Positions 1 through 64,000 are shown, counted from the first letter of the stretch. The stretch: 64,000 bases of DNA from Nitrospira sp. (GCA_029194675.1 JARFXP010000001.1:558001-622000); one strand, 5' to 3'. Program-made: numbers and translations. Notes: a model not told the origin generated them from the sequence alone.

Positions 1-955
1 CCCCCAGGAAGCTCGGTGCGATATTTCGCGAATAGGACACCTGAAGGGCCGTGTACTCTCCACTCCACTCCAGGGAGGCAGCGGCCACTGGCTGCACGGT
101 GCTGTTCGGGCTTACCGCTACGAACCCTCCGGCGACTCTACCCTGAACTGCGGGACTCATCGATCTGGCCCAGTTTGCGGTGGCTCCTTGCAAGGAAAAT
201 CCGCCTTGGGTACCCCCAGGACCGAACGTTCCCCGTTGATACTGGTGGACGAGCGAGACGGTGTCGGACGGCGATGGTTTGGCCTCCAGTCCTGATGCCA
301 CAGATTGAAAATCGGTATCGATAAGGCTTGCCTGAGCGGATCCGCCCGGAGCGGCAATTGGCTCTCCAAATCGCAATCGTTGGTCGGTATAGGTCGAGGT
401 GACGCTCATCCATGGAGTGAGGGAATAGGAACCCTGCACCCTGGCGGTATTCCGGAAGGAGTTCGCTCGCTGTGCTTGAATTCCCGGTACAAACGCTTCT
501 GAAATTTGGCTCCCACTGGTTGGAGGACCAAACGCCACCAGTTGAGGTGTGTAGACGAAGGAGTCGGTCACGTGTAATCCCAGCCCCTGGACAAGCCGGT
601 TCATCGCACCGTCCAGGTTCAGATCCACAGATCCATTGCCCCCCACGTAACTGAGGTCAGGGTTCTTGGCATAGACTTCCCCTGTCGCTCCTCCACTGAC
701 CACTCCTTTCACCCACTGACTCCTGCGGATCACTCTCAACTGCGGCGAAACCGTCGTGACATAGTCCTCAAGATTCGACCCAGCGACAAAGAAGACGTTG
801 CTGTCATACCGCTCAGCCATCCGAAGCGACGGGATGATCTGCGTATCCGGCTCGGTAGAGGATTGCGCCTGCACCCGATCAGGAATTTGGATCGTCATTC
901 CATACATAGCAACCAGGACAAGGCAGATTCTCATCCCACGGCCTTGCCATCCCAT
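1..955 (-). CDS. Outer-membrane beta-barrel protein of the exopolysaccharide operon (partial)
   Basis: I translated this frame by hand: it stays open from the start to the left edge of the window, so the C-terminus is missing. It begins with a signal peptide (hydrophobic stretch ICLVLVAMYGM, then cleavage near VQAQS). The mature start SLRMAERYDSNVF and the run of alternating polar and hydrophobic residues are typical of the large beta-barrel proteins (BBP2-like) that accompany polysaccharide export in PEP-CTERM/EpsH-type clusters. It starts 6 bases after the stop of the export lipoprotein gene and is surely in its operon. The chosen ATG at 955 has AAAGAGG just in front; an in-frame ATG at 934 is also possible. 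It probably serves in passage of the polymer through the outer membrane or anchors the export machinery; that role is inference. Confidence 0.72.
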   Translation of the reverse strand, partial: MGWQGRGMRICLVLVAMYGMTIQIPDRVQAQSSTEPDTQIIPSLRMAERYDSNVFFVAGSNLEDYVTTVSPQLRVIRRSQWVKGVVSGGATGEVYAKNPDLSYVGGNGSVDLNLDGAMNRLVQGLGLHVTDSFVYTPQLVAFGPPTSGSQISEAFVPGIQAQRANSFRNTARVQGSYSLTPWMSVTSTYTDQRLRFGEPIAAPGGSAQASLIDTDFQSVASGLEAKPSPSDTVSLVHQYQRGTFGPGGTQGGFSLQGATANWARSMSPAVQGRVAGGFVAVSPNSTVQPVAAASLEWSGEYTALQVSYSRNIAPSFLG

Positions 956-961
956 GCCTCT

Positions 962-1585
962 TTACCATGCTCTACCAGGCACTACGACCATGTCGCCGGT
1001 CTTCAACACAAAATCTTTGATTTCTCCGTCTCCAGACAGCAGATCATCATACCGAGCAGGAATCTTGAATTCTTTGGAGCGGCCATCTTGCCCAACCACC
1101 GTGCGGCGGACTTGCATGTTGTTCTTCGCGGCATAAGTATTGAACCCACCTGCCATGGCGATCGCTTGCAGGACCGTTGCGCGCGACTTGAATTGATACT
1201 TACCCGACTTCGCAACGTCTCCCAAGACATACACATAGTAACTGTTGACCTCTTTGACTTTGACATGCACGGACGGCTTCTCCTTATATTCTTTCAGCCG
1301 TTCAGCAATGTGTGCGGCTAGCTCCTGGGCTGTTCGTCCACTCGCCATGACTTCTCCGATCAACGGCATCGAAATATGGCCGTCGGGCCGCACGACGACA
1401 TCTTTCTGTGTCAGCTCTTCACTGTGCCACACTGCGATGTCGAGCACGTCCTCAGGTCCCAGTACAAAATCCTTCTTTGCGCTGTTAGCTTCGGCGATGA
1501 CTTCGGCAGATGGTCCGGCGCAACCGACCGCACTTATCGTTATTGCGAGAATCAGCACGCCGATGAACGCTCTGACCATGCCCAT
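962..1585 (-). CDS. Polysaccharide export lipoprotein, Wza/GfcE type
   Basis: Periplasmic or outer-membrane export protein of a capsule/exopolysaccharide pathway. The N-terminus MGMVRAFIGVLILAITISAV leads to a lipobox Cys (AVGCAG), so it should be a lipoprotein. A Poly_export domain follows (VLGPEDVLDIAVWHSEEL, then RPDGHISMPLIGEV) and then a SLBB domain (YYVYVLGDVAKSGKY). About 207 residues is the normal length for the short single-SLBB form found with PEP-CTERM-type polysaccharide clusters. The frame is open upstream to 1684, but the ATG at 1585 has AGGA five bases ahead and gives a clean signal peptide; ATG 1600 is the alternative. It lies between an HTH gene and the beta-barrel gene, all read leftwards. 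Confidence 0.88.
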   Translation of the reverse strand: MGMVRAFIGVLILAITISAVGCAGPSAEVIAEANSAKKDFVLGPEDVLDIAVWHSEELTQKDVVVRPDGHISMPLIGEVMASGRTAQELAAHIAERLKEYKEKPSVHVKVKEVNSYYVYVLGDVAKSGKYQFKSRATVLQAIAMAGGFNTYAAKNNMQVRRTVVGQDGRSKEFKIPARYDDLLSGDGEIKDFVLKTGDMVVVPGRAW

Positions 1586-1709
1586 CTCATTCCTGTTCAT
1601 GGCGAGAGCACCATGGACTCCGAGGGCACGACGACTTGATCGCCCAATTTCATCGCTTCGCTCGATACCCACAGGCATAACCATTCAATTCTTTGACGAC
1701 AATCGCCTC

Positions 1710-1991
1710 CTAACAATCTCCCCTCACATCTCTGATCAAGGCTGCCCGGAGTGTCGCATAATCAAGCGTGAGCTCCGCAAACTGTTTTTTCAGCTGTCGA
1801 TGTTCATCCTCGAGTGAGCGTAACCGCTCTTTATTATCCAGTTGTCGTTCCTTGATCAACTTCGCCCGCCACCGGTAGAGAGTGCTTATGGAAATCCCAT
1901 ACCGACGTGAGATCTCTCCGGCCATGTGACCGGAGTCCAGTTCCGAGATCATGCGTTGTATCTGATCTCGAGTAAAGCGGAGTTTGGGCAT
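1710..1991 (-). CDS. Orphan transposase OrfA-like HTH protein (IS3 type)
   Basis: About 93 residues. The first half is a helix-turn-helix of the transposase_8 kind (RFTRDQIQRMISELDSG, then AGEISRRYGISISTLYRW). The second half is a leucine-rich helix (LRSLEDEHRQLKKQFAEL) as in the zipper of IS3/IS911 OrfA proteins. There is no OrfB, no frameshift window and no visible terminal inverted repeat; the export lipoprotein gene follows directly. It may be the remnant of an insertion sequence or a domesticated DNA-binding protein kept in the operon. The start at 1991 (MPKLRF) was chosen because AGGGGAAA lies 11 bases ahead; the frame opens at 2015. Confidence 0.72.
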   Translation of the reverse strand: MPKLRFTRDQIQRMISELDSGHMAGEISRRYGISISTLYRWRAKLIKERQLDNKERLRSLEDEHRQLKKQFAELTLDYATLRAALIRDVRGDC

Positions 1992-2054
1992 GAGTGCTAT
2001 TTCCCCTGTCGTCATCCCATATCCGTAGAATGGGTGAAGGGGAAAAGAGAAGGT

Positions 2055-2630
2055 TCACTGCACAGACACAATCTCGTCGGTTGCTATGTGGATGAGCGCG
2101 GCCCGTTGCAGGAGGGAGGCACGGATCACCAGCCCCTGGTGACTGACTCGTCGTACGAGTTGGCCGCGGAGGCCGACGAGCGGACCTCGTATCACTTCTA
2201 CCCATGCGCCTTCCGTCAGATAGTCGCACGGTTCCATCATACGGTTGACCGACGACACTTGCTGCAGAACGGCAATTTCTTCTGCTGGAATGGGTTCGGG
2301 TTTCAAGGCACCGACAATGCGAACGACACCCGGTGTCTGGAGAACGGCCAGACTTCCCGCTATCGCAAAGTTGGCAAAGCAATACCCGCTAAATAGTGGA
2401 AGCGTCGTCCACACTTTGCGGTCGGACCATTGGCGGCATTGCTTGCCCAATGGAAGCAAGGGTTCGATGCCCACCGCCAGCAGCCGGTCCCGCACCTGTT
2501 TCTCGTGGCGAGAATATGTCTGAATGGCATACCATTGGCGATCGGTCTTCGATACTGTTACTTGTTCTATCTCCGGTACCCTTACCTGTGTGTACCGTGC
2601 AGCGCGCTCTTCTTTACTGGCAGTAGTCAT
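2055..2630 (-). CDS. NusG-family transcription antiterminator (UpxY/RfaH type)
   Basis: About 191 residues. An NGN domain starts at QWYAIQTYSRHEKQVRDRL and continues through PLFSGYCFANF. A KOW motif sits near the C-terminus (GAWVEVIRGPLVGLRGQLVR). Specialised NusG paralogues like this ride with RNA polymerase and let it read through long surface-polysaccharide operons; being the first gene of a leftward exopolysaccharide operon fits that job exactly. The frame is open to 2747, but an intrinsic terminator lies at 2664-2686 and the upstream ATG at 2663 sits inside its T-tract, so I place the start at ATG 2630 (MTTASKEER). Housekeeping NusG is unlikely because no secE or ribosomal genes are nearby. 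Confidence 0.86.
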   Translation of the reverse strand: MTTASKEERAARYTQVRVPEIEQVTVSKTDRQWYAIQTYSRHEKQVRDRLLAVGIEPLLPLGKQCRQWSDRKVWTTLPLFSGYCFANFAIAGSLAVLQTPGVVRIVGALKPEPIPAEEIAVLQQVSSVNRMMEPCDYLTEGAWVEVIRGPLVGLRGQLVRRVSHQGLVIRASLLQRAALIHIATDEIVSVQ

Positions 2631-2663
2631 AGCTTCGCCCCGTGAGCCCCAGTCTCTTTTCAT

Positions 2664-2686
2664 AAAAATGCGGCTGTTCAGCCGCA
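2664..2686 (-). terminator. Intrinsic terminator in the leader of the antiterminator gene (attenuator)
   Basis: On the minus strand TGCGGCT, loop GAAC, AGCCGCA is followed directly by TTTTT. The 7-bp GC-rich stem plus U-tract is a classic intrinsic terminator for leftward transcription. It lies 34 bases before the chosen start of the NusG-like gene, so leader transcripts must escape it to express the exopolysaccharide operon. Confidence 0.72.
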
Positions 2687-3227
2687 AGAAGGAGGACCTA
2701 TTGGCCCTACTAGTACCAGGGAACATTGGCCTTACGCCATCAGACAAATGTCGAGTTTTCGTGTACTCGCCGCCAGCACTTTTGTCCGAACGATTGGCTT
2801 TCAGGACCGTCGCGTCTCATCGACAGCTGGAACTAGTTTATTCCGAAGCAACTCTCCTAACTTCCATTACCAATAGCGTTGAGATCGGCTGTGTTGAATT
2901 GGCAATCACCTCCTATCAATGAGGGTTCCGCATTGATGCGTCGTTTGGAAATCATATGACCTGGAGGAAAAATGAGAATAAGATAGAAAATTCCATAAAT
3001 TAGACACGTGCAACGGGTTCAATTGCACACCCCTACTAATAGGGGGTATCATCTGGACCTATCAATAAGTGACAAAATACCCTATTCGCGAGCCAGGTGC
3101 GAAGGGAGATTATCGAACAGCGGGCAGTCTAGGAATCGGAATCCTTTCCACATGGACACGAGCAAGCAACCCTCCATAGAGAACAGTTTCATCAGTATCC
3201 ATCTTCCATCTTGAACCAGGAGACAGC
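2687..3227. other. Intergenic region between divergent exopolysaccharide and regulator genes
   Basis: No gene is supported here. It should hold the leader and promoter of the leftward operon and the promoter of the rightward LuxR-type gene. I see a short hairpin-capable stretch at about 2712-2735 and a perfect inverted repeat at 3030-3045, but no convincing sigma-70 promoter. Confidence 0.5.
3030..3045. promoter_or_regulatory. Perfect inverted repeat, possible operator
   Basis: CCCCTA-CTAA-TAGGGG, 6-bp arms with a 4-bp spacer, about 180 bases before the LuxR-type gene and within the divergent intergenic region. It has no T-tract, so it is more like a protein-binding site than a terminator. 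Binding is inference only. Confidence 0.3.
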
Positions 3228-3911
3228 ATGTCCAGCGAGGTTATGCCCACCCTCACGATCGCGATACTGAGCAGTCAGTGTCTCGTGTGGTTGGGCTTAC
3301 AGAAAATTCTTGAAACCAGCGCGACCGCCCAAATGGTTGTGCACCGCTACCCCGGCAGGACAGCTGACCTGCTCCGCGCCGAGAGCCGACCCAACGTGTT
3401 CATCCTGGATCTGGAGACCGAGCACGACGCCCCTGGCACCATCCACCAGATTCGACAGTCCGCCCCGACCAGTAAGATCGTGTTGTTGTGCGGACTGGAG
3501 GACCAGGCCCGCACGCGCGAGGCGTTTGCTGCCGGGGTCGACGGCATCATCCTCAAGGTTCAACCACCTGAAGTCGTGCTCGCGGTGATTGAAGCGCTGT
3601 CTGCCGCCGTGAAGCCCCAGCCCTCTGTGGAACGGGAGGGCGCGATGAAGCTGGGCCTCGGGCGCTCCTTCACGAAGCAGGCGGAACCCGCCCCACCGCC
3701 ACCGGCCTGGCCCGACGCCTTGACCGAGCGGGAACGCGAGATCATCCGTTTGGTGGGACAGGGCCTCTCGAACAAAGACATCGCCTACAAATTATCGATT
3801 AGTGACAGTACGGTCCGACACCACATGACGAACATTTTCGATAAGGTCGGCGTGCCCAATCGACAGAAACTTCTGGTCCACGCACATCATGCCCGATCCA
3901 CACCGGTCTAA
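3228..3911 (+). CDS. LuxR/NarL-type response regulator with degenerate receiver
   Basis: 227 residues. Residues 8-120 form a receiver-like domain with the phospho-acceptor-like Asp61 (FILDLE) and Lys110 (IILK). The acidic pair normally found after beta-1 is absent (AILSSQ, Ser15-Ser16), and the switch Thr/Ser is Cys88. Residues 165-220 are a LuxR-type HTH (LTEREREIIRLVGQGLSN, STVRHHMTNIF). A Pro-rich linker (PAPPPPAW) joins them. The start ATG has AGGAG six bases ahead. It is divergent from the exopolysaccharide operon and has no histidine kinase beside it. The missing acidic residues suggest regulation without normal phosphorylation. It may control the neighbouring polysaccharide genes, but the sequence does not prove it. 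Confidence 0.85.
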   Translation: MSSEVMPTLTIAILSSQCLVWLGLQKILETSATAQMVVHRYPGRTADLLRAESRPNVFILDLETEHDAPGTIHQIRQSAPTSKIVLLCGLEDQARTREAFAAGVDGIILKVQPPEVVLAVIEALSAAVKPQPSVEREGAMKLGLGRSFTKQAEPAPPPPAWPDALTEREREIIRLVGQGLSNKDIAYKLSISDSTVRHHMTNIFDKVGVPNRQKLLVHAHHARSTPV

Positions 3912-4102
3912 CCGCCTTTGAGTCTCATCGCGCTGTTTGCGAAACGGATGGGAACTCATACCAAATCGTGCACATAGAAGAACCGTGTGTGCGCGCAAAA
4001 GATGTGGAAGTCAGATACGCGACCTTGGTAAGATGCGCGGGCTCTTGGCTGGTCTCACGATTATGGGATCAATCCAGCGCTGAAAGATCGAGTCCCTTCC
4101 GT

Positions 4103-4178
4103 GCCGAGGTAGCTCAGTTGGCAGAGCACAGCCCTGAAAAGGCTGGTGTCGACAGTTCGATTCTGTCCCTCGGCACCA
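4103..4178 (+). tRNA. tRNA-Phe (GAA)
   Basis: 76 nt with encoded CCA. Acceptor GCCGAGG pairs with CCTCGGC; D-arm AGCTC/GAGC; anticodon stem CAGCC/GGCTG with loop CTGAAAA, giving anticodon GAA (Phe); T-arm GACAG-TTCGATT-CTGTC; discriminator A then CCA. Its 3' 20 bases are repeated at 13572-13591, so it is the attachment gene of the element that follows, and integration leaves the tRNA intact. Confidence 0.96.
4159..4178 (+). repeat. attL: 20-bp direct repeat at 3' end of tRNA-Phe
   Basis: GATTCTGTCCCTCGGCACCA, identical to 13572-13591. It covers part of the T-arm, acceptor stem and CCA of the tRNA, the usual crossover site of tyrosine integrases. Confidence 0.9.
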
Positions 4179-4246
4179 TTTTCCATTCTTCCTTTGCGAA
4201 TCAAATAGTTGAATACCGCTCATACCGGAAGTAGCTAATAAAAAGC

Positions 4247-5401
4247 TTACGCGCCGAACAGTGCCCCCAGTTTCGTGGCGGCATCGCGCTGCATAGAAGG
4301 CAGCGCATGAGCATAAATCTCGAGCGTAATGCTTACCTTTTTGTGGCCGAGCCGTTCCGACACCACCTTGATAGGAATCCCTGCTTTCAGCATCAAGGTG
4401 GCAGCCGTATGACGGAGCCCATGGATCGTAATCGGCCGGACCTTCGCCGCCTTCACGAGTTTGGAGAATTCCCGTTGCCCGAGGTTATTGGCTGACAGCG
4501 GCATACCGAACGGGGGTTGATCATAGGCGAAGATCAACCCATAATCCTGATAGGTATTTCCCGCGAGCAGCTTGATCTCAGCCTGAGCCGCCTTCTGTTT
4601 CCTGAGCAGCACAAGCGCTTCCTGTGAAAGATCGATCGTGCGAGGCTTCTTATTTTTTGGAGGGCCAAAGATTGGCACAGGCCACCGTTTGATCAATTGT
4701 CTCATCACCGCGATTTTGCCAGTCTCAAAATTCAAATCAGCCCACTTAAACCCACACAGCTCTCCTTTTCTCGCTCCAGTCTCAAGCGCTAGATGATAGA
4801 ATGCCGCCTGTCGCGGCCCTGCAGCCTTAGCCGTGTCCAGAAACGCCCGCGCCTCATCGATGTCCCAACATTGCTCCTGGATTTTTTCAGGATCATCCTT
4901 CGCGCGCGGCTTATTCATCACCAAACGAGCCACGTTGTCTCGAATCAGCTTATAACGAACGGCGACAGCCAGCGCGCCAGAGAGCACGTTCTGATGATTT
5001 TCTAGGGTCTTCTGGGCAAGCTTGCTTCCCTGGTAGTACGCCTCAATGTGATCCGGTCGAAGCGCACCAATCGCATGGTGCCCAAGATGTGGCTTCAGAT
5101 GTTTGTTAATGATGCTGCGGTACGTTTCATAGGTCCGAAGAGCATTCGATGGTTTCACGGCGGTATCAAGCCACCGGTCTAGCCAATCGCAGAGGAGGAT
5201 CTTGGAAGGCTCAATGACGTCCCCTCGATGATACCGATGGAGCAGATCGTTCAGATGTTTTTCCGCCTCCTTCTTCGTGCCAGTACAACTGAACCACTTC
5301 TGCACTCGCTTGAGCAGCCCTGTCTCTGGATCTCTTCGGCGGCCCAAGTCCAGAACAATGCTCCAGCTTCCATTATAGCGTTTGACCAGGTGACCTCTCA
5401 T
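4247..5401 (-). CDS. Tyrosine-type site-specific integrase
   Basis: 384 residues, normal for phage and island integrases. The N-terminal arm-binding part is residues 1-65, the core-binding SAM-like domain about 70-165, and the catalytic domain about 175-375. Visible catalytic residues: Arg211 (ETGARKGEL), a Lys in the beta-hairpin near 252 (PKNKKPRTIDL), His327-x-x-Arg330 (HGLRHTAATLM), His353 (LGHKKVSITL) and nucleophile Tyr363 (EIYAH). The gene ends 68 bases from the tRNA-Phe end and reads towards it, the usual position for the recombinase of a tRNA-integrated element. It should catalyse integration and excision at the 20-bp repeats, probably helped by the AlpA-like protein at 12159-12368. 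Confidence 0.95.
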   Translation of the reverse strand: MRGHLVKRYNGSWSIVLDLGRRRDPETGLLKRVQKWFSCTGTKKEAEKHLNDLLHRYHRGDVIEPSKILLCDWLDRWLDTAVKPSNALRTYETYRSIINKHLKPHLGHHAIGALRPDHIEAYYQGSKLAQKTLENHQNVLSGALAVAVRYKLIRDNVARLVMNKPRAKDDPEKIQEQCWDIDEARAFLDTAKAAGPRQAAFYHLALETGARKGELCGFKWADLNFETGKIAVMRQLIKRWPVPIFGPPKNKKPRTIDLSQEALVLLRKQKAAQAEIKLLAGNTYQDYGLIFAYDQPPFGMPLSANNLGQREFSKLVKAAKVRPITIHGLRHTAATLMLKAGIPIKVVSERLGHKKVSITLEIYAHALPSMQRDAATKLGALFGA

Positions 5402-5431
5402 TTTTTCTTCCCTCGTTTGAACTCGGGATCA

Positions 5432-6166
5432 TCAGACTCGCGTCATCACCACACGTGCCAGGAAGGCATTCAGATACGCTGGTCTACGTTGAAAAAAATT
5501 TAGATCCTTTGCAGCGAGAACTTTCGATGCTCGCTTCTTACCCAGTAGATTCCAGCTGCCATCTGAATTAAGGGTGCACACATCGTAGAACCATTGGCCA
5601 TTGGTCACTGTTCCGCGACTACGCACGCTTCCTCTAATCGTACGGGCCCTTTTTGCAGAAGCTTTTTTTCTGCAAGAGGCCGGCGCGCCATGCAATGATT
5701 CCTTCGTACATGGACTCAAGATTTCGTTATCGGCAAAGGAGTAATGCGTCGTATCTCCAAACACAATATGGTCGAGAACCCTTATCCCGAGGATGTCACC
5801 CGCCTCTACCAATCGCCCAGTGAGAAACTTATCCTCTGAGCTTGGAGTGGGATCACCAGACGGATGATTGTGCGCAAGGATCACTGCAGCGGCATTTTGA
5901 AGAATGGCCGCCTTGAATACTTCACGAGGGTGAACGACGCTCAGTGTCAACGAACCGACCGACACGACGTGGAAACCAATAGGTTTATTCTTAGCAGTGA
6001 GACTCACGACCGCAAAATGCTCGCGATCGAGTCCGGTGAAGCCATCACGGAACACATTAAAGAATTGTTCTGAGCATGAAATAGGCGCTGAAGCGAACCT
6101 GGAGTGTGCATCTTTCACAAGGGAAATGGATAACTCAGGAACCGTCTGTTTGATGTGAGAATCCAT
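5432..6166 (-). CDS. RadC-family JAB-domain protein with extra C-terminal region
   Basis: About 244 residues. The central JAMM-like motif is complete (HNHPSG then PTPSSED) inside a RadC domain spanning roughly residues 35-150. A basic, low-complexity C-terminal part (KKASAKRARTIRG) and a short tail of unknown function follow. RadC-like proteins are common on mobile elements; despite the name a DNA-repair role is not established. The frame is open to a GTG at 6229, but a good promoter (TTGACT, 16 bases, TATAGT) places the transcript start near 6221, and AAAGG lies before ATG 6166, so I chose that start; ATG 6214 is also possible. The integrase gene follows after 30 bases. Confidence 0.82.
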   Translation of the reverse strand: MDSHIKQTVPELSISLVKDAHSRFASAPISCSEQFFNVFRDGFTGLDREHFAVVSLTAKNKPIGFHVVSVGSLTLSVVHPREVFKAAILQNAAAVILAHNHPSGDPTPSSEDKFLTGRLVEAGDILGIRVLDHIVFGDTTHYSFADNEILSPCTKESLHGAPASCRKKASAKRARTIRGSVRSRGTVTNGQWFYDVCTLNSDGSWNLLGKKRASKVLAAKDLNFFQRRPAYLNAFLARVVMTRV

Positions 6167-6227
6167 CTGTGACCGCCTTTCTGAGACAGCGAGCCGCTGA
6201 TATGGATGCTTCATGACACCAGACGAC

Positions 6228-6255
6228 ACTATATGAGATTAGCTAGCTAAGTCAA
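6228..6255 (-). promoter_or_regulatory. Sigma-70-like promoter for radC/int
   Basis: Minus strand TTGACT (6255-6250), 16-bp spacer, TATAGT (6233-6228). The spacer contains the palindrome TTAGCTAGCTAA at 6239-6250, so a protein bound there would block it. Divergent from the promoter at 6261-6289. Confidence 0.65.
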
Positions 6256-6273
6256 GTGCATTGTCTAGCTAAG
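6239..6273. promoter_or_regulatory. Paired TAGCTAA operator-like sites between divergent promoters
   Basis: TTAGCTAGCTAA at 6239-6250 and CTAGCTAAG at 6265-6273. The two TAGCTAA cores start 22 bp apart, about two helical turns, and lie in the spacer or -35 regions of two divergent promoters. CTAGCTAAG recurs at 9160-9168 before the terminase genes. The adjacent ribbon-helix-helix gene is the obvious candidate binder; that is inference. Confidence 0.5.
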
Positions 6274-6289
6274 CTGACCGTGGTATGGT
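6261..6289 (+). promoter_or_regulatory. Sigma-70-like promoter for the ribbon-helix-helix gene
   Basis: TTGTCT (6261-6266), 17-bp spacer, TATGGT (6284-6289). The expected transcript start is close to 6296, almost on the ATG at 6295, so the message is either leaderless or starts translation at ATG 6337. Confidence 0.45.
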
Positions 6290-6294
6290 CCGTC

Positions 6295-6489
6295 ATGCGA
6301 AAGAGGAAAACCCAAGACGCTGAATCGGGGGCATGGATGCTGCGAGAGGTACCCCGAGACCTCATGGACCGGATGAAGATTGCCGCCGCCGTCCAGCGGA
6401 CGACCGTGAAGGCTCTTTTGCTTCAGTTGGCTGAAAACCATCTAGCGGACCTTGAAAAAAAGGGCCAAATCCCTAAACATCGACCGTGA
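6295..6489 (+). CDS. Small ribbon-helix-helix (Arc-like) regulator
   Basis: 64 residues, the only rightward gene in the element. A short strand (AWMLREVP) is followed by two helices (RDLMDRMKIAAAVQ and TVKALLLQLAENHL), the order of an Arc/CopG-type ribbon-helix-helix domain. Such proteins bind DNA as dimers through the strand and often repress their own divergent promoter. The promoter region here holds paired TAGCTAA sites, which fits. The start is uncertain: ATG 6295 keeps the whole strand, while ATG 6337 has GGGGG upstream as a ribosome-binding site but shortens the strand. The frame also opens further upstream at 6256, but that lies before the promoter. Confidence 0.7.
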   Translation: MRKRKTQDAESGAWMLREVPRDLMDRMKIAAAVQRTTVKALLLQLAENHLADLEKKGQIPKHRP

Positions 6490-6536
6490 TCGGTGGACGA
6501 TTGACTCTGCTTCGACGCTAGAAGCCAACCTATTTT

Positions 6537-8510
6537 TCACTTCCACCCTGTGACAAAGTTCACTCCGCGACGCTTTGGCTGGTTGTAGTGCTTGACGAAA
6601 CTCGTCTCTTCCTGCTTCGCCGGTGCTGGTTCCTGCACGACGGCCACGGGCTGCATGTCTTCGCCTGTTTCGTCGTCGACTGGAATTTCCACTTGTGGGA
6701 TGTAAGCCGCCTGCTTCGCCGCCAGCTTTTCGAAGTTCGGATTGAGAAGCGTCATCGCTGCGAGGTTGTACACTTTCAGATCGAGGGCTTCATTTCGAGC
6801 CCGCGTCTTGACGTAGTGGTAGCCCTTCTGCACACCTCGATCGTAGATGTTCCGTTTTTCTTCGGCGCCCAGTTGCTTGAAATGTTCCTCGTCGTATTCC
6901 GGACGCATGGGGAAATGGATGTAGCCTGGGCCCGGTTCGATCAGGGAGAGGCGAGCAAACAGGGTGTCTTTTGCTGCCACGGTGCCCACGTGATACAGGT
7001 GCACGGTCGCACCGCGAGGCCTCGTCGGCCGTGGAGGCACGAGCGGTGATCCCTGCTGATTGCTTCCCTTGATGGCATAGCACCGGCCGCGATACCGTCG
7101 CACGTACCAGTAGGCCTGTTTGGTGTGATGGCCCCCGGTGTCGACCACGACGCACTCGACGCGCAGCGCGATGCCACAGGCGTGCGTCCATTTGCGCTGA
7201 AGCCAATCCGTGACATCCTTCCACACCATGGGTTGCGCTGGACTGCCGGGAAACACCCGCTTGGCGATGCTCCAACATTCCTCATCGATCCCCCATCCGT
7301 CGATTTCGACTTCGAGGCGATTGTCCTGGACATCGATCGCGGCGGTCAGCACGAGCACGCCGGCAGGACACTCGGCTTCATAGGTCTCACGGCGCCTGTA
7401 GAGTGCGTCTTCGTCGGCCTTTTCGCCTTTCTCCTCCCACGTCTCAGCCAGGATGGTGTTGATGAACGTCTTGAGTTTGCGCGTGTCTCCGCGCGCGGCT
7501 TCTTCATTTGCGTCGATCCACATAATGGCGAGCTTCGACCACGACAGTTTCCAGCCGTAGGGCTGATAGAGCGCATTAATGTGAAACGACTGGACGGGGT
7601 TGGCGGGATCCTCATGCACCCATTCGCCTTGCTCCAGCATCCAGGTTTTGTGGTGTTCGTCGATTAAATCTAGACAGGACGCGCACCGGTAGGCGGCCCG
7701 GTCCGGTTGCGGGACACCGTCGAAGGTATAGGCCAGCTGCCCCCACTGCAAATGCTGTCGGTGTCCGCACGAAGGACAGGGCACGTAGTAGCGCCCGCGG
7801 CTGCCCTTACAATAATCCGGTTCGATCCGGCTGGTTGCCGCCTCCAGTGGCGTCGAGACTTCGTATTTTTTCGACCGCGAAAAGGTGGCCCTGCGATTGT
7901 CGGCGAGATCGACCGGATGGCCTTCCCCGTTGACATCAAGCGGGCAGCCGTCGACCTCGTCGATCAAGATATGGCGCGCGCTGGTGAACCGCATGCCGAT
8001 GGCGCTGTTGCAACCGATGAAGTTCAGAAAGCCGCCCATGAACTGTTTTGAAAACGTATAGTTCCCGCTGTCGCGCGAGCGGGCCTCTTTCACCTTGTCC
8101 TTGAGGCAGGGCGTGAGCTCTAGCATGGGGTCCACTTTTTCTTTTGATATTTTCTTGGCGAGGTCTTTGGTCGGTTCGAAGACGAGCATAGCGCCGATGG
8201 CGCGCTCGATGATGAAGCCCATCCAGTTCACGCCGATCTGCGTGCCGCCGATTTGTACGCATTTCATGAAGACGACGGTGTCGCAGGGGTGCGACGGCGA
8301 GAGGCAGCGCATGATCTCCCGGAGGAACGGTGTGCGGCTGGTCCGCCAGCGGCCCGGCTCGGCCACGGTGCTCGGGAGTTGTACGTTGGCGTCGGCCCAT
8401 TCGTCGATGGTCTCCTCAGGATCAGGTTGCAGGCCTGAGCACAGCGCCAGCGGGTAGCATTCCCTGTCCGCACAGAGTTCGAATAGATCATCGTCGACAC
8501 AGACCGTCAT
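6537..8510 (-). CDS. Phage terminase large subunit, GpA family
   Basis: 657 residues, the normal size for lambda GpA-like packaging motors. The N-terminal ATPase part includes TVVFMKCVQIGGTQIGVNW (a deviant Walker A region as usual in GpA) and a Walker-B-like HILIDEVDGCP. A zinc-binding cluster follows (PCPSCGHRQHLQW with CASC downstream). The C-terminal nuclease part contains TAAIDVQDNRLEVEIDGWG and VVVDTGGHHT. It pumps DNA into procapsids and cuts it. It overlaps the small-subunit gene by 4 nt (ATGA). The finding of terminase and capsid without a portal is what makes the element unusual. Confidence 0.93.
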   Translation of the reverse strand: MTVCVDDDLFELCADRECYPLALCSGLQPDPEETIDEWADANVQLPSTVAEPGRWRTSRTPFLREIMRCLSPSHPCDTVVFMKCVQIGGTQIGVNWMGFIIERAIGAMLVFEPTKDLAKKISKEKVDPMLELTPCLKDKVKEARSRDSGNYTFSKQFMGGFLNFIGCNSAIGMRFTSARHILIDEVDGCPLDVNGEGHPVDLADNRRATFSRSKKYEVSTPLEAATSRIEPDYCKGSRGRYYVPCPSCGHRQHLQWGQLAYTFDGVPQPDRAAYRCASCLDLIDEHHKTWMLEQGEWVHEDPANPVQSFHINALYQPYGWKLSWSKLAIMWIDANEEAARGDTRKLKTFINTILAETWEEKGEKADEDALYRRRETYEAECPAGVLVLTAAIDVQDNRLEVEIDGWGIDEECWSIAKRVFPGSPAQPMVWKDVTDWLQRKWTHACGIALRVECVVVDTGGHHTKQAYWYVRRYRGRCYAIKGSNQQGSPLVPPRPTRPRGATVHLYHVGTVAAKDTLFARLSLIEPGPGYIHFPMRPEYDEEHFKQLGAEEKRNIYDRGVQKGYHYVKTRARNEALDLKVYNLAAMTLLNPNFEKLAAKQAAYIPQVEIPVDDETGEDMQPVAVVQEPAPAKQEETSFVKHYNQPKRRGVNFVTGWK

Positions 8511-9061
8511 GCAGACTCTTTCATTAATGGATTGGCGGCCAAGGCCTCCAACGCTTGCCGAATTTCTTTCGTCAATAAGTCGTGAATTTTCTCCGGATCA
8601 GTTTCCGCCGCGATGACGCCGGCAAGGCGGTACGGAAGGTTCAGCATGGCGTCACGTATCATCCTGCCCAGGCGGAATGCATCGGTCTTCACCTGTTCCT
8701 TTCCTACCAGTTGCCCGGTGCGCGTCAAAAATTCAAGCTCGCTAAGTTTAGCTCGAAAAACCCGTTCCTTTGTTTGCGCTTCGGAAAACGATTGAATCTT
8801 GGGATCGTTCGGATTGTCACCACTCGGAGGAGTATCGGGATCGTTGTCGTCTCCAGATTGTCCATAAATGGGCTTGGAAAATGGCACTCGGTCGGCATGG
8901 CGTGCCGCTTCGCGCCGACGGTCCGCATCGGCAAAATCAAACGGTTCCATGTACTCAATGCCGACTCTTCGGAGGGCCTGCGAGGCAGAAGCAACCGAAA
9001 TGCCGGCGTGCTTCGCATATCGTGTGAGATGTCCGGGCCTAGATTGCTTCCCTGGCAACAT
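8507..9061 (-). CDS. Terminase small subunit-like DNA-packaging protein
   Basis: About 184 residues. The N-terminal part is a helix-turn-helix (HLTRYAKHAGISVASASQAL), as in Nu1-type proteins that recognise the packaging site. The middle is a low-complexity acidic linker (GDDNDPDTPPSGDNPND). The C-terminal half is helical (SEAQTKERVFRAKLSELEFL, RLGRMIRDAMLNLP), matching the oligomerising part of phage small terminases. The 4-nt overlap with the large subunit gene supports this. The start at 9061 (MLPGKQS) has AAGGAA upstream; the frame opens at 9109. It may decide which DNA is packaged, so in a satellite it would redirect packaging. Confidence 0.75.
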   Translation of the reverse strand: MLPGKQSRPGHLTRYAKHAGISVASASQALRRVGIEYMEPFDFADADRRREAARHADRVPFSKPIYGQSGDDNDPDTPPSGDNPNDPKIQSFSEAQTKERVFRAKLSELEFLTRTGQLVGKEQVKTDAFRLGRMIRDAMLNLPYRLAGVIAAETDPEKIHDLLTKEIRQALEALAANPLMKESA

Positions 9062-9159
9062 TAGAAATAGATTCCTTTCCACAATTGGCCCAGGAGCGTT
9101 CCGAATCAAAGCGCGATGGATATCATTCGCCTCGTTTCGATCGTTGCTCCATAGCTTTA

Positions 9160-9177
9160 CTAGCTAAGTTAACTAAG
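9160..9177. promoter_or_regulatory. TAGCTAA-type site upstream of the terminase genes
   Basis: CTAGCTAAG at 9160-9168 followed by TTAACTAAG. The 9-mer is identical to the site at 6265-6273 in the RHH promoter region. It lies about 100 bases before the terminase small-subunit start, so it may be a second operator of the same regulator. I see no strong promoter boxes here. Confidence 0.4.
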
Positions 9178-9256
9178 GCTATATTCAGAAGCAGCGACTA
9201 GCTTGTTTCTGCGTAGATGCGACCCGCAATGTTTTTTATTGAAGAGAAGGACCCCC

Positions 9257-9445
9257 TTAACCTCTAATCTCTGCCAGCGCTGCACTGTCTTCGCCCAAGG
9301 AATAAATGCGCTTGCCTTCTGTCTCGCGCACCGTCGCTTTTCGATGTGAGCAATGCCACTCGAACCGACCGTTTACAAACGTTGGCGCGAGCTGCCTGCA
9401 TTTTGGGCACAAAACTGTGAATAGACCTCTTAACTCTTGTGGCAT
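9257..9445 (-). CDS. Small zinc-ribbon-like protein
   Basis: 62 residues. Cys pairs LCPKCRQL and WHCSH form a likely treble-clef or zinc-ribbon site (CxxC ... CxH). Its ATG overlaps the stop of the previous zinc-ribbon gene (TAATG), so the two are translationally coupled. Its function is unknown; phage proteins of this size often help packaging or control host transcription. Confidence 0.6.
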   Translation of the reverse strand: MPQELRGLFTVLCPKCRQLAPTFVNGRFEWHCSHRKATVRETEGKRIYSLGEDSAALAEIRG

Positions 9446-9699
9446 TACATCCCTCTTTCAGTGTTTGTGATATCCATGCGAAAGAGCGTGGAGCGCTGGC
9501 GTTTCGCCCAATTCGGCATGGGTAGCATGCGCGCAGCAACCACACGTGACCTGAGCGAGCGATAGCACCTATCACACAAATCATGATGGGCTGGCCGCTC
9601 CGCGCCATGCCTACGGAGTCGCGCCTGGTTGCCTCCGGCTTTTGAGAATGTGAGATGGATGGATCGCCCGCATTCGGAACAATGTCTTGTGCGCTTCAT
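9445..9699 (-). CDS. Small zinc-ribbon protein
   Basis: 84 residues. CSECGRSIHLT near the start and LCDRCYRSL about 30 residues later give a CxxC-CxxC zinc ribbon; the rest is basic (RSRVVAARMLP, NWAKRQRST), suggesting nucleic-acid binding. The start ATG 9699 has AAGGAG nine bases ahead and overlaps the stop of the upstream 47-residue gene by 4 nt (ATGA). The gene is in the capsid-terminase operon. Exact role unknown. Confidence 0.65.
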   Translation of the reverse strand: MKRTRHCSECGRSIHLTFSKAGGNQARLRRHGAERPAHHDLCDRCYRSLRSRVVAARMLPMPNWAKRQRSTLFRMDITNTERGM

Positions 9700-9839
9700 G
9701 GTCGCCACTCCTTCACGTGGAATTTCTTCCTCTTCGGCGTCAGCTCTTTGGCGGAAACGACCACCACAGGTTGAGGCGTGTGTGTGGTCGTCCCACCCCA
9801 GTCACGAACCGAAAAGCGTGAGTCATCCCAGCCCATCAT
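9696..9839 (-). CDS. 47-residue protein coupled to the capsid gene
   Basis: The protein MMGWDDSRFSVRDWGG... ends in KKFHVKEWRP. Its ATG overlaps the capsid stop (ATGA) and its own stop overlaps the next start (ATGA), so it is a real link in a coupled chain. It has no recognised domain. The central part is Thr/Val-rich (TTTHTPQPVVVV) and the C-terminus is basic. It could be a capsid accessory or a head-completion fragment; that is a guess from position only. Confidence 0.6.
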   Translation of the reverse strand: MMGWDDSRFSVRDWGGTTTHTPQPVVVVSAKELTPKRKKFHVKEWRP

Positions 9840-10966
9840 GATAAATTCGTGCTCACGACAAAGGCTTGCGGATAGCGGACCAGCACATCGACCATCCACA
9901 TCGCCCTGATGCCGACTTGCGCCTGGTTGAACCGAGTACCACTGTGATCCATGGCGAGCTCGAGCACACCCCAATCCGCAATCACGACTTCTCCCCACGA
10001 TCCAAAAATCAAGTTACCGGAAGCAATCTGCTCACTGGACATCGATCTTAACCCGACGCACTGCCCATCCATCATGTTGCCGGTCCAGAGTGGCGTGTCG
10101 GTACCGGAGAACCGCTGCCGCTGCATGAGCACTGACGCCCCGGCCGTATTGGTGACAAATCCAGGGTTACTCTTAATCGCATTCGCTCCACCAGCGGTGG
10201 ACACAAACGCCAGGATCTTGGCGTAGGTGGCCGAGGCGGCATCCTGCCCGCTCGCGATGCCCGGAACATTTTTGATTCCCAAGGGCTGCGCCCCGCCGAG
10301 GCCATGGATCACAGCATTGTCCACTCCGTCGATGGCCACGTCGGCTGCCAAATCGGCCATGACGAACTGCTCCGCAGATGGCGAGGCTTGCCGAAGAAGT
10401 TGCTCAGAGACATCCGTAACAGCAATGACCGTTTTCGGCGTCATACTGAGCTGGCCCAAATTCTGATCTCCAGCCGTCACGCTTGTCCCCTCGCCGCTCT
10501 GCCACGTGACCGTAGGTTTCCCCGTCTGCCTGATCGCCACACCATTGCCTACGAGGCCAGAGATGGTCCGCGCGCCCATCGCCAAGGCGACGGAGCGGTT
10601 GCGGAGGATGTCGATGAAGCCCATATTTTCGACGTTGACGAGATACCCGCCTTTGCCTGGCACCTCCGTGGACAAGGAACGCCGCGCAGCCGCCAGGTCC
10701 AAAGGCATCTCCAAAACTTCAGCAGGGACGAAAATGGAAGTGGTCAGCTCGCGACCGAGCTGCTTGGCGACAGCATTCGAAGCCTCGATCTCAAACGCCG
10801 CCTGCTCGCGAACTAACGCACTATTCATCGCGCCCGGCCGCAATGCCGAAATGGCCTTAAACATCGACCATCGCCGAGTTTCTTTTTTCGTGAGGCCGAT
10901 TCGTGGCACCACTGTTTCCAGTAAATTCTGAACCCGCTCGACCGTTGTTCTCTCCAAGACATTCAT
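9836..10966 (-). CDS. HK97-fold phage major capsid protein
   Basis: About 376 residues. An N-terminal helical stretch (about 1-80) is followed by the HK97-type body: GKGGYLVNVENMGFIDILRN (N-arm and spine region), the P-domain core TPKTVIAVTDVSEQLLRQ, DVAIDGVDNAVIHGLGG, and a C-terminal A-domain with FGSWGEVVIADWGVLELAM. It should form the icosahedral shell. The start at ATG 10966 has AGGAG six bases ahead and follows the previous stop by one base; the frame opens at 10996. No separate protease gene is visible nearby, so maturation is unclear. It is coupled to a 47-residue gene downstream by a 4-nt overlap. Confidence 0.88.
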   Translation of the reverse strand: MNVLERTTVERVQNLLETVVPRIGLTKKETRRWSMFKAISALRPGAMNSALVREQAAFEIEASNAVAKQLGRELTTSIFVPAEVLEMPLDLAAARRSLSTEVPGKGGYLVNVENMGFIDILRNRSVALAMGARTISGLVGNGVAIRQTGKPTVTWQSGEGTSVTAGDQNLGQLSMTPKTVIAVTDVSEQLLRQASPSAEQFVMADLAADVAIDGVDNAVIHGLGGAQPLGIKNVPGIASGQDAASATYAKILAFVSTAGGANAIKSNPGFVTNTAGASVLMQRQRFSGTDTPLWTGNMMDGQCVGLRSMSSEQIASGNLIFGSWGEVVIADWGVLELAMDHSGTRFNQAQVGIRAMWMVDVLVRYPQAFVVSTNLS

Positions 10967-10967
10967 C

Positions 10968-11381
10968 TCATTTCTCCTGGTTAAGAAAGTTTCCACTTTC
11001 GAGCCAGTCTAAAATAATCGCGCACAGCTGCATCATTTCCATTGGAAGGTCGATGAGAGGTTCGTTGTTCACATGTTCGTGTGCTTGCTCGTAGGTCTTG
11101 AGCAGGATGTAGGCAAGTTTGCCCGGTTCGAGCTTGATCTTCTCCGAGAGTCCAGATTTAAATACTTGTATTAGCGAAAACTCCAGCACGGCCAGCGCAT
11201 CCCCGCGCTTTCTAGCCCGCCACCGACGGACTTCTTCGAGATCGACACGGCTGCCTCGCCCGCGCCCGACTTCCCCAAGTTCCACAGTGGGGCATCCGGC
11301 AATAATGTCTCGTCGCAACGTGGACACATTAATTCCAATGGCGCGAGCTGCCTCTTTGAGACTGACACCTACTGCTTTCAC
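10968..11381 (-). CDS. HTH DNA-binding protein upstream of the capsid gene
   Basis: 137 residues. Residues 5-55 form a winged helix of the Nu1/excisionase kind (VSLKEAARAIGINVSTLRRD, then RVDLEEVRRWRA). The C-terminal half is helical (GLSEKIKLEPGKLAYILLKTY). Its stop is one base before the capsid start, and it overlaps the upstream small gene by 4 nt. It could be a packaging specificity protein or a late regulator of the capsid operon. Confidence 0.65.
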   Translation of the reverse strand: MKAVGVSLKEAARAIGINVSTLRRDIIAGCPTVELGEVGRGRGSRVDLEEVRRWRARKRGDALAVLEFSLIQVFKSGLSEKIKLEPGKLAYILLKTYEQAHEHVNNEPLIDLPMEMMQLCAIILDWLESGNFLNQEK

Positions 11382-11605
11382 GCCGCTGCCTCGCCGGGTT
11401 GGTCGAAGACAAGATACGAGCGATCGTTGTGAAAGCGCCTGAGCAGTTCATCAAGAAAATCTTCTCCAGCGGGATTGGTCGACTTCGCGTGGGTTGAATC
11501 ATCGCGGGTCGTGCTGTGGGCTGTGGTTAGATCCGATCGATCGCAGTGAAAGTGATGGAGCAATTCGGTCTGAAATCTGCGTCCGGCCTCCTCGATCGAC
11601 TTCAC
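11378..11605 (-). CDS. Small protein with an internal duplication
   Basis: 75 residues. Two similar segments are visible: ELLHHFHCDRSDL near residue 14 and ELLRRFHNDRSYL near residue 53, separated by a Ser/Thr-rich linker. It overlaps both neighbours by 4 nt, which supports that it is expressed. I recognise no family. Confidence 0.6.
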   Translation of the reverse strand: MKSIEEAGRRFQTELLHHFHCDRSDLTTAHSTTRDDSTHAKSTNPAGEDFLDELLRRFHNDRSYLVFDQPGEAAA

Positions 11606-12156
11606 TGGAGACCTCCACGTTTCCTGAATTCTTCAATCACCGATCCCGTACTCTCGAAGCCGCTATTTTCTTCCCTACTGACAGCTTTCCTTCCATCGTA
11701 TCTTTCACCGCTATTCACAGGATTCACAGCCCTCCCCTCCGAAGAGGAAGGTAAGGGATGGTTAGGATAGGGAAGGGAGGGACCGGATACCGATCCCGCA
11801 TCGGATTCTTGTTTAGCCCCTTTTGGTTCCTGTCTTTTATGATATTTCCAGTAGTTCCGTGCGCTGTAAGCGGCTGGCGAACCATCCGGAAGCGTCTCAC
11901 TGACCACTAGCCAACCTTTGGCTACCATCCAGTCAACCTGCCGCTGGATGCTGGCTGACTTTTGGCGGGTGGTCCTGGAGAGTCCCGCCAGCCATTGGCT
12001 GGAGGTTTTCAAAAAGTTGTCCCCACGATCGAGAACGATCATGACCTCGATAAGAGTCCTCAAGGCCCGGTCTGAAAATTTGTCGGTAAATTCCCAAACC
12101 TCAGGGTCGCTATTGATGAGCTGTGAGATCGGACTCCACCGCTTTGGACTGGGCAT
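11602..12156 (-). CDS. Replication-type winged-helix protein
   Basis: 184 residues. The first 110 residues look like a winged-helix domain of phage replication initiators or replisome organisers (DKFSDRALRTLIEVMIVLDR, then SASIQRQVDWMVAKGWLVV). A Ser/Pro-rich, probably disordered tail follows. It lies 2 bases after the AlpA-like gene and overlaps the next gene by 4 nt. Its position after the Xis-like gene matches replication genes in satellites, but no primase or helicase motif is visible, so the function is uncertain. Confidence 0.5.
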   Translation of the reverse strand: MPSPKRWSPISQLINSDPEVWEFTDKFSDRALRTLIEVMIVLDRGDNFLKTSSQWLAGLSRTTRQKSASIQRQVDWMVAKGWLVVSETLPDGSPAAYSARNYWKYHKRQEPKGAKQESDAGSVSGPSLPYPNHPLPSSSEGRAVNPVNSGERYDGRKAVSREENSGFESTGSVIEEFRKRGGLQ

Positions 12157-12158
12157 CT

Positions 12159-12368
12159 CTATAGCGCATCGACGCCGGTCGGACGAAGCGACTCCTTAGG
12201 AATTCTGAATTGCCGGCCGAATTTGCGAGCAGGAATCTCTCCGCTCCGGAGCCGGTCGTACATTGTCGATCGACTCAGGCGCAGAAACGTGCGAGCTTCT
12301 ACGACCGTCATCCAGTCCGGAAGATGATCAAACTTAAAACTGCGCGGTTTGGACGAATGCCTTTTCAT
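12159..12368 (-). CDS. AlpA/excisionase-like HTH protein
   Basis: 69 residues. A MerR-like HTH_17 domain covers MTVVEARTFLRLSRSTMYDR then RSGEIPARKFGRQFRIPK, the hallmark of AlpA/Xis proteins. It opens the main leftward operon; AAGGAG lies before the ATG. Such proteins bind att sites to help excision and often activate satellite operons. Confidence 0.78.
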   Translation of the reverse strand: MKRHSSKPRSFKFDHLPDWMTVVEARTFLRLSRSTMYDRLRSGEIPARKFGRQFRIPKESLRPTGVDAL

Positions 12369-12487
12369 AACTCTCCTTCCTTGGGTTGTTAGATATTAAA
12401 AACAACCGTTAAGTGCTGGAGAGTTTATACGTGAGTAAGAATATGTTGGGCTATGTGCAGAACGGTGCTTTTCTCGACAGGGGCGAA

Positions 12488-13315
12488 CTACCTAGATAGT
12501 AATCGACGGTAGGTGAGGAGCTTTGTTCTAACCTGAGCGGTAGTAATTGGTCCAGTATAAGAATGTCTTCCGACTGCGAAGTCCGGCGCTTTACCTTCCG
12601 TGATGGCCTTTTCCGCTCCGCATGTGATTTCCTTTATCTTATCTTCAGAAAAGTCGAAGTAGCCTAGCAGGTCGCGTGCGTCTTCATGATGGACGCTTGT
12701 GTCATATCCTCGCCTAATGGCTTCTTCCATATTTTCTTTGTCCGTTTTCTTGGTATAGACGTTCAATGCCGCTACCACCTCATTTCGTTGCTTTGCGCGA
12801 ATCTGTCTTTCAATTCGTCTATTGATCAATTCGGCAAGTTTGGCATACCCTATCTTCCCACGAGAAGCGACTCGTTTCGCTTCGAGCATTTCAAAGAATC
12901 TACCAGCACCATCATTCCAGAATCCCTGCGATTGCTTGAGCTGACGCACATACTCGCTGACAATAGGCCAGTTGGCAATATACTTGTTCCTGGTCATCCT
13001 ATCATCGATGTGAATGTACAGACGGATAAGCCTTCTCTTGTTTCTCAGATCGGCGCCATCTCGCTCATTCCTAAGGAGAAAACACACTCCTTGAGACTCT
13101 TCCCATAGCTCTTTCTTACTCTGTTGTCGCACGGCTTTTTTCACATCATCGCTGGCGTTCTGCATCGGCGGTGGTTCCCATTTTTTACGTCGAAGGAATT
13201 CCGCGATGGTCTGTCGCGAGCGGAGTTCAGCTATGGAGGGTGGATCTCCCTCTATACACTTACACCGGATGTAGGCATCTGAAAGAAATTTCTTCTGGCG
13301 CAGCTTCTTAAGCAA
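12488..13315 (-). CDS. Unknown 275-residue protein at the right end of the element (possible cargo)
   Basis: No family recognised. The protein is strongly basic and helical, with many Lys/Arg clusters (KKLRQKKFLSDAY, RRIERQIRAKQRNEVV) and no signal peptide or membrane segment. Its base composition is visibly lower in GC than that of the structural genes. It begins with TTG, supported by AGGAGG six bases ahead. It lies between the AlpA-like gene and the right attachment repeat, the place where satellites often carry accessory genes such as phage-defence functions. That role is only inferred from position. Confidence 0.6.
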   Translation of the reverse strand: MLKKLRQKKFLSDAYIRCKCIEGDPPSIAELRSRQTIAEFLRRKKWEPPPMQNASDDVKKAVRQQSKKELWEESQGVCFLLRNERDGADLRNKRRLIRLYIHIDDRMTRNKYIANWPIVSEYVRQLKQSQGFWNDGAGRFFEMLEAKRVASRGKIGYAKLAELINRRIERQIRAKQRNEVVAALNVYTKKTDKENMEEAIRRGYDTSVHHEDARDLLGYFDFSEDKIKEITCGAEKAITEGKAPDFAVGRHSYTGPITTAQVRTKLLTYRRLLSR

Positions 13316-13749
13316 GGTCCCCTCCTGTCAGGGGTTCCTGCTGTGGAAGAGAGGCCCACGCCGGGCAGGAGCCGGCGCGTCACAGCGCGGATCAGGCGCT
13401 GCTTAGGGCCTCAGGTGTTCTAGAGGTTCACGTTTCTTTCGTCAAGGTAGCTAACGCACAGCTAACGAACCGACCAGCACGTGGTAATACCGGCCATTCC
13501 TCAGGCCATCTAAACCCGTACAAAATAAGCATACATGGTACTGGACGTACCAGGACAACACCCATGCTCTGGATTCTGTCCCTCGGCACCACATTCCAGT
13601 CCAGCTGCTACAGTTGCCCTGATGATGTCAGCAGTACCGGTAACGTCCGCCCGGCTCAACCACCGGCAAGGAATGGCCATGAGAGCTGTGTGTGCTTGGT
13701 TTTGACAGGGGCTGACAGGTGGTTTGGGAGCGGATTCGGCCGGATCTCT
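13316..13749. other. Intergenic right end of the element and host flank
   Basis: No gene is supported. It holds the right attachment repeat at 13572-13591, a tandem AGCTAACG pair at 13449-13456 and 13460-13467 (TAGCTAA-like, possible recombinase arm sites), and a short inverted repeat TGGTAC-TGGAC-GTACCA around 13535-13552. Confidence 0.5.
13572..13591 (+). repeat. attR: 20-bp direct repeat of the tRNA-Phe 3' end
   Basis: Identical to 4159-4178. Only this piece of the tRNA is present; the upstream tRNA part is missing, as expected for the distal end of an element integrated at the tRNA 3' end. Confidence 0.9.
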
Positions 13750-14106
13750 CTACTTTGCCAAGGTCCGGATATAGGCCAGTACGGCGCGACTCTCGTTTTC
13801 CGACAAGCGAGCTTTCCATGAAGGCATGTTAGGCTTTCCCTCGTGGATGGTTTGAAGCAGGGCCACATCCGACTTTGTCTTCGTCGCCGGCCTTGTAAGA
13901 TTGGCGGGATCAGGGCCCAACAGCAAGTAGCCGTCCCCTTTTCCTGCTGTCCCATGACATCCTGCGCAATGCTGGGCAAAAATTCTTTTCCCCTTGGTCT
14001 GGTCGGCACTCGATGAATCTGCTTCCTTCGGCGCAGCGATCGCGAGCTGACTTCCCGCTACGATCACCGCCAGCCCCATGACCATCTTGATGAATACCTT
14101 GCCCAT
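13750..14106 (-). CDS. Secreted class I cytochrome c
   Basis: 118 residues. A signal peptide (MGKVFIKMVMGLAVIVAGSQ) is followed by a mono-haem domain: C47-A-G-C50-H51 (FAQHCAGCHG) and a likely Met94 axial ligand (KPNMPSW). It has the short length of a soluble electron carrier. The gene is the last of the leftward metal-efflux operon, 32 bases after the RND gene. Cytochromes are not part of the efflux complex, so it may simply share the promoter or serve respiration under metal stress. The frame opens at 14142, but ATG 14106 gives the proper signal peptide and has AGGA upstream. Confidence 0.88.
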   Translation of the reverse strand: MGKVFIKMVMGLAVIVAGSQLAIAAPKEADSSSADQTKGKRIFAQHCAGCHGTAGKGDGYLLLGPDPANLTRPATKTKSDVALLQTIHEGKPNMPSWKARLSENESRAVLAYIRTLAK

Positions 14107-14138
14107 ATCAAAGCAATCCTTCTTAGACGGTTCACTCA

Positions 14139-17100
14139 TCACGTCGAAGGTATCTCGCCAGGGTGGCGAGACAAGCGTGGTTCACCGTTACCATGAGAAG
14201 CTTCGCCCGTTGTTTGGTGTCCATCAAATGTCGATCTGGTTTGTGACTCCCCCGGATGCATCGGGTGATTCGAGCGGCCTTCCAGCCACCGATAGAGGAC
14301 CGGCAACATGATCAAGGTCAACAGCGTCGAACTTACAAGGCCGCCAATGACGACGACCGCCAATGGCCGCTGCACCTCCGAGCCGATCCCGTTGGCAAAA
14401 GCAAGTGGGACCAACCCCAAAAGTGCAACCAACGCCGTCATCAAGACGGGACGTAGCCGGAGTAGAGCGCCCGAGGTGACGGCATCATCCAAACTGTGGC
14501 CGTCCTCTCGGAGTTTGTTCATATAGGAAACGAGCACAATCCCGTTCAACACAGCCACGCCGAAGAGATTGATGAAGCCGACGGACGCCGGCACGCTGAG
14601 ATATTCCCCTGTCAGCCAGAGGGCGACGATGCCTCCGATCAGCGCGAACGGCAGATTCAAGATGATCAGCGCCGCATGGCGCAGCGAATTGAACGAGGCG
14701 AATAACAACAAAAAAATCAAACCAATGGTGATCGGCACAATGACTCTGAGCCTCGCCATGGCTCGCTGCATGTTCTCGAAAGAGCCGCCCCAGGTGATCT
14801 GGTAGCTGGACGGAAGTTTGATCTCCTTGTCGATCCTGGCTTGGGCTTCCGCAACGATACTCTCGATGTCGCGCCCGACCGTGTTGAACCCCACGTAGAT
14901 CCGTCGGTGCAACCCTTCCCGGCTGATCAGGGAGGGTCCTTCGCGTAGTTCGACCGCGGCGAGATCGCCGAGCGGAATCAGAGCCCCGGTGGCCGTCGTC
15001 AGGAGAATATCGCTGATCGTCTCGACGCTGTCCCGGTATTTTTCAGGGTACCGGAACGTCAAGTCAAAGCGCTTTTGCCCCTCATAGACACGAGTGGCCG
15101 CTTCTTGGCCGATCGCCGTCGTGATGATTTCCTGAATATCCATGACATTGATACCGTACCGGGCGATCTTGCTGCGATTGATATCGATCGTCAGATAGGT
15201 CTGGCCGAACAATTGCTCGACACGAATATCGCCGACGCCTCGTATGCTGCTCATGATCGCCTGAACTTGTTCCGCAAGAGTTCTCAGCGTCTTCAGGTCG
15301 TCACCGAGAATTTTCACTGTCGCCTCAGATCGGACTCCTGACACCAGCTCGTCAACCCGCTGCTGAATCGGCTGGCTGATGAGGAAGTTCGCGCCAGGTA
15401 CCTTCTCGATGCGTTTGCGGACTGCGTCATCGAGTGCCTGCTTGGTTTTGGCGGTCGTCCATTGATCTATCGGGACCAGGCTGATCACCGGATCGCTGGC
15501 GTTCGGTTCCTGGGGATCGTTCCCCAACTCAGTGCGCCCGATCTTGGAGACCACCATCCGAACTTCGGGCAGCTCGAGCACGGCCCGCTGCATTTGCTTT
15601 TCGATCTCGATGGATTGTTCCAATGCAATACTCGGATACCGGATCATTTGGGGAGCGATGGCCGCTTCGTTGAGGATCGGGATGAACTCTCCCCCCAGGA
15701 ACGGGAACAGGGACAAGCTGGCTCCGAGGAGCACCAACGCGCTCGTCAAGACCGTGCGGCGATGGGCCATGGCCCAATTCAGCATGGGAAGGTACGCGCG
15801 TTTGATCGACCGCAACAACCAGGGATCCTCTTCGCTCCCCTTGTTCAGTGCCATTGCGCAGAGCACCGGAGACAACGTCAGCGAGAAGGCCAACGACACG
15901 ATCAGCGCAATCATGATCGTATAGGCCAAGGGCTGGAACATTTTCCCTTCCATGCCCTGCAACGTGAGAATCGGCAGGAAGACAAGAATGATGATCAGAA
16001 TCCCGAAAATGACGGGCTGCCCCACTTCGGTCACTGCCCGGATGATGAGGCCGCTTCGGTCTCCCTGAGCCTCGCGATGTTCGGATAGATGGCGATACAC
16101 GTTCTCGACGACGACCACGGAGCCGTCCACCATCATCCCGACCGCGATGACCAGCCCGCCGAGCGACATGAGATTGGCCGTCAGCCCCACGCGGTCCATA
16201 ATGATAAAGGTGACCAGCGGTGTCACGATCAACGTGGCGGTCACGATGAGCGCGCTGCGCACGTTGCCGAGGAACAAGAATAAGATCGCCACCACCAGGA
16301 CGATGCCTTCCATGAGTGCCTTATAAACCGTGTTCAGTGCCGCGGTGATCAGTTCGATGCGGTCATAAAACGGCACGATGCGCAGGCCTCCGGGCAAAAT
16401 GCCTTTTTGCTGGATTTCTTCCACTTTGTCCTTGATGGACTGCACCACGTCCCTGGCATTGCCGCCTCGGAGCATCAACACAATGCCGGCGACCGCTTCA
16501 CGATCACCGTTGACGACGACGGCGCCATGCCGGACGGCGTGACCGATCCGAACTTCCGCCACGTCGCGGACATAGACCGGTGTTCCATGTGCTTCCTTGA
16601 CGACGATATTCTCAATATCCTCCAGCGTCTTAATAAGACCCACTCCGCGGACCACATACTTCTCGTCGTCCTTCTCAAGAATGTTTCCTCCTGCATTGGC
16701 GTTGTTCTTGGCGACGGCACCAAACACTTCGTGCAGCGCAAGACCATATTTCCTGAGCATTCCCGGTTCGACGAGCACCTGATATTGCTTGACGAAACCG
16801 CCCATCGAATTGACGTCCACAACGTCCGGTAGCCCCTTGAGCAGGGGCCTGATCACCCAGTCTTCAAGCGTGCGCCGTTCCATCAGATCCGCTTCCGTGA
16901 TCACGAACCCTGGCTGATTGTCCTGAGGTCCTTCCAGATAAAATTGATAGACTTCCCCCAGGCCTGTCGTGTTCGGAACCAGCTGTGAGACGGCCCCCGG
17001 TGGGAGCAGTTCCTGAACCTCGAGGATGCGTTCGAGGACGACTTGGCGAGCCAGATAAATATCGATGTCGTCTCGAAAGGTCACGGTAATCATGGATAGG

Positions 17101-17366
17101 CCCACCTTGGAGAGCGATCGAATATCGGTGAGTCCCGGCGCCCCGGTCAATTGCAACTCCATGGGAAACGTCACGAATCGTTCGATTTCGGCGGGTGACA
17201 GTCCCGGAACCTTGGTGACCACTTGCACCAACACAGTGGTCACATCGGGAAAGGCATCGATCGCGATCGTCCGGAAGGCATAGAACCCTCCGGCGCCCAA
17301 CAGGCAGGTCAGCGCCACGACAAGAACCCGTTGGCGGAGAGAGAACTCCAGAATGGAGGCGAGCAT
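14139..17366 (-). CDS. czcA: Heavy-metal RND efflux pump, CzcA/CusA family
   Basis: 1075 residues, the full length of HAE/HME RND permeases. It starts with the conserved first membrane helix (EFSLRQRVLVVALTCLL) and the porter-domain motif AFPDVTTVLVQV; twelve membrane helices are expected, with a cluster at about 340-540 and another at about 870-1020. The TM4 motif reads AVGMMVDGSVVVVEN near residue 413: the first Asp of the CzcA pattern (DFGIIVDG) is Ala, as in CusA-like pumps, so the metal is not certain to be Co/Zn/Cd. It uses proton import to drive metal out with the adaptor and outer-membrane channel encoded just upstream. The hydrophilic C-terminal tail of about 35 residues is unusual. 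Confidence 0.92.
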   Translation of the reverse strand: MLASILEFSLRQRVLVVALTCLLGAGGFYAFRTIAIDAFPDVTTVLVQVVTKVPGLSPAEIERFVTFPMELQLTGAPGLTDIRSLSKVGLSMITVTFRDDIDIYLARQVVLERILEVQELLPPGAVSQLVPNTTGLGEVYQFYLEGPQDNQPGFVITEADLMERRTLEDWVIRPLLKGLPDVVDVNSMGGFVKQYQVLVEPGMLRKYGLALHEVFGAVAKNNANAGGNILEKDDEKYVVRGVGLIKTLEDIENIVVKEAHGTPVYVRDVAEVRIGHAVRHGAVVVNGDREAVAGIVLMLRGGNARDVVQSIKDKVEEIQQKGILPGGLRIVPFYDRIELITAALNTVYKALMEGIVLVVAILFLFLGNVRSALIVTATLIVTPLVTFIIMDRVGLTANLMSLGGLVIAVGMMVDGSVVVVENVYRHLSEHREAQGDRSGLIIRAVTEVGQPVIFGILIIILVFLPILTLQGMEGKMFQPLAYTIMIALIVSLAFSLTLSPVLCAMALNKGSEEDPWLLRSIKRAYLPMLNWAMAHRRTVLTSALVLLGASLSLFPFLGGEFIPILNEAAIAPQMIRYPSIALEQSIEIEKQMQRAVLELPEVRMVVSKIGRTELGNDPQEPNASDPVISLVPIDQWTTAKTKQALDDAVRKRIEKVPGANFLISQPIQQRVDELVSGVRSEATVKILGDDLKTLRTLAEQVQAIMSSIRGVGDIRVEQLFGQTYLTIDINRSKIARYGINVMDIQEIITTAIGQEAATRVYEGQKRFDLTFRYPEKYRDSVETISDILLTTATGALIPLGDLAAVELREGPSLISREGLHRRIYVGFNTVGRDIESIVAEAQARIDKEIKLPSSYQITWGGSFENMQRAMARLRVIVPITIGLIFLLLFASFNSLRHAALIILNLPFALIGGIVALWLTGEYLSVPASVGFINLFGVAVLNGIVLVSYMNKLREDGHSLDDAVTSGALLRLRPVLMTALVALLGLVPLAFANGIGSEVQRPLAVVVIGGLVSSTLLTLIMLPVLYRWLEGRSNHPMHPGESQTRSTFDGHQTTGEASHGNGEPRLSRHPGEIPST

Positions 17367-17370
17367 CCGG

Positions 17371-18570
17371 CTAGACCTGCTCCCCGAGCAGCTCGGACTT
17401 GAGAACGAATGCGCCCTTCGTCACGACCGATTCCCCTTCTCGGAGCCCATCCAGCACCTTGACCTCACGGCCGTTGGAATCGCCCAGCTTCACCTCGCGG
17501 ACCTCGAAGACGCTCGGCTCACGCTGCACAAACACGAATTTTCTTTCCCGATCTCGCTGGACGGCGGCTTCCGCCACGACCAAGACGTTCAGCTCCGGCT
17601 CGGAATACACCCGAATGGTCGCGAACATTTCCGGCTTCAGCCTTTTGTCCAGATTGGGGAGTTCAAGCCGCAGATTCATCGTCCTCGTGGCGACATCGAG
17701 CACGTCGCCGACATACGTGATTGTCCCGTGGAAGACCTGGTTCGGATAGGCGTTGACGAGCACTTCGACGCGCTGATCTTCCGGGGTCGGGCCAGCATTG
17801 ATATATGGGATGTCCTTTTCAGGAATGTTGGCAAGCACCCATACCTCTGAAAGATCCGCGACGACGAACAACTTCTCTGTCGTCTCGACGACCTCTCCTT
17901 TGGTCAGATTCCTGGCGATCACCCGGCCGTCGAACGGCGCCACGATCGGCACGAATGATCGAATCGAGTGGTCGCCATCGAGTTGGCGAATCTGCTTCTC
18001 CGACATTCCATACAGTTCCAACCGATCCCGAGCTTCTCGTTTTTCCGCGCGAATACTGAGCATTTCTCCCTTACGCCGTTGAGACTCAGCCAAGCCGATG
18101 ACTTTTTCCTCCAAAAGCATCTTTGCCCGTTCATAGGATTGCTCAGCGACGTACAGCCTGGCAACCGCCTTCAGATAAGCCGATTGCGCTATGCCCAATT
18201 CGCCGCTGTATAGGAGGGCAAGCAGGTCACCTGCCTTGACCTGTTGGCCTAGATCCGCATACACCTCTGTGACCCGTCCACGTACCAGCGTCGTCACTTC
18301 CGCCAGGGCATGCTGGTTCGGTGCTATGGTGCCCGGGAAATCTCGATGGGTTCGAAATTCCTTGCGAGCGACGGGATGGACCTCTATCCCTGCACTGACT
18401 ACCTGATCACTCGGCAATCGAACGATTCCCTCGGCCGGTGTCGGCACCGGAGGCTTCGAAGCCGCGTCTCCGGAAGCAGAAAAATCGCACCCGCTACCAG
18501 CGGTCATGAGACCGATGACAACACAGGCGAGAATGTGAATCAGTCTGATCGACCGGTGAGCTTTCCTCAC
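17371..18570 (-). CDS. czcB: RND efflux periplasmic adaptor (HlyD/CzcB family)
   Basis: 399 residues. A lipobox Cys follows the signal helix (MTAGSGCDFS), so it is probably a lipoprotein. A barrel-sandwich/lipoyl segment (RGRVTEVYADLGQQVKAGDLL), an alpha-hairpin (about 130-200), and a beta-barrel with membrane-proximal region (FVPIVAPFDGRVIARNLTKG, then NVLVVAEAAVQRDRERKFVFV) are in the usual order. It bridges the RND pump and the outer-membrane channel. Its start overlaps the czcC stop by 4 nt, and czcA follows after 4 bases. Confidence 0.92.
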   Translation of the reverse strand: MRKAHRSIRLIHILACVVIGLMTAGSGCDFSASGDAASKPPVPTPAEGIVRLPSDQVVSAGIEVHPVARKEFRTHRDFPGTIAPNQHALAEVTTLVRGRVTEVYADLGQQVKAGDLLALLYSGELGIAQSAYLKAVARLYVAEQSYERAKMLLEEKVIGLAESQRRKGEMLSIRAEKREARDRLELYGMSEKQIRQLDGDHSIRSFVPIVAPFDGRVIARNLTKGEVVETTEKLFVVADLSEVWVLANIPEKDIPYINAGPTPEDQRVEVLVNAYPNQVFHGTITYVGDVLDVATRTMNLRLELPNLDKRLKPEMFATIRVYSEPELNVLVVAEAAVQRDRERKFVFVQREPSVFEVREVKLGDSNGREVKVLDGLREGESVVTKGAFVLKSELLGEQV

Positions 18571-19823
18571 AACAATCCTCCCACCGCCTGTTCAAGTCTG
18601 GTCAGCGAGACGGAGAGGTCGTGCCGTGCTTGGGCGTAGTCCAGTAGGATTTGCCGTTGTACACGTTGCGCATCGAATACTTCGAGCAGGCTGGAGGCCC
18701 CTTGCTGGAAGCTAAACTGCGCAATCCTCAGAGCCTCTTGAGCCTGTCTCAGTAGGCCTTTATCGAACACCTCAATCAACTCCGCCGTGGTGCGGACATC
18801 CTGATAGTGTTGATAGACGGCGCGTCCCAGTTCGTTGTGCATCCGGAGCAGCTCGGCTTCCTCACGACGCTTCGCGCCTAACGATGAAGCAATTTCTCCC
18901 TGACGCCGGTACCAAAGCGGCAGTGGAACGGAGAGGCCCCCTTGGATCGCTTCCCGCCCGATTTCGCGCCAATAACTGCCGACGACGGTGAGATTCGGCA
19001 CCCGCGCTTGCCGTTCAAATTCAATCTTCCAATCCGATTGCTCTACGGACTTCAGCAAGCGCTGGATAGTCGGATGCTGCTCCATCATACGGGCCATTAA
19101 ACTTTCAATCCGCAAGTCACGAGGAAGCATTCTGAATTCACCGTGGACCATATAGGTTGGCCCGAGCGCACCACCGGTCAAGGTGTCGACAGCAACGCGG
19201 TTGACCCGAACAAGATTATCCGCACGTGCGAGTAGCTGCCGAGCCTTCAGGACTTCGACCTCGGCCTTGATGGATTCAAATTGAGGCGCTTCGCCCGACG
19301 TGACCCTTGCTTTCACGATCCGCGCCACCCCCTCGACGATGTCAAGGTTCTGGCGCGCGAGGTCGGCGCCTTGTTGTGCCAACAACAGATCATAGAAGCC
19401 CACCTTCACCTGCGAAACTAAATTCAATCGGGTCTCCAACATGCCGACGTTGGCGGTCGCCAGCCCGAGATCCGCAACTCGTTGCCGAGCGGCCCGCATG
19501 GCCGGCCATTCGAACGGTTGACCGACTGTCACGTTATATTCGGTGATTGACGTAACATTCTCCGGTGGTCCAACGATCGTGTCTTTAAGATTCCCATGAC
19601 CGCCGTGGCTGAGTACAGTCGGGTTGGGGTACGCGCCTGCCGTTACCTGGTGACCCTTCTGCTGGTCGATGTTTCCCTCGGCGAGCGAAACCAAAGGATT
19701 TCTCGCCAAAGCCAGATTGACGATCATGTCGAGACTGTACAGCTGCCCATCGGATTGTGCAGAGGCCGTGGTCACACCAAGTCCTAGACTCATCCCACAT
19801 ACCAGCACGAGAACTATTCTCAT
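18567..19823 (-). CDS. czcC: Outer-membrane efflux channel, TolC/CzcC family
   Basis: About 418 residues. A signal peptide (MRIVLVLVCGMSLGLGVTTA) precedes two OEP repeats with long helices, e.g. LLLAQQGADLARQNLDIVEG and QEALRIAQFSFQQGASSLLEVF, ending near RHDLSVSLTRLEQAVGG. It forms the trimeric exit duct of the efflux complex. It is the first gene of the czcCBA-type operon. The start ATG 19823 has AGGAG six bases ahead; the frame opens at 19877. Confidence 0.9.
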   Translation of the reverse strand: MRIVLVLVCGMSLGLGVTTASAQSDGQLYSLDMIVNLALARNPLVSLAEGNIDQQKGHQVTAGAYPNPTVLSHGGHGNLKDTIVGPPENVTSITEYNVTVGQPFEWPAMRAARQRVADLGLATANVGMLETRLNLVSQVKVGFYDLLLAQQGADLARQNLDIVEGVARIVKARVTSGEAPQFESIKAEVEVLKARQLLARADNLVRVNRVAVDTLTGGALGPTYMVHGEFRMLPRDLRIESLMARMMEQHPTIQRLLKSVEQSDWKIEFERQARVPNLTVVGSYWREIGREAIQGGLSVPLPLWYRRQGEIASSLGAKRREEAELLRMHNELGRAVYQHYQDVRTTAELIEVFDKGLLRQAQEALRIAQFSFQQGASSLLEVFDAQRVQRQILLDYAQARHDLSVSLTRLEQAVGGLL

Positions 19824-19892
19824 CGTCATCTCCTGTGGCAACATCATTGACGGCAAATCATGGTAGACCGAATGCATTCTATTTTCAAATGT

Positions 19893-20753
19893 CTAGGCAA
19901 TGCGCTGGGGTCTTGCCGAACCGCACTCGGACTCGAGCGGCAATCCGCTGAAGTAGAACGCCGAGATCGCCGCGGTTGCCGCGACATTCAATGACTCCAC
20001 CCCCTGGGCCAGGGGAATAGAAAACCTGACGCGAGACGCCTTCACGATGTCCGGAGCCAACCCCGCTCCTTCGTTTCCAACAGCAATCATGAGGCGGCTG
20101 GGTATCGTCCGAATACTCCTGATCGGGATAATATCAGTCGAAGCCAGGACTGCCGAATAGATGTCACATCCGTACGAGGAGAAGGCTCGAAAGTCTCGCG
20201 CCTGGAAGACCGGAAGGCTCAGGATGGTGCCGGCCGTAGCACGAATGACTTTAGGGCTGAAGTGATCGGCGGAATCGGCACTCAACCATACTCCGGACAG
20301 ATTCAACGCCGCGGCTGTTCGGATAATCGCTCCCACATTCGCTGGATCTTGAAGCCTGTCCCCGTAGATTCCAAATACTCTCGATTGCTTGAACACCTGC
20401 TCCTCGTCCCATCGAGGCTGACGGACGACCGCGAGCATCCCTTGCGGCATCTCCACATCGCTCAACTTTTCGAAATCGGCGTCCGGGCAAACAAACTGGC
20501 GCACAGACAGTTTCGTGCGCACCTTGCGGTCCGCCTCGGCCTCGTCAGAGAGAAGCCGCGGCGATACGATCAGGCTGAGGATGGACTGAGGGTGCCGATG
20601 AATCAGATCAAGACAGGACTTGGTCCCTTCAAGGACAAAGGCTCCTTCTCTCGATCTGGTTTTCTTATCGCGAAACAGTTGCCGGATCAGGGAGGTCTGT
20701 GCACGAGTGAGAGCCGGTAGCTTCGGCACGGCACCCACTATACACCTATACAC
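19893..20753 (-). CDS. SpoU/TrmH-family RNA 2'-O-methyltransferase
   Basis: 286 residues as drawn. The N-terminal substrate-binding domain is about 1-115 (RQLFRDKKTRSREGAFVLEG). The C-terminal SPOUT domain holds all three motifs: DPANVGAIIRTAAAL, IAVGNEGAGL and SLNVAATAAISAF. It should methylate a ribose in rRNA or tRNA; which base cannot be told from this sequence. The start is not firm: GTG codons at 20753 and 20729 are both possible. Confidence 0.88.
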   Translation of the reverse strand: MYRCIVGAVPKLPALTRAQTSLIRQLFRDKKTRSREGAFVLEGTKSCLDLIHRHPQSILSLIVSPRLLSDEAEADRKVRTKLSVRQFVCPDADFEKLSDVEMPQGMLAVVRQPRWDEEQVFKQSRVFGIYGDRLQDPANVGAIIRTAAALNLSGVWLSADSADHFSPKVIRATAGTILSLPVFQARDFRAFSSYGCDIYSAVLASTDIIPIRSIRTIPSRLMIAVGNEGAGLAPDIVKASRVRFSIPLAQGVESLNVAATAAISAFYFSGLPLESECGSARPQRIA

Positions 20754-20802
20754 CCGTCATCACACTGAAGAACATACGTACCAAGACAGCTGCAGCCGTC
20801 GA

Positions 20803-21144
20803 TCACCTGCGCCTTCGTTCGGAGGCTGCTTCCGCCGCACGGATACGCTGCGCCCTCACCTTGGCTCGCTTCAGTGCAGTCAGCTTTCCGCGAGTCCGAG
20901 TTTGCTCGAACTGCAACTGTTCAAGCTGAGACTTCAAGTGGGCCTTTTCCTGCTTGTGCAGACTTGCGCATTCCGCCTTGGACAGCTGAGTCCAATCCCC
21001 GCTGTTCCTGGCACGCTTGATTCGTTCCTCCAAGGATTCTCGAAGTTGCCTGGCCCTCATCGTCATGAGAGATTTAAGCGCCTCTTGACGACGCTGGACC
21101 TCTTCTTCTTCAGCCATGATGCCCCGAATATCGGTTCCTAACAT
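20803..21144 (-). CDS. Small coiled-coil protein
   Basis: 113 residues, almost all helical and highly charged (EEEEVQRRQEALKSLM, HKQEKAHLKSQLEQLQFEQ), ending in a basic run (ASERRRR). Two coiled-coil segments are likely. AAGGAGGTG before the ATG is a strong ribosome-binding site. I do not recognise a family; it could be a small DNA- or RNA-associated protein. It lies upstream of the SpoU methyltransferase in the same direction. Confidence 0.6.
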   Translation of the reverse strand: MLGTDIRGIMAEEEEVQRRQEALKSLMTMRARQLRESLEERIKRARNSGDWTQLSKAECASLHKQEKAHLKSQLEQLQFEQTRTRGKLTALKRAKVRAQRIRAAEAASERRRR

Positions 21145-21305
21145 GGGTCCCCACCTCCTTCAACGAGATGAAACTTGCGGCAGCATTATACCGATTTCAT
21201 GCCTGATCTTGAAGTAGCACATAAGATGTTCATATTACTGAACAAATCACATTTTCCTCGCGCAATGTTATTGCAGCTCACCCCTTCGTTGTGTATTATG
21301 GCCCT

Positions 21306-21767
21306 ATGTCGATAGGGCAATTCATCCGGGGCTGGAGACTCTCGAGAAACCAATCCATCCAATCGTTATCAGACGCGGCAGGTATTTCCCACAGCTTCCT
21401 TGAGCAGATCGAGGCGGATCAGGCGGACCCCACAGCCGGTACGATTGAAGCGATTGCTTCCGCCTTTCGCATTCCTCCCTCATGGCTGTTCGACAGTCCA
21501 CACTCCTTCGAATGCCTGTTCGCAGAGTCAGATGAGATGGAAGAGCCGCGCGCTTCTCAGATAGATCCGGTCACAGAACGGATCTTGGCGGGATCCCACA
21601 CTGATCGATCGCTCTATGTCCTTTTGACGACACTCATGCAAGCCGGTGACCCAAGATTCTTGCGGGCCGCTGAGATGAGTCTCCGCAGTTTGGTGAAACA
21701 ATCTCGGGAAACGCCCGTGCCGTGGCAACAACGCCCTTCAGGACACTTCGAGCCCCCCAGCGATTAG
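21306..21767 (+). CDS. XRE-family transcriptional regulator
   Basis: 153 residues. Residues 3-65 form a lambda-repressor-like HTH (IGQFIRGWRLSRNQSIQSLSD, GISHSFLEQIEADQADPTAG, TIEAIASAFRIPPSWLF). The C-terminal part has no recognised sensor domain. It is convergent with the giant RTX gene (40 bases between stops) and divergent from the coiled-coil gene. The start at ATG 21306 begins right at the HTH; the frame opens at 21291. Confidence 0.78.
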   Translation: MSIGQFIRGWRLSRNQSIQSLSDAAGISHSFLEQIEADQADPTAGTIEAIASAFRIPPSWLFDSPHSFECLFAESDEMEEPRASQIDPVTERILAGSHTDRSLYVLLTTLMQAGDPRFLRAAEMSLRSLVKQSRETPVPWQQRPSGHFEPPSD

Positions 21768-21807
21768 TGCGACCATCTGAACCCTCTGAGCCACTCCTAC
21801 TCCTCAT

Positions 21808-24800
21808 CTATTGCCAGCTGGCAGCGAGAACGGCCTGCACATCCAGCGGCTGCTGATCGATGGCTTGATCCCAGGTGAGGCCGGTCTGCCGCGTAAAACC
21901 CGCCATCGCTTGGATGAGCTGGTCCACTTGCGTACTGAGCAGAATCTCTCCGTTGCCTGTTTGAATCGTTTCCGTACGATTCGCTGTGCTCGTATACCAG
22001 TTCTGGATCGTGACCGTATCCGTCGAACCATGGATGGCTAATCGCAGGTCATTGGCCTGGCGGCTGATCACGAGATCCAGCGGATTGATGCCGGTATCAT
22101 AGAGAATCTGGTCCGCTGGCCCGCTATTGTCCCGCACCACATCTTGCCCCTCACCGCGAGAGAACAGGAAGGTATCGTTCCCTGTCCCTCCGATGAGCAC
22201 GTCGTTTCCCAATTCGCCGGATAGTATGTCGTTGCCGTTTCCGCCGTTAAGGACATTGTTGGCACCGTTGCCGGTGAGCATATTGTTGAGCGAATTACCC
22301 GTTCCATTGACGGCACTGATTCCGGTCAACGTGAGATTTTCCACGTTCGCACCGAGCGTATGGGTCAGGCCCGTCTGAACCTCATCAGTCCCCCCATCAG
22401 CGACCTCCACCACGGTGTCTCCAGAACCAATGATGTAGGTATCGTTGCCGCCTCCTCCTGTCAGGGTATTGCCCGCTAGGCTAAGCAGACCATTCAGCAC
22501 ATTGGCCCGCTCGTTGCCGGTTCCACTGATCGCGGTGAAGCCCACCAGAGTCAGATTCTCCACGTTGTCAGCAAGGGTGTGGGTGATGCTACTGACCACC
22601 GTGTCCGTACCGCTGTTTACCTCTTCAATGACCGTATCATCGACACCGATCACATAGGTATCATTGCCTAACAACCCAGTCAGCACGTTGGCGGCACTAT
22701 TGCCCGTGAGCCGGTTGTCAAGATCGTTGCCGATCCCATTGATCGCCGCCGAGCCAGTCAAGACCAGGTGTTCTACATTCACCCCAAGACCATAGGTCAC
22801 AGAGCTGGCGACCGTGTCGACGCCTTCGTTGGCCGCTTCGGTCACGACATCACCGGCCTGATCCACTATATACAAGTCATTCCCCGCACCACCGACCATG
22901 GTATCGGCCCCGGCCTTGCCGTCCAACAGGTTGGCCTCGCTGTTGCCGGCCAGCTGATTGCTCAAGGTATTCCCCGTCCCCATGCTTGGCCCAGTCCCTG
23001 TCAGTATCAGGTTTTCGACATTCGGACCCACGGTATAGGTAAGGAGCGAGGTCTGCACCGTATCGGTGCCTTCATCAACCAATTCGCTCACGACATCACC
23101 GGTGGCATCCACGACATAGGTGTCATTGCCGTGGCCACCATACATTGTGTCGTTGCCGGCGCCGCCGTCGAGCAGATCATCACCCTGTCCACCATTTAAC
23201 TGATCGCTCCCTGCCAGCCCGCGCAACGTATCGTCGCTCCGGCCGCTGGTCAGCACATCGTTTTCCAGCGTGCCCACGAGTGTTTGGGGCAGAGGACCAG
23301 AGATAGAGAGCGTGAAGAATTCGGTCGTGCTGAGATGACCCTGGTCTGTGGCAGTGACGGCGAGCTGCAGCACACCAGCATCGCCGGCACCTGGCGTACC
23401 GCTGAACGTGCGTGTGATCGGATCGAAGCCCAGCCATGCCGGCAGCGGGCTGCCGGTGGCCAACGTGGCTTCATAGGATAGCTCATCGCCGTGGATCTGG
23501 TCTGGGTCGGTGAAGGTAGTACTGGGAACCGTAAAAACGAACGGTGAGTCTTCGGCGGCGGTCTGGTCTGCCACCGGAACCGTGACCGTCGGGGCATGGT
23601 TCGGAGGATAGAGGTCAATCAGGTTCATCACGTTCCCGTCGGCAAACTCCAGTGCCGAAACCACCAGGGAACCATTCGTGCCACGGGGGTCAAAATCGGC
23701 AAGCACCAGTCGATCGGTCCCATCGATCCCGACATAGATAGTCAAGGTGCGCGCAGCCTCGTCTTGCATGAAGATCAAGTCATTTTGACTGATGCCGGCT
23801 CCAAATCGAATTCGATTCCCTGCGCCGAGCAGCGCCGTATCATCAACCGTGTCACTTCCATCACCAATGTTAAAAATGTAGGTATCGCTTCCGAGACCGC
23901 CCGTCAGTGAATCGTTGCCGCGCCCACCGATCAAGAGATCGTCCCCTGCGAGACCCGTGATCCGATCAACCACATTCGTGCCGGTGATGGAGTCATTGCC
24001 GTCGGTCCCCGTCAGATCAAACCCGCGTTGGACAAGCTCGTCATAAGACAGGACGGTGCCATCGACAAATCGGAAGGTTTCGATCGTGCGCGGCCCCAAC
24101 ACATTGTTTGGATCAAAATAGGACAGATGAAGAGCATCACCGCCGGTGCCGATACGCATCAGCAGCGAACCCAAATCCAGACTGAGATCGGTGGGATCGA
24201 TTCCCGCACCAAATTCGAGCGTATTCGTACCGCTAGGTAGGCTTGTATCATTGATCGTATCGACTCCGTCACCAGGATTATAGACATAGGTGTCGTCGCC
24301 AGGACCGCCCGTAAGCGTGTCATCCCCGGTTCCTCCGGCAATGGTGTCGTCACCGGCACCGGTATCCACGATGTCGTTGCCACCGAGCGCATCGATTACA
24401 TCATCCCCGGTTCCGGTCGTGATCGTGTCGTTCCCTTCGGTGATAGTCGGTCCGAAGAAGCCGGCAAGGCTTGCCGTGCTGCCATCTGAGAAGGCAAGAG
24501 TTTCAACGACGGATGTGCCATTCACACCGGTCAGATCGAAGCCGTTTAGCACCAGCCGGTCCGTCCCACCCGTGCCGACTTGAATGGTGAGCGTTCGAGC
24601 GACTTCATCATGCGCCACGGTGAGGTCATTCCGGCTGATCCCTACGCCGAATTGAATTCGGTTCCCCTCGCCGACAGCCGCGACATCCTCGATCGTATCG
24701 ATGCCGTCGCCGAGATTGAAGAGATAGGTATCGTGGCCGGCCCCACCGCGGAGCATGTCGTTGCCGAGCCCGCCAACGAGAGTATCGTGACCTGTGAGAC

Positions 24801-27800
24801 CAGATAGCACATTCGCATCTTCCGCGCCGATCAAGACATTGTCCAGTTCGTTGCCTGTACCATTGAGCGGCGACGGAGGCATGCGGTTCTCCTCCTCGTC
24901 TGAGATCGCCGGGGGTGAGATGAGTTCCAAATTTTCGAGATGCTCTCCCAGCACATAGGAAACGGTGCTTTTCACTGTGTCGGTTCCTTCATTCTCCAAC
25001 TCCACCGCCCCTTGCTCTTGATCGTGGACGATGTAGGTATCGTTGCCGAGCCCTCCGATTAAAAGATCGTCGGCTTCACGTGGAACGGCGTCTCGTCTAT
25101 CCAGCCCGCCGCCTAGGAATGGTATCCCACCAACAAACGAGAGGTTTCCAGCATCCTCCATCAGAATGTCATCACCCTCTCCACCGATCAAAATATCGCT
25201 GCCGGTTCCTTCGATGTAGGGTGGCCCTTCTAGCTCACGAAAGATCCCTCCAACCAACACATCGTTCCCGGCACCGCCGTCAAGGATGTTGTCACGTGTA
25301 TTACCCACGATGAGATTATCAAGTTCATTTCCGACCCCGTTGTCGGCGATGAAGTCGGTGAGGAAAAGATTCTCGACGTTGGCGGGCAAGGTGTAGTCGT
25401 ACGCACTCTGAACAGTATCAATCCCTTCGCCCGGCGCCTCGATAACCTCATAATTCCCAGGGATGCCCGAGCTTCCCAAGAGATAGGTATCATCCCCATC
25501 CAGCCCGGCGAGAGTGGCGGGAAAGGAAGCTGCGAGGACATCATCGGATGAAGTAGCTGTGAGGATATCGACGTTCGAAGATGACCAAACCAAGTTCCAT
25601 TGAGTACCATCAGCGAATCGCACGATTGCTTGCGTGGTTTCCGGCCCCACCGCGAACCAATCGGTGGAGAGCACTACGGTCAGTCGGTCCCCGCTGTCAG
25701 AAATAATAATGTCGGCAACGGAAGGAGAGCGCCACGTCATTGCAACATCGGCAGGAGCGATCTCGGCGGCCAGCTCGATGAGATCGATGTCGTTCCTGTT
25801 ATTGTCCAGCGTCACGTGATCGACACCAGCTCCTCGACCGAAGAGAACCCGATCGACACCTGTCCCGAGGATCAGTGTATCGTCCCCTGCCCCTCCATCG
25901 AAAAGATTATTGCCCCTGAAGTCGAAGAGGCTGTCGTCACCGGCCCCTCCTATCAGCCGGTCGTCACCAATGACCTGTTGTCCAGACAGCGGTTGGAACG
26001 TGAGATCTCCGTATAGGGTATCCTTACCACGCCCTCCCATTAATACATCGTTCCCGCCCGATCCGATCAACACATCATGGCCATCGCTTCCCAGAATGGT
26101 CTCACTTTCGAATGACCCTGTGACGACGTTGCCGATCAGCGCCCGTGCGCCCAGCTCGGCACTGCTCCACAGCGTGCCATCGGCAAATCGGACCTGCTTC
26201 TGATCGTATTCGGGCGAACCAAAGAACGACAGAAGCGTCAACTCGTCCGTCGTCCCGCTGATGGCCAGCTCAAGGTTGAATCCATTGCGGTAGACCTCGA
26301 CAGCTTCAGCAGCCACCGTCGAATCGAACTGAATCGTATCGATCTCACCGGCTGCCTCTGAATCGAACACCGTATCGCGACCCGAGCCCAGGCCGAAGAG
26401 ATACGTATCGGACCCACCGAATCCGAAAAGTGCATCATTCCCAGACCATCCGTCGACCACGTTGGATGCATCGTTGCCCCGTACATCGTTATCCAGCATG
26501 TTACCGATTCCATTGATGGAGATGGTTCCACTCAACGTGAGATTCTCGACATTCACGCTGAGACTGTAACTCACAGTGCTCTGCACCGTGTCTACACCTT
26601 CATTGGCCTCCTCAATGACCATGTCGCCGACATGGTCCACGACATAGGTGTCATTGCCGTCGCCACCAATCAACGTGTCGGCGCCAAGTCCGCCGTCCAA
26701 CATATTGTTCGCCCGGCCGCCGATGAGGGTGTTCGCTAAATTGTTCCCATATCCGGCCACCGATTGTTCGAATGAAGCGTAGAGGATGAGGGAGAAACTC
26801 GCAAAGTCCGGCACTCGAGGATCAAGCAGGGTGAGATTTTCGATGTTCACCGGCAGGCGATAATCGTGGCCGGCAATCACCCTATCGATGCCGCCTGTGG
26901 TGGTTTCAACAAGGATATCGTCATCGCCGTTCGGTCCGATGACATAGGTGTCGTTGCCGTCACCACCCGCCAGCACACTGATCGACCCATCGGCCTTCAG
27001 CACGTTGTCCAGTTCATTTCCCACTCCGATCAATGAAGCACTGCCGGTGAGCGAGAGGTTTTCCACGTTGGCTCCAAGCGTTGCGCTGATGCTGGTCTGC
27101 ACCGCGTCCGTTCCCTCTCCGGTCAATTCAACCACCGTATCGGCCGCGCCGACCACATAGGTATCGTTCCCCAATCCACCTGTCAGGACGTTGGCACCAC
27201 TATTGCCGATCAGCACATTGTCGAGTGCATTGCCGGTGCCATGAATAGCCGCACTCCCCGTCAATGTAAGATTCTCGACATCGGTTTCCAGGGTACGTGT
27301 GACACTGCTCTTGACCGTATCGATTCCCTCATCCGCTAGCTCCGTAACCGCATCTCCTGGATCATCCACGATATATTCGTCATCACCAAACCCGCCCGTG
27401 AGTTGATCTGCCCCGGTCCCTCCATCGAGTAGATCGTTACCGGCCAATCCGATTAGTTGGTCGTCTCCGGCTAGGCCAACCAAACGATCGTGATCACTCG
27501 TGCCAACGAGAGAATCCGGTCCCTCCGTCCCGGTAATGACCGACCGCGTGAGATTCTCAATGAAGGCCTGATCCCAAACCGTGCCATCGGCAAATTGCAC
27601 CAGCTCGATCTGAAACGGAGGGGCAAGGAAGTAGAGAGACAGGGTCAGCCGGTCGGCGCCACCACTGAGACTCAGGACAAGGTCATGGTTGTTCCGGGTA
27701 ACGACAACATCTGAGGGAGCCACCTCGGGTGCCATGCGAATCACATCCAGGCTGCCCTGAAATTCTACAATCGTGTCTTGACCTGCCCCTGGGCCAAAGA

Positions 27801-30800
27801 GATACGAGTCGTTGCCCTGCCCGCCGATCAACCGGTCAGTCCCCAACCCGCCATCGAGTGTGTCGTCGCCCAGTCCGCTCCGAACCACGTCGGCACCGTC
27901 ACCGGCAACAACCCGATCCACCGTGTTCGTGCCGGTGATCTGATCATCGCCGTCAGTTCCGGTCAGATCGAACCCCCCGGCGAGCAGTTGCTCGTATGTT
28001 AAAACACTTCCGCCACTAAAGCGGAAAGACTCCACCGTGCGTAGGCCGAGCACATTCTTTTGCTCGAACGTATCGAGTTGAATCGCATCGCCGCTCGTCC
28101 CGACTCGAATCAGCAGATCACTCTGATTGGGATGAGACTGATCGGAAGTAAGATTGAGACGGAGATCAGTTGATGTGATGCCGGTCCCGAACACAACCTC
28201 GTTGCCTGCCTCGGCTGATGCGGAATCGATGATCGTGTCGACGCCGTCGCCCAGGTTGAAGAAATAGGAATCGTTGCCTTCTCCACCTTCAAATCGGTCG
28301 TTGCCGAGCCCACCGCGGAAGCGATCGACCAGATCGGTGCCGGATAAAAAGTCGTCGAACTCGGTGCCGTCGATATCAAAGCCACGTGCCACCAGATCAG
28401 CAAAGGAGAGCACCGTACCATCCGCAAATTGAAACTGCTCGATCGTCTGCGATCCGAACACATCGAAGGCAGAGCCTGACTGAATCCCGTCTGAACCGCC
28501 TCCCACGGTAATAACGATCTGCCCAAACTGCGAGGAGAGCGAGACCGAATTGGACGTGATGCCGCTGCCGAACACGACCGTATCGGTATCAGCATCAGAA
28601 CCGGAATCAAACACAGAATCGAGCCCATCTCCTATATTGAAGCGATAGGTATCGCTCCCGTCTCCACCGAGCAATTGATCGTCCCCGACGCCGCCAATCA
28701 GTACATCATCGCCTGCCTCGCCTTCGAGCGAATCATTCCCAGCATCCCCGTTCAGTACATCGTTGCCATCGCCGCCCCGCATGACGTCGTCACCAGACCC
28801 GCCGGAGATCTGATCGAGCCCACCGTTGCCGAGCAGCACATCGCGTCCATCGCCCCCGTCGATCACGTTGCCGATCGTCCCTCCAATCAGCAGGTCGTCG
28901 CCGGCAAGCCCTCGAATCGTGCGGTAGATCTCTTGGCCATCCAGAGTGTCGAATCCGGCCGTACCCACTAGTTCCAATCCATTCGCAAGTAGCTGGGAAG
29001 ACGTCAACATGGTCCCGTTCGCAAACACGAACTGGTCAACTCCAAGGGATGCCAACTGGTTGCCGGGATCGAACCATTGAATCTCCACCGCATCACCCGC
29101 CCCCCCGGGGCGTAGGACCAGGTAATTAATGGCCGTACCGGGATCTCCCTCCTCCTCGCCGCCTCCACCAGGAATAGTGACTTGTTTGAAACTGAGACTG
29201 AGATTGGCTTGTGAAATCCCCGAGCCAAAGACCAGGCGATTGCCCTCTTCTGACGTGTCCTGGATGGTGTCGAACCCGCCGCCCTTAGCAAAGATATAAG
29301 TATCCTGCCCCGCTTCACCAAACAGCGTGTCGTTGCCGGCGGCACCCATCAATACGTCGTTTCCAGCCCCTGCATTGACCACATCGTTGCCGGCCCCTCC
29401 AAAAATTCGTTCTCCTTGTGACGTGCCGGTGAGCTGATCATTGCCGAGACCTCCCGAAATGCTCAACCCGTTTGCGGCGAGCTGACTGTAGGTGAGGATG
29501 GACCCATCAGAAAATTCAACTGAGTCGATCGGATGGGCCCCATTCAGGTTATTGGTGCCAAAGTTCTGGATCTGAACCGCATCTTCTCCGTTACCGGTGC
29601 GAATCACGAGAGAATCGTTCGGACCCACAGCCGCTATAATGGCATTTGAGCTGATTCCCGCTCCGAACACGAGCCGGTTCCCCTCTCCAGCGGCTTCTTC
29701 GATAACATCAAACCCGTCGCCTAAATCATAGAGATACGTATCTTGCCCGCCTCCACCTACCAGCGTATCGTTTCCACTACCCCCAGCAAGAGTATCGTTT
29801 CCTCCACTTCCTCCGATCTGACCATCCGCGTCACCGACGAGGATATCGTCACCCGCGCCTCCGTCGATCAGATCATCGCCGTCGTCTCCCCTCAGCCCAT
29901 CATTGCCATCGCCACCGAATATCTGATCGTTGTCCTCTTCACCGAAGATTCTGTCGTCGCCAGCATCACCAGCGAGGACATCATCACCCAATCCGCCTTG
30001 GAGTTCGTCGTTCCCTTCTCCGCCAAAGATCGTGTCTGCATCGGCTCCGCCACTCACAAGATCATCGCCTTCGCCGCCGTCCAGTTCATCCAAGCCATCG
30101 CCGCCGATCAGCACATCGCTTCCTTCATCACCGAATACGACGTCGTTACCGCTTTCCCCATCGAACTGATCGTCTCCCTTTCCCGCAACGATCTCATCGT
30201 CTCCTGTGCCTCCAAACCCTACGTCATTCCCCTCGCCACCGACCAAACTATCATTCCCCACCCCGCCATATAGTGCATCGACGCCGGCACCGCCGAGCAA
30301 GGTATCATCACCACCACGGGCAAACAGGACATCATCCCCGTCGCCCCCTTCCAGCCAATCATCCCCTTCCTGAGATGGATCAATACCGTCATCATCCCCA
30401 GACAACAGATCATTCCCCGATCCGCCCAGTAACACATCATCCCCGGCATTCCCATCCAATTGATCATTGCCGGCACCGCCGGTCAGAAAGTCATTGCCGG
30501 GCGTGGTAGGATAAATCAAATTCAGACCTTGCTCCGTGTCTCCAATGAGGACGTCATCCCCCTCACCGCCGTCCAGGAAGTCGTCTCCGCTATCGCCGCT
30601 AAGCGCATCGTTGCCCGCGCCTCCTTCCAGCACATCGTCGCCCGGGTGAAGAACACCCGTGGCATATTGGGTCACATAGCTTCCGTCAGGGTTCCGCTGA
30701 ACAATCTTGCCAGTTGTATAGACATCCCCCCAAAGCACATCATTGCCGGCCCCTCCAAGCAGTCGATCGGCATTTCCACCACCCCCTAAGAGATCATTCC

Positions 30801-33177
30801 CGTTTCCGCCATCAAGATAATCTCTCCCATCACGGGCTCCCCGAGGGTCAGGGATTGGATACGTCCAAGGAGTTTCCGGCTCGTCATCAAGAAAGTAATC
30901 TCCGTGCAACGTGTCGTTATCGTCTCCACCATAAAGAGCATCGTGACCTCTTCCTCCAACTAAGTAGTCGTTTCCTCCATTTCCGACAAACACGTCGTCC
31001 CCATGGGCCAGATGATCAAATATAACTGCATCGCGACCTTCTCCCCCGGTCAGATGTTGATGATACGCCCCAGTAATTTCGATCGTGCCATCAGGAGATC
31101 CAGCCAGAAAGAGTCCGGCAACACCCATCGCAACTCCATCCGTCACCCCTTCCCAATTTTCTTCATATATCTGGTAGCGGGTATCCGTATTGCCTGCGAA
31201 GGGCTTCATGCTCACCACGCTTTCAATCTGCGTCGTATGTGTCGCATCACCATTGGTATCCACCAGTGTGGCGGAGAGTGTAACGGTGGCGTCGGCTGAC
31301 ACCTCGTCGCTCGCGACTAGGGTAAATAGGATTTGATCGGCACCCTCCGGCACGATCACTTGAAATCTCCCATCGGCTCCGATGGTCTGTGCGCCGTCGT
31401 CCGTCGCAACACTGAGTTGGTCGGCCTGTGAGCCCTGCAATCGTACTACGACTCGTTGCCCGCCCGTTCCCGCTGCAAAAGGTAACGACAGACGGAACAC
31501 TTCTCCAAGGTTTTCCTCGACCGTGGCATTCGATGCCCCGCCCGGCACAAAACCAGGCGTATGAAACGGATTCGGCCCCACTCCTGTCTGGATCACCACC
31601 GTTTGGCCGGCCTGCTGGACAATGGCTTGAGCCTCTTCAAGCGCGGTCCGAAGCGCGGAATCCAGTCTCGGATCACTTAGCGCCTGCGCATACGCGTTGG
31701 TGAACGGATTGAGCTCCGCAAAGCTGAGCGAGCGACCGAGATCAAAGAGGGTGTCTGGCACATCGTGAAGCAAATCCAGCACGGCATTGCCTATGCCTTG
31801 GGCTGTGTCATGAAGGAAGATTCCCAGGACCGTTGTCGTGTTGGTCAGGAAATCCGTAGCGGCACCCGCTAAAGCGCCAGCTTCTTGGTAGATTCCCGAT
31901 GCTAACCGAGCACTAAAGTCTGCTGCATTCTGTCCTGCTGCGTTCGCTTGTGCTCGCAAATAGTTCATGCTATTGGTCAGCCAATCGGCATCACTGAGCA
32001 AATGTGTCGTGAGCTGTGCGTAATCAATGATGAGACCGCTTAAGGCTTGACCCAGCGCGGAGCCGACCAAGCCGATTCCTGACGTGGCCGCTAGATACAC
32101 AGACATGCGAAGAGTGGCTTGCCCGGTCGGTAAGTTGTTGAGCGAGGCGAAGTTTTCTCCCAGGATCCGACTGAGAACTGCTTTGACCTCACCCAACTGT
32201 TCCGCCGCCCCCTGTAGGCCTTCATAGACGCCGGCGGCAAAAATCAGCCCTGCACCGCCAAGCGCCACAGCCCCACCGGAAACCGGCAGAATGGACCGCA
32301 CCGTGTTCCAATTCACATGGGCATACTGCGGGAACATGGCGTCCATCACTTGATCGATCTCATTGGTTGGAGCAAGTTGCAGCACGAGCAACAATGCCCC
32401 CGTTGTCCGAAGCGCGGCCTCGAATTCGTTATAGGTCCCGTCGTTGAACAGGTTGCCTAGCGCAGCGCCAAGCTGCTGCCCTGTGGAGACATGCAAGTAA
32501 TTCGGCGTGGCAAACGGCAGAACTGTGAGCTGATACCCAGCGTTGGTCGGGTTCAAGAAAGAGGTTTCTAGGCGGTGGGCTGCGATGAAATCGGGAGTGG
32601 AAAAATCAATCACGCGCACATTGCCGCCGACGTGGCCTTCACCAAGGCGGCTGACCATGTCACCAGCGGCACGGAAGTGGTTCACCTCAATGCCAGCCAA
32701 ACGCGCGCTATCGTAGCCCTGGCCAGGAGCAAGATTTTGCACAATGCCTTGCACACCACCAAAGGCGTTAAATGTGGTTAAAGTAAGTGGGGCGTGATTT
32801 GTTTCGTTGGAGTAATCATATGCCGCATACTGTGCGAGAGCTCCTCCAAGGCTATGGCCAGTGAAGTCTACTTGATTAAGATTCCCGTTAGACCTTAGCT
32901 CAGCCAAAAAATCAAATAGAGGACCTTTGTTTGCGGCCCACTGAGGCCACCCCAAATTGAGATCCGAATACGCGTCCTGAAAACTCGGTTGCGTTCCGGT
33001 AAATGCAACAATGCATTTGTTCGTGTCAAGGTTTCGGTAAACGAGAGCGAGAAAGCCTGTCCCGGCGTCGGGGAACGCTCGCAAAAATTGATAACCACTG
33101 CCAGGACTAGGTCCAGCAGGCTGATAGGCCAGACTGCTTGCGGCTAAGAACGTCTGCGCTTGAGTCTCGGAGATCAT
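21808..33177 (-). CDS. Giant RTX protein with N-terminal class 3 lipase domain
   Basis: 3789 residues. Residues 1-240 are a class 3 lipase: nucleophile Ser109 in FTGHSLGGALAQ, likely Asp173 (AAGDMVSRL) and a His at 201 or 229. A helical linker (about 300-560) and a beta-rich domain follow. From about 700 to 3680 there are long blocks of calcium-binding nonapeptides (GGxGxDxLx), mixed with about ten VENLTLTG-type repeats. A dystroglycan/cadherin-like domain lies near 3190-3300 (NHAPTVTVPVADQ). The C-terminus is the non-repetitive tail typical of type I secretion substrates. It should be exported and fold on binding calcium. No ABC exporter or HlyD gene is in the window. AAGGAG precedes the ATG, which overlaps the upstream stop by 4 nt. 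Confidence 0.93.
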   Translation of the reverse strand: MISETQAQTFLAASSLAYQPAGPSPGSGYQFLRAFPDAGTGFLALVYRNLDTNKCIVAFTGTQPSFQDAYSDLNLGWPQWAANKGPLFDFLAELRSNGNLNQVDFTGHSLGGALAQYAAYDYSNETNHAPLTLTTFNAFGGVQGIVQNLAPGQGYDSARLAGIEVNHFRAAGDMVSRLGEGHVGGNVRVIDFSTPDFIAAHRLETSFLNPTNAGYQLTVLPFATPNYLHVSTGQQLGAALGNLFNDGTYNEFEAALRTTGALLLVLQLAPTNEIDQVMDAMFPQYAHVNWNTVRSILPVSGGAVALGGAGLIFAAGVYEGLQGAAEQLGEVKAVLSRILGENFASLNNLPTGQATLRMSVYLAATSGIGLVGSALGQALSGLIIDYAQLTTHLLSDADWLTNSMNYLRAQANAAGQNAADFSARLASGIYQEAGALAGAATDFLTNTTTVLGIFLHDTAQGIGNAVLDLLHDVPDTLFDLGRSLSFAELNPFTNAYAQALSDPRLDSALRTALEEAQAIVQQAGQTVVIQTGVGPNPFHTPGFVPGGASNATVEENLGEVFRLSLPFAAGTGGQRVVVRLQGSQADQLSVATDDGAQTIGADGRFQVIVPEGADQILFTLVASDEVSADATVTLSATLVDTNGDATHTTQIESVVSMKPFAGNTDTRYQIYEENWEGVTDGVAMGVAGLFLAGSPDGTIEITGAYHQHLTGGEGRDAVIFDHLAHGDDVFVGNGGNDYLVGGRGHDALYGGDDNDTLHGDYFLDDEPETPWTYPIPDPRGARDGRDYLDGGNGNDLLGGGGNADRLLGGAGNDVLWGDVYTTGKIVQRNPDGSYVTQYATGVLHPGDDVLEGGAGNDALSGDSGDDFLDGGEGDDVLIGDTEQGLNLIYPTTPGNDFLTGGAGNDQLDGNAGDDVLLGGSGNDLLSGDDDGIDPSQEGDDWLEGGDGDDVLFARGGDDTLLGGAGVDALYGGVGNDSLVGGEGNDVGFGGTGDDEIVAGKGDDQFDGESGNDVVFGDEGSDVLIGGDGLDELDGGEGDDLVSGGADADTIFGGEGNDELQGGLGDDVLAGDAGDDRIFGEEDNDQIFGGDGNDGLRGDDGDDLIDGGAGDDILVGDADGQIGGSGGNDTLAGGSGNDTLVGGGGQDTYLYDLGDGFDVIEEAAGEGNRLVFGAGISSNAIIAAVGPNDSLVIRTGNGEDAVQIQNFGTNNLNGAHPIDSVEFSDGSILTYSQLAANGLSISGGLGNDQLTGTSQGERIFGGAGNDVVNAGAGNDVLMGAAGNDTLFGEAGQDTYIFAKGGGFDTIQDTSEEGNRLVFGSGISQANLSLSFKQVTIPGGGGEEEGDPGTAINYLVLRPGGAGDAVEIQWFDPGNQLASLGVDQFVFANGTMLTSSQLLANGLELVGTAGFDTLDGQEIYRTIRGLAGDDLLIGGTIGNVIDGGDGRDVLLGNGGLDQISGGSGDDVMRGGDGNDVLNGDAGNDSLEGEAGDDVLIGGVGDDQLLGGDGSDTYRFNIGDGLDSVFDSGSDADTDTVVFGSGITSNSVSLSSQFGQIVITVGGGSDGIQSGSAFDVFGSQTIEQFQFADGTVLSFADLVARGFDIDGTEFDDFLSGTDLVDRFRGGLGNDRFEGGEGNDSYFFNLGDGVDTIIDSASAEAGNEVVFGTGITSTDLRLNLTSDQSHPNQSDLLIRVGTSGDAIQLDTFEQKNVLGLRTVESFRFSGGSVLTYEQLLAGGFDLTGTDGDDQITGTNTVDRVVAGDGADVVRSGLGDDTLDGGLGTDRLIGGQGNDSYLFGPGAGQDTIVEFQGSLDVIRMAPEVAPSDVVVTRNNHDLVLSLSGGADRLTLSLYFLAPPFQIELVQFADGTVWDQAFIENLTRSVITGTEGPDSLVGTSDHDRLVGLAGDDQLIGLAGNDLLDGGTGADQLTGGFGDDEYIVDDPGDAVTELADEGIDTVKSSVTRTLETDVENLTLTGSAAIHGTGNALDNVLIGNSGANVLTGGLGNDTYVVGAADTVVELTGEGTDAVQTSISATLGANVENLSLTGSASLIGVGNELDNVLKADGSISVLAGGDGNDTYVIGPNGDDDILVETTTGGIDRVIAGHDYRLPVNIENLTLLDPRVPDFASFSLILYASFEQSVAGYGNNLANTLIGGRANNMLDGGLGADTLIGGDGNDTYVVDHVGDMVIEEANEGVDTVQSTVSYSLSVNVENLTLSGTISINGIGNMLDNDVRGNDASNVVDGWSGNDALFGFGGSDTYLFGLGSGRDTVFDSEAAGEIDTIQFDSTVAAEAVEVYRNGFNLELAISGTTDELTLLSFFGSPEYDQKQVRFADGTLWSSAELGARALIGNVVTGSFESETILGSDGHDVLIGSGGNDVLMGGRGKDTLYGDLTFQPLSGQQVIGDDRLIGGAGDDSLFDFRGNNLFDGGAGDDTLILGTGVDRVLFGRGAGVDHVTLDNNRNDIDLIELAAEIAPADVAMTWRSPSVADIIISDSGDRLTVVLSTDWFAVGPETTQAIVRFADGTQWNLVWSSSNVDILTATSSDDVLAASFPATLAGLDGDDTYLLGSSGIPGNYEVIEAPGEGIDTVQSAYDYTLPANVENLFLTDFIADNGVGNELDNLIVGNTRDNILDGGAGNDVLVGGIFRELEGPPYIEGTGSDILIGGEGDDILMEDAGNLSFVGGIPFLGGGLDRRDAVPREADDLLIGGLGNDTYIVHDQEQGAVELENEGTDTVKSTVSYVLGEHLENLELISPPAISDEEENRMPPSPLNGTGNELDNVLIGAEDANVLSGLTGHDTLVGGLGNDMLRGGAGHDTYLFNLGDGIDTIEDVAAVGEGNRIQFGVGISRNDLTVAHDEVARTLTIQVGTGGTDRLVLNGFDLTGVNGTSVVETLAFSDGSTASLAGFFGPTITEGNDTITTGTGDDVIDALGGNDIVDTGAGDDTIAGGTGDDTLTGGPGDDTYVYNPGDGVDTINDTSLPSGTNTLEFGAGIDPTDLSLDLGSLLMRIGTGGDALHLSYFDPNNVLGPRTIETFRFVDGTVLSYDELVQRGFDLTGTDGNDSITGTNVVDRITGLAGDDLLIGGRGNDSLTGGLGSDTYIFNIGDGSDTVDDTALLGAGNRIRFGAGISQNDLIFMQDEAARTLTIYVGIDGTDRLVLADFDPRGTNGSLVVSALEFADGNVMNLIDLYPPNHAPTVTVPVADQTAAEDSPFVFTVPSTTFTDPDQIHGDELSYEATLATGSPLPAWLGFDPITRTFSGTPGAGDAGVLQLAVTATDQGHLSTTEFFTLSISGPLPQTLVGTLENDVLTSGRSDDTLRGLAGSDQLNGGQGDDLLDGGAGNDTMYGGHGNDTYVVDATGDVVSELVDEGTDTVQTSLLTYTVGPNVENLILTGTGPSMGTGNTLSNQLAGNSEANLLDGKAGADTMVGGAGNDLYIVDQAGDVVTEAANEGVDTVASSVTYGLGVNVEHLVLTGSAAINGIGNDLDNRLTGNSAANVLTGLLGNDTYVIGVDDTVIEEVNSGTDTVVSSITHTLADNVENLTLVGFTAISGTGNERANVLNGLLSLAGNTLTGGGGNDTYIIGSGDTVVEVADGGTDEVQTGLTHTLGANVENLTLTGISAVNGTGNSLNNMLTGNGANNVLNGGNGNDILSGELGNDVLIGGTGNDTFLFSRGEGQDVVRDNSGPADQILYDTGINPLDLVISRQANDLRLAIHGSTDTVTIQNWYTSTANRTETIQTGNGEILLSTQVDQLIQAMAGFTRQTGLTWDQAIDQQPLDVQAVLAASWQ

Positions 33178-34241
33178 GGTTGGGCTCCTTTTGAGCAGAG
33201 ATCAATCATTTTGAGCGTTCGACGATTCTTGTCGGTGGGGCGGCGATCAGATTCAAGATTGGGCGCGTGAGAGAAAGCAATCTTGCACCCATCTGGCGAA
33301 ATACCGACTCGAATAGCGAATCCTGTGATGATTTTTTGCGTGTCTCCGTTCTCTTGAACAAGATAGACTCCCTGAGCGCCAGGGTCGTTGTAAGACTTAA
33401 ACCCACCATGGTATGTGATGGTCATCCCTTTCCTCGTTGGATCAAAGCGAACACCGCCTCCTGCATTCCACGCTCCTGATGGAATCTTTATCTCGGTGAC
33501 ATTACCGTCAGGCGTTAAAAACCAAACTGGATGTGGCCTATTCTTTGGCCAAAGATTGGTAACACCCCCTGTGGCAGGATCAAAGAACCACCCATACAAG
33601 AAGTACGCACCTTTGAAATCAACATAGTCGATGCGCTCCACCTGACGTACACCAAACGGTAAGGCCAATCCCTCCGAGTCTCCTTTTTTGAAAAACACGA
33701 CTGGCGAATTCATGCGAGGAGAGGCATGCTTATCCCCCAGATCTAGGTATCCATGTCCCTCAATCAGGTACCGACCACTGTGACCACGCTCATGACTAGC
33801 ATTCGTTTTCACTGCTCTACAATTCAAGGGATCTGGTAAGTCATTAGTGTTTTGCTGATACGGTTGCTCTTTCCCCAACGGCCCACGAAAGAATCTATAC
33901 TTCCAGGGGCCGCCGGCTGGGTTATCTATCTTTTGTCCCAACAACACGATGCCGTTCCGATAACATAGGGATGAGATATTGTGTTTCTGCACGACCACAG
34001 AATTCTTCATTGTGTCCCATACCACAACCGCCTCATGTTCTTTTGAGACAGGCTTCCCCTGCTCGCTGCCCAAAAACAGCACCCGCTCATTGTCGAGCCA
34101 ATACACATCCCCAGGGAAGCTGTTCGTTGCCCATACGCCTGAATCAACGATTGGATACGGCGGTGCTGAATCTCCCCAGGCCGCCCGATGCGGGCTTACG
34201 GTCATCACGAGAAATGTCAGAATCAGCCACAATCGCTGCAT
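33174..34241 (-). CDS. Secreted protein of unknown function, coupled to the RTX gene
   Basis: 355 residues. A clear signal peptide (MQRLWLILTFLVMTVSPHRA, cleavage near AAWG) is followed by a beta-rich protein with repeated segments such as DVYWLDNERVLFLG and GVYLVQENGDTQ that look like propeller blades. No enzymatic motif is visible. Its stop overlaps the RTX start (ATGA), so the two are translated together; it may be a periplasmic or surface partner of the RTX lipase. The start ATG 34241 has GAGAGG seven bases ahead; the frame opens at 34322. Confidence 0.72.
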   Translation of the reverse strand: MQRLWLILTFLVMTVSPHRAAWGDSAPPYPIVDSGVWATNSFPGDVYWLDNERVLFLGSEQGKPVSKEHEAVVVWDTMKNSVVVQKHNISSLCYRNGIVLLGQKIDNPAGGPWKYRFFRGPLGKEQPYQQNTNDLPDPLNCRAVKTNASHERGHSGRYLIEGHGYLDLGDKHASPRMNSPVVFFKKGDSEGLALPFGVRQVERIDYVDFKGAYFLYGWFFDPATGGVTNLWPKNRPHPVWFLTPDGNVTEIKIPSGAWNAGGGVRFDPTRKGMTITYHGGFKSYNDPGAQGVYLVQENGDTQKIITGFAIRVGISPDGCKIAFSHAPNLESDRRPTDKNRRTLKMIDLCSKGAQP

Positions 34242-34322
34242 GATCAGACCTCTCAAGTCTTCTTGCTTGTTGCCGTGAGTTTCCTCATTGCGCTCCACAT
34301 GACTCGCCTGTTCTTCTACCAT

Positions 34323-34646
34323 TCAATCTTTTGTCTTTGGTTTCCTTGCGTCGCGCAACCCCACCAGCACCTGCTGAATCTGCTGCTGCAGTCGAGTCAG
34401 AGCACCAAGGTCCATCGCGACGCGGGTGACGAGATGGCCGTCCAAGCCTTTCGGGGCCGCTTGACCATTCTTCGCAGCTTTTGCAATCGCAGCAAGCAGC
34501 GCCGGCTCGATGAAGCCGAAATCCAGATAGGCAATGCCCTGCGCAACGCCGACGTTGGTGTAATTCGCTGCACGTGGGTGAGCGGAGGGCTCGGAGGGTT
34601 TCAATCGTACATTCAACGCAATAGTGGTGTCTTTAGATTCGCCCAT
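34323..34646 (-). CDS. Small DUF3467-like protein
   Basis: 107 residues. The pattern ANYTNVGVAQGIAYLDFGF followed by VTRVAMDLGALTRLQQQIQQ is like the small DUF3467 family, whose role is unknown. It has no signal peptide. AAAGGAG lies nine bases before ATG 34646. It is the first gene of the leftward RTX operon; 81 bases separate it from the secreted protein's start. The family assignment is by eye only. Confidence 0.55.
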   Translation of the reverse strand: MGESKDTTIALNVRLKPSEPSAHPRAANYTNVGVAQGIAYLDFGFIEPALLAAIAKAAKNGQAAPKGLDGHLVTRVAMDLGALTRLQQQIQQVLVGLRDARKPKTKD

Positions 34647-35040
34647 ACATTCACACTCCTTTGTCTGGGGATAAGAGACCGTGAGGACCATGACCACACA
34701 GGAACAAGCAGATGCATTGTGTTCCTAATCAGATGGGTGCGTGAGTCTAAGGGGCTGTCAGTTAGCTGTCAAGAAAGTCCTCGTCAAATCGGCTTCAAAA
34801 CGGGCCGGGTGGAATCTGCACGAAAGCGCCGAGAGGTTGTAACTAGCCGAAAGAGGGGGGATGGAACCAGGCCGGACAGTCTCAATGGCGCTGTGACGGC
34901 CCACTGACAGGCCCACGGACTCGTAAACACCAGGCTAGGGCTTACCACGCCATCGCCCCAATAGGAAAAGAATCCCGGTACCTTTTCTAGTGTTCAAGAT
35001 TCTTCAGGGTCAAAGACCTCGGATGCCACAGAGTCGTGCT
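34647..35040. other. Intergenic region between RTX operon and hsdR
   Basis: Holds the likely promoter of the RTX operon and the 3' flank of hsdR. I see no gene, no T-rich hairpin and no tRNA-like sequence. A short repeat (CTGTCAGTTAGCTGTCA) lies near 34754. Confidence 0.4.
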
Positions 35041-38000
35041 TTACGCTGCCACCTCAGCGCACAAGACCTCCGCCTGCTCCAACACAGTTTGGGTCGCCTT
35101 CTCCTGCTTATCTGGTGGATAGTCGTACTTCCTGAGAATCCGCTTTACAATCACACGGAGCTGAGCTCTGACGTTCTCCCGTACCGTCCAATCAATCGTG
35201 ACATTCTTGCGAACTGCTTCCGCCACTTCGCGCGCAATGGTCCGTAACGTTTTGTCTCCGAGCACCTTCACCGCACTGTCGTTGGTTTCGAGCGCGTCAT
35301 AGAATGCCATCTCTTCCTCGGTCAGACCAAGCCTGTCCCCTCGCTCATGGGCCCGACGCATGTCTTTGGCCAAGCCGATCATCTCCTCGATGACCTGTGC
35401 GGCTTCGATTGCTCGGTTCTGGTACTTTCGCACCGCCTGCTCCAACAGCTCTGCGAAGGACTTCGCCTGCACGACGTTCCTCCGAGACCGTACCTTGATC
35501 TCTCCGCTCAGCAACTTACGCAACAGTTCAACCGCCAAGTTCTTCTGAGGCATCCCGCGTACTTCCGCGAGAAACTCATCAGAGAGAATCGAGAGATCCG
35601 GCTTCTTGAGCCCAGCAGCAGCAAAAATGTCCACGATCTCATCGGACACCACTGCCTTTGAAATGATCTGTCGAATCGCATAGTCGAGTTCCTCGTCAGT
35701 TTTCCGCTCGCCTGGAGTGCTCTTCGCCAACACAGAACGGACAGCCTGAAAAAACCCGACATCATCGCGAATGCGGAAGGTCTCCTCATGCGGCACAGCC
35801 AGCGCGAAGGCTTGCGAAAGATCGGTCACAGCACGGAGGAGACGTGCCTTCCCGTCCTGCTGCTTCAAAATATGCTCTTGTGCAGCAGGCAAGACCGAGA
35901 GTCGCTCTTGCGGCTTGCCGGTCATCCATGGCGACCAATCAAAGCCCGGCGCCAGGCCGGCAGACGTGGTGTATGAACCGAAGAGGCCTCGGCATATTTC
36001 ATACTTCTCCAACATCACCGCGACGGCTTCTGCCTGGTCAATCGCCGTCTTACCGGTTCCGCCACTCTCAGTGTAGGTCCCAAGAGCCTGCTTCAGTTCG
36101 TCGGCGAGGCCGAGGTAGTCCACGACCAATCCCCCGGGCTTATCCTTGAATACGCGGTTCACACGCGCAATGGTCTGCATCAGCCCATGCCCGCGCATCG
36201 GCTTATCGAGGTACATCGTATGGAGACTTGGCGCGTCAAAACCGGTCAGCCACATGTCACGAACAATGACGAGTCGAAAGGGATCTTTAGGGGCACGGAA
36301 CCGTAGAGCCATGTCCTCGCGGCGTTTCTTATTCCGGAAATGGCCCTGCCACTCGATCGGATCGGAAGCCGAGCCGGTCATAATCACCTTCATCGACCCT
36401 TGGTCATCCGCATCGGCATGCCACTCTGGACGTAGGGCAGCTATCTCTCGATAGAGTTCCACGCAGATTCGTCGGCTCATGCAGACCACCATCGCCTTCC
36501 CATCCATTGTGGCCAGGCGATCTTCGAAGTGATCGACAAGGTCTCGCGCGATCAACTTGATCCGATTCTCCGACCCCACCACTGCTTCCAGCTGGGCCCA
36601 CTTGGTTTTGAGCTTCTCCTTCCGCTCGACTTCTTCCCCCTCAGTCGCCTCTTCAAACTTGGGGTCGATCCTTGGCCGCTCGGAGTCTTTCAGCTCCAGC
36701 TTCGCAAGTCGGCTCTCGTAATAGATGGGAACAGTCGCCTTGTCGACGACTGCCCGCTGAATGTCGTAGATGCTGATGTAGTCGCCGAATACAGCGCGGG
36801 TGTTCGCATCGGTCTTCTCAATCGGCGTCCCGGTGAATCCGATGAACGATGCATTCGGCAACGCATCGCGCATGTGGCGGGCAAAGCCGTCGATGAAATC
36901 ATACTGGCTCCGGTGAGCTTCGTCCGCGATCACGACGATGTTCCGGCGATCAGAAAGCACGGGATGACGGTCGCCTTTCTCTTCAGGAAAGAACTTCTGG
37001 ATGGTGGTAAACACTACGCCTCCGGACGCCACGCTCAGCTTTGCACGCAAGTCGGCGCGGTCGGTGGTTTGGACAGGGTCTTGCCGAAGCAAGTCACGAC
37101 ATCGCGCGAAGGTCCCGAAGAGTTGATCGTCAAGGTCATTGCGATCGGTCAGCACGGCGATGGTTGGGTTGGCCATCGTCGGATGGAGGATCACTCGCCC
37201 CGCATAGAAGGCCATCGTCAAACTCTTACCCGATCCCTGTGTATGCCACACTACTCCTACCCGTCGGTCGCCAGGCTCACCACCAGGCTGATGCCCAGAC
37301 TTGTATTGACCCAAGGGATCGGCGGCTCGATGCTCTGCCGCATATCGAGCAGCCCGCAATGTTTCTTCGACAGCCACATTCACCGCATGGAATTGATGGT
37401 AGCCCGCCATCTTCTTAACGATCTTCCCATGCCCCTCATCTTCGAAAACGATGAAATGCCGCACCAGATCGAGAAACCGCCATTTCTCAAAGACTCCTTC
37501 CAGGACAACTTGCAACTCAGAAATCGTGGGCGCAGCGTCCTGAACCCCCGCAATCGTTCGCCACGGCTTAAACCATTCCTTCCCAGCCCCAAGATTCCCG
37601 ATGCGAGCCTGGACACCGTCAGAAATAATCAGCGCTGCATTCGTGGCAAAGAATGAAGGTATCTGTGCCTGGTAGGTCTGGAGTTGGTGATAGGCCGACC
37701 AGATGGTTGCATCTTCGTCCGCCGGGTTCTTGAGCTCGATCACCGCCAGGGGCAATCCGTTCACGAACAGCACCACGTCCGGCCGCCGCGTATGCTGGCC
37801 TTCAGAGACGGTGAACTGATTCACCACCAGCCAGTCATTGTTATCGGGCTTTTCGAAATCGAGCACTCCCGCTTGCGCGCCCGCAATCGAACCATCTTTC
37901 CTGCGATACTCGACGTTCACCCCATGGACGAGCATCCGATGCGCAGCGCGGTTCCGTTCGACCAATGAGGGAGCATCGGTGCGGGTCAGCTTGCGGTAAG

Positions 38001-38217
38001 CGTCTTCGAGTGCTTCTGGTGGCAGGTCAGGATTCAGGCGGACAAGCGCCTGGCGTAGCCGCCGCTCCAGCACCACATCGCGATAGTTCGGGTCGCTGCG
38101 CTCGGCAGCCAGTTCACCCACTGCGATGTCCGGCCCGTGCAGCACTTGGTAGCCCAGTGCTTCGAGCCAGGCGAGAGCGGCGGATTCGACGATGGACTCG
38201 GCGAAGGCTGCTGTCAT
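35041..38217 (-). CDS. hsdR: Type I restriction enzyme R subunit
   Basis: 1058 residues. The N-terminal nuclease domain contains [20 protein letters not shown], the PD-(D/E)xK centre. The helicase motor has Walker A near residue 330 ([11 protein letters not shown]), DEAH near 430 ([13 protein letters not shown]), and motif VI-like [17 protein letters not shown]. It forms the DNA-translocating and cutting part of the HsdR-HsdM-HsdS complex. The start overlaps the upstream ATPase stop by 4 nt (ATGA), so here hsdR is coupled to a foreign ATPase gene rather than to hsdS. Its first 45 residues are nearly duplicated at 39565-39801. Confidence 0.94.
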
Positions 38218-39464
38218 GGCGACTCCCAGAGCGTTCGCACAGGAACTGCAAACAGGCCGTCGCGGAAGTCGACACACGCGCTGCCGTCATAGAGAACGAC
38301 ACCGGCGATAAAGCGTTCTCGGGCGGCTTCGCGCAACTTGCGAAGCCCCCGGAAGTCGGCTTCGCCAACCGTGGCGGCGGCCTTCACCTCAATGCCAGCT
38401 ACGGCCGAATGGCCCTTCTCCATAACGATGTCTACCTCGAAGTCATCGCGATCGCGGAAGTGGAAGAAACTGAGAGGTTCAGGCCGCCAGCTTGCCTGGC
38501 GCCGTAACTCCTGCAACACAAACGTCTCCAAGAGAGAGCCCAACATCCGCCGGTCCCTGTCTAGTCCCACAGCATCGACACCGAGCAGCGAACAGGCGAC
38601 ACCCGTATCGCCCACATGGAGCTTGGACCGCTTGACGAGTCGGCTCAACCGGTTTGTATGCCACGACGGTAAACGTTCCAGCAAGAACACGCGTTCGAGT
38701 AGCGTCACGTACTCATGGATGGTCTGGCGGGTCAACTCGAAAGGCGAAGAGAGATCCGCGACATTGACAAGCCGTGCGGTCTGGGCAGCGGCCAGAGCAA
38801 GAAGTTTCGGCAACGCATCGAGCGAATGGATACGTGTCAGATCTCGCACGTCGCGTTGGATCTGCGTTTCGACATAATCGCGATACCAGGCACACCGGCG
38901 CGCCTTGGCTCGACGCGCCATGGCAGCGGGATATCCACCAGCCGCAATGCGCTCAGCAAGGGCTACGCCAAGGCGGTCAGCGATCCCTGTCTTGAATCCT
39001 CTGCGAAACAGCGTGTCGATGAAGCGCGGCCGCCGGTTCTCAATCTCGCATTGTGCGAGCGGATGAAGCCGCAGAATGCCCATACGCCCAGCGAGCGAAT
39101 CGGCGAGGTTGGGAACGAACAGGACGTTGGCGGAGCCGGTGAGAATGAAACGGCCAGGAGTTCTGCGATGGTCGATGACAGCCTTGAGCGACGTGAAGAT
39201 CTCCGGAACCCTCTGCACCTCGTCGAGGATGGTCCTTGCTGGGAGACCGTTCACGAAGCCGACCGGATCGCCCTTGGCGGCGAGGCGCATGGCCTCGTCG
39301 TCGAACGACACGTAGCGATATCCACGTGGCTCGCCGACGGACCGCGCCAGCGTCGTCTTGCCGCTCTGGCGCGGTCCGTGTATCAGTACGGCCGGGGTAT
39401 CGCCGAGCGCCTCGCGCAGACGGGGCGCGAGGTAACGAAGGAACTGGGTGGCAGCTCTGGACAC
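38214..39464 (-). CDS. AAA+ ATPase with DUF4143 domain, passenger in the RM operon
   Basis: 416 residues. Walker A at 30-37 (GPRQSGKTT), Walker B ([13 protein letters not shown]), sensor-like [14 protein letters not shown], then a DUF4143 domain with a PD-(D/E)xK-like core near the end ([24 protein letters not shown]). These ATPases occur in defence and unknown contexts; their role is not settled. It sits between a fragment of hsdR and the intact hsdR, so it seems to be a later insertion. Coupled to hsdR by a 4-nt overlap. Confidence 0.85.
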
Positions 39465-39564
39465 AGCTGATGGTAAATCCGGCAGCGGCTGAATGCAAGT
39501 CTTTGGAGCGGCTGAACGCTAGAATGCGTGTCGGCTGTTCGCTAGTTTCAACCGGCCCGTTCCG

Positions 39565-39801
39565 TCACCTTCCCATCCCGACGAACTTCTCGGGGCTCTC
39601 GAACCACAGATCGCCATGGACGAGCGGCTGCACTGTCTCGCACAGATGCTGATCCAACCCAACATCGCAATAGTTCGAGTTGCTGCGCTCAGCGGCTAGT
39701 TCACCAACGGCAATGTCGGGACCATGCAGCACCTGGTAGCCCAACGCTTCGAGCCAGCCAAGGGCGGCATCTTCGACTACGGATTCAGAGAAGTTACTCA
39801 T
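39565..39801 (-). pseudogene. Truncated duplicate of the hsdR 5' end
   Basis: 78 residues. The first 45 are almost identical to the HsdR N-terminus (shared [20 protein letters not shown]); the DNA matches closely too. After about residue 50 the frame diverges and stops. It starts 5 bases after the Mrr-like gene, exactly where hsdR would be expected. I read it as the original hsdR start, left behind when the ATPase and a second hsdR copy came in. Confidence 0.82.
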
Positions 39802-39806
39802 AAAGG

Positions 39807-40772
39807 CTAACCGAACTCACGGGCGAACGGCTGCTTGTCGACAATGGCAGCGTTGATTTTGGCATTCAACCACTTCTTGAAATCACGTTCTGCATCAAGA
39901 AGCGAGACTATTTCGTCTAACTTCGATAACACCACGACAGCCCCACGAACCATTGCATCCCGACACTGTGCAATGGCTGGATCAGTGAAATCGGAATAGG
40001 AAATGAATAACCCTCTCGCTTGACCACCGCGGCTAAACACTCGAACGAGATGTGGAGCGATATTTTCTACGCCAATCGGGGCATTCCACCACTTCATTTC
40101 GACCAGATAAAGATGTCCATCAAGCTCAATGAGACCATCTATCTGTTCGATCACCCCTTCTCCGCAGTTGCCTCTAATCGTGAAATCCTCGCGTACCAAA
40201 ATGTCGTAACACCTGAACAGGTCGTTCAGTACACGCTCAAGCAGTTTTCCGCGTTGTTGTGCATCTTGTTGGGCGAATAAAGCGTATAAGTCAGCTTTAA
40301 CTTTGTCCCGCTTTGCTTTCTGCTCCCGCCGTAATTTCGCTGCTGCTTCCTGATCTGCAATCCGCTTCTTCCTTTCCTCGTCTTTCTCGTTGCGCATCCG
40401 AGTAAAGCTATCTTTGACGTTGACCAGTTCTCGCACCTGCGCAACTAGCCCTCTGGCTGCTGCACGGTCACTCTCCCAGCACACGCTGAAGTCGTCAAAC
40501 TCAGTCACACGTTTAAGTATCTCCCGCCGTTCTCGCAACGCACCCTCGCCTTTTTCATTGACGTTGGCTAGGAGCGATCGGGTCACGTGATACTTATTGA
40601 AAGTCTCCTTGCTGGTTCGCAATGCTTCTTCATAGGGAGCTAGCACACTCTTGGACACGCCCGCGCCTTGGAAGAATAGGAGCAGATCGCGCTTGGACTT
40701 ACAGAGCTTCGGGATTGTATCGATCAACAACTGTAGCAATTCTGGCGGATAGTGGAACGAGATATCCATCAC
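39807..40772 (-). CDS. Mrr-like restriction endonuclease within the type I operon
   Basis: 321 residues. An N-terminal helical region (1-130) and a long charged coiled coil ([20 protein letters not shown]) lead to a C-terminal PD-(D/E)xK nuclease: [20 protein letters not shown], giving Asp near 213 and the ExK pair near 223-225. It is likely a nuclease, as the Mrr family cuts modified or foreign DNA. It overlaps hsdS by 4 nt and is therefore part of the operon. It may be an extra effector of the RM system. Confidence 0.78.
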
Positions 40773-42094
40773 GCAATCTCAAGAATACGCTCGGCGTCCT
40801 TTACCCTTAGCTCACCGGAGATGAGCTTGGGCAGCAGTGTGTCGCGCAGGCCGGCGAGGGTGCGGTTCTCGAAGTAAGGCTCCGGAATGCGCACCAGAAT
40901 CGGTCGCACCAGGTGATTGAACGCCACGCGAACGTCTTGGGGCGGGGCAACTACAGGCATGGTGTCGAGCAAATCAGTCCAGACCGCGTAGGGGATTGTA
41001 CTTCCCGTGGAATGCCGGGTTGCGAAATCGATCGTATCGGGGTGGTGTAACTGCAATGTCGCGAAAGCAAAATCATGAGCGCGTCGTGGATACAGAACAA
41101 AGGCCGTCGTACGGGTCGTCCCATCGAACGGGGCGATACACACTTTGTGGAAATACGGCCGCATTGCTCCAAACAGAATATCGCCCTTGTAGAATTTGGT
41201 GAGACTGCTCTGAGCTTCCTCACCCGACTTGCTCTCAGACAGAAAGAGTGACTTCGGCGAAATGCAGTCGATTGGGACGTATGGACGAGCTGCCGTCTCC
41301 AGCGACGCGGCACAGCGCTCCACACGTTGGTACAGGAAGTCACCAAACGCACCCACCTCCCACCCCTTCGGTATCTCCCCCAGCTCCGAATCCTCGAATG
41401 AATCAGGGAACAGGTCAGCAACGTGCTTTGGCAGGCCGGGGTCGCGGCCTTCGGTCTTGGCGCGGACGGGGACGAAATCAATGAACCACGACTTGAACAG
41501 CGCCCGTGCCATCGCCTCCAGCGTCTCGTTCATCCGCCGATTCATCTCGATCTTGTCGTCCAGGGTGCCGAGGATATGGGCGATGGCAGATTGTTCGGGT
41601 AGCGGCGGAATTTTGAATGAGAATGATCGAATGATGCCTTCATTGAGGTTGGGCATTGTCGCTCCGATTGCGTGGAACTTGAACCACTCCACCGTCGCTG
41701 GGTTAGCAAGCACATGGGACAGGAAGTCAGGGCTGATATTACCGTCATGAGCTCTAACGCGTAAGCGTATTGCGCCCGTTCCGCAGATAAACCCGCTTTC
41801 GGCCTCACGCACGCAACCGATATGACCTGTTGCCTGCACGCCTCGACGTGCGAATAGGATATCGCCTGGTTTGAGCCGATGTTGTGCAAGCTCCTCAACT
41901 TTGCTTAGCGTTATCTTGGGAAGAACAGAGTGATTGATCTGTCGATTACGAATCGCCTCTGTGGGAACTACGGGAACTCCGTTGGCGACATAGTCGTAGG
42001 CGTGTAACTGCGTGCCGAATGGCCCCGTCTGAAGTTCTAGAACTCCCGCGTCGCAGAGGTCACCAATCGTACGATCTTGCCACTCAACCGACAT
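40769..42094 (-). CDS. hsdS: Type I RM specificity subunit S
   Basis: 441 residues with two target-recognition domains: the first about 1-190 (GDLCDAGVLELQTGPFGTQL, PPLPEQSAIAHILGTLDDKIE at the conserved helix), the second about 240-430 (GWEVGAFGDFLYQ). The central helix RMNETLEAMARALFKSWF is typical. It sets the DNA sequence that the complex recognises. AAGGAG lies eight bases before the ATG, inside a stretch that copies the hsdM 3' end. Confidence 0.93.
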   Translation of the reverse strand: MSVEWQDRTIGDLCDAGVLELQTGPFGTQLHAYDYVANGVPVVPTEAIRNRQINHSVLPKITLSKVEELAQHRLKPGDILFARRGVQATGHIGCVREAESGFICGTGAIRLRVRAHDGNISPDFLSHVLANPATVEWFKFHAIGATMPNLNEGIIRSFSFKIPPLPEQSAIAHILGTLDDKIEMNRRMNETLEAMARALFKSWFIDFVPVRAKTEGRDPGLPKHVADLFPDSFEDSELGEIPKGWEVGAFGDFLYQRVERCAASLETAARPYVPIDCISPKSLFLSESKSGEEAQSSLTKFYKGDILFGAMRPYFHKVCIAPFDGTTRTTAFVLYPRRAHDFAFATLQLHHPDTIDFATRHSTGSTIPYAVWTDLLDTMPVVAPPQDVRVAFNHLVRPILVRIPEPYFENRTLAGLRDTLLPKLISGELRVKDAERILEIA

Positions 42095-42120
42095 ACCCGA
42101 GCTCCTTCAGGCTCCTCTTA
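42095..42120 (-). repeat. Duplicate of the hsdM 3' end just before hsdS
   Basis: Minus strand CCTGAAGGAGCTCGGGTATG matches the hsdM end CCTGAAGGAGCTTGGGTATG with one difference. In the second copy it supplies the ribosome-binding site and start of hsdS. It marks the left side of an inserted gene (42201-42668). Confidence 0.6.
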
Positions 42121-42200
42121 TCTGCATAGTCAGCACAGCGGTCTTGGACGGTCTTGGGGCCTTTAGTGATATTTAAGATATGCCTTCTGCGTTGTTCTCA

Positions 42201-42668
42201 TCAGAACGTTAACGTTCCCTGATAGATTCGGTCTTTTCCTGATTCATCATCCCATTCAACTTCAATTTGGAACGGTGGAGCACAGGTCATTGTAATGTTT
42301 ACTAAGCAGCCCGCCTCAGAATTCGGACCAACCTGCGATGGAATGTCGTCCCCCTGAATAGCTGCGGGATGCTCGCTAAACCTCTTCCCTTCTAATCTGA
42401 CTCGTATGTTACGCGCGATCGCCTTGCCCGAGTTCACCAGATAAAGTCTGTATGATTGCCTGTTTATCTTCCTCAGTTGGGGATGCAACGATGCCTGTAG
42501 CTCACTTCGCTGTCTGTCTCGCTCTCGCTGTTCTTCAATTTCAACAATTCGTCGTTGGGCAGCAATCGCCTGACGATTTGCCTGCCAGCTGGTGTAAATG
42601 GCGATCGCCGATACGCCCAAGGAGAGCGCACTGATGATTACGCCTCCTACTGAAAGAGCATCAGCCAT
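42201..42668 (-). CDS. Small membrane-anchored protein inserted between hsdM and hsdS
   Basis: 155 residues. One N-terminal membrane helix ([20 protein letters not shown]), then a charged coiled coil ([20 protein letters not shown]), then a beta-rich soluble domain of about 80 residues. No recognised family. Its ATG overlaps the hsdM stop by 8 nt. Its place inside the RM operon suggests a passenger, possibly a membrane-linked defence or signalling protein; that is inference. Confidence 0.68.
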
Positions 42669-44265
42669 ACCCAAGCTCCTTCAGGTTGGCGGCGATTGCA
42701 GCATCCAGCTTCGCGGCCTCGGCCTGTTGCTGGCGTAATGTCGCAGCCAGCCGTTTCATCTTCTGGTCGAACGGCTCGCCATCATCCTCTTGCGCCTCGG
42801 CGCCGACGTAGCGGCCGGGGGTGAGCACGTGGCCGTGCTTGCGGATGTCGTCGAGCTTCGCTGCCTTACAGAAACCAGGGATGTCCTCATAGGTGGTTCG
42901 CCCTTCGACATGCTCAGGACGAACGGCTTCCTTATCCCCTCGCCACAAGTGATACATACCGGCGATCTTGGCGATGTCGCTGTCGGTCAGCTCACGGTGC
43001 ACACGGTCGACCATCGCGCCGAGCTTACGGGCATCGATGAACAACGTCTCGCTGCGCCGATCACGAAAGCCCTGCCCTGAGCCTGCCGAACGGGGACCAT
43101 TCCTTTTATTACGTGCAATGAACCAGAGGCAGACAGGAATCTGCGTTGAATAGAACAGCTGCCCTGGTAGCGCCACCATGCAGTCCACGAGGTCAGCTTC
43201 GATGATGGCCTTGCGGATTTCGCCCTCGCCCGACTGATTGGACGACATCGAGCCGTTCGCGAGCACGAAGCCGGCAAGTCCGGTCGGGGCCAGGTGATGG
43301 ATGAAATGCTGCACCCAGGCAAAGTTGGCATTGCCGGTTGGCGGCACCCCATAGACCCAACGCTTGTCGTCTTTCAGCAGCTCGCCACGCCAGTCGCTGT
43401 CGTTGAAGGGCGGGTTGGCCAGCACATAGTCGGCTTTCAGGTCAGGGTGTTTGTCGTTGTGGAAGGTGTCTCCGTGCGCGATCTGTGCATCGATGCCGCG
43501 AATGGCCAGGTTCATTTTGGCGAGTCGCCACGTGGTGTAGTTCGACTCCTGGCCATAAATTGAAATATCTCCGAGCTTCCCGCTGTGCGCTTCGATAAAC
43601 TTTTCACTGCTGACGAACATGCCGCCAGATCCGCAGCAAGGGTCATAGACACGGCCCTTGTATGGAGCCAGCATCTCCACCAGTACACACACAACGCGAG
43701 AAGGTGTATAGAACTGCCCACCCTTTTTGCCCTCGGCGCTCGCAAATTGCGAGAGGAAGTATTCGTAGACCCGCCCGAGAATATCTTTAGCCCGATCCGC
43801 TGGACTGCCGAGACCAATGTCGCTGACCAAATTGATGAGCTGACCAAGCCGCTGCTTATCGAGGCCTGGCCGGGCATAGTCTTTTGGTAGGACTCCCTTC
43901 AGCGATTGGTTATCCCGCTCGATGGCGCTCATCGCATCATCGACCATCGAGCCGATCGTCGGCTGCGGAGCATTCGCCTTGAGGTGTAACCACCGCGCTT
44001 CTTTGGGCACCCAGAAAATACTCGCGGCCTTGTATTCGTCCGGATCTTCCGGATCGGCCCCCTGCTTCTTTTCCGCCTCAAGCTCGGCGTGTTTCGCTTC
44101 AAACGCATCCGAAATATACTTGAGAAAAATCAGACCGAGGACGACATGCTTGTACTCGGCCGCGTCCATGTTGTTCCGCAGCGCATCGGCGGCAGCCCAG
44201 AGTTTTGCCTCAAGCCCTGCTGATTCCCCGTTCTGTGGCTCTGATTTCGTTTTCGATTTCGCCAT
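42661..44265 (-). CDS. hsdM: Type I RM DNA adenine methyltransferase M subunit
   Basis: 534 residues. The N-terminal HsdM_N domain is about 10-150. The catalytic domain has motif [17 protein letters not shown] and motif IV NPPF ([12 protein letters not shown]). It methylates adenine at the target, protecting self DNA, and it is first in the operon. It is followed directly by an inserted small gene, though hsdS would normally start at its end. Confidence 0.95.
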
Positions 44266-44477
44266 GCACGACTCCCCAAATGATCGGAAGGAAAGCTTAC
44301 AACAGGGTTTCTTGATAAATTTCCGGAAGCTTACCCCCTTTCCTCTAAGAAATCACGCCCTCAGTCGTTAGAACCCAATGGCTTACGACCGATAATCCTA
44401 TGTGCCTCATTCATTCCCCATCGCTGTCCGCGATCATGCGCCTTTGCCTTTTTCTCTCCATCCTGTACAATCGCTTC

Positions 44478-44687
44478 ATGGCTTTCGATCCCGCAAACCC
44501 GCCCATCTGGCTGCGCAAGTTGCATGTGAGCGCGGCGCAGATCAATCCTACGGACTACCCCGCTTCTGCAACCGAGGGGATCCTCGCCGTCTGTCGTCTG
44601 TCGAGTGCCCAACACCGCTGGGTGATGGCTCTACGTGGCGCCATAGAGGAATCCGATCGCACTCGTTCGACTGTTCCTCACTCCTAG
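44478..44687 (+). CDS. Small protein upstream of the nucleotidyltransferase
   Basis: 69 residues (MAFDPANPPIWLRKLHVSAA...). It is soluble with no known domain and has a conserved look (WLRKL, QINPTDYPASATEG, HRWVMAL). Its stop is 8 bases before the nucleotidyltransferase start, suggesting a two-gene unit. No strong ribosome-binding site is visible and the frame opens at 44400. Possible partner of a toxin-antitoxin-like pair, but this is inference. Confidence 0.45.
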   Translation: MAFDPANPPIWLRKLHVSAAQINPTDYPASATEGILAVCRLSSAQHRWVMALRGAIEESDRTRSTVPHS

Positions 44688-44695
44688 TTCGTAGC

Positions 44696-45277
44696 ATGGG
44701 CAAACAGGATGCTTTTCAAAGCGACTACCTCGATGTAGTGGAGTTAGCCCATCGCGCCCTGTCTACTACGGACGCTCCCTACTGTGTGATCGGAGCATTA
44801 GCACTCGGTGTCTGGGGGACTCCACGTGCCACCTACGATGTGGACTTTCTTATTCTCGCTCAATGCAATGACCCCCAGCCGTTCCTCGGTCTCCTGTGCA
44901 CAGCTGGATTTGCGATCAACGAGACATGGCACGATGCCAATCCGATGGCTCGTGAAGTCGTCCTACGACTCGCGCATCCCACCGCCCCTCATTTTCCCGT
45001 GGACCTCGTCTTTTCACTGGGCCCCTTCGATCGCGCTGTGCTCGAGCGGCGCCGGGCTGTCGATTTTCATGGTTTGACGATCTGGATGACCTCACCAGAA
45101 GACCTCGTTCTCATGAAATTGCGAGCGAGCCGACCACGAGATTTTGACGATGTGATCAGCATCGTCAAGAACCCGTGCCTGCAGCTGGACCTCCCCTACC
45201 TCTGGAACTGGGCTGACCGGCTTGGGCTTCAGGGCGAATTGCAGTATGTCCTCCAGGCGGCCGACGCGGGCGGGTGA
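44696..45277 (+). CDS. Nucleotidyltransferase-fold protein
   Basis: 193 residues. The N-terminal motif GALALGVWGTPRATYDVDF is the G-[G/A]...DxD signature of the MNT/AbiEii-type polymerase-beta superfamily, with a third acidic residue in FPVDLVFSL. The C-terminal half is helical. Such proteins transfer nucleotides to small molecules or proteins, and many act as toxins or antitoxins. The ATG at 44696 follows a stop-free gap from the small upstream gene; the frame is open further upstream (44402) in antisense-like sequence that I reject. Confidence 0.78.
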   Translation: MGKQDAFQSDYLDVVELAHRALSTTDAPYCVIGALALGVWGTPRATYDVDFLILAQCNDPQPFLGLLCTAGFAINETWHDANPMAREVVLRLAHPTAPHFPVDLVFSLGPFDRAVLERRRAVDFHGLTIWMTSPEDLVLMKLRASRPRDFDDVISIVKNPCLQLDLPYLWNWADRLGLQGELQYVLQAADAGG

Positions 45278-45391
45278 TCGGCCTTCACAATCGGCAGGGA
45301 AGGGGGTTGTTTTTTCTCTATGAGGCGTACAAAATACCGCCGCGTTATTCATGCTGGTCTAATCATCCACCCTCACCAGAGAGGCATAACC

Positions 45392-45808
45392 GTGAGTCTG
45401 CGAAATCTTTTCCGGCTTGTTGTGGCAATGGGTGTGTACGGTACCGTCGGTCAAGTCTGGGCGTACGACGCGGGTCCTAATCTCAGTAGCGGCGTGGACT
45501 CTTGTGTCGACGTCATCTTTTCTGCCTTCACGCCTCCTCCCTTCTCCGTGGATAAGAATAATGTAACGGTGGCGCCGAAATCGGAGTTCTCCTTCCTTGC
45601 ATCTAAGACCGCCCTTTCCCCAAGCATCACCGTGAAAATCAAGGAGGAAAAAGTCCCGGTCACGGTGACCACGATCAACAACGGGTTCCTGGTCAAAGGG
45701 AAGCTGCCCCCCAGCATCAAAGGCAGCTACATCCGACTCGACATTTTCGCCAAAGGACCCAACGACTGTGACAAGACCGATGGTTGGCTGCTGAAAGTAG
45801 GCAACTGA
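45392..45808 (+). CDS. Small secreted protein
   Basis: 138 residues starting with GTG, with GAGAGG about 7 bases ahead. A signal peptide is clear (LRNLFRLVVAMGVYGTVGQV, cleavage after VWA). The mature part is beta-rich and has two Cys (VDSCVDVIFS, PNDCDKTDG) that could form a disulfide. No known domain. A hairpin at 45821-45852 probably ends its transcript. Confidence 0.65.
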   Translation: MSLRNLFRLVVAMGVYGTVGQVWAYDAGPNLSSGVDSCVDVIFSAFTPPPFSVDKNNVTVAPKSEFSFLASKTALSPSITVKIKEEKVPVTVTTINNGFLVKGKLPPSIKGSYIRLDIFAKGPNDCDKTDGWLLKVGN

Positions 45809-45820
45809 CTGTGAGTGAGA

Positions 45821-45852
45821 CGATGTGGGTAAGGACTTTCCTGCCCACGTCG
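45821..45852 (+). terminator. Hairpin after the secreted protein gene
   Basis: CGATGTGGGTAAGGA pairs with TCCTGCCCACGTCG (one G-T pair and one bulge) around a short loop. It lies 12 bases after the stop at 45808. The T-tract is weak. Confidence 0.5.
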
Positions 45853-45879
45853 TTGTGGCGGTACTAGCCCGGACTCTTC

Positions 45880-46029
45880 TCAAGACTCTTCTTCTTCCAC
45901 AGATTCGATCGACTCTTGTAGCGCTGCCACAAACGCCTCCGGCTGAGCCAAGGCGGTTTGCGTCAATTGAAATTCACTAACCAGCACGCCGTCTTTATCG
46001 ACCAACAGCAGACGACACCCCTCTTTCAC
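45880..46029 (-). CDS. Short 49-residue protein, possibly a gene remnant
   Basis: I found this by hand; it is below the length of a usual gene call. It starts with GTG behind GGAGGA at the right distance and reads MKEGCRLLLVDKDGVLVSEF..., ending in an acidic tail (ESIESVEEEES). The composition is protein-like. Upstream, the same frame holds coding-like residues until a stop, so it may be the 3' remnant of a longer gene. No family recognised. Confidence 0.4.
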   Translation of the reverse strand: MKEGCRLLLVDKDGVLVSEFQLTQTALAQPEAFVAALQESIESVEEEES

Positions 46030-46187
46030 AAAATTCCTCCGTAGTTCAGATGCCCGGTAAACGAACAGGTGCCGGCCTGCTGCACAGTACAGTCAGTGGA
46101 GCCGTCGGCTTCCTCCATCCTCTGTAGCAGACTACTGGGGAGCACGGGCAACCGTGGCTTCCTGCGTCTGCGGATGATGGAGACCGG

Positions 46188-46640
46188 CTAGAAAGGGAAA
46201 CGGATACCCAGCTGGACTTCGTTTGGGATGAGGTTGTGTCCGAGCAAGCTTCTCGGTCCAGCATTCGAGGAATCGGAAGTAGTGGAGGAAGCAGATGCCG
46301 CAGGATTGAGCGCACGATCAAATTCCGTCGCATAGCCACCACCAAACCCTGCCCCGATGTAAGGCACAAGCGTCCGCCCTCCCACTGAAATCGGTTTCGA
46401 CAGAGTCGGAATATTCCGCAGCACGAATTCATTCTCCTCCGGCACAGCTGTGGACGGCCTCGGCCTCACTGCTGCCTTCGTTTGGGTGGGAGCCGACGAG
46501 ATCATCCTGTTGGGCATTGCCGGCCCAATCACGGAACCTCCGTCTCTGATCGTACCTGCATAGGAGAGCGTCCCGCACAGACTCACGCTCATCGTGAGAC
46601 AGATTCCCATGGACCATCTGATGATACGAGTCTGATGCAT
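46188..46640 (-). CDS. Secreted outer-membrane-like protein
   Basis: 150 residues. A signal peptide (RIIRWSMGICLTMSVSLCGT) precedes a Ser/Thr/Pro linker and a short beta domain (VGGRTLVPYIGAGFGGGYAT) ending in IPNEVQLGIRFPF, with the terminal Phe typical of outer-membrane proteins. The frame opens at 46769, but only ATG 46640 gives a signal peptide. No known function. Confidence 0.62.
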   Translation of the reverse strand: MHQTRIIRWSMGICLTMSVSLCGTLSYAGTIRDGGSVIGPAMPNRMISSAPTQTKAAVRPRPSTAVPEENEFVLRNIPTLSKPISVGGRTLVPYIGAGFGGGYATEFDRALNPAASASSTTSDSSNAGPRSLLGHNLIPNEVQLGIRFPF

Positions 46641-46846
46641 GAGACTTTCACGATACCACCTATCCGTCCGCTCTTCAAGCGACTGCCACGGCGCCACGGC
46701 GTCTGTTTCATGGGTTGGCCAATAGGTGAATCCGGAAGGCGCTGCATCAGATTCGGCGACAAACTTCATCTATTTCCTTGGTGGGTGGAACTCGCCACGA
46801 TATGGTAGACACAACACACCGACGAAACAGATCATCGAGATCCTCT

Positions 46847-48304
46847 ATGCGATCCTACGACATGGTGGTGGTCGGCAGTGGACCGGCCGGCCAGAAAGCG
46901 GCGGTCCAAGCAGCGAAACTGTCCAAACGTGTGGCCATCATCGAGAAGGCACCACAGCTGGGCGGAACGTCCCTCAATACCGGGACTCTCCCCAGCAAAA
47001 CCTTGAAGGACACGATCGAGTACATTCATGGATTGGGACGTCGAGGGTTACACCACCTGGGCGCCGAACTCACCAAGCAGCTGACGCTCCCGGACCTGAT
47101 GACACGCAAGGATCAGGTCATCGAGACTGAAGTGGCGGTCATCACCAATCAGCTGCGGCGTAACGGCATCGAGATCATCCAGGGCACAGCCGGCTTTGTC
47201 GATCCCCATACCTTGAGCGTGGTGAGATCGGACGGGCAGGTTGATCATGTCCATGCCTCGACCATCGTCCTAGCCACAGGGTCACGGCCACGCCGCCCCG
47301 CGGAGATCCCCTTCGACGACCTGATCGTGTGCGATTCCGACTCGTTCCTTCGCACGACCAAGAACCCGACCAGCATCATCGTCATCGGCGGGGGAGTCAT
47401 CGGCGCAGAATATGCTTCGATGTTGGCCGCCTTTGGGATCAGAGTCACCCTCATCGATCGACGAACTCAGATGTTGCGGTTCTTGGACCAGGAAATCGCC
47501 CAAGCACTTGACGCTCAGATGCAGCACAACGGTGTCACGATGCGGCTCGGGCAGGAACATCTGAGTATCACAGTACAGGAAACAGGACGTCCAGCGGTCC
47601 AACTCCAAGACGGCAAAACAATAACAGCCGACATGGTGCTCTACACGATGGGACGGATCGGCAATACAGAGGCACTGAATCTCCCCGTCATCGGCCTTGC
47701 CGTCGATCAGCAAGGGCAGATCGCGGTCAACGCCCAGTACCAAACCGCCATTCCCCACATCTACGCGACAGGCGATGTCATCGGGTTTCCCGCGCTCGCC
47801 GCGACAGCAATGGAACAAGGACGCCTCGCCGCCTGTCACGCATTTCACGTCTCCGAGGCGCACGACATCAAGGTCATTCCGTACGGCATCTACAGCATTC
47901 CCGAGGTCTCGATGGTGGGAAAAACCGAAGCGGAACTCGCCGCCGCCGACGTTCCGCACGCCACCGGGAGGGCCTTTTTCCGAGAAATGGCGCGTGGCCA
48001 CATCAGCGGTGACCTCCACGGTCTCCTAAAGGTGATTTTTCACCGTACGACGCACGCACTCCTGGGCATCCATATCATCGGGCCAGGCGCGACAGAATTG
48101 ATCCATATCGGCCAATCGGTCCTGACCTACGGTGGAACGGTGGAGTACTTCATCCACAACGTCTTTAATTATCCCACGATGGCCGAATGCTACCGCACCG
48201 CGGCGCTCGACGGACTGAATCGGCTGTCCCACCATTCCCAATCAAGAGGAACTCCGCACAAAATCACCTCGCACGACCTATCCCTTCACAAACCAACTTT
48301 GTAG
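46847..48304 (+). CDS. sthA: Soluble pyridine nucleotide transhydrogenase-like flavoprotein
   Basis: 485 residues of the pyridine nucleotide-disulfide oxidoreductase fold. FAD-binding Rossmann motif at 9-15 (GSGPAG), NAD(P)-binding motif at about 180 (VIGGGVIGAEYASMLAA), ATGDVIGFP near 310, and a dimerisation domain to the end. The redox Cys pair of dihydrolipoamide dehydrogenases is replaced (GGTSLNTGTLPSK: Ser42 and Thr47), so it cannot act as a disulfide reductase; this is the mark of the Sth family, which exchanges hydride between NADPH and NAD+. The ATG at 46847 begins directly at the Rossmann strand. Confidence 0.88.
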   Translation: MRSYDMVVVGSGPAGQKAAVQAAKLSKRVAIIEKAPQLGGTSLNTGTLPSKTLKDTIEYIHGLGRRGLHHLGAELTKQLTLPDLMTRKDQVIETEVAVITNQLRRNGIEIIQGTAGFVDPHTLSVVRSDGQVDHVHASTIVLATGSRPRRPAEIPFDDLIVCDSDSFLRTTKNPTSIIVIGGGVIGAEYASMLAAFGIRVTLIDRRTQMLRFLDQEIAQALDAQMQHNGVTMRLGQEHLSITVQETGRPAVQLQDGKTITADMVLYTMGRIGNTEALNLPVIGLAVDQQGQIAVNAQYQTAIPHIYATGDVIGFPALAATAMEQGRLAACHAFHVSEAHDIKVIPYGIYSIPEVSMVGKTEAELAAADVPHATGRAFFREMARGHISGDLHGLLKVIFHRTTHALLGIHIIGPGATELIHIGQSVLTYGGTVEYFIHNVFNYPTMAECYRTAALDGLNRLSHHSQSRGTPHKITSHDLSLHKPTL

Positions 48305-48315
48305 AAATGAAGACA

Positions 48316-48355
48316 TGTCTGGTTCCTAAATAAATGCCTGTCGGGTTCCTAAATA
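48316..48355. repeat. Two-copy tandem direct repeat
   Basis: TGTCTGGTTCCTAAATA at 48316-48332 and TGTCGGGTTCCTAAATA at 48339-48355, 23-bp period, one mismatch. It lies just after sthA. It may be a regulator-binding pair or the trace of an insertion. Confidence 0.5.
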
Positions 48356-48538
48356 CCTGTTGCATAAACTTTCGAACGGAATATAATGCACCCTGCACGG
48401 CCAGTCGTTATGATCTACGTGGAGTTGTACCCATGAGCATCATCCCGACTATCGTCCTCTCGTCCCCCTGCAGTCCGCTGTCTGTATCACCCACCAACGA
48501 TCTCCGTCTGGAGGTCGGCCACCACAGGAGGTACCATC

Positions 48539-49021
48539 ATGCCTATTCCACGCACGCTTAAGAGTCATCTCGATCGCGAACACGTTCATTACGATATCTT
48601 GCCACACTCACAGACATTCCACGCTCTTGCCGTCGCCCAGACACTCCATCTGCCGGAACAAGAAATCGCGAAGGTGGTTATCGTGAAAGTGAAGGAGCGA
48701 TTTGTCACGACGGTGCTGCCTGCAACGGAGAAAGTGGATGTTCAGCGCCTACGAAAGCTCTTCGGAACCCACCGCGTCCGGCTTGCGACCGAGGAAGAGA
48801 TCGCGCAGCTCTTTCCGGACTGCGAATTGGGCGCCATGCCGCCGCTCGGCACACTCTATGGGCTTCCTGTATATGTCGATCGGGCGCTCACACATGACGA
48901 GGAAATCGTTTTTGAAGGAGGTACCCACTCGGAGGCGATTCGCATGCGGTACTGGGATTTTGCCGCGCTGGTGTTTCCCGTCGTGGCCGAATTTCACCGT
49001 CCGCCCGTAGCGACCTGTTGA
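48539..49021 (+). CDS. YbaK/ProX-type aminoacyl-tRNA deacylase-like protein
   Basis: 160 residues, the typical size. The YbaK fold runs through the whole protein: IAKVVIVKVKERFVTTVLPA with the conserved Lys in KVVIVK, then TEEEIAQLFPDCELGAMPPL and the GGTHSEAIRM segment. The family clears mischarged tRNA by ester hydrolysis in trans; some members are only regulators. AGGAGG lies 7 bases before the ATG. Confidence 0.85.
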   Translation: MPIPRTLKSHLDREHVHYDILPHSQTFHALAVAQTLHLPEQEIAKVVIVKVKERFVTTVLPATEKVDVQRLRKLFGTHRVRLATEEEIAQLFPDCELGAMPPLGTLYGLPVYVDRALTHDEEIVFEGGTHSEAIRMRYWDFAALVFPVVAEFHRPPVATC

Positions 49022-49241
49022 CCTCGACAACTCGTTATTCGGTTCTTGATACAACCGCTTCGCCCGCTCTCAGCGCCGCCGATCGTCACATCCAGCGTGG
49101 AAGATCGGTGCGACCCTGCCGCTCTCACGCGCACTGTCCGCCCGGCCCGTCATCGAGCGAATGTCGGGTTTTCTTCACCCAAAGCTGCTAGGATGTTCCT
49201 GTGCCTGTCGGAAAGTGCCACCCTGTTGTGAAAGGAAACCC

Positions 49242-50258
49242 ATGTTGAAAAGTTCAAAACTCATAGCCGTCTGCATCGTCGCGTCGCTCATCGGCCTACC
49301 GACCCTCTCGTTTGCGAAGGCGCGGGGATCGGGTGGAGGATTTTCGAGCGGGGCTCGTGGCGGAAACTCATCAATGGGTATCGGGAGCCGTGGATCCCGT
49401 ACCTACCAAGACAACGGCGCCAAGCCGATTGAACAGTCCACCACCCCGAAACCGTCGGCGACGCCACCACCGAATGCCTCGGGCGCTCCGCCAATGCAAC
49501 CGGCTCCAGCCACGCCGTCATCCTGGTGGCAACGCAATCCCCTGCTCGCCGGAATCGCCGGTGGTCTCGCCGGAACCTGGATCGGTCATATGCTCTTTGG
49601 AGCGACGGAGAGCAGTGCCAAGACTACGGACACGGAGTCGGGCGCAGCACCGGCTTCCAACAACTCTTACGGCCTCATCCTCCTCCTGCTGGCTGTAGGA
49701 ATGGGCGCACTGTATTTCTTCAGAAAATCCAAGCAGACACCTGCGCCGGTATTCACCGGGCTCTCACGCAGTACAGCGGCCAGAGGGAGCCTGCTCGACA
49801 TCTCGCCCAACAACTCCACCGCCGAGGCGACGACTGATAATGCCTATACCGTGACCACCGAAGATAAGGCAGCCTTTCAGCAACTGCTGACCGACATTCA
49901 ATCCGCTTGGAGCGCCCAAGACGTGGCGGCCTTGAGACCATTTTTGACGCCGGAAATGCTGAGCTATTTCAGCACCGCCTTGGTCGAGGACAGCAGTCGA
50001 GGCGTTCAGAATCACGTGGAAGGAGTGGAGTTACTCAAGGGAGATGTGCGCGAAGCCTGGTCCGAAGGCAACACCGACTATGCGACCGTGGACCTACGCT
50101 GGAACGCCAGAGACTACACGGTCTCCACGACGATCCCACGTGGAGAGCCAGGCTATGTGATCGAAGGCAGTGAATCAACCGCGACCGAATCGTACGAAGT
50201 CTGGACCTTCATGCGCGTGCGGGATGGACGCTGGCTCCTGTCAGCTATTCAGCAATAA
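49242..50258 (+). CDS. TIM44-like domain membrane protein
   Basis: 338 residues. A signal peptide (SKLIAVCIVASLIGLPTLSF) is followed by a Gly/Ser-rich segment, a Pro-rich linker, a short membrane stretch near 110-128 (LLAGIAGGLAGTWIGHML) and a second at 152-172 (SYGLILLLLAVGMGALYFF). The C-terminal 120 residues form a TIM44-like domain (EDKAAFQQLLTDIQSAWS ... SYEVWTFMRVRDGRWLLSA). In bacteria such proteins are membrane-linked and of unclear function. GAAAGGAAA precedes the ATG at 49242; the frame opens at 49161. Confidence 0.78.
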   Translation: MLKSSKLIAVCIVASLIGLPTLSFAKARGSGGGFSSGARGGNSSMGIGSRGSRTYQDNGAKPIEQSTTPKPSATPPPNASGAPPMQPAPATPSSWWQRNPLLAGIAGGLAGTWIGHMLFGATESSAKTTDTESGAAPASNNSYGLILLLLAVGMGALYFFRKSKQTPAPVFTGLSRSTAARGSLLDISPNNSTAEATTDNAYTVTTEDKAAFQQLLTDIQSAWSAQDVAALRPFLTPEMLSYFSTALVEDSSRGVQNHVEGVELLKGDVREAWSEGNTDYATVDLRWNARDYTVSTTIPRGEPGYVIEGSESTATESYEVWTFMRVRDGRWLLSAIQQ

Positions 50259-50270
50259 TCTCCGAGGGAA

Positions 50271-50297
50271 GGCGGCTGACTCTGTGAGTCAGCCGCC
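50271..50297. terminator. Perfect hairpin between convergent genes
   Basis: GGCGGCTGACT, loop CTGTG, AGTCAGCCGCC: an 11-bp perfect stem 12 bases after the TIM44-like gene stop. It overlaps the last codons of the convergent small membrane gene, so it can serve both directions. No T-tract. Confidence 0.55.
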
Positions 50298-50510
50298 GAG
50301 CCACATACAGAGACAGGGCGTGAATACATAGGCAGCAGCAGAAACCAGCACCCCCACCACCACGCCCAAAAGCCCTGCCACGTAGAGCCCCGCAAACGGC
50401 GCCATAAATACGATCAAGAGCATGAACAGGGCCAACGACCGATGATCTTCGTAGAATATGCGACGAGACTCAGTTGAAAAGGAACTGATGGAACCAGATC
50501 GATCAGACAT
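50289..50510 (-). CDS. Small two-helix membrane protein
   Basis: 73 residues. Two hydrophobic segments make up most of the protein: LALFMLLIVFMAPFAGLY and GLLGVVVGVLVSAAAYVF. It ends LCMWLGG inside the shared hairpin. The frame is open to 50702, but that part is the MITE-like repeat, so I begin at ATG 50510 (MSDRSG). Confidence 0.65.
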   Translation of the reverse strand: MSDRSGSISSFSTESRRIFYEDHRSLALFMLLIVFMAPFAGLYVAGLLGVVVGVLVSAAAYVFTPCLCMWLGG

Positions 50511-50550
50511 GCCGCGAGTATAGCCGAAACCCATCGCCCTGTCTGTCATA

Positions 50551-50733
50551 GGAGCCTGTCCGACACTGACCTTTCTACTGCGGCGAACGATGTACCGGCA
50601 TCTGCTTCGTTCTCGGCCACGAAAAATCCTCAACGTATTCCCGCGAATACGCTTCCGGTTTTTCGAGACCTGTAGCCTAGCATCTGCCAGCACCTCCTTC
50701 ACCTCGTCACGAAGGCAATGTCGGAAAGGCTCC
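50551..50733. mobile_element. MITE-like element with terminal inverted repeats
   Basis: The terminal inverted repeats are GGAGCCTGTCCGACACTG on the left (50551-50568) and, on the right, 50716-50733, whose reverse complement is GGAGCCTTTCCGACATTG (16 of 18 identical). TA flanks both ends (50549-50550 and 50734-50735), the target duplication expected for Tc1/mariner or IS630 elements. The inside holds no gene but has a palindrome CGTATTC-CCGC-GAATACG. The element adds an open frame to the neighbouring small gene, which I rejected. Confidence 0.65.
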
Positions 50734-50765
50734 TAGAGAATGAGCACCTTCAGCAGTCCTGTGTG

Positions 50766-51524
50766 TCAGTGGAAGACAGGGCCCGAATTCGTTCCTTTCG
50801 TCAGGCTACAGCACTTCTTAAACTTCTTGCCGCTGCCGCAGGGACAGGGATCATTCCGTCCGATCTTTGCGTGAGCTGAGTGGTTTAGATCGAGGTCACC
50901 TACTTCGAGCCGCGCTTGATAGATCGATCGTCCCAGGTGAGCGTACTCGCGCATCGCCTCCGGAAAGATCTCCATCACTGATTGGGCCAACTGCTCCAGA
51001 CTCCCCTTCCCGTTCGTTTCCTGATGGTATTCCTCGGCAAGTTTCGGGGAGGAAAAGAACGTGAGCGTCATCAACAACGCTCCAAGTTCCTCATCGAGTT
51101 CATCCGGCGTGTACTCGTTCCACACCTCCTCAAGGTAGTCGTAGCCGATTGAAAACCCTTGCGCCCACTGACTCAGTGGCGCATCGGCACTCAAGTTGTC
51201 CATCATCCACGGTCTCATCTCGCACCCTGGCGGGAGAGAGGCACTTCCACCAGTTCGTTCACGAATGCACTCGTCGTAGAGCGCCATCATCGCCTGGAGC
51301 ACCCGCTCCGCTTCCTCACGAGTCTCATGCCGAGCCTCCTGATCGTTGAAGACCAGCGGAATCCATTCGGACGGTGGAATCAATTCAGGCCCATTCGCCA
51401 AGCAGAACAAGAAGCCGGCTAACTGAGGATAGGTCAAGGTGTCTTTGGGACGCAGCGGTGAAGACAAAAATCGAGCTAAGAGTGCCGCCTGTTCACTGGT
51501 GAATGGTGGAACTGCTGCCATCAT
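50766..51524 (-). CDS. UPF0149/SEC-C motif protein (YecA-like)
   Basis: 252 residues. The N-terminal UPF0149 domain is helical ([34 protein letters not shown]). The C-terminus carries a SEC-C zinc motif ([16 protein letters not shown]) that binds zinc and often mediates contact with the Sec machinery or ribosome. Function in the cell is poorly known. Its start is about 60 bases from the insertion sequence. Confidence 0.83.
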
Positions 51525-51563
51525 GTCCTGAACAGTCTCTCAGGTATGGCGAGCACATTTCAA

Positions 51564-51580
51564 TTCTTCTTTGAACTCTG
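51564..51580 (+). repeat. 17-bp target duplication, left copy
   Basis: TTCTTCTTTGAACTCTG, identical to 52971-52987 on the other side of the insertion sequence. Confidence 0.85.
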
Positions 51581-52970
51581 TGTCAAGCCCAAATAGAAAT
51601 GTCCGGTTTATGTTCCGGCCGCCGCCGGGTGGTGTCCTCGTTCCTGCCGCCATCGCTTGCGCCATGGATGATCCGCCGGCGGTTTGATCGGGCGCTGCGA
51701 TCGGGACACCGCCGTGACCGCTGCCGCCGACACAGGTCGCGCCGCGATCGCGTGAAAGGCGAGCGCCCGTCCGTGGTGCGTGAGCCGCATCGTCCCATCC
51801 ACATGTTCTTCGACCACCACACGAGTGGCGCGGAGATTGTCGTGAACCTGATAGAGCCGCCCTTCATGAGCAATGGTGAAGTCCTTCCGCAGACACCGGG
51901 ATGTCTTGATACACAGGCTTCGCTCCAGCACCTGGGCCGTCGGCTTCGGCCGATGCAGATTGACTGCGTGCGCCGGCCGCACCGCGAACCGGCGGTTGTA
52001 GACCGGCAGATAGCCCTCCAGGAATCGGTTCGCCGCCTCGAAGGTCCCAATCCGTGCGAGGCGCAACTCCTTGACCAGTCGATCCTGGAACGTCTTAAAC
52101 AGCCGCTCCACCCGCCCCTTGGCCTGTGGGGAGTGCGCCGCGATCAGCTCAACCCCCAGCTCATCCAGTGCCCGTCCGAACTGACTCTGGGGTGCCTCCC
52201 CGGCCAGCTGCTCCGCCACCGTGGGCTCAGCTGGCGACTGGTAGGTCGTATGCTTGTCCGCATAGATGGCCAGCGGAATCCCCTGGTGCCGAATGTAGCG
52301 CTGGAAGCTGTCCATCGCCGGGATCGTGCCCTCGTACTCATAGAACCGAGCAAAGACGCGACTGCTCGCATCGTCGATGTAGGCCATCAGGACACCCCAC
52401 GGGCCGCGCCCCTCCAACCAATCATGATGGGACCCATCCAGTTGCACCAGTTCCCCGACATGCGCCTTGCGCGCACGCCACGCGCGATGCGGTCGCTTCC
52501 GGCGTGCGAAATGATCAATCCCCCGCTCCCGCAACCAGCGCCGCAGAGTCTCGTCGCTGACCTCGAGTCGGTGCCGCTCCGTCAACTTCTCCGCCGCCAA
52601 CGTCGGCCCAAAGTCTCCATAGCGTGTCTCATACAGCCGCAGCATCTTCGCCTTGACCGGCTCCGCGATGCGCCGATTCGACGGCTTCCCCCGTCCCCGA
52701 TGGACACGTCCCTGGTCGCCCTCCTCCTTTACCCGCCCAAGAAGGCGCCGGATCTGACGCTCCGTCAGCCGCAACATGGTGCCCGCCTCCTGTTGTGTGA
52801 TCCGCTTGTCCCGCACCTGGCGAATCACATGGATCCGCCGCAACTCCTTGGCACTCATCATCACCCTGTCCTCTCCCACCATCCCGTCCTCCTTTGAAGA
52901 ACGGGCAGTCTATCAACGAAGAGGACATTTCTACTTTGGTGAAACCGGACATTATCATTTTGGGATTACA
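51581..52970 (-). mobile_element. IS1202-like (ISNCY) insertion sequence, 1390 bp
   Basis: Both ends begin TGT (left TGTCAAGCCC; right, reverse complement, TGTAATCCC), followed by near-identical AATGTCCGGTTT blocks, giving imperfect terminal inverted repeats of about 28 bp. A 17-bp target duplication flanks it, and a single transposase gene fills it. TGT ends and a long target duplication are characters of the IS1202 group. The long, exact duplication suggests a recent insertion. Confidence 0.85.
51608..52882 (-). CDS. ISNCY-family DDE transposase
   Basis: 424 residues. N-terminal HTH domains (KRITQQEAGTMLRLTERQIR, TLRRWLRERGI), then an RNase-H-fold core with the DDE acids: first Asp in LVQLDGSHHDWL, second in LAIYADKHTTY, Glu in GRVERLFKTFQDRL. 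The gene appears intact, so the element could still be active. The start at 52882 is the first codon; ATG 52858 (MSAKEL) is an alternative. Confidence 0.9.
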   Translation of the reverse strand: MVGEDRVMMSAKELRRIHVIRQVRDKRITQQEAGTMLRLTERQIRRLLGRVKEEGDQGRVHRGRGKPSNRRIAEPVKAKMLRLYETRYGDFGPTLAAEKLTERHRLEVSDETLRRWLRERGIDHFARRKRPHRAWRARKAHVGELVQLDGSHHDWLEGRGPWGVLMAYIDDASSRVFARFYEYEGTIPAMDSFQRYIRHQGIPLAIYADKHTTYQSPAEPTVAEQLAGEAPQSQFGRALDELGVELIAAHSPQAKGRVERLFKTFQDRLVKELRLARIGTFEAANRFLEGYLPVYNRRFAVRPAHAVNLHRPKPTAQVLERSLCIKTSRCLRKDFTIAHEGRLYQVHDNLRATRVVVEEHVDGTMRLTHHGRALAFHAIAARPVSAAAVTAVSRSQRPIKPPADHPWRKRWRQERGHHPAAAGT

Positions 52971-52987
52971 TTCTTCTTTGAACTCTG
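52971..52987 (+). repeat. 17-bp target duplication, right copy
   Basis: Identical to 51564-51580. Confidence 0.85.
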
Positions 52988-53060
52988 CTGATTGAGCGGA
53001 TCTATCAGCTTGTGATTTTCCGAGGAGCGTTTCTGGTCATTTCGTCACACGACCCTGCGC

Positions 53061-53080
53061 GGGAGGTCGGAATGCCTCCC
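53061..53080 (-). terminator. Hairpin after the four-gene cassette
   Basis: GGGAGG-TCGGAATG-CCTCCC, 6-bp stem, 11 bases past the stop of the 570-residue gene. No T-tract, so weak support. Confidence 0.35.
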
Positions 53081-53090
53081 AGACGCAGTT

Positions 53091-54803
53091 CTACTCCGCC
53101 ACGTCGAAGCGTAAGCCGCTCGAACCTTCGCCGCGTCCGACCATCTTGCGTCTGCCGATCCACAAAAGAGGGCTGCCGTCGAACCAGCGCGCGTATTGAA
53201 AGGAGCGGGTGACGCGTGCACCTTCGCGTGGGATCTCTTCCTCGAAGATATCGAGTGGCCCCGCGCTGGGTTTCAGGATTTGGCTCAGAGCCGGCTGCGG
53301 CTCGAGGGTGCCGTCCTGGCGCAGGGTGGCGCCGCGGCGGAAGCGGATTGACTTTTGGCCCGGTTGAACCTGAACGGGGATGAGGGGAATCCAGTAGCTG
53401 GGGACTTCTGTCGACAAGCGCCACTTCAGGGCGCCGTCGTTGGACGGAGCGGGTGTTGCGGGTTGATTGCGGCGCTGTCGAGCGAGGTCGTCCTCGCGAC
53501 GATTCAGCGGGCGGCCGGAGACGCCTTCCGCAATGCGCTCCACACCCCACGCCAGATTCGCCATTTCATCGCGCAGGAACAGCACCTCGTCTAGCGGCTT
53601 GCTTTCCATTGTGCGTTTGAGTGTCGGCGCCAAGAAGAGATTCGTTGGAGTGTCCGCGTTGCCGCTGTTTTTGAACATGCGCCAGTGCCTCGAAGCGGGA
53701 TGGGCGGATTGATCGATCGACGGCACGAGCGTGCGCACGCCGAATGTGTCCGTAATGACCAGTGAGTTGATCTTGCAGATTGAGCCGACGGGAACATCCA
53801 CCGGGATCACGAACCAGTCGTTGCCGTAAGTGATGGCGAAGTCAACCAGCAGCATGCGCGCTAAGTCGTCGGGCTCGGCCTCCACGGCGCCAAAATCGAC
53901 CGATGCATCTTCGAATTCCCACCAGCGTGAGGCAGGCATTCCGCGATATGTCGCCGGCGCCGGAATCGTGGTTCGGGTGATGGGCAGCGGATTCACGCCG
54001 GGTTTGCGATCTTCTTCTGCCCCGAGCGTCTCGCCCATCTTCACGTCGAAGTCGTACCAGTCGAGATCACCTTCGTAGTATTCCGCTGTCAAGACTCCCT
54101 GCGGACTGGTTGGAGCTTCCACGGAAAAGGCGTATTCCATGCGTTGCGACGACCACGCTTCGGCTTGACCCGCAGGCTCCCTAAACAAGGCTTCGTACCA
54201 GCGCAGAAATGCATCTTTCGGCGCGGCGAACGCTGGAGCATCCGCGGGATCGATCGCCGGAGCCGTTGGGAGTGGGGCATTTTTGAGCTCGGCGTAAAGC
54301 TTGACGCCGTCCGGAACGCGGCCCGACATCACCTCCAGAAATCGCAGCGCCTCGGCATCAACATCCGCCGCGGCTACCGCGCTGCGAGCCGGCAAGGCGA
54401 ATGCCGTCAGGAAACCTTGATGATATTTCGTGCCGAACGGCGCGCGCGCCAGCTGGCGCAGGAACTGTTGCCCGGCTTCGGCACAAACCCGCAACCGCAC
54501 GAGCGTGCCGGGCGTCGGATGCACGGTCTCCTGCTCGACCAACGTCTCCAACGCGACCTGTTTCGGATTGAACTTCGCGGGTCTCGCCGCGCTGCCTTGC
54601 GGCATGTAACGCGTGAGTTCGGCGCACTCGGCACGCAGCCGCGTGGAGACAGGCGTGCCGTTGTCGTCTCCCTGCAGCTCTCCGAGTTGCCACTGACGGG
54701 CCAACAGCCAAAGCGGATCGTAAATCCGGGCCTTCAGCGTTTCGCTCTGCGAGGCTCCGCGAGCGTTGGGCTCTAACCGAGACCACGTGGTGATGGATGG
54801 CAT
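53091..54803 (-). CDS. 570-residue protein of the DUF6603 cassette
   Basis: No named domain recognised. The N-terminus holds a motif that looks conserved, DPLWLLARQWQLGELQGDDN, and the middle holds SRWWEFEDASVDFGAVEAEP followed by GNDWFVIPVDVPVGSICKI. No signal peptide, no membrane helix, no catalytic pattern. The start ATG is 4 bases after the stop of the 1421-residue gene. Last gene of the cassette; length and dense aromatic residues (RWW, WFV) suggest a structural, carbohydrate-binding or scaffold protein, but that is inference. Confidence 0.85.
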   Translation of the reverse strand: MPSITTWSRLEPNARGASQSETLKARIYDPLWLLARQWQLGELQGDDNGTPVSTRLRAECAELTRYMPQGSAARPAKFNPKQVALETLVEQETVHPTPGTLVRLRVCAEAGQQFLRQLARAPFGTKYHQGFLTAFALPARSAVAAADVDAEALRFLEVMSGRVPDGVKLYAELKNAPLPTAPAIDPADAPAFAAPKDAFLRWYEALFREPAGQAEAWSSQRMEYAFSVEAPTSPQGVLTAEYYEGDLDWYDFDVKMGETLGAEEDRKPGVNPLPITRTTIPAPATYRGMPASRWWEFEDASVDFGAVEAEPDDLARMLLVDFAITYGNDWFVIPVDVPVGSICKINSLVITDTFGVRTLVPSIDQSAHPASRHWRMFKNSGNADTPTNLFLAPTLKRTMESKPLDEVLFLRDEMANLAWGVERIAEGVSGRPLNRREDDLARQRRNQPATPAPSNDGALKWRLSTEVPSYWIPLIPVQVQPGQKSIRFRRGATLRQDGTLEPQPALSQILKPSAGPLDIFEEEIPREGARVTRSFQYARWFDGSPLLWIGRRKMVGRGEGSSGLRFDVAE

Positions 54804-54807
54804 GGTG

Positions 54808-57800
54808 CTAGTCCCTCTTAAAAAAGTCTGTCGAGACGGTATGGCCTTCCGCGTTGAAGGCGAAATACGCCGCAGGAAGATAGTGACTGGTCTCGTCGAG
54901 TTGATCAGGAGTCACCGCGCGCATGTGGACCAAACTGACGGTCTCGCTCAGCACTTGTTGAAGCCACGGGATCGTCCAGAAGGCTTGCTCCACCGGATTG
55001 GGATGAGCGGCCACCAAAATCGCCTGTGGTGCAACAGAATCCGGCTGGTTGTACTGGAACACGACGCCGGTGGTTTCGCTGGCATTGGGCACGACTTCCA
55101 CCCATTCGTCGATCAGCAGCCCGGCAACGGTAGGCTGCGTGAAATCGATGGCTTCGGGCGTGTGCACGACCAGCGAGAGTCGTCCTGGCGGAATCGGCGT
55201 GCCGGGCTCTGCGGGCAGCCCGACCCAGCGATCGCCATCGCGTTGCGGAAGCTGCGCAACCTGCAGTGTGAGCGCGTCGCCGTTGTTGAGCGCTTCGGCA
55301 TACTGCAGCGCATCGTCGAGCCGTGCGACGCCCTCGCGGACTCGCGCCATGCGCTGATGGAACGTCACGACCGCGAATGGGTCGCCGTCTTGAATCGCGG
55401 TGCTCGCGCCTAACGCCCGTTGGATTTCGAGCAAATTCGGCGGACGGAAGCGTGATAACACCACGAAGCTATTGCCGAAGAGATGTTTCAGCCGCTCTGC
55501 GGAATCCGTCGCGGCATCGGCTTTCGCCAGACGCTCCGTGGCTTCGCGGTCGATGGATCGCGCTTGGAAAACGAGCGTCTTCAAATCCGCTTCAGTCTGG
55601 CCGACTGCCGAGAGCGGAATGGCTCCCGGGATGCCGAAGAACGCGATCGTGTGCATCGCGGATCGCAGCGGCGCCAGCGTGGTCGGTGTGACGTCGGTCA
55701 GCGCCGTTTTCAACTTGGTCTGCAGTTGACGGAGCGATGCCGAGGCACGATCTGCCCGCGCCTTCAAGTTTGCCGAGTCGAGAATGGTCGGCGAGTCGGC
55801 GACAGCGGCGGCATTGATGTCGCCCGCACGAAGCGCGCGCCCCCCGCTCAACAGACTGCGCGCCGTCCGCACCACTTCGGTGAACTCCGACCAACTGAGA
55901 TCCGTCATGGGCCATGAGGGATCCCGCACGGGATTGAGCCGCAGCGTTTGCGTCGCCGTGAGGGACACCTTTCGCCGCGCCGCAAAAAGGAAGCGCTGCT
56001 CAAGCTCCGAAAGCCGCGAGTCTTCGCTCGCTTCCTGTGCGTGAATCACATCGAGCGGTGCGAGTCTCAAGTCCTTCAGTCGAAACTCTTGTGTATCGAT
56101 GACGGCGCCCGTCGTGTTATTCACACGTTCAACCACGCAGCGAACCTTTATGGGATTTCCCAACAGCTTCGCTGCCCACGCGTTGAGGAACGGTTCGGCC
56201 AATGATCGGGAGGTCGGCGTCCAGTCTGCGATGGCTGCCGGAGTGCCCGGAAACAACGCCACCACACGATGAGTGAATGCGGAACCGGTGCGCGGCGTGC
56301 GGATCACTTCCAGTTCCGGCGGCGGCGCTTCGCCGCGCTCTAAGGCGTCGAGAGTGGCGGCGGCGTGGCTGGGATTGCCGCGCACGACGTGATAGGCGCT
56401 CTCGGCCAATAGCGCATCGCTCAACGCGTCGACGCTGTCGGCCAAAACATCGAGCTCCACATTCACAATGGGCGGCACGGGGAACCCGGCCCGATTACCA
56501 ACGACCTGCAGAACACGTGGACGCGCATTCGGTTCGTTGATCTGGCGCAGCAGGTTCAGTCCGTCCACCACATGGTTTGCCTGGACGCTCTCCACCGCCT
56601 GCCCGTTCTCGTCGACACGCGTGGCGTTCAGCGGCGCTTGTTCGCGGAACGCCGCGATGAAGGCATCGAGTCCACGCTCATGCAGGCCGCGCTCGAAGCG
56701 ATAGCCCAAGAGCGCGCCGAGCGGTTGTCCGGACCGCACGCCATCGAGCAGGTATTGCGCCGTGCGAGCACGCTCGGAAGAAAGATCGATAGCAAGTGGA
56801 TCGGCTTCTGGATCGGGAGTGCGGCCGAAACGCGTCAGATGCCCGCTGCGCAGCACCGCCACGGTGGCTGCATGGTCGAGCGACGGCGCGTGAACGAAAC
56901 CGGGATCATGACGGAATCCAGAGATTGGCCCGGGCTCGTTGGGTGGCGCCGGCACCTCGGTCCGTGGCGGTCCTGGCTGCAGGTTCTCGACCCAGCCATA
57001 GCCTCCCAGATACACACCCGCGGGATCCCTTTGCCGCATATTCTTGAGGCGTTTCGTGGCGAACGACGTCACCCAGGCATCCAGGCGATGCGACGTGACA
57101 TCGAGTGTGCCGCGCATCAACATCGACAGCTTCTGCGGCTGTAACACCTTCAACGCCTCGAGACTCTTGCGGAAATCCTGCAGGTTCTTATCGACAGGTT
57201 GAGTGAACGCCTGTCCGGTGTGCAGTGCCGCGGCAATGATACGGTCGAGCGGTGTTTCCATCGGCAGCTGCGAGAAACGGACATGCTCCGGCTCAGCCCG
57301 TAGATGCGGTTCACGACCAAGCACGTGCGCCGCGGCATTCGCGTATTCGACCATTATCGAATGGCGCAGCAGCAGATACAACAGGCTGAATGGAACCGGA
57401 ATAGACGCGTGCTGGAGTACGGCATCGAGATTCGGCGCCTTCAACAACTGGTCGACGTAGTTGAAGGTGAAGTCCGCGGTCGACGACGCCTGGACCAACG
57501 GCAAGTCTAGGGTAGAACGTGCGGGATCGCATACCGTCAGCGCCGCGCGCGGCGTGACCCCGCGAAGTCCGGCGATCAGGCTCAGCGCCGATATTGCCTG
57601 CGAGCTTTGCACTCGATTCCAAACGTCGGGTGTCGGGGTCCGCAAGAACTCGAACAGCTCTTGGGTATAAAAGAGTCCGAAGATGTTCCGGATGGAGTAA
57701 TCCATGGACAACGCGTCCATCGCAAAGACTTCGCTGAAGTCGATGTCGGGATTGCTGTGATTGCCCATGCGCGCCGCCGTCCGGCTTTCATCGCTCCAGT

Positions 57801-59073
57801 AGTCTTGGAGACGGCGCATCAACGCCACCACGGCGGCGTCCTTTGAGGCCAGCTTTCCATCCTCAGGCGTGGCCCCCCACAAATCGAGTGCCGTGACGGG
57901 CAGTACGCCGTACGGTTGCTTGCCGATGCGAATTGTGGGAAGTGGTCCACCAGCTCGCACGTGATCGACAAAGTGTTGTCGCGCCCATTCCACGTTCACA
58001 TCGATCAGGTCTTCAGGAAACAGGCCTGGCCGATCGCCGTTGAAGAGGCCGAGCCCTATCATTTGTTCCAAGTAGTAACCCCAGGTGGATGACCATAGCG
58101 CGCGATTCATGTCGCGGGCTTCGCGTTGCTCGCGCGCATCCGCGTTGCCTGTGCGCGCCAGCAGGTCTGTTGGAACACCAAGGGCCTTCGAGAGCTCATC
58201 GCCGTCCGATCCGTCTCCTGCCTGAAACTGAGGGTCGCCGAGAGTCAGACGAAAGCTTTTGTCGTATCCCGGATCGTCGGTGCTGAAGCCGGACGCAACG
58301 TCTTCCGTATTGTTGGTCGGCGTGCCTTGCGCGACGAGGCTCACGCCGTCGGTGTATTGGTGCGCTTCGATCAGCTCCTTCAGCCGAGCCGCCGACGCTG
58401 CGCTATCGAGCGATTTCTTCACACCAAAGACCAGGAGCAGATTGATTCTTGGAGTCGCCGTCGGCAGTTGCAAGCGCAGCCCCATGCCGAGGCGCTCGGC
58501 TTCGTCGAAGTCGACCATCCACTTCATGCCGTCATCGACGGCGAGCGTTTCGTCGCCTTGAAGGACGGTGGCTTGAGGGTTCGGGCCCACAGGCAGAATG
58601 TCCGGAATCAGTTGCCCGGCCACGGTCACGGCGCCTGTGCCCTGCACGAATGCTGTCGCGATCCACTGATCGGGAAGCACCGTGGTGCGTGGGGCTCGAG
58701 TCCAGGTTTCATTGTTCTGCGCTTCAAGGCGCACAGGCGGAGACGGGAATTTGGGCGGTTTTGTCGGACGCTCTATAAGATTAGTCGGCATCAGTTGACG
58801 CACCACCCATGACGCACGCTCCGCGCCGTAACGCTCCGCAAGTTGCCGCCATGCGTCCTTTCGCGCTTCTTCCGTGGTCGCGTTCCAGAACAACGTATGG
58901 AAATGCTTGCCCCATTCGACTTCATCCGCAGTGAGCTCCGGCTCGTGCGTGTCGACATGAATCTTGTCCGGAAACACACGGATACGCAGCTCTTGTCCGA
59001 AGAAGCGGGTCTCCAGGCGAACCGGAAACAGAACGAGCGGGCGATCACCATGTATCAGCAACGGGTCCGGCAT
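54808..59073 (-). CDS. 1421-residue protein of the DUF6603 cassette
   Basis: No family recognised. It is soluble with no signal peptide (begins MPDPLLIHGDRPLVLFPVRL). The first 250 residues are beta-rich (FGQELRIRVFPDKIHVDTHE). The centre is mostly helical with several Trp/Tyr-rich segments (SSTWGYYLEQMIGLGLFN, YSIRNIFGLFYTQELFEFL), and the C-terminus ends PAAYFAFNAEGHTVST. AAGGAATTCTT precedes the ATG at 59073, 10 bases after the previous stop; the frame is open to 59160 within the upstream gene. Its size and lack of enzymatic motifs point to a structural component. Confidence 0.87.
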   Translation of the reverse strand: MPDPLLIHGDRPLVLFPVRLETRFFGQELRIRVFPDKIHVDTHEPELTADEVEWGKHFHTLFWNATTEEARKDAWRQLAERYGAERASWVVRQLMPTNLIERPTKPPKFPSPPVRLEAQNNETWTRAPRTTVLPDQWIATAFVQGTGAVTVAGQLIPDILPVGPNPQATVLQGDETLAVDDGMKWMVDFDEAERLGMGLRLQLPTATPRINLLLVFGVKKSLDSAASAARLKELIEAHQYTDGVSLVAQGTPTNNTEDVASGFSTDDPGYDKSFRLTLGDPQFQAGDGSDGDELSKALGVPTDLLARTGNADAREQREARDMNRALWSSTWGYYLEQMIGLGLFNGDRPGLFPEDLIDVNVEWARQHFVDHVRAGGPLPTIRIGKQPYGVLPVTALDLWGATPEDGKLASKDAAVVALMRRLQDYWSDESRTAARMGNHSNPDIDFSEVFAMDALSMDYSIRNIFGLFYTQELFEFLRTPTPDVWNRVQSSQAISALSLIAGLRGVTPRAALTVCDPARSTLDLPLVQASSTADFTFNYVDQLLKAPNLDAVLQHASIPVPFSLLYLLLRHSIMVEYANAAAHVLGREPHLRAEPEHVRFSQLPMETPLDRIIAAALHTGQAFTQPVDKNLQDFRKSLEALKVLQPQKLSMLMRGTLDVTSHRLDAWVTSFATKRLKNMRQRDPAGVYLGGYGWVENLQPGPPRTEVPAPPNEPGPISGFRHDPGFVHAPSLDHAATVAVLRSGHLTRFGRTPDPEADPLAIDLSSERARTAQYLLDGVRSGQPLGALLGYRFERGLHERGLDAFIAAFREQAPLNATRVDENGQAVESVQANHVVDGLNLLRQINEPNARPRVLQVVGNRAGFPVPPIVNVELDVLADSVDALSDALLAESAYHVVRGNPSHAAATLDALERGEAPPPELEVIRTPRTGSAFTHRVVALFPGTPAAIADWTPTSRSLAEPFLNAWAAKLLGNPIKVRCVVERVNNTTGAVIDTQEFRLKDLRLAPLDVIHAQEASEDSRLSELEQRFLFAARRKVSLTATQTLRLNPVRDPSWPMTDLSWSEFTEVVRTARSLLSGGRALRAGDINAAAVADSPTILDSANLKARADRASASLRQLQTKLKTALTDVTPTTLAPLRSAMHTIAFFGIPGAIPLSAVGQTEADLKTLVFQARSIDREATERLAKADAATDSAERLKHLFGNSFVVLSRFRPPNLLEIQRALGASTAIQDGDPFAVVTFHQRMARVREGVARLDDALQYAEALNNGDALTLQVAQLPQRDGDRWVGLPAEPGTPIPPGRLSLVVHTPEAIDFTQPTVAGLLIDEWVEVVPNASETTGVVFQYNQPDSVAPQAILVAAHPNPVEQAFWTIPWLQQVLSETVSLVHMRAVTPDQLDETSHYLPAAYFAFNAEGHTVSTDFFKRD

Positions 59074-59083
59074 AAGAATTCCT

Positions 59084-61912
59084 TCAAGGCAACATGTGTC
59101 GGGCAAGGATCGCGATACGCACCGGCTTCTGCAGCGTGATGCGCGCCATGTGTGCGCCATTCGCCCCCCACTGTGCTCCAGGCGGATCGGCCGAGGTGTC
59201 GGGGAGCAGCGGTGGCGGCGTGGCGGGCTTCACACCGACGTTCACATGAATCAGCTCGCGCAGCTCGGCCTCGGATTGCACCAGATGTCGCCAGGTCAGT
59301 TGATTCCAGTCCGTGACGCGTGGCGGCTGCGGATTGATATCTTTCGGCATGTCGAGTCCGAAGTCAGGCTCGCCGGGCTGTTGCTGGATCACGAAGAACC
59401 AACCGGGATCGGGATCAATGCCTCGGGCCACACTTGCCGTCAGATCGAATCCGAAGAACACCACATCGGGCGGCGCCGAGCCACGGAACAAGGGGTAGCG
59501 CTCCTGCGTCGTGAGTTTGGGATTGGTGGCCGTACCCGTGGCCTTTGCGGCGTAGATCACGGCGTTGGGATAGCGTCGAAAGAGCTCGCCACGCACCAAC
59601 AACACCAACTGATCGGGATTTCCGGAGGCCGAAGGATTGCGGCCCAGCGGACCGTTCCACGCGTGAATGGGCTGCATGAATTCCTGCTGCGCCGAGCCAC
59701 GACGATTCCAGAAGAAGCGGAAGTAACTACCGCGGCGGTCCGTGGGGTACTCGCGCCAGAGCAGCTCGCGGCCCATCTCGTGATTCAGGCCGATCATGAA
59801 CGCTTCGATGAAGCGCGAATTCGGCTGCACCAACGTGACGCTGTTGGGTGGTACGTCTTCAAGCCCCGGCAGGAGGAACTCCGGAGCGAGTTCCATGAGG
59901 CGCTCGGACATCGGTGCCGGAAATCGCGGATGCGCCAGAATTTGCTCTTCGTCCGGAATGGCGGCGTCTTTTAGTCCCCTCCGTCTCGATCCGGTCGACA
60001 ACTGCAGGGGCTGTAGACGTCCTTTCAGCACCCCCACGTCGGGAACGCGGAAAACGATTTTGCCGGTGACTCCAATACGCACAAGCTTCGACAAATGCGC
60101 GACGGCGGCTTGGCGGAATTCCGCCATCAGTGTGGGCTCGCGCAGCCCTCCGTCGTCGACGGCTCGAAAACCTTCGCCCTGCGTCTCACGGATCGTCAGC
60201 ACGGGAGGCCGCACGGTGGAATTGAAGTTGGCGGGCACAAGTCTCGCCTGATCGATGTGCGGCGTATTCGCAACATCCGAGACGCTCTTGATTGTCGCCA
60301 TACGGCCAACGAAGATTCGCGGCGGAGGAGTCATCACGACCCGGTTCACCGGCGGCAGCGTTTGCAGAAGCTTCACCATCGGCCGCGCGAATGTTTGATT
60401 CTGAACCACCGCCGGTGTCAGCGCGCGCCGATTGATCGGTCCGCGGGGACGCGCAACTCGTCTCAAGGCGGCAGACTGGAATCCCGGCGCCTCCGATCCG
60501 CTCATCTGCCACGCCACTGTGCGCTGAACGTTGGTGTCGCCCACCTTCACCGACACCGCGACTTTCGCCAAGCTCGATCCCGTGATCTGCAGCAAGCCGT
60601 CGGCTTCAATCGGCCTGACGTGGCGTACCCAAGTCGCCTGACGCGTGGCAGCGGCCAACTGCTTTCGCCTCCGCTCTTCGTTTTCTTTCTCAATCGCATC
60701 CACCTGCTGCCAGGCCGAAGCCATGAGGTGTTCCTGGTCCTCTTGCACGATGCGCGTGCCGAAGCTCGCGGCGATGCGATCCCGAGGATCCAGGTTGAGG
60801 TCATTGATCCAATGCGATGGCGTAGCACCCACCTCAACACGCTCCCTCGGCGGATAGATCGAGCCGTAAATGGGTGGCGCAACGATGGGGTCCTGGGCCA
60901 CCGGCGTATTCAGCGCGTCGGCAGGCGCGTTCAAGATTTCCGCAAGCTTGTCCTGCAACGGGCTTGGTACCGGTTGCGGCTGGACCGTCACGGGTTCCGG
61001 CGGCTTGAGGATACCCTTCATTGCGATCACACCGCCCGAAGGAAGCCCGAATCCCGGCGTGGTAAGATCGAGCGATCGCGTTCCTACTTCTTCGGGGAGC
61101 GGCTGTGGCGTTAGGTCGCGCACCAAGGATTCGAAATCGCCTTCCGGTCCGGTCGTAAATTCCCACGAGTACAACACGGGCAGCTGGAACGGCGCTGTCG
61201 GCTGATCGAGACGCCATGCCGGCTCAAGCTTTTCGAGCTCTTGCTCGGCGACAGGAAGCCCGAGAGCGACTTTACGTCCGACTTCAAACACCGGCACCAC
61301 ACAGGCCAGATAGGCCACATCCGGATCGAGACGCCGCGGACACATGAGCCGCGAGACCGTGCGTGTCGGAGCGTTTTCGATGGCGCTCTTGAGCGTGGGC
61401 ACCGTATCGGTTGAAGAACCCACAACCTGCGCATGTACCCACGCCCACGATTCTTCGAGATCGGGCAGATCCTCCGCCACAGGGCTTGTGAACTCGAGGA
61501 CCGACAGCGGCGATGTGTCGGTACGGCCGAATGTCACGCTTGGCCTCTTGCGCACCACGACCAGACAGATCCAGGGTCGCAGTCGCTCCCCTGCGCCGGC
61601 TTTTGCAGGAGTGAAGAGCCATGGGAAATCGGGCCGGTCGAATTCGACCAGCGGGAAGAAATTGGATTCAAAGTTCGTGGTCTGATGGCGCGGCTGCACC
61701 CGAACGATCTGGCGCGGATCGATCGCAGTGACATCGGCAGGGCCGTAAAGACGAACATCACGAGCAGGCACAGTGAAGCTGGTCAGCTGCACGCTCACCG
61801 GGAGCGAGACGTCGGCGCGTTGCGCGGAGCCTAGGGAATCCGGTGTCGTGATGCCGAAGGCAGCACCTTGTCGAACCCACGGTAAGAAATGTCGGACTGC
61901 ATTGTCGGCCAT
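59084..61912 (-). CDS. 942-residue protein of the DUF6603 cassette
   Basis: No family recognised. Starts MADNAVRHFLPWVRQGAAFG behind AAGGAG at the right distance; no signal peptide. The first 250 residues are beta-rich with conserved-looking motifs (SNFFPLVEFDRPDFPWLFTP; LYSWEFTTGPEGDFESLV). The middle is Pro-rich and contains a helical stretch with many charged residues (VDAIEKENEERRRKQLAAAT); the last 300 residues are again beta-rich (SYFRFFWNRRGSAQQEF). It is 73 bases after the DUF6603 gene and 10 before the next. The frame opens at 61978. Confidence 0.87.
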   Translation of the reverse strand: MADNAVRHFLPWVRQGAAFGITTPDSLGSAQRADVSLPVSVQLTSFTVPARDVRLYGPADVTAIDPRQIVRVQPRHQTTNFESNFFPLVEFDRPDFPWLFTPAKAGAGERLRPWICLVVVRKRPSVTFGRTDTSPLSVLEFTSPVAEDLPDLEESWAWVHAQVVGSSTDTVPTLKSAIENAPTRTVSRLMCPRRLDPDVAYLACVVPVFEVGRKVALGLPVAEQELEKLEPAWRLDQPTAPFQLPVLYSWEFTTGPEGDFESLVRDLTPQPLPEEVGTRSLDLTTPGFGLPSGGVIAMKGILKPPEPVTVQPQPVPSPLQDKLAEILNAPADALNTPVAQDPIVAPPIYGSIYPPRERVEVGATPSHWINDLNLDPRDRIAASFGTRIVQEDQEHLMASAWQQVDAIEKENEERRRKQLAAATRQATWVRHVRPIEADGLLQITGSSLAKVAVSVKVGDTNVQRTVAWQMSGSEAPGFQSAALRRVARPRGPINRRALTPAVVQNQTFARPMVKLLQTLPPVNRVVMTPPPRIFVGRMATIKSVSDVANTPHIDQARLVPANFNSTVRPPVLTIRETQGEGFRAVDDGGLREPTLMAEFRQAAVAHLSKLVRIGVTGKIVFRVPDVGVLKGRLQPLQLSTGSRRRGLKDAAIPDEEQILAHPRFPAPMSERLMELAPEFLLPGLEDVPPNSVTLVQPNSRFIEAFMIGLNHEMGRELLWREYPTDRRGSYFRFFWNRRGSAQQEFMQPIHAWNGPLGRNPSASGNPDQLVLLVRGELFRRYPNAVIYAAKATGTATNPKLTTQERYPLFRGSAPPDVVFFGFDLTASVARGIDPDPGWFFVIQQQPGEPDFGLDMPKDINPQPPRVTDWNQLTWRHLVQSEAELRELIHVNVGVKPATPPPLLPDTSADPPGAQWGANGAHMARITLQKPVRIAILARHMLP

Positions 61913-61985
61913 AGAACCTGCTCCTTTCTGCCCCCGCTCTGTCGCGTGGCAGGGCCTCCGGTCTGGATACTGCGCCACTCCCCTA

Positions 61986-64000
61986 CTACCGCTTCGCGAC
62001 GACCTGGAAATTCGCTGCGTCTTCTTTATTCATCTTTTTCAACGCATCTTCGGCTTCGAGGTGCGTGGCGAATGTCGTCGTCCCCTCAAAATTCGACAAA
62101 TCGACCTTCGATTTCACCGTAAACGTCTTCGGTTCCGCGAGCGACGAGATCGCCGCCGCGCGGTAGCGGATCGCACCGAGACGCGAGGTGTCACTCATCC
62201 CGACCGCGCTCCATTCCGAGAACAGCTTTGCCAAGTCGAACCGAACGGTCGTGGTTGTCCGTGGCTCTTCGGGCGGACTCGGGATGACGATATCCTCAAA
62301 ATCCGCAGCAGCCGGCACCGGCGTTCCGCAATCCACGGCATTACTGCCGACGCTGACGCCGGCGGGTAACAGCTCAAATGACGGGCTCGACAGCTTCTGG
62401 TCATCCGTCAAATCGCGAAACTGCGCCGGCGCGAAGTGATCGCGGACCAGATCACCGGCCAGCGGCGTCAGCATGGCGTTGCCCACCTTAATCTGCTGGA
62501 TACGGAATTCTTGGGTGCCGCCCTGTGGCCGCGTATTGCCGAAGCGCGAAATCGGCGTGTTCAGCGGCACCACGCTTTGCTTCACCGTCAACGTGCTCAG
62601 GGGATGAATGCGGACCGCACCGGCCTGGCCCTCTCGCAAGCTCACTAGACGCTCGCTGGTTCCCGGCATCACCGCGTTCCACGCAGCGGCGTCGGCCAAC
62701 GCGGTGCGTAGTAAGGCCCCCACGTCGACAGGCGCAGGCAGCGGCGGCTTTTCGCCGGACACCAGCGTAGCGTTGAACGACACGGTGAAATCGATCCACC
62801 AGATTTCGAATGTCGCCTTACCCTTGACGTTCAGCGGACGCGGGCCGGAGAGCTCGCCCGCAAAGCTGACCTTGAACAGATTCGTCGGGCCGGCTTTCAA
62901 CTGCAGTGACGCAGACAACGAGGCGATGAAATGGAACGGATCAAACTGAATCAGCACATCGTACCCGGCTTGGCCCGAAATGCTGAATTTCGATTTCTTG
63001 GCGAACAGCTCGGCATGCGCGCCGAACTGCACCGTGTTCGACGTGATGGCGAAATATGAATCGCAACGGATCTTCAGATTCTCCGAGTCGGCAAAGACGA
63101 TCGCCGCGCGTTGCATGCGCTCCAAGCCCGGCGGTGGGACGAACGCCGGATGCAGGCCGCCGACAGACAGCGCGAAGAACGGCTGGTTGCCCCAGCTCAG
63201 ACGCATGCGCATTTCGCCCGTGATGACGAAGCGATCGACGAGGCGCGAATCGAACAGCACGGCGTCCAAGAACGCGCGTTTTTGATCGAAGTCGACGCCG
63301 CCGAAGATGTTCATCTGCAGACGAACGAGAGCGAGATCCTTCTTGGGTAGGACGGCCAACACCTGTCCCAGGATGAGGAATCGCGTCCGCACGCCCAGCT
63401 CGAGAATCAGCGCCAGATTGATGGTGATCAGCGGCGGTGTGCCCCAGGTGATCTGCGCCACGAGGCCGAACAGGTAATGATCGCGCGCCACCGGGAAGAA
63501 GTTGCGAATCACGCTCAGATACTGCGGCGCGTTACGAACCAAGTCCTTCGGCGCGAGCACGGCGTTGAGCGTGTTGGCGCGCACGCCCGCCTGCACCGCA
63601 TCTTCATTGACCGTGCGATGAATGCCCAACAGCCCCCCGATGCCGATGAGCATGAAACCGAAGCCGATGGGAATGGGCTTGAAGCCGTCCGCCGTGATGA
63701 TTACGAGCAGCGAAAAGCCGCCGCCGGGTATGTTCGTGTTCAGCAGGCCCAGAGCCGACAGCGCCGCGAAGCCTTCGATCTCCAAATGCAGAGCGCCTGC
63801 GTATTGCGAGTGCTCGCGATCGAGATCTAAGAAGCCGCCGCCGTGAACGACCTTGCCGTCGATGTCCAGGCCGATGGCCTTGGGCGGCTGAAATCCGAAA
63901 TCCAAATCGAACAGGCCGAGGTTGGCGTCGGGCTTGACGAAATCGACGGTCAGCGCGAATCCCATCTTGTCGAAGCTGGCCGTCAGCGGACCCAGTCGCA
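61986..64000 (-). CDS. DUF6603-type protein (partial, runs off the right edge)
   Basis: At least 671 residues; the frame is open to the window end (RLGPLTASFDK before the first Met at 63965), so the true start lies outside. The segment GLDIDGKVVHGGGFLDLDRE and the many beta strands with long hydrophobic stretches (SLLVIITADGFKPIPIGFGF) are as I remember from DUF6603 proteins, a family of unknown function. The part from about 420 on is lower in hydrophobicity and ends QVVAKR. No catalytic motif is seen. First visible gene of the leftward cassette. Confidence 0.8.
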   Translation of the reverse strand, partial: RLGPLTASFDKMGFALTVDFVKPDANLGLFDLDFGFQPPKAIGLDIDGKVVHGGGFLDLDREHSQYAGALHLEIEGFAALSALGLLNTNIPGGGFSLLVIITADGFKPIPIGFGFMLIGIGGLLGIHRTVNEDAVQAGVRANTLNAVLAPKDLVRNAPQYLSVIRNFFPVARDHYLFGLVAQITWGTPPLITINLALILELGVRTRFLILGQVLAVLPKKDLALVRLQMNIFGGVDFDQKRAFLDAVLFDSRLVDRFVITGEMRMRLSWGNQPFFALSVGGLHPAFVPPPGLERMQRAAIVFADSENLKIRCDSYFAITSNTVQFGAHAELFAKKSKFSISGQAGYDVLIQFDPFHFIASLSASLQLKAGPTNLFKVSFAGELSGPRPLNVKGKATFEIWWIDFTVSFNATLVSGEKPPLPAPVDVGALLRTALADAAAWNAVMPGTSERLVSLREGQAGAVRIHPLSTLTVKQSVVPLNTPISRFGNTRPQGGTQEFRIQQIKVGNAMLTPLAGDLVRDHFAPAQFRDLTDDQKLSSPSFELLPAGVSVGSNAVDCGTPVPAAADFEDIVIPSPPEEPRTTTTVRFDLAKLFSEWSAVGMSDTSRLGAIRYRAAAISSLAEPKTFTVKSKVDLSNFEGTTTFATHLEAEDALKKMNKEDAANFQVVAKR

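Follow-up and report, generated by a model that had tools for sequence, protein, structure and literature searches.

A satellite-like element in tRNA-Phe

A mobile element of only 9.4 kb in the chromosome of a Nitrospira sp. encodes its own capsid and both terminase subunits but neither a portal nor a tail. The element lies in a window of 64,000 nucleotides (GCA_029194675.1, JARFXP010000001.1:558001-622000), to which all coordinates refer, and occupies positions 4159-13591 inside tRNA-Phe(GAA) (4103-4178, plus strand; ARAGORN and Rfam), the tRNA gene being the integration site on the attL side. A preliminary description of the locus had named tRNA-Phe attachment repeats, and these were recovered: the final 20 bases of the gene (attL, 4159-4178) are repeated exactly at 13572-13591 (attR), with a spacing of 9413 bp. 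The description had also proposed comparing the tRNA-Phe locus in relatives. In L186, a genome of the same genus, the site is precisely empty, with the left flank running to base 1501 (window position 4178) and the right flank starting at base 1502 (window position 13592). Given the exact repeat and the uninterrupted site in L186, the element is a precise 9,413-bp insertion. With its att repeat, integrase, AlpA-like protein and empty site it has the integration module of a phage satellite.

Most genes of the element are located on the minus strand. The tyrosine integrase (384 aa; 4247-5401, minus; PF00589, 1.6e-28) shares 55-57% identity with the integrases of three tape-measure elements (L230-L232). 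It is followed by an accessory RadC-like JAB-domain protein (265 aa; 5432-6229, minus; PF04002, 6.8e-42) and by a small-regulator-like protein of 77 aa (6256-6489, plus), which had no match in the family search and has relatives with 46-53% identity in L119, L146 and L230. The large terminase subunit TerL (657 aa; 6537-8510, minus) is of the lambda gpA type with ATPase and nuclease domains (PF05876, 7.9e-78; PF20454, 5.7e-86; phrog_15, 6.6e-221) and is 72% identical to TerL of the satellite L110 and 73-74% identical to TerL of the phages L002 and L009. The Nu1-like small subunit TerS (about 180-200 aa; 8507-9109, minus; phrog_57, 4.7e-21) aligns with most homologues only from about residue 15-24, and its true start is probably near 9061. 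Further along lie a satellite-conserved zinc-ribbon protein of 62 aa (9257-9445, minus; 39-46% identity in L110, L111, L113 and L149; weak match to PF12760), a CxxC protein of 87 aa (orf87; 9445-9708, minus; 47% identity to the L118 element) and the HK97-fold major capsid protein (386 aa; 9836-10996, minus; PF05065, 1.7e-27; phrog_617, 1.7e-61), which has no N-terminal protease domain. Directly upstream of the capsid gene is HTH137, a Nu1/TerS-type HTH protein of 137 aa (10968-11381, minus; assigned from a structural model; 63% identity in L113 and 64% in L149). The next protein (orf184, 184 aa; 11602-12156, minus) is 38-53% identical to proteins of the satellites L112 and L126 and is possibly of the replication-initiation type; a search for viral relatives of orf184 found none. 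An AlpA-like HTH regulator or excisionase (69 aa; 12159-12368, minus; PF12728, 3.1e-12) and a 275-aa protein for which no family matched at E ≤ 0.01 (12488-13315, minus) complete the set. All components that the preliminary description had listed within the 9.4 kb (integrase, AlpA-like protein, HK97 capsid, GpA-type terminase and small accessory genes) are present according to Pfam and PHROG.

Portal, connector, protease and tail genes are missing

The central claim of that description, a capsid and terminase but no portal or tail, was upheld by Pfam and PHROG scans and by profiles built from phages. In the scans no element protein matched a portal or head-completion family. The sole tail-labelled match was that of orf87 to phrog_2857 (tail fibre) with an E value of 0.08, which we took as noise, and no HNH endonuclease family was among the Pfam matches of the element proteins. 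A check of the small proteins for remote portal or head-completion homology had been recommended. From the nearest phage contigs we derived profiles of portal, connector and protease proteins (45, 38 and 56 sequences, respectively) and ran them on all six-frame segments of at least 25 residues in 15 elements. The portal profile found no match in the window element, portal and connector were absent from all 15 elements, and the protease profile matched only L125, which has a fused protease. The top portal score in any element came from a 26-aa fragment (E 0.12) and was treated as noise. PHROG scans of the pooled element proteins covered the 25 most frequent of 58 and of 65 families, which leaves a weak portal match in relatives possible. 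In the window element no ORF besides integrase, TerL and capsid exceeds 275 aa, and there is therefore no room for a portal. By these scans and profiles, the element has neither the gene set for a full virion, as is typical of phage satellites, nor the portal and tail genes that would identify a prophage.

A search for a helper prophage in the same genome had been suggested as well. None was found: the portal families PF05136, PF04860 and PF05133 are absent from this genome (99.2% complete), and also from most host genomes of the family, where the three portals detected belong to prophage-like regions (L122, L124 and L131). This search covered portal families and single proteins. Since none of these three families occurs in the genome, the helper is probably an infecting phage and not a resident prophage. 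In a cfPICI strain with 17 prophages, none of them mobilised the cfPICI at detectable frequency (PMC11389934), and a satellite without a matching resident helper is therefore not unusual.

A family of elements with interchangeable late-gene cassettes

The search for relatives of the element extended over 396 genomes at the level of the phylum and 175 at that of the family, and over regions extracted from these genomes. Relatives are numerous, and the named copies come from Nitrospira and other Nitrospirota; a contig scan of genomes with TerL as sole query gave no match. Capsids without a portal occur in twelve further elements from Nitrospirota, all of them bounded by repeats and 8.4-9.8 kb long. 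The repeats bounding the 13 capsid elements (the window's included) are direct, and most, at 40-65 bp, correspond to tRNA 3' ends. The order HTH-capsid-small-TerS-TerL of the window recurs, within att repeats of 44 bp, in L123, which comes from a different family of the phylum. A profile of HTH137 matched strongly in six genomes, each with a capsid element, and also matched one viral contig (L152, 18.8 kb) in which HTH137 is followed by a 396-aa capsid and a tape-measure-like protein is present. The element belongs to an apparently undescribed family. The single element of the preliminary description is real, but the finding is wider, namely a family whose late genes are interchangeable and which has a second member in the same genome.

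This second member, L146, resides at tRNA-Glu (contig 1, about 1,598,001-1,618,000). Its backbone of integrase, RepA-like protein and two coiled-coil proteins matches that of L110, the tRNA-Glu element of genome G043, whereas a slot of ~3.4 kb holds TerS-TerL in L110 and an 84-aa Nu1-like protein (PF07471, 30.1 bits at a cut-off of 30) plus a 754-aa tape-measure-like protein in L146. The latter label derives from the PHROG of the related L126 protein (phrog_8462, 3.1e-29), with Pfam matches below the cut-off. In L149, orf75-HTH137-capsid-orf62 matches the window set (48, 64, 34 and 40%, respectively) and a tape measure takes the place of the window's TerS-TerL. Capsid, TerS and TerL are found together in the window and L123; capsid with another TerL family in L119, a homologue of which is carried by L130; capsid with TerS in L113 and L117; and capsid with a tape measure in L126 and L149. 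L110 and L111 possess TerS and TerL, L225 possesses TerS and a tape measure, and L146 and L230-L232 a tape measure alone, with capsid and terminase not detected in L230-L232. In L118, L120, L121 and L129 the capsid is the only late gene that we recognised. Judged from sequence, the family is modular, with capsid, TerS, TerL and tape-measure genes exchanged as cassettes. Each cassette seems to target its own step in helper virion assembly, and the tape-measure-like proteins would act as such in the members that carry them.

A tight size class and a candidate packaging site

The capsid-bearing elements measure 9,226 ± 378 bp (n=13): 9.41 kb in the window, 9.48 in L113, 9.16 in L117, 9.38 in L118, 9.23 in L119, 9.40 in L120, 8.61 in L121, 9.81 in L123, 9.09 in L125, 9.39 in L126, 8.38 in L129, 9.10 in L130 and 9.50 in L149. 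Six bounded capsid-less elements span 10.5-18.3 kb and do not overlap with them. The difference (P=3.7e-5, or 4.2e-4 without the two longest) is only suggestive because the two groups, of 13 and 6 elements, came from different queries. Among elements with weak repeats, namely L118 and L128 (16 bp) and L127 (21 bp), only L118 entered the test, and the tRNA-Glu elements L110, L146 and L223 were left out because they have no repeat of at least 15 bp to fix their ends. From capsid architecture, a published relation estimates genome lengths of 8.94 kb (T~2.49) and 11.78 kb (T=3), the intervals being wide (PMC7762592). As the simplest reading, these lengths suggest a small capsid of fixed size that the elements encode themselves.

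A conserved block immediately upstream of TerS (9055-9228, minus), for the most part non-coding, stood out by its nucleotide identity among satellites. In L110 and L117, which occupy other tRNA genes and have other backbones, 158-175 nt align to it at 72-73% identity, and part of the L110 version has a match in L111. The block was not detected upstream of TerS in the phages L002 and L049. Phage lambda has its cos site immediately before the TerS gene, and the similarly placed block is therefore a candidate cos that may act in packaging. HTH137 could be a further packaging factor. Its AF2 model (pLDDT 80.8) aligned best with TerS DNA-binding domains (Z 9.2-7.7, VIA), followed by RppC (6hlk; Z 5.1 over 53 residues; weak profile match, E 1.1), and its profile matched the lambda Nu1 DBD with an E value of 0.014. 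These scores, which are only a lead, suggest HTH137 as a candidate packaging-redirecting protein.

One might argue that the elements do not package their own DNA at all and that their capsid, terminase or tape-measure proteins poison phage assembly as dominant negatives, as an interference or defence system would. Cassettes that each touch one assembly step would fit such a role, as would the existence of capsid-less and terminase-less members, the failure to find a helper and the report that tail assembly is the stage at which PLE satellites restrict their helper (PMC12987554). However, several features indicate that the element packages its own DNA: the block common to satellites beside terS, a TerL that is intact in both of its domains, integrase and AlpA, and the narrow size range of the capsid-bearing elements. 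PADLOC defence families are absent from the element except for a weak HTH match. We therefore regard pure interference as unlikely and prefer to read the element as a satellite that is packaged.

Phage relatives, selection and descent

Capsids with 56-79% identity to the window capsid are encoded by 72 IMG/VR contigs, and capsid, TerS and TerL of the element are 50-76% identical to those of the phages L002, L003 and L009. This resemblance, like the lack of a helper prophage in the genome, would be expected if the element were a decayed prophage, that is, a former phage minus its portal and tail genes. The gene order argues against it. In phage contigs that are long enough for the genes to be placed, the order is TerS-TerL-connector-portal-capsid, whereas the window has its capsid gene ahead of TerS-TerL, an arrangement that simple deletion from such a phage cannot yield. 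The capsids differ in architecture as well. In 56 of 63 phage contigs the capsid ORF reaches 571-793 aa through the N-terminal fusion of a ~270-aa protease domain, and the phage alignment of the 386-aa window capsid (76%) is confined to the part after the fused protease, starting in most cases at about its own residue 28-33.

Selection and descent further weaken the idea of decay. The dN/dS ratio is 0.107 for the capsids of the satellite copies L113 and L149, 0.12-0.16 for TerS and HTH137 between satellite copies, and less than about 0.07 for TerL of the window and L110, a value that assumes dS=3 as dS is saturated. Purifying selection acts on the genes for which elements were compared. The TerL tree joins the window first to the satellite L110 (100/99) and then to the phages L002 and L009, while L111 pairs with the phage L003 and L112 with the phage L049. 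The tree forces at least four changes between satellite and phage labels, and this mixture indicates repeated capture of TerL from different phages. The capsid tree contains several satellite-only clades and places the window capsid inside a phage clade with L002 and L003; some satellite capsids are therefore old, and others, such as the window's, were taken from phages more recently. Open capsid genes, these satellite-only clades, the tight size class and the recurrence of a portal-less set in a second family of the phylum (L123) all speak against decay. Gene order, selection and the existence of the family largely rule out a decayed prophage, which we consider very improbable.

The preliminary description had named portal or tail homologues, or remnants marking a decayed prophage, as observations that would contradict it. 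Instead, we found no portal and, by sequence comparison across the phylum, a conserved architecture under purifying selection, which indicates a family and not a relic. The satellite reading is well supported by these data.

A proposed model for the satellite

We consider it likely that the element is an integrated Nitrospira phage satellite that substitutes its own shell and packaging motor for those of the helper and relies on the helper for everything else, and that it belongs to a modular, cassette-swapping family. Resident in tRNA-Phe, it would be mobilised by a helper phage, for which L002/L009-type phages are the best candidates because both TerL and capsid match. Upon infection by such a phage, AlpA and the integrase would excise the element, which would then replicate. 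It would produce the protease-less capsid protein, TerS, TerL and the Nu1-like HTH protein, and the portal, maturation protease, connectors and tail, whose genes are absent from the element, would be supplied by the helper. TerS and TerL may then recognise the satellite-specific cos block and fill a small capsid with unit-length genomes of ~9.4 kb, a step that we infer from the block common to satellites and from the tight size class. Helper tails would complete the particle.

More tentatively, Nitrospirota may harbour a large family of ~9.2-kb satellites whose protease-less and portal-less capsids, nucleated by the helper portal, form small shells of fixed size, and which trade cassettes, even within one cell, to attack different steps in the assembly of the same helper. 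This wider proposal is plausible, and we hold it with clearly less confidence than the satellite nature of the element itself.

Comparison with known satellites

P4-like satellites carry the P4 replication and capsid-size genes alpha, sid and psu, and no such family was among the Pfam and PHROG matches of the element. In proteobacterial PICIs, where Rpp binds TerS and redirects packaging, the helper's capsid and TerL are used, whereas the element encodes both; the similarity of the Nu1-fold HTH137 is greater to the TerS DNA-binding domain than to RppC. Like cfPICIs, the element is integrated and has an AlpA-type regulator, its own HK97 capsid, TerS and TerL, and would use helper tails. In contrast, cfPICIs encode portal, maturation protease, connectors and an HNH nuclease (PMC10690885), none of which was found in these 9.4 kb, where moreover the capsid comes before TerS-TerL; in gene content the element therefore differs from published capsid-forming satellites, which the preliminary description had taken its gene order to resemble. 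That the element is a published cfPICI type that merely looks incomplete is highly improbable: the element does have integrase, AlpA, a capsid and the two terminase subunits, but the defining portal, protease and connector (PMC10690885) are absent here and in the bounded members tested, except for the fused protease of L125, and we therefore do not file the element as a cfPICI. The Streptomyces satellites MulchRoom and MiniFlayer also have their own capsid and terminase, but additionally encode portal, scaffold and head-to-tail adapter (PMC10690885).

PLEs of Vibrio cholerae replace virion parts in part and encode their own tape measure, which is built into chimeric tails, and some cfPICIs have putative tape measures (PMC12987554). 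A satellite tape measure as such is therefore already known, and the tape-measure members described here may likewise build chimeric tails. The likeness is one of description: the hosts differ, and PLEs remodel the helper capsid (PMC10945586). PICMIs are similarly very small and integrated in the host chromosome. They are characterised by reduced gene content without capsid genes, and no capsid-remodelling genes are described for them (PMC10803314), whereas the element encodes capsid and terminase. Tycheposons of Prochlorococcus are another proposed satellite family (PMC11389934).

In the open-licence papers searched, none mentions Nitrospira together with phage satellites, and we found no description of a satellite with its own capsid and terminase but no portal or protease, nor of the cassette exchange. 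If our reading is true, satellites are added to Nitrospira, a genus of important nitrifiers, and the cassette swaps on related backbones form an experimental series that asks which single late gene suffices to redirect a helper. Satellites in the literature consulted either use the capsid of their helper or carry the genes for a complete head, portal included; here, the shell would be exchangeable independently of the portal vertex, providing a natural test of how capsid size is determined.

Integration loci and base composition

The 9.4-kb probable satellite is inserted at a tRNA-Phe gene (attL repeat at window positions 4159-4178). Copies of the tRNA-Phe 3' half, 40-48 bp in length, recur 4-80 kb from the intact gene in several Nitrospira genomes, which suggests that tRNA-Phe is a hot spot for other islands. 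One such piece lies 36 kb from the intact gene in G289, and two lie within 17 kb in G395. The source genome itself carries a 65-bp piece with 91% identity to the tRNA-Phe region (contig 1, 1250367-1250431), possibly the remnant of another integration.

A second satellite-like element of this genome, L146, is located at tRNA-Glu (contig 1, 1598001-1618000), its cargo comprising a tape-measure-like cassette and a Nu1-like HTH protein. As the region to its left holds a further integrase-like ORF, elements may be stacked at this locus.

Within the window, GC content rises from about 0.56 to 0.59-0.64 at positions 52001-64000, and this region is possibly of different origin. Strong local GC skew was seen at 29001-31000 (-0.21 to -0.33, versus roughly -0.1 in most adjoining sequence).

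Terminase and tail-type genes of related elements

In two repeat-bounded relatives from Nitrospirota the capsid gene adjoins a TerL of another family (phrog_2/Terminase_6N in L119; assigned by homology in L130). Capsid-bearing elements have therefore acquired at least two terminase families.

A third relative, L126, and the 18.8-kb viral contig L152 each encode a capsid, a tape measure and a short protein. The L126 short protein has a phrog_31 match (1.1e-12) to the beginning of the central tail fibre J; its L152 counterpart resembles it as judged by eye. This gene set recalls the chimeric-tail genes of the Vibrio cholerae PLEs.
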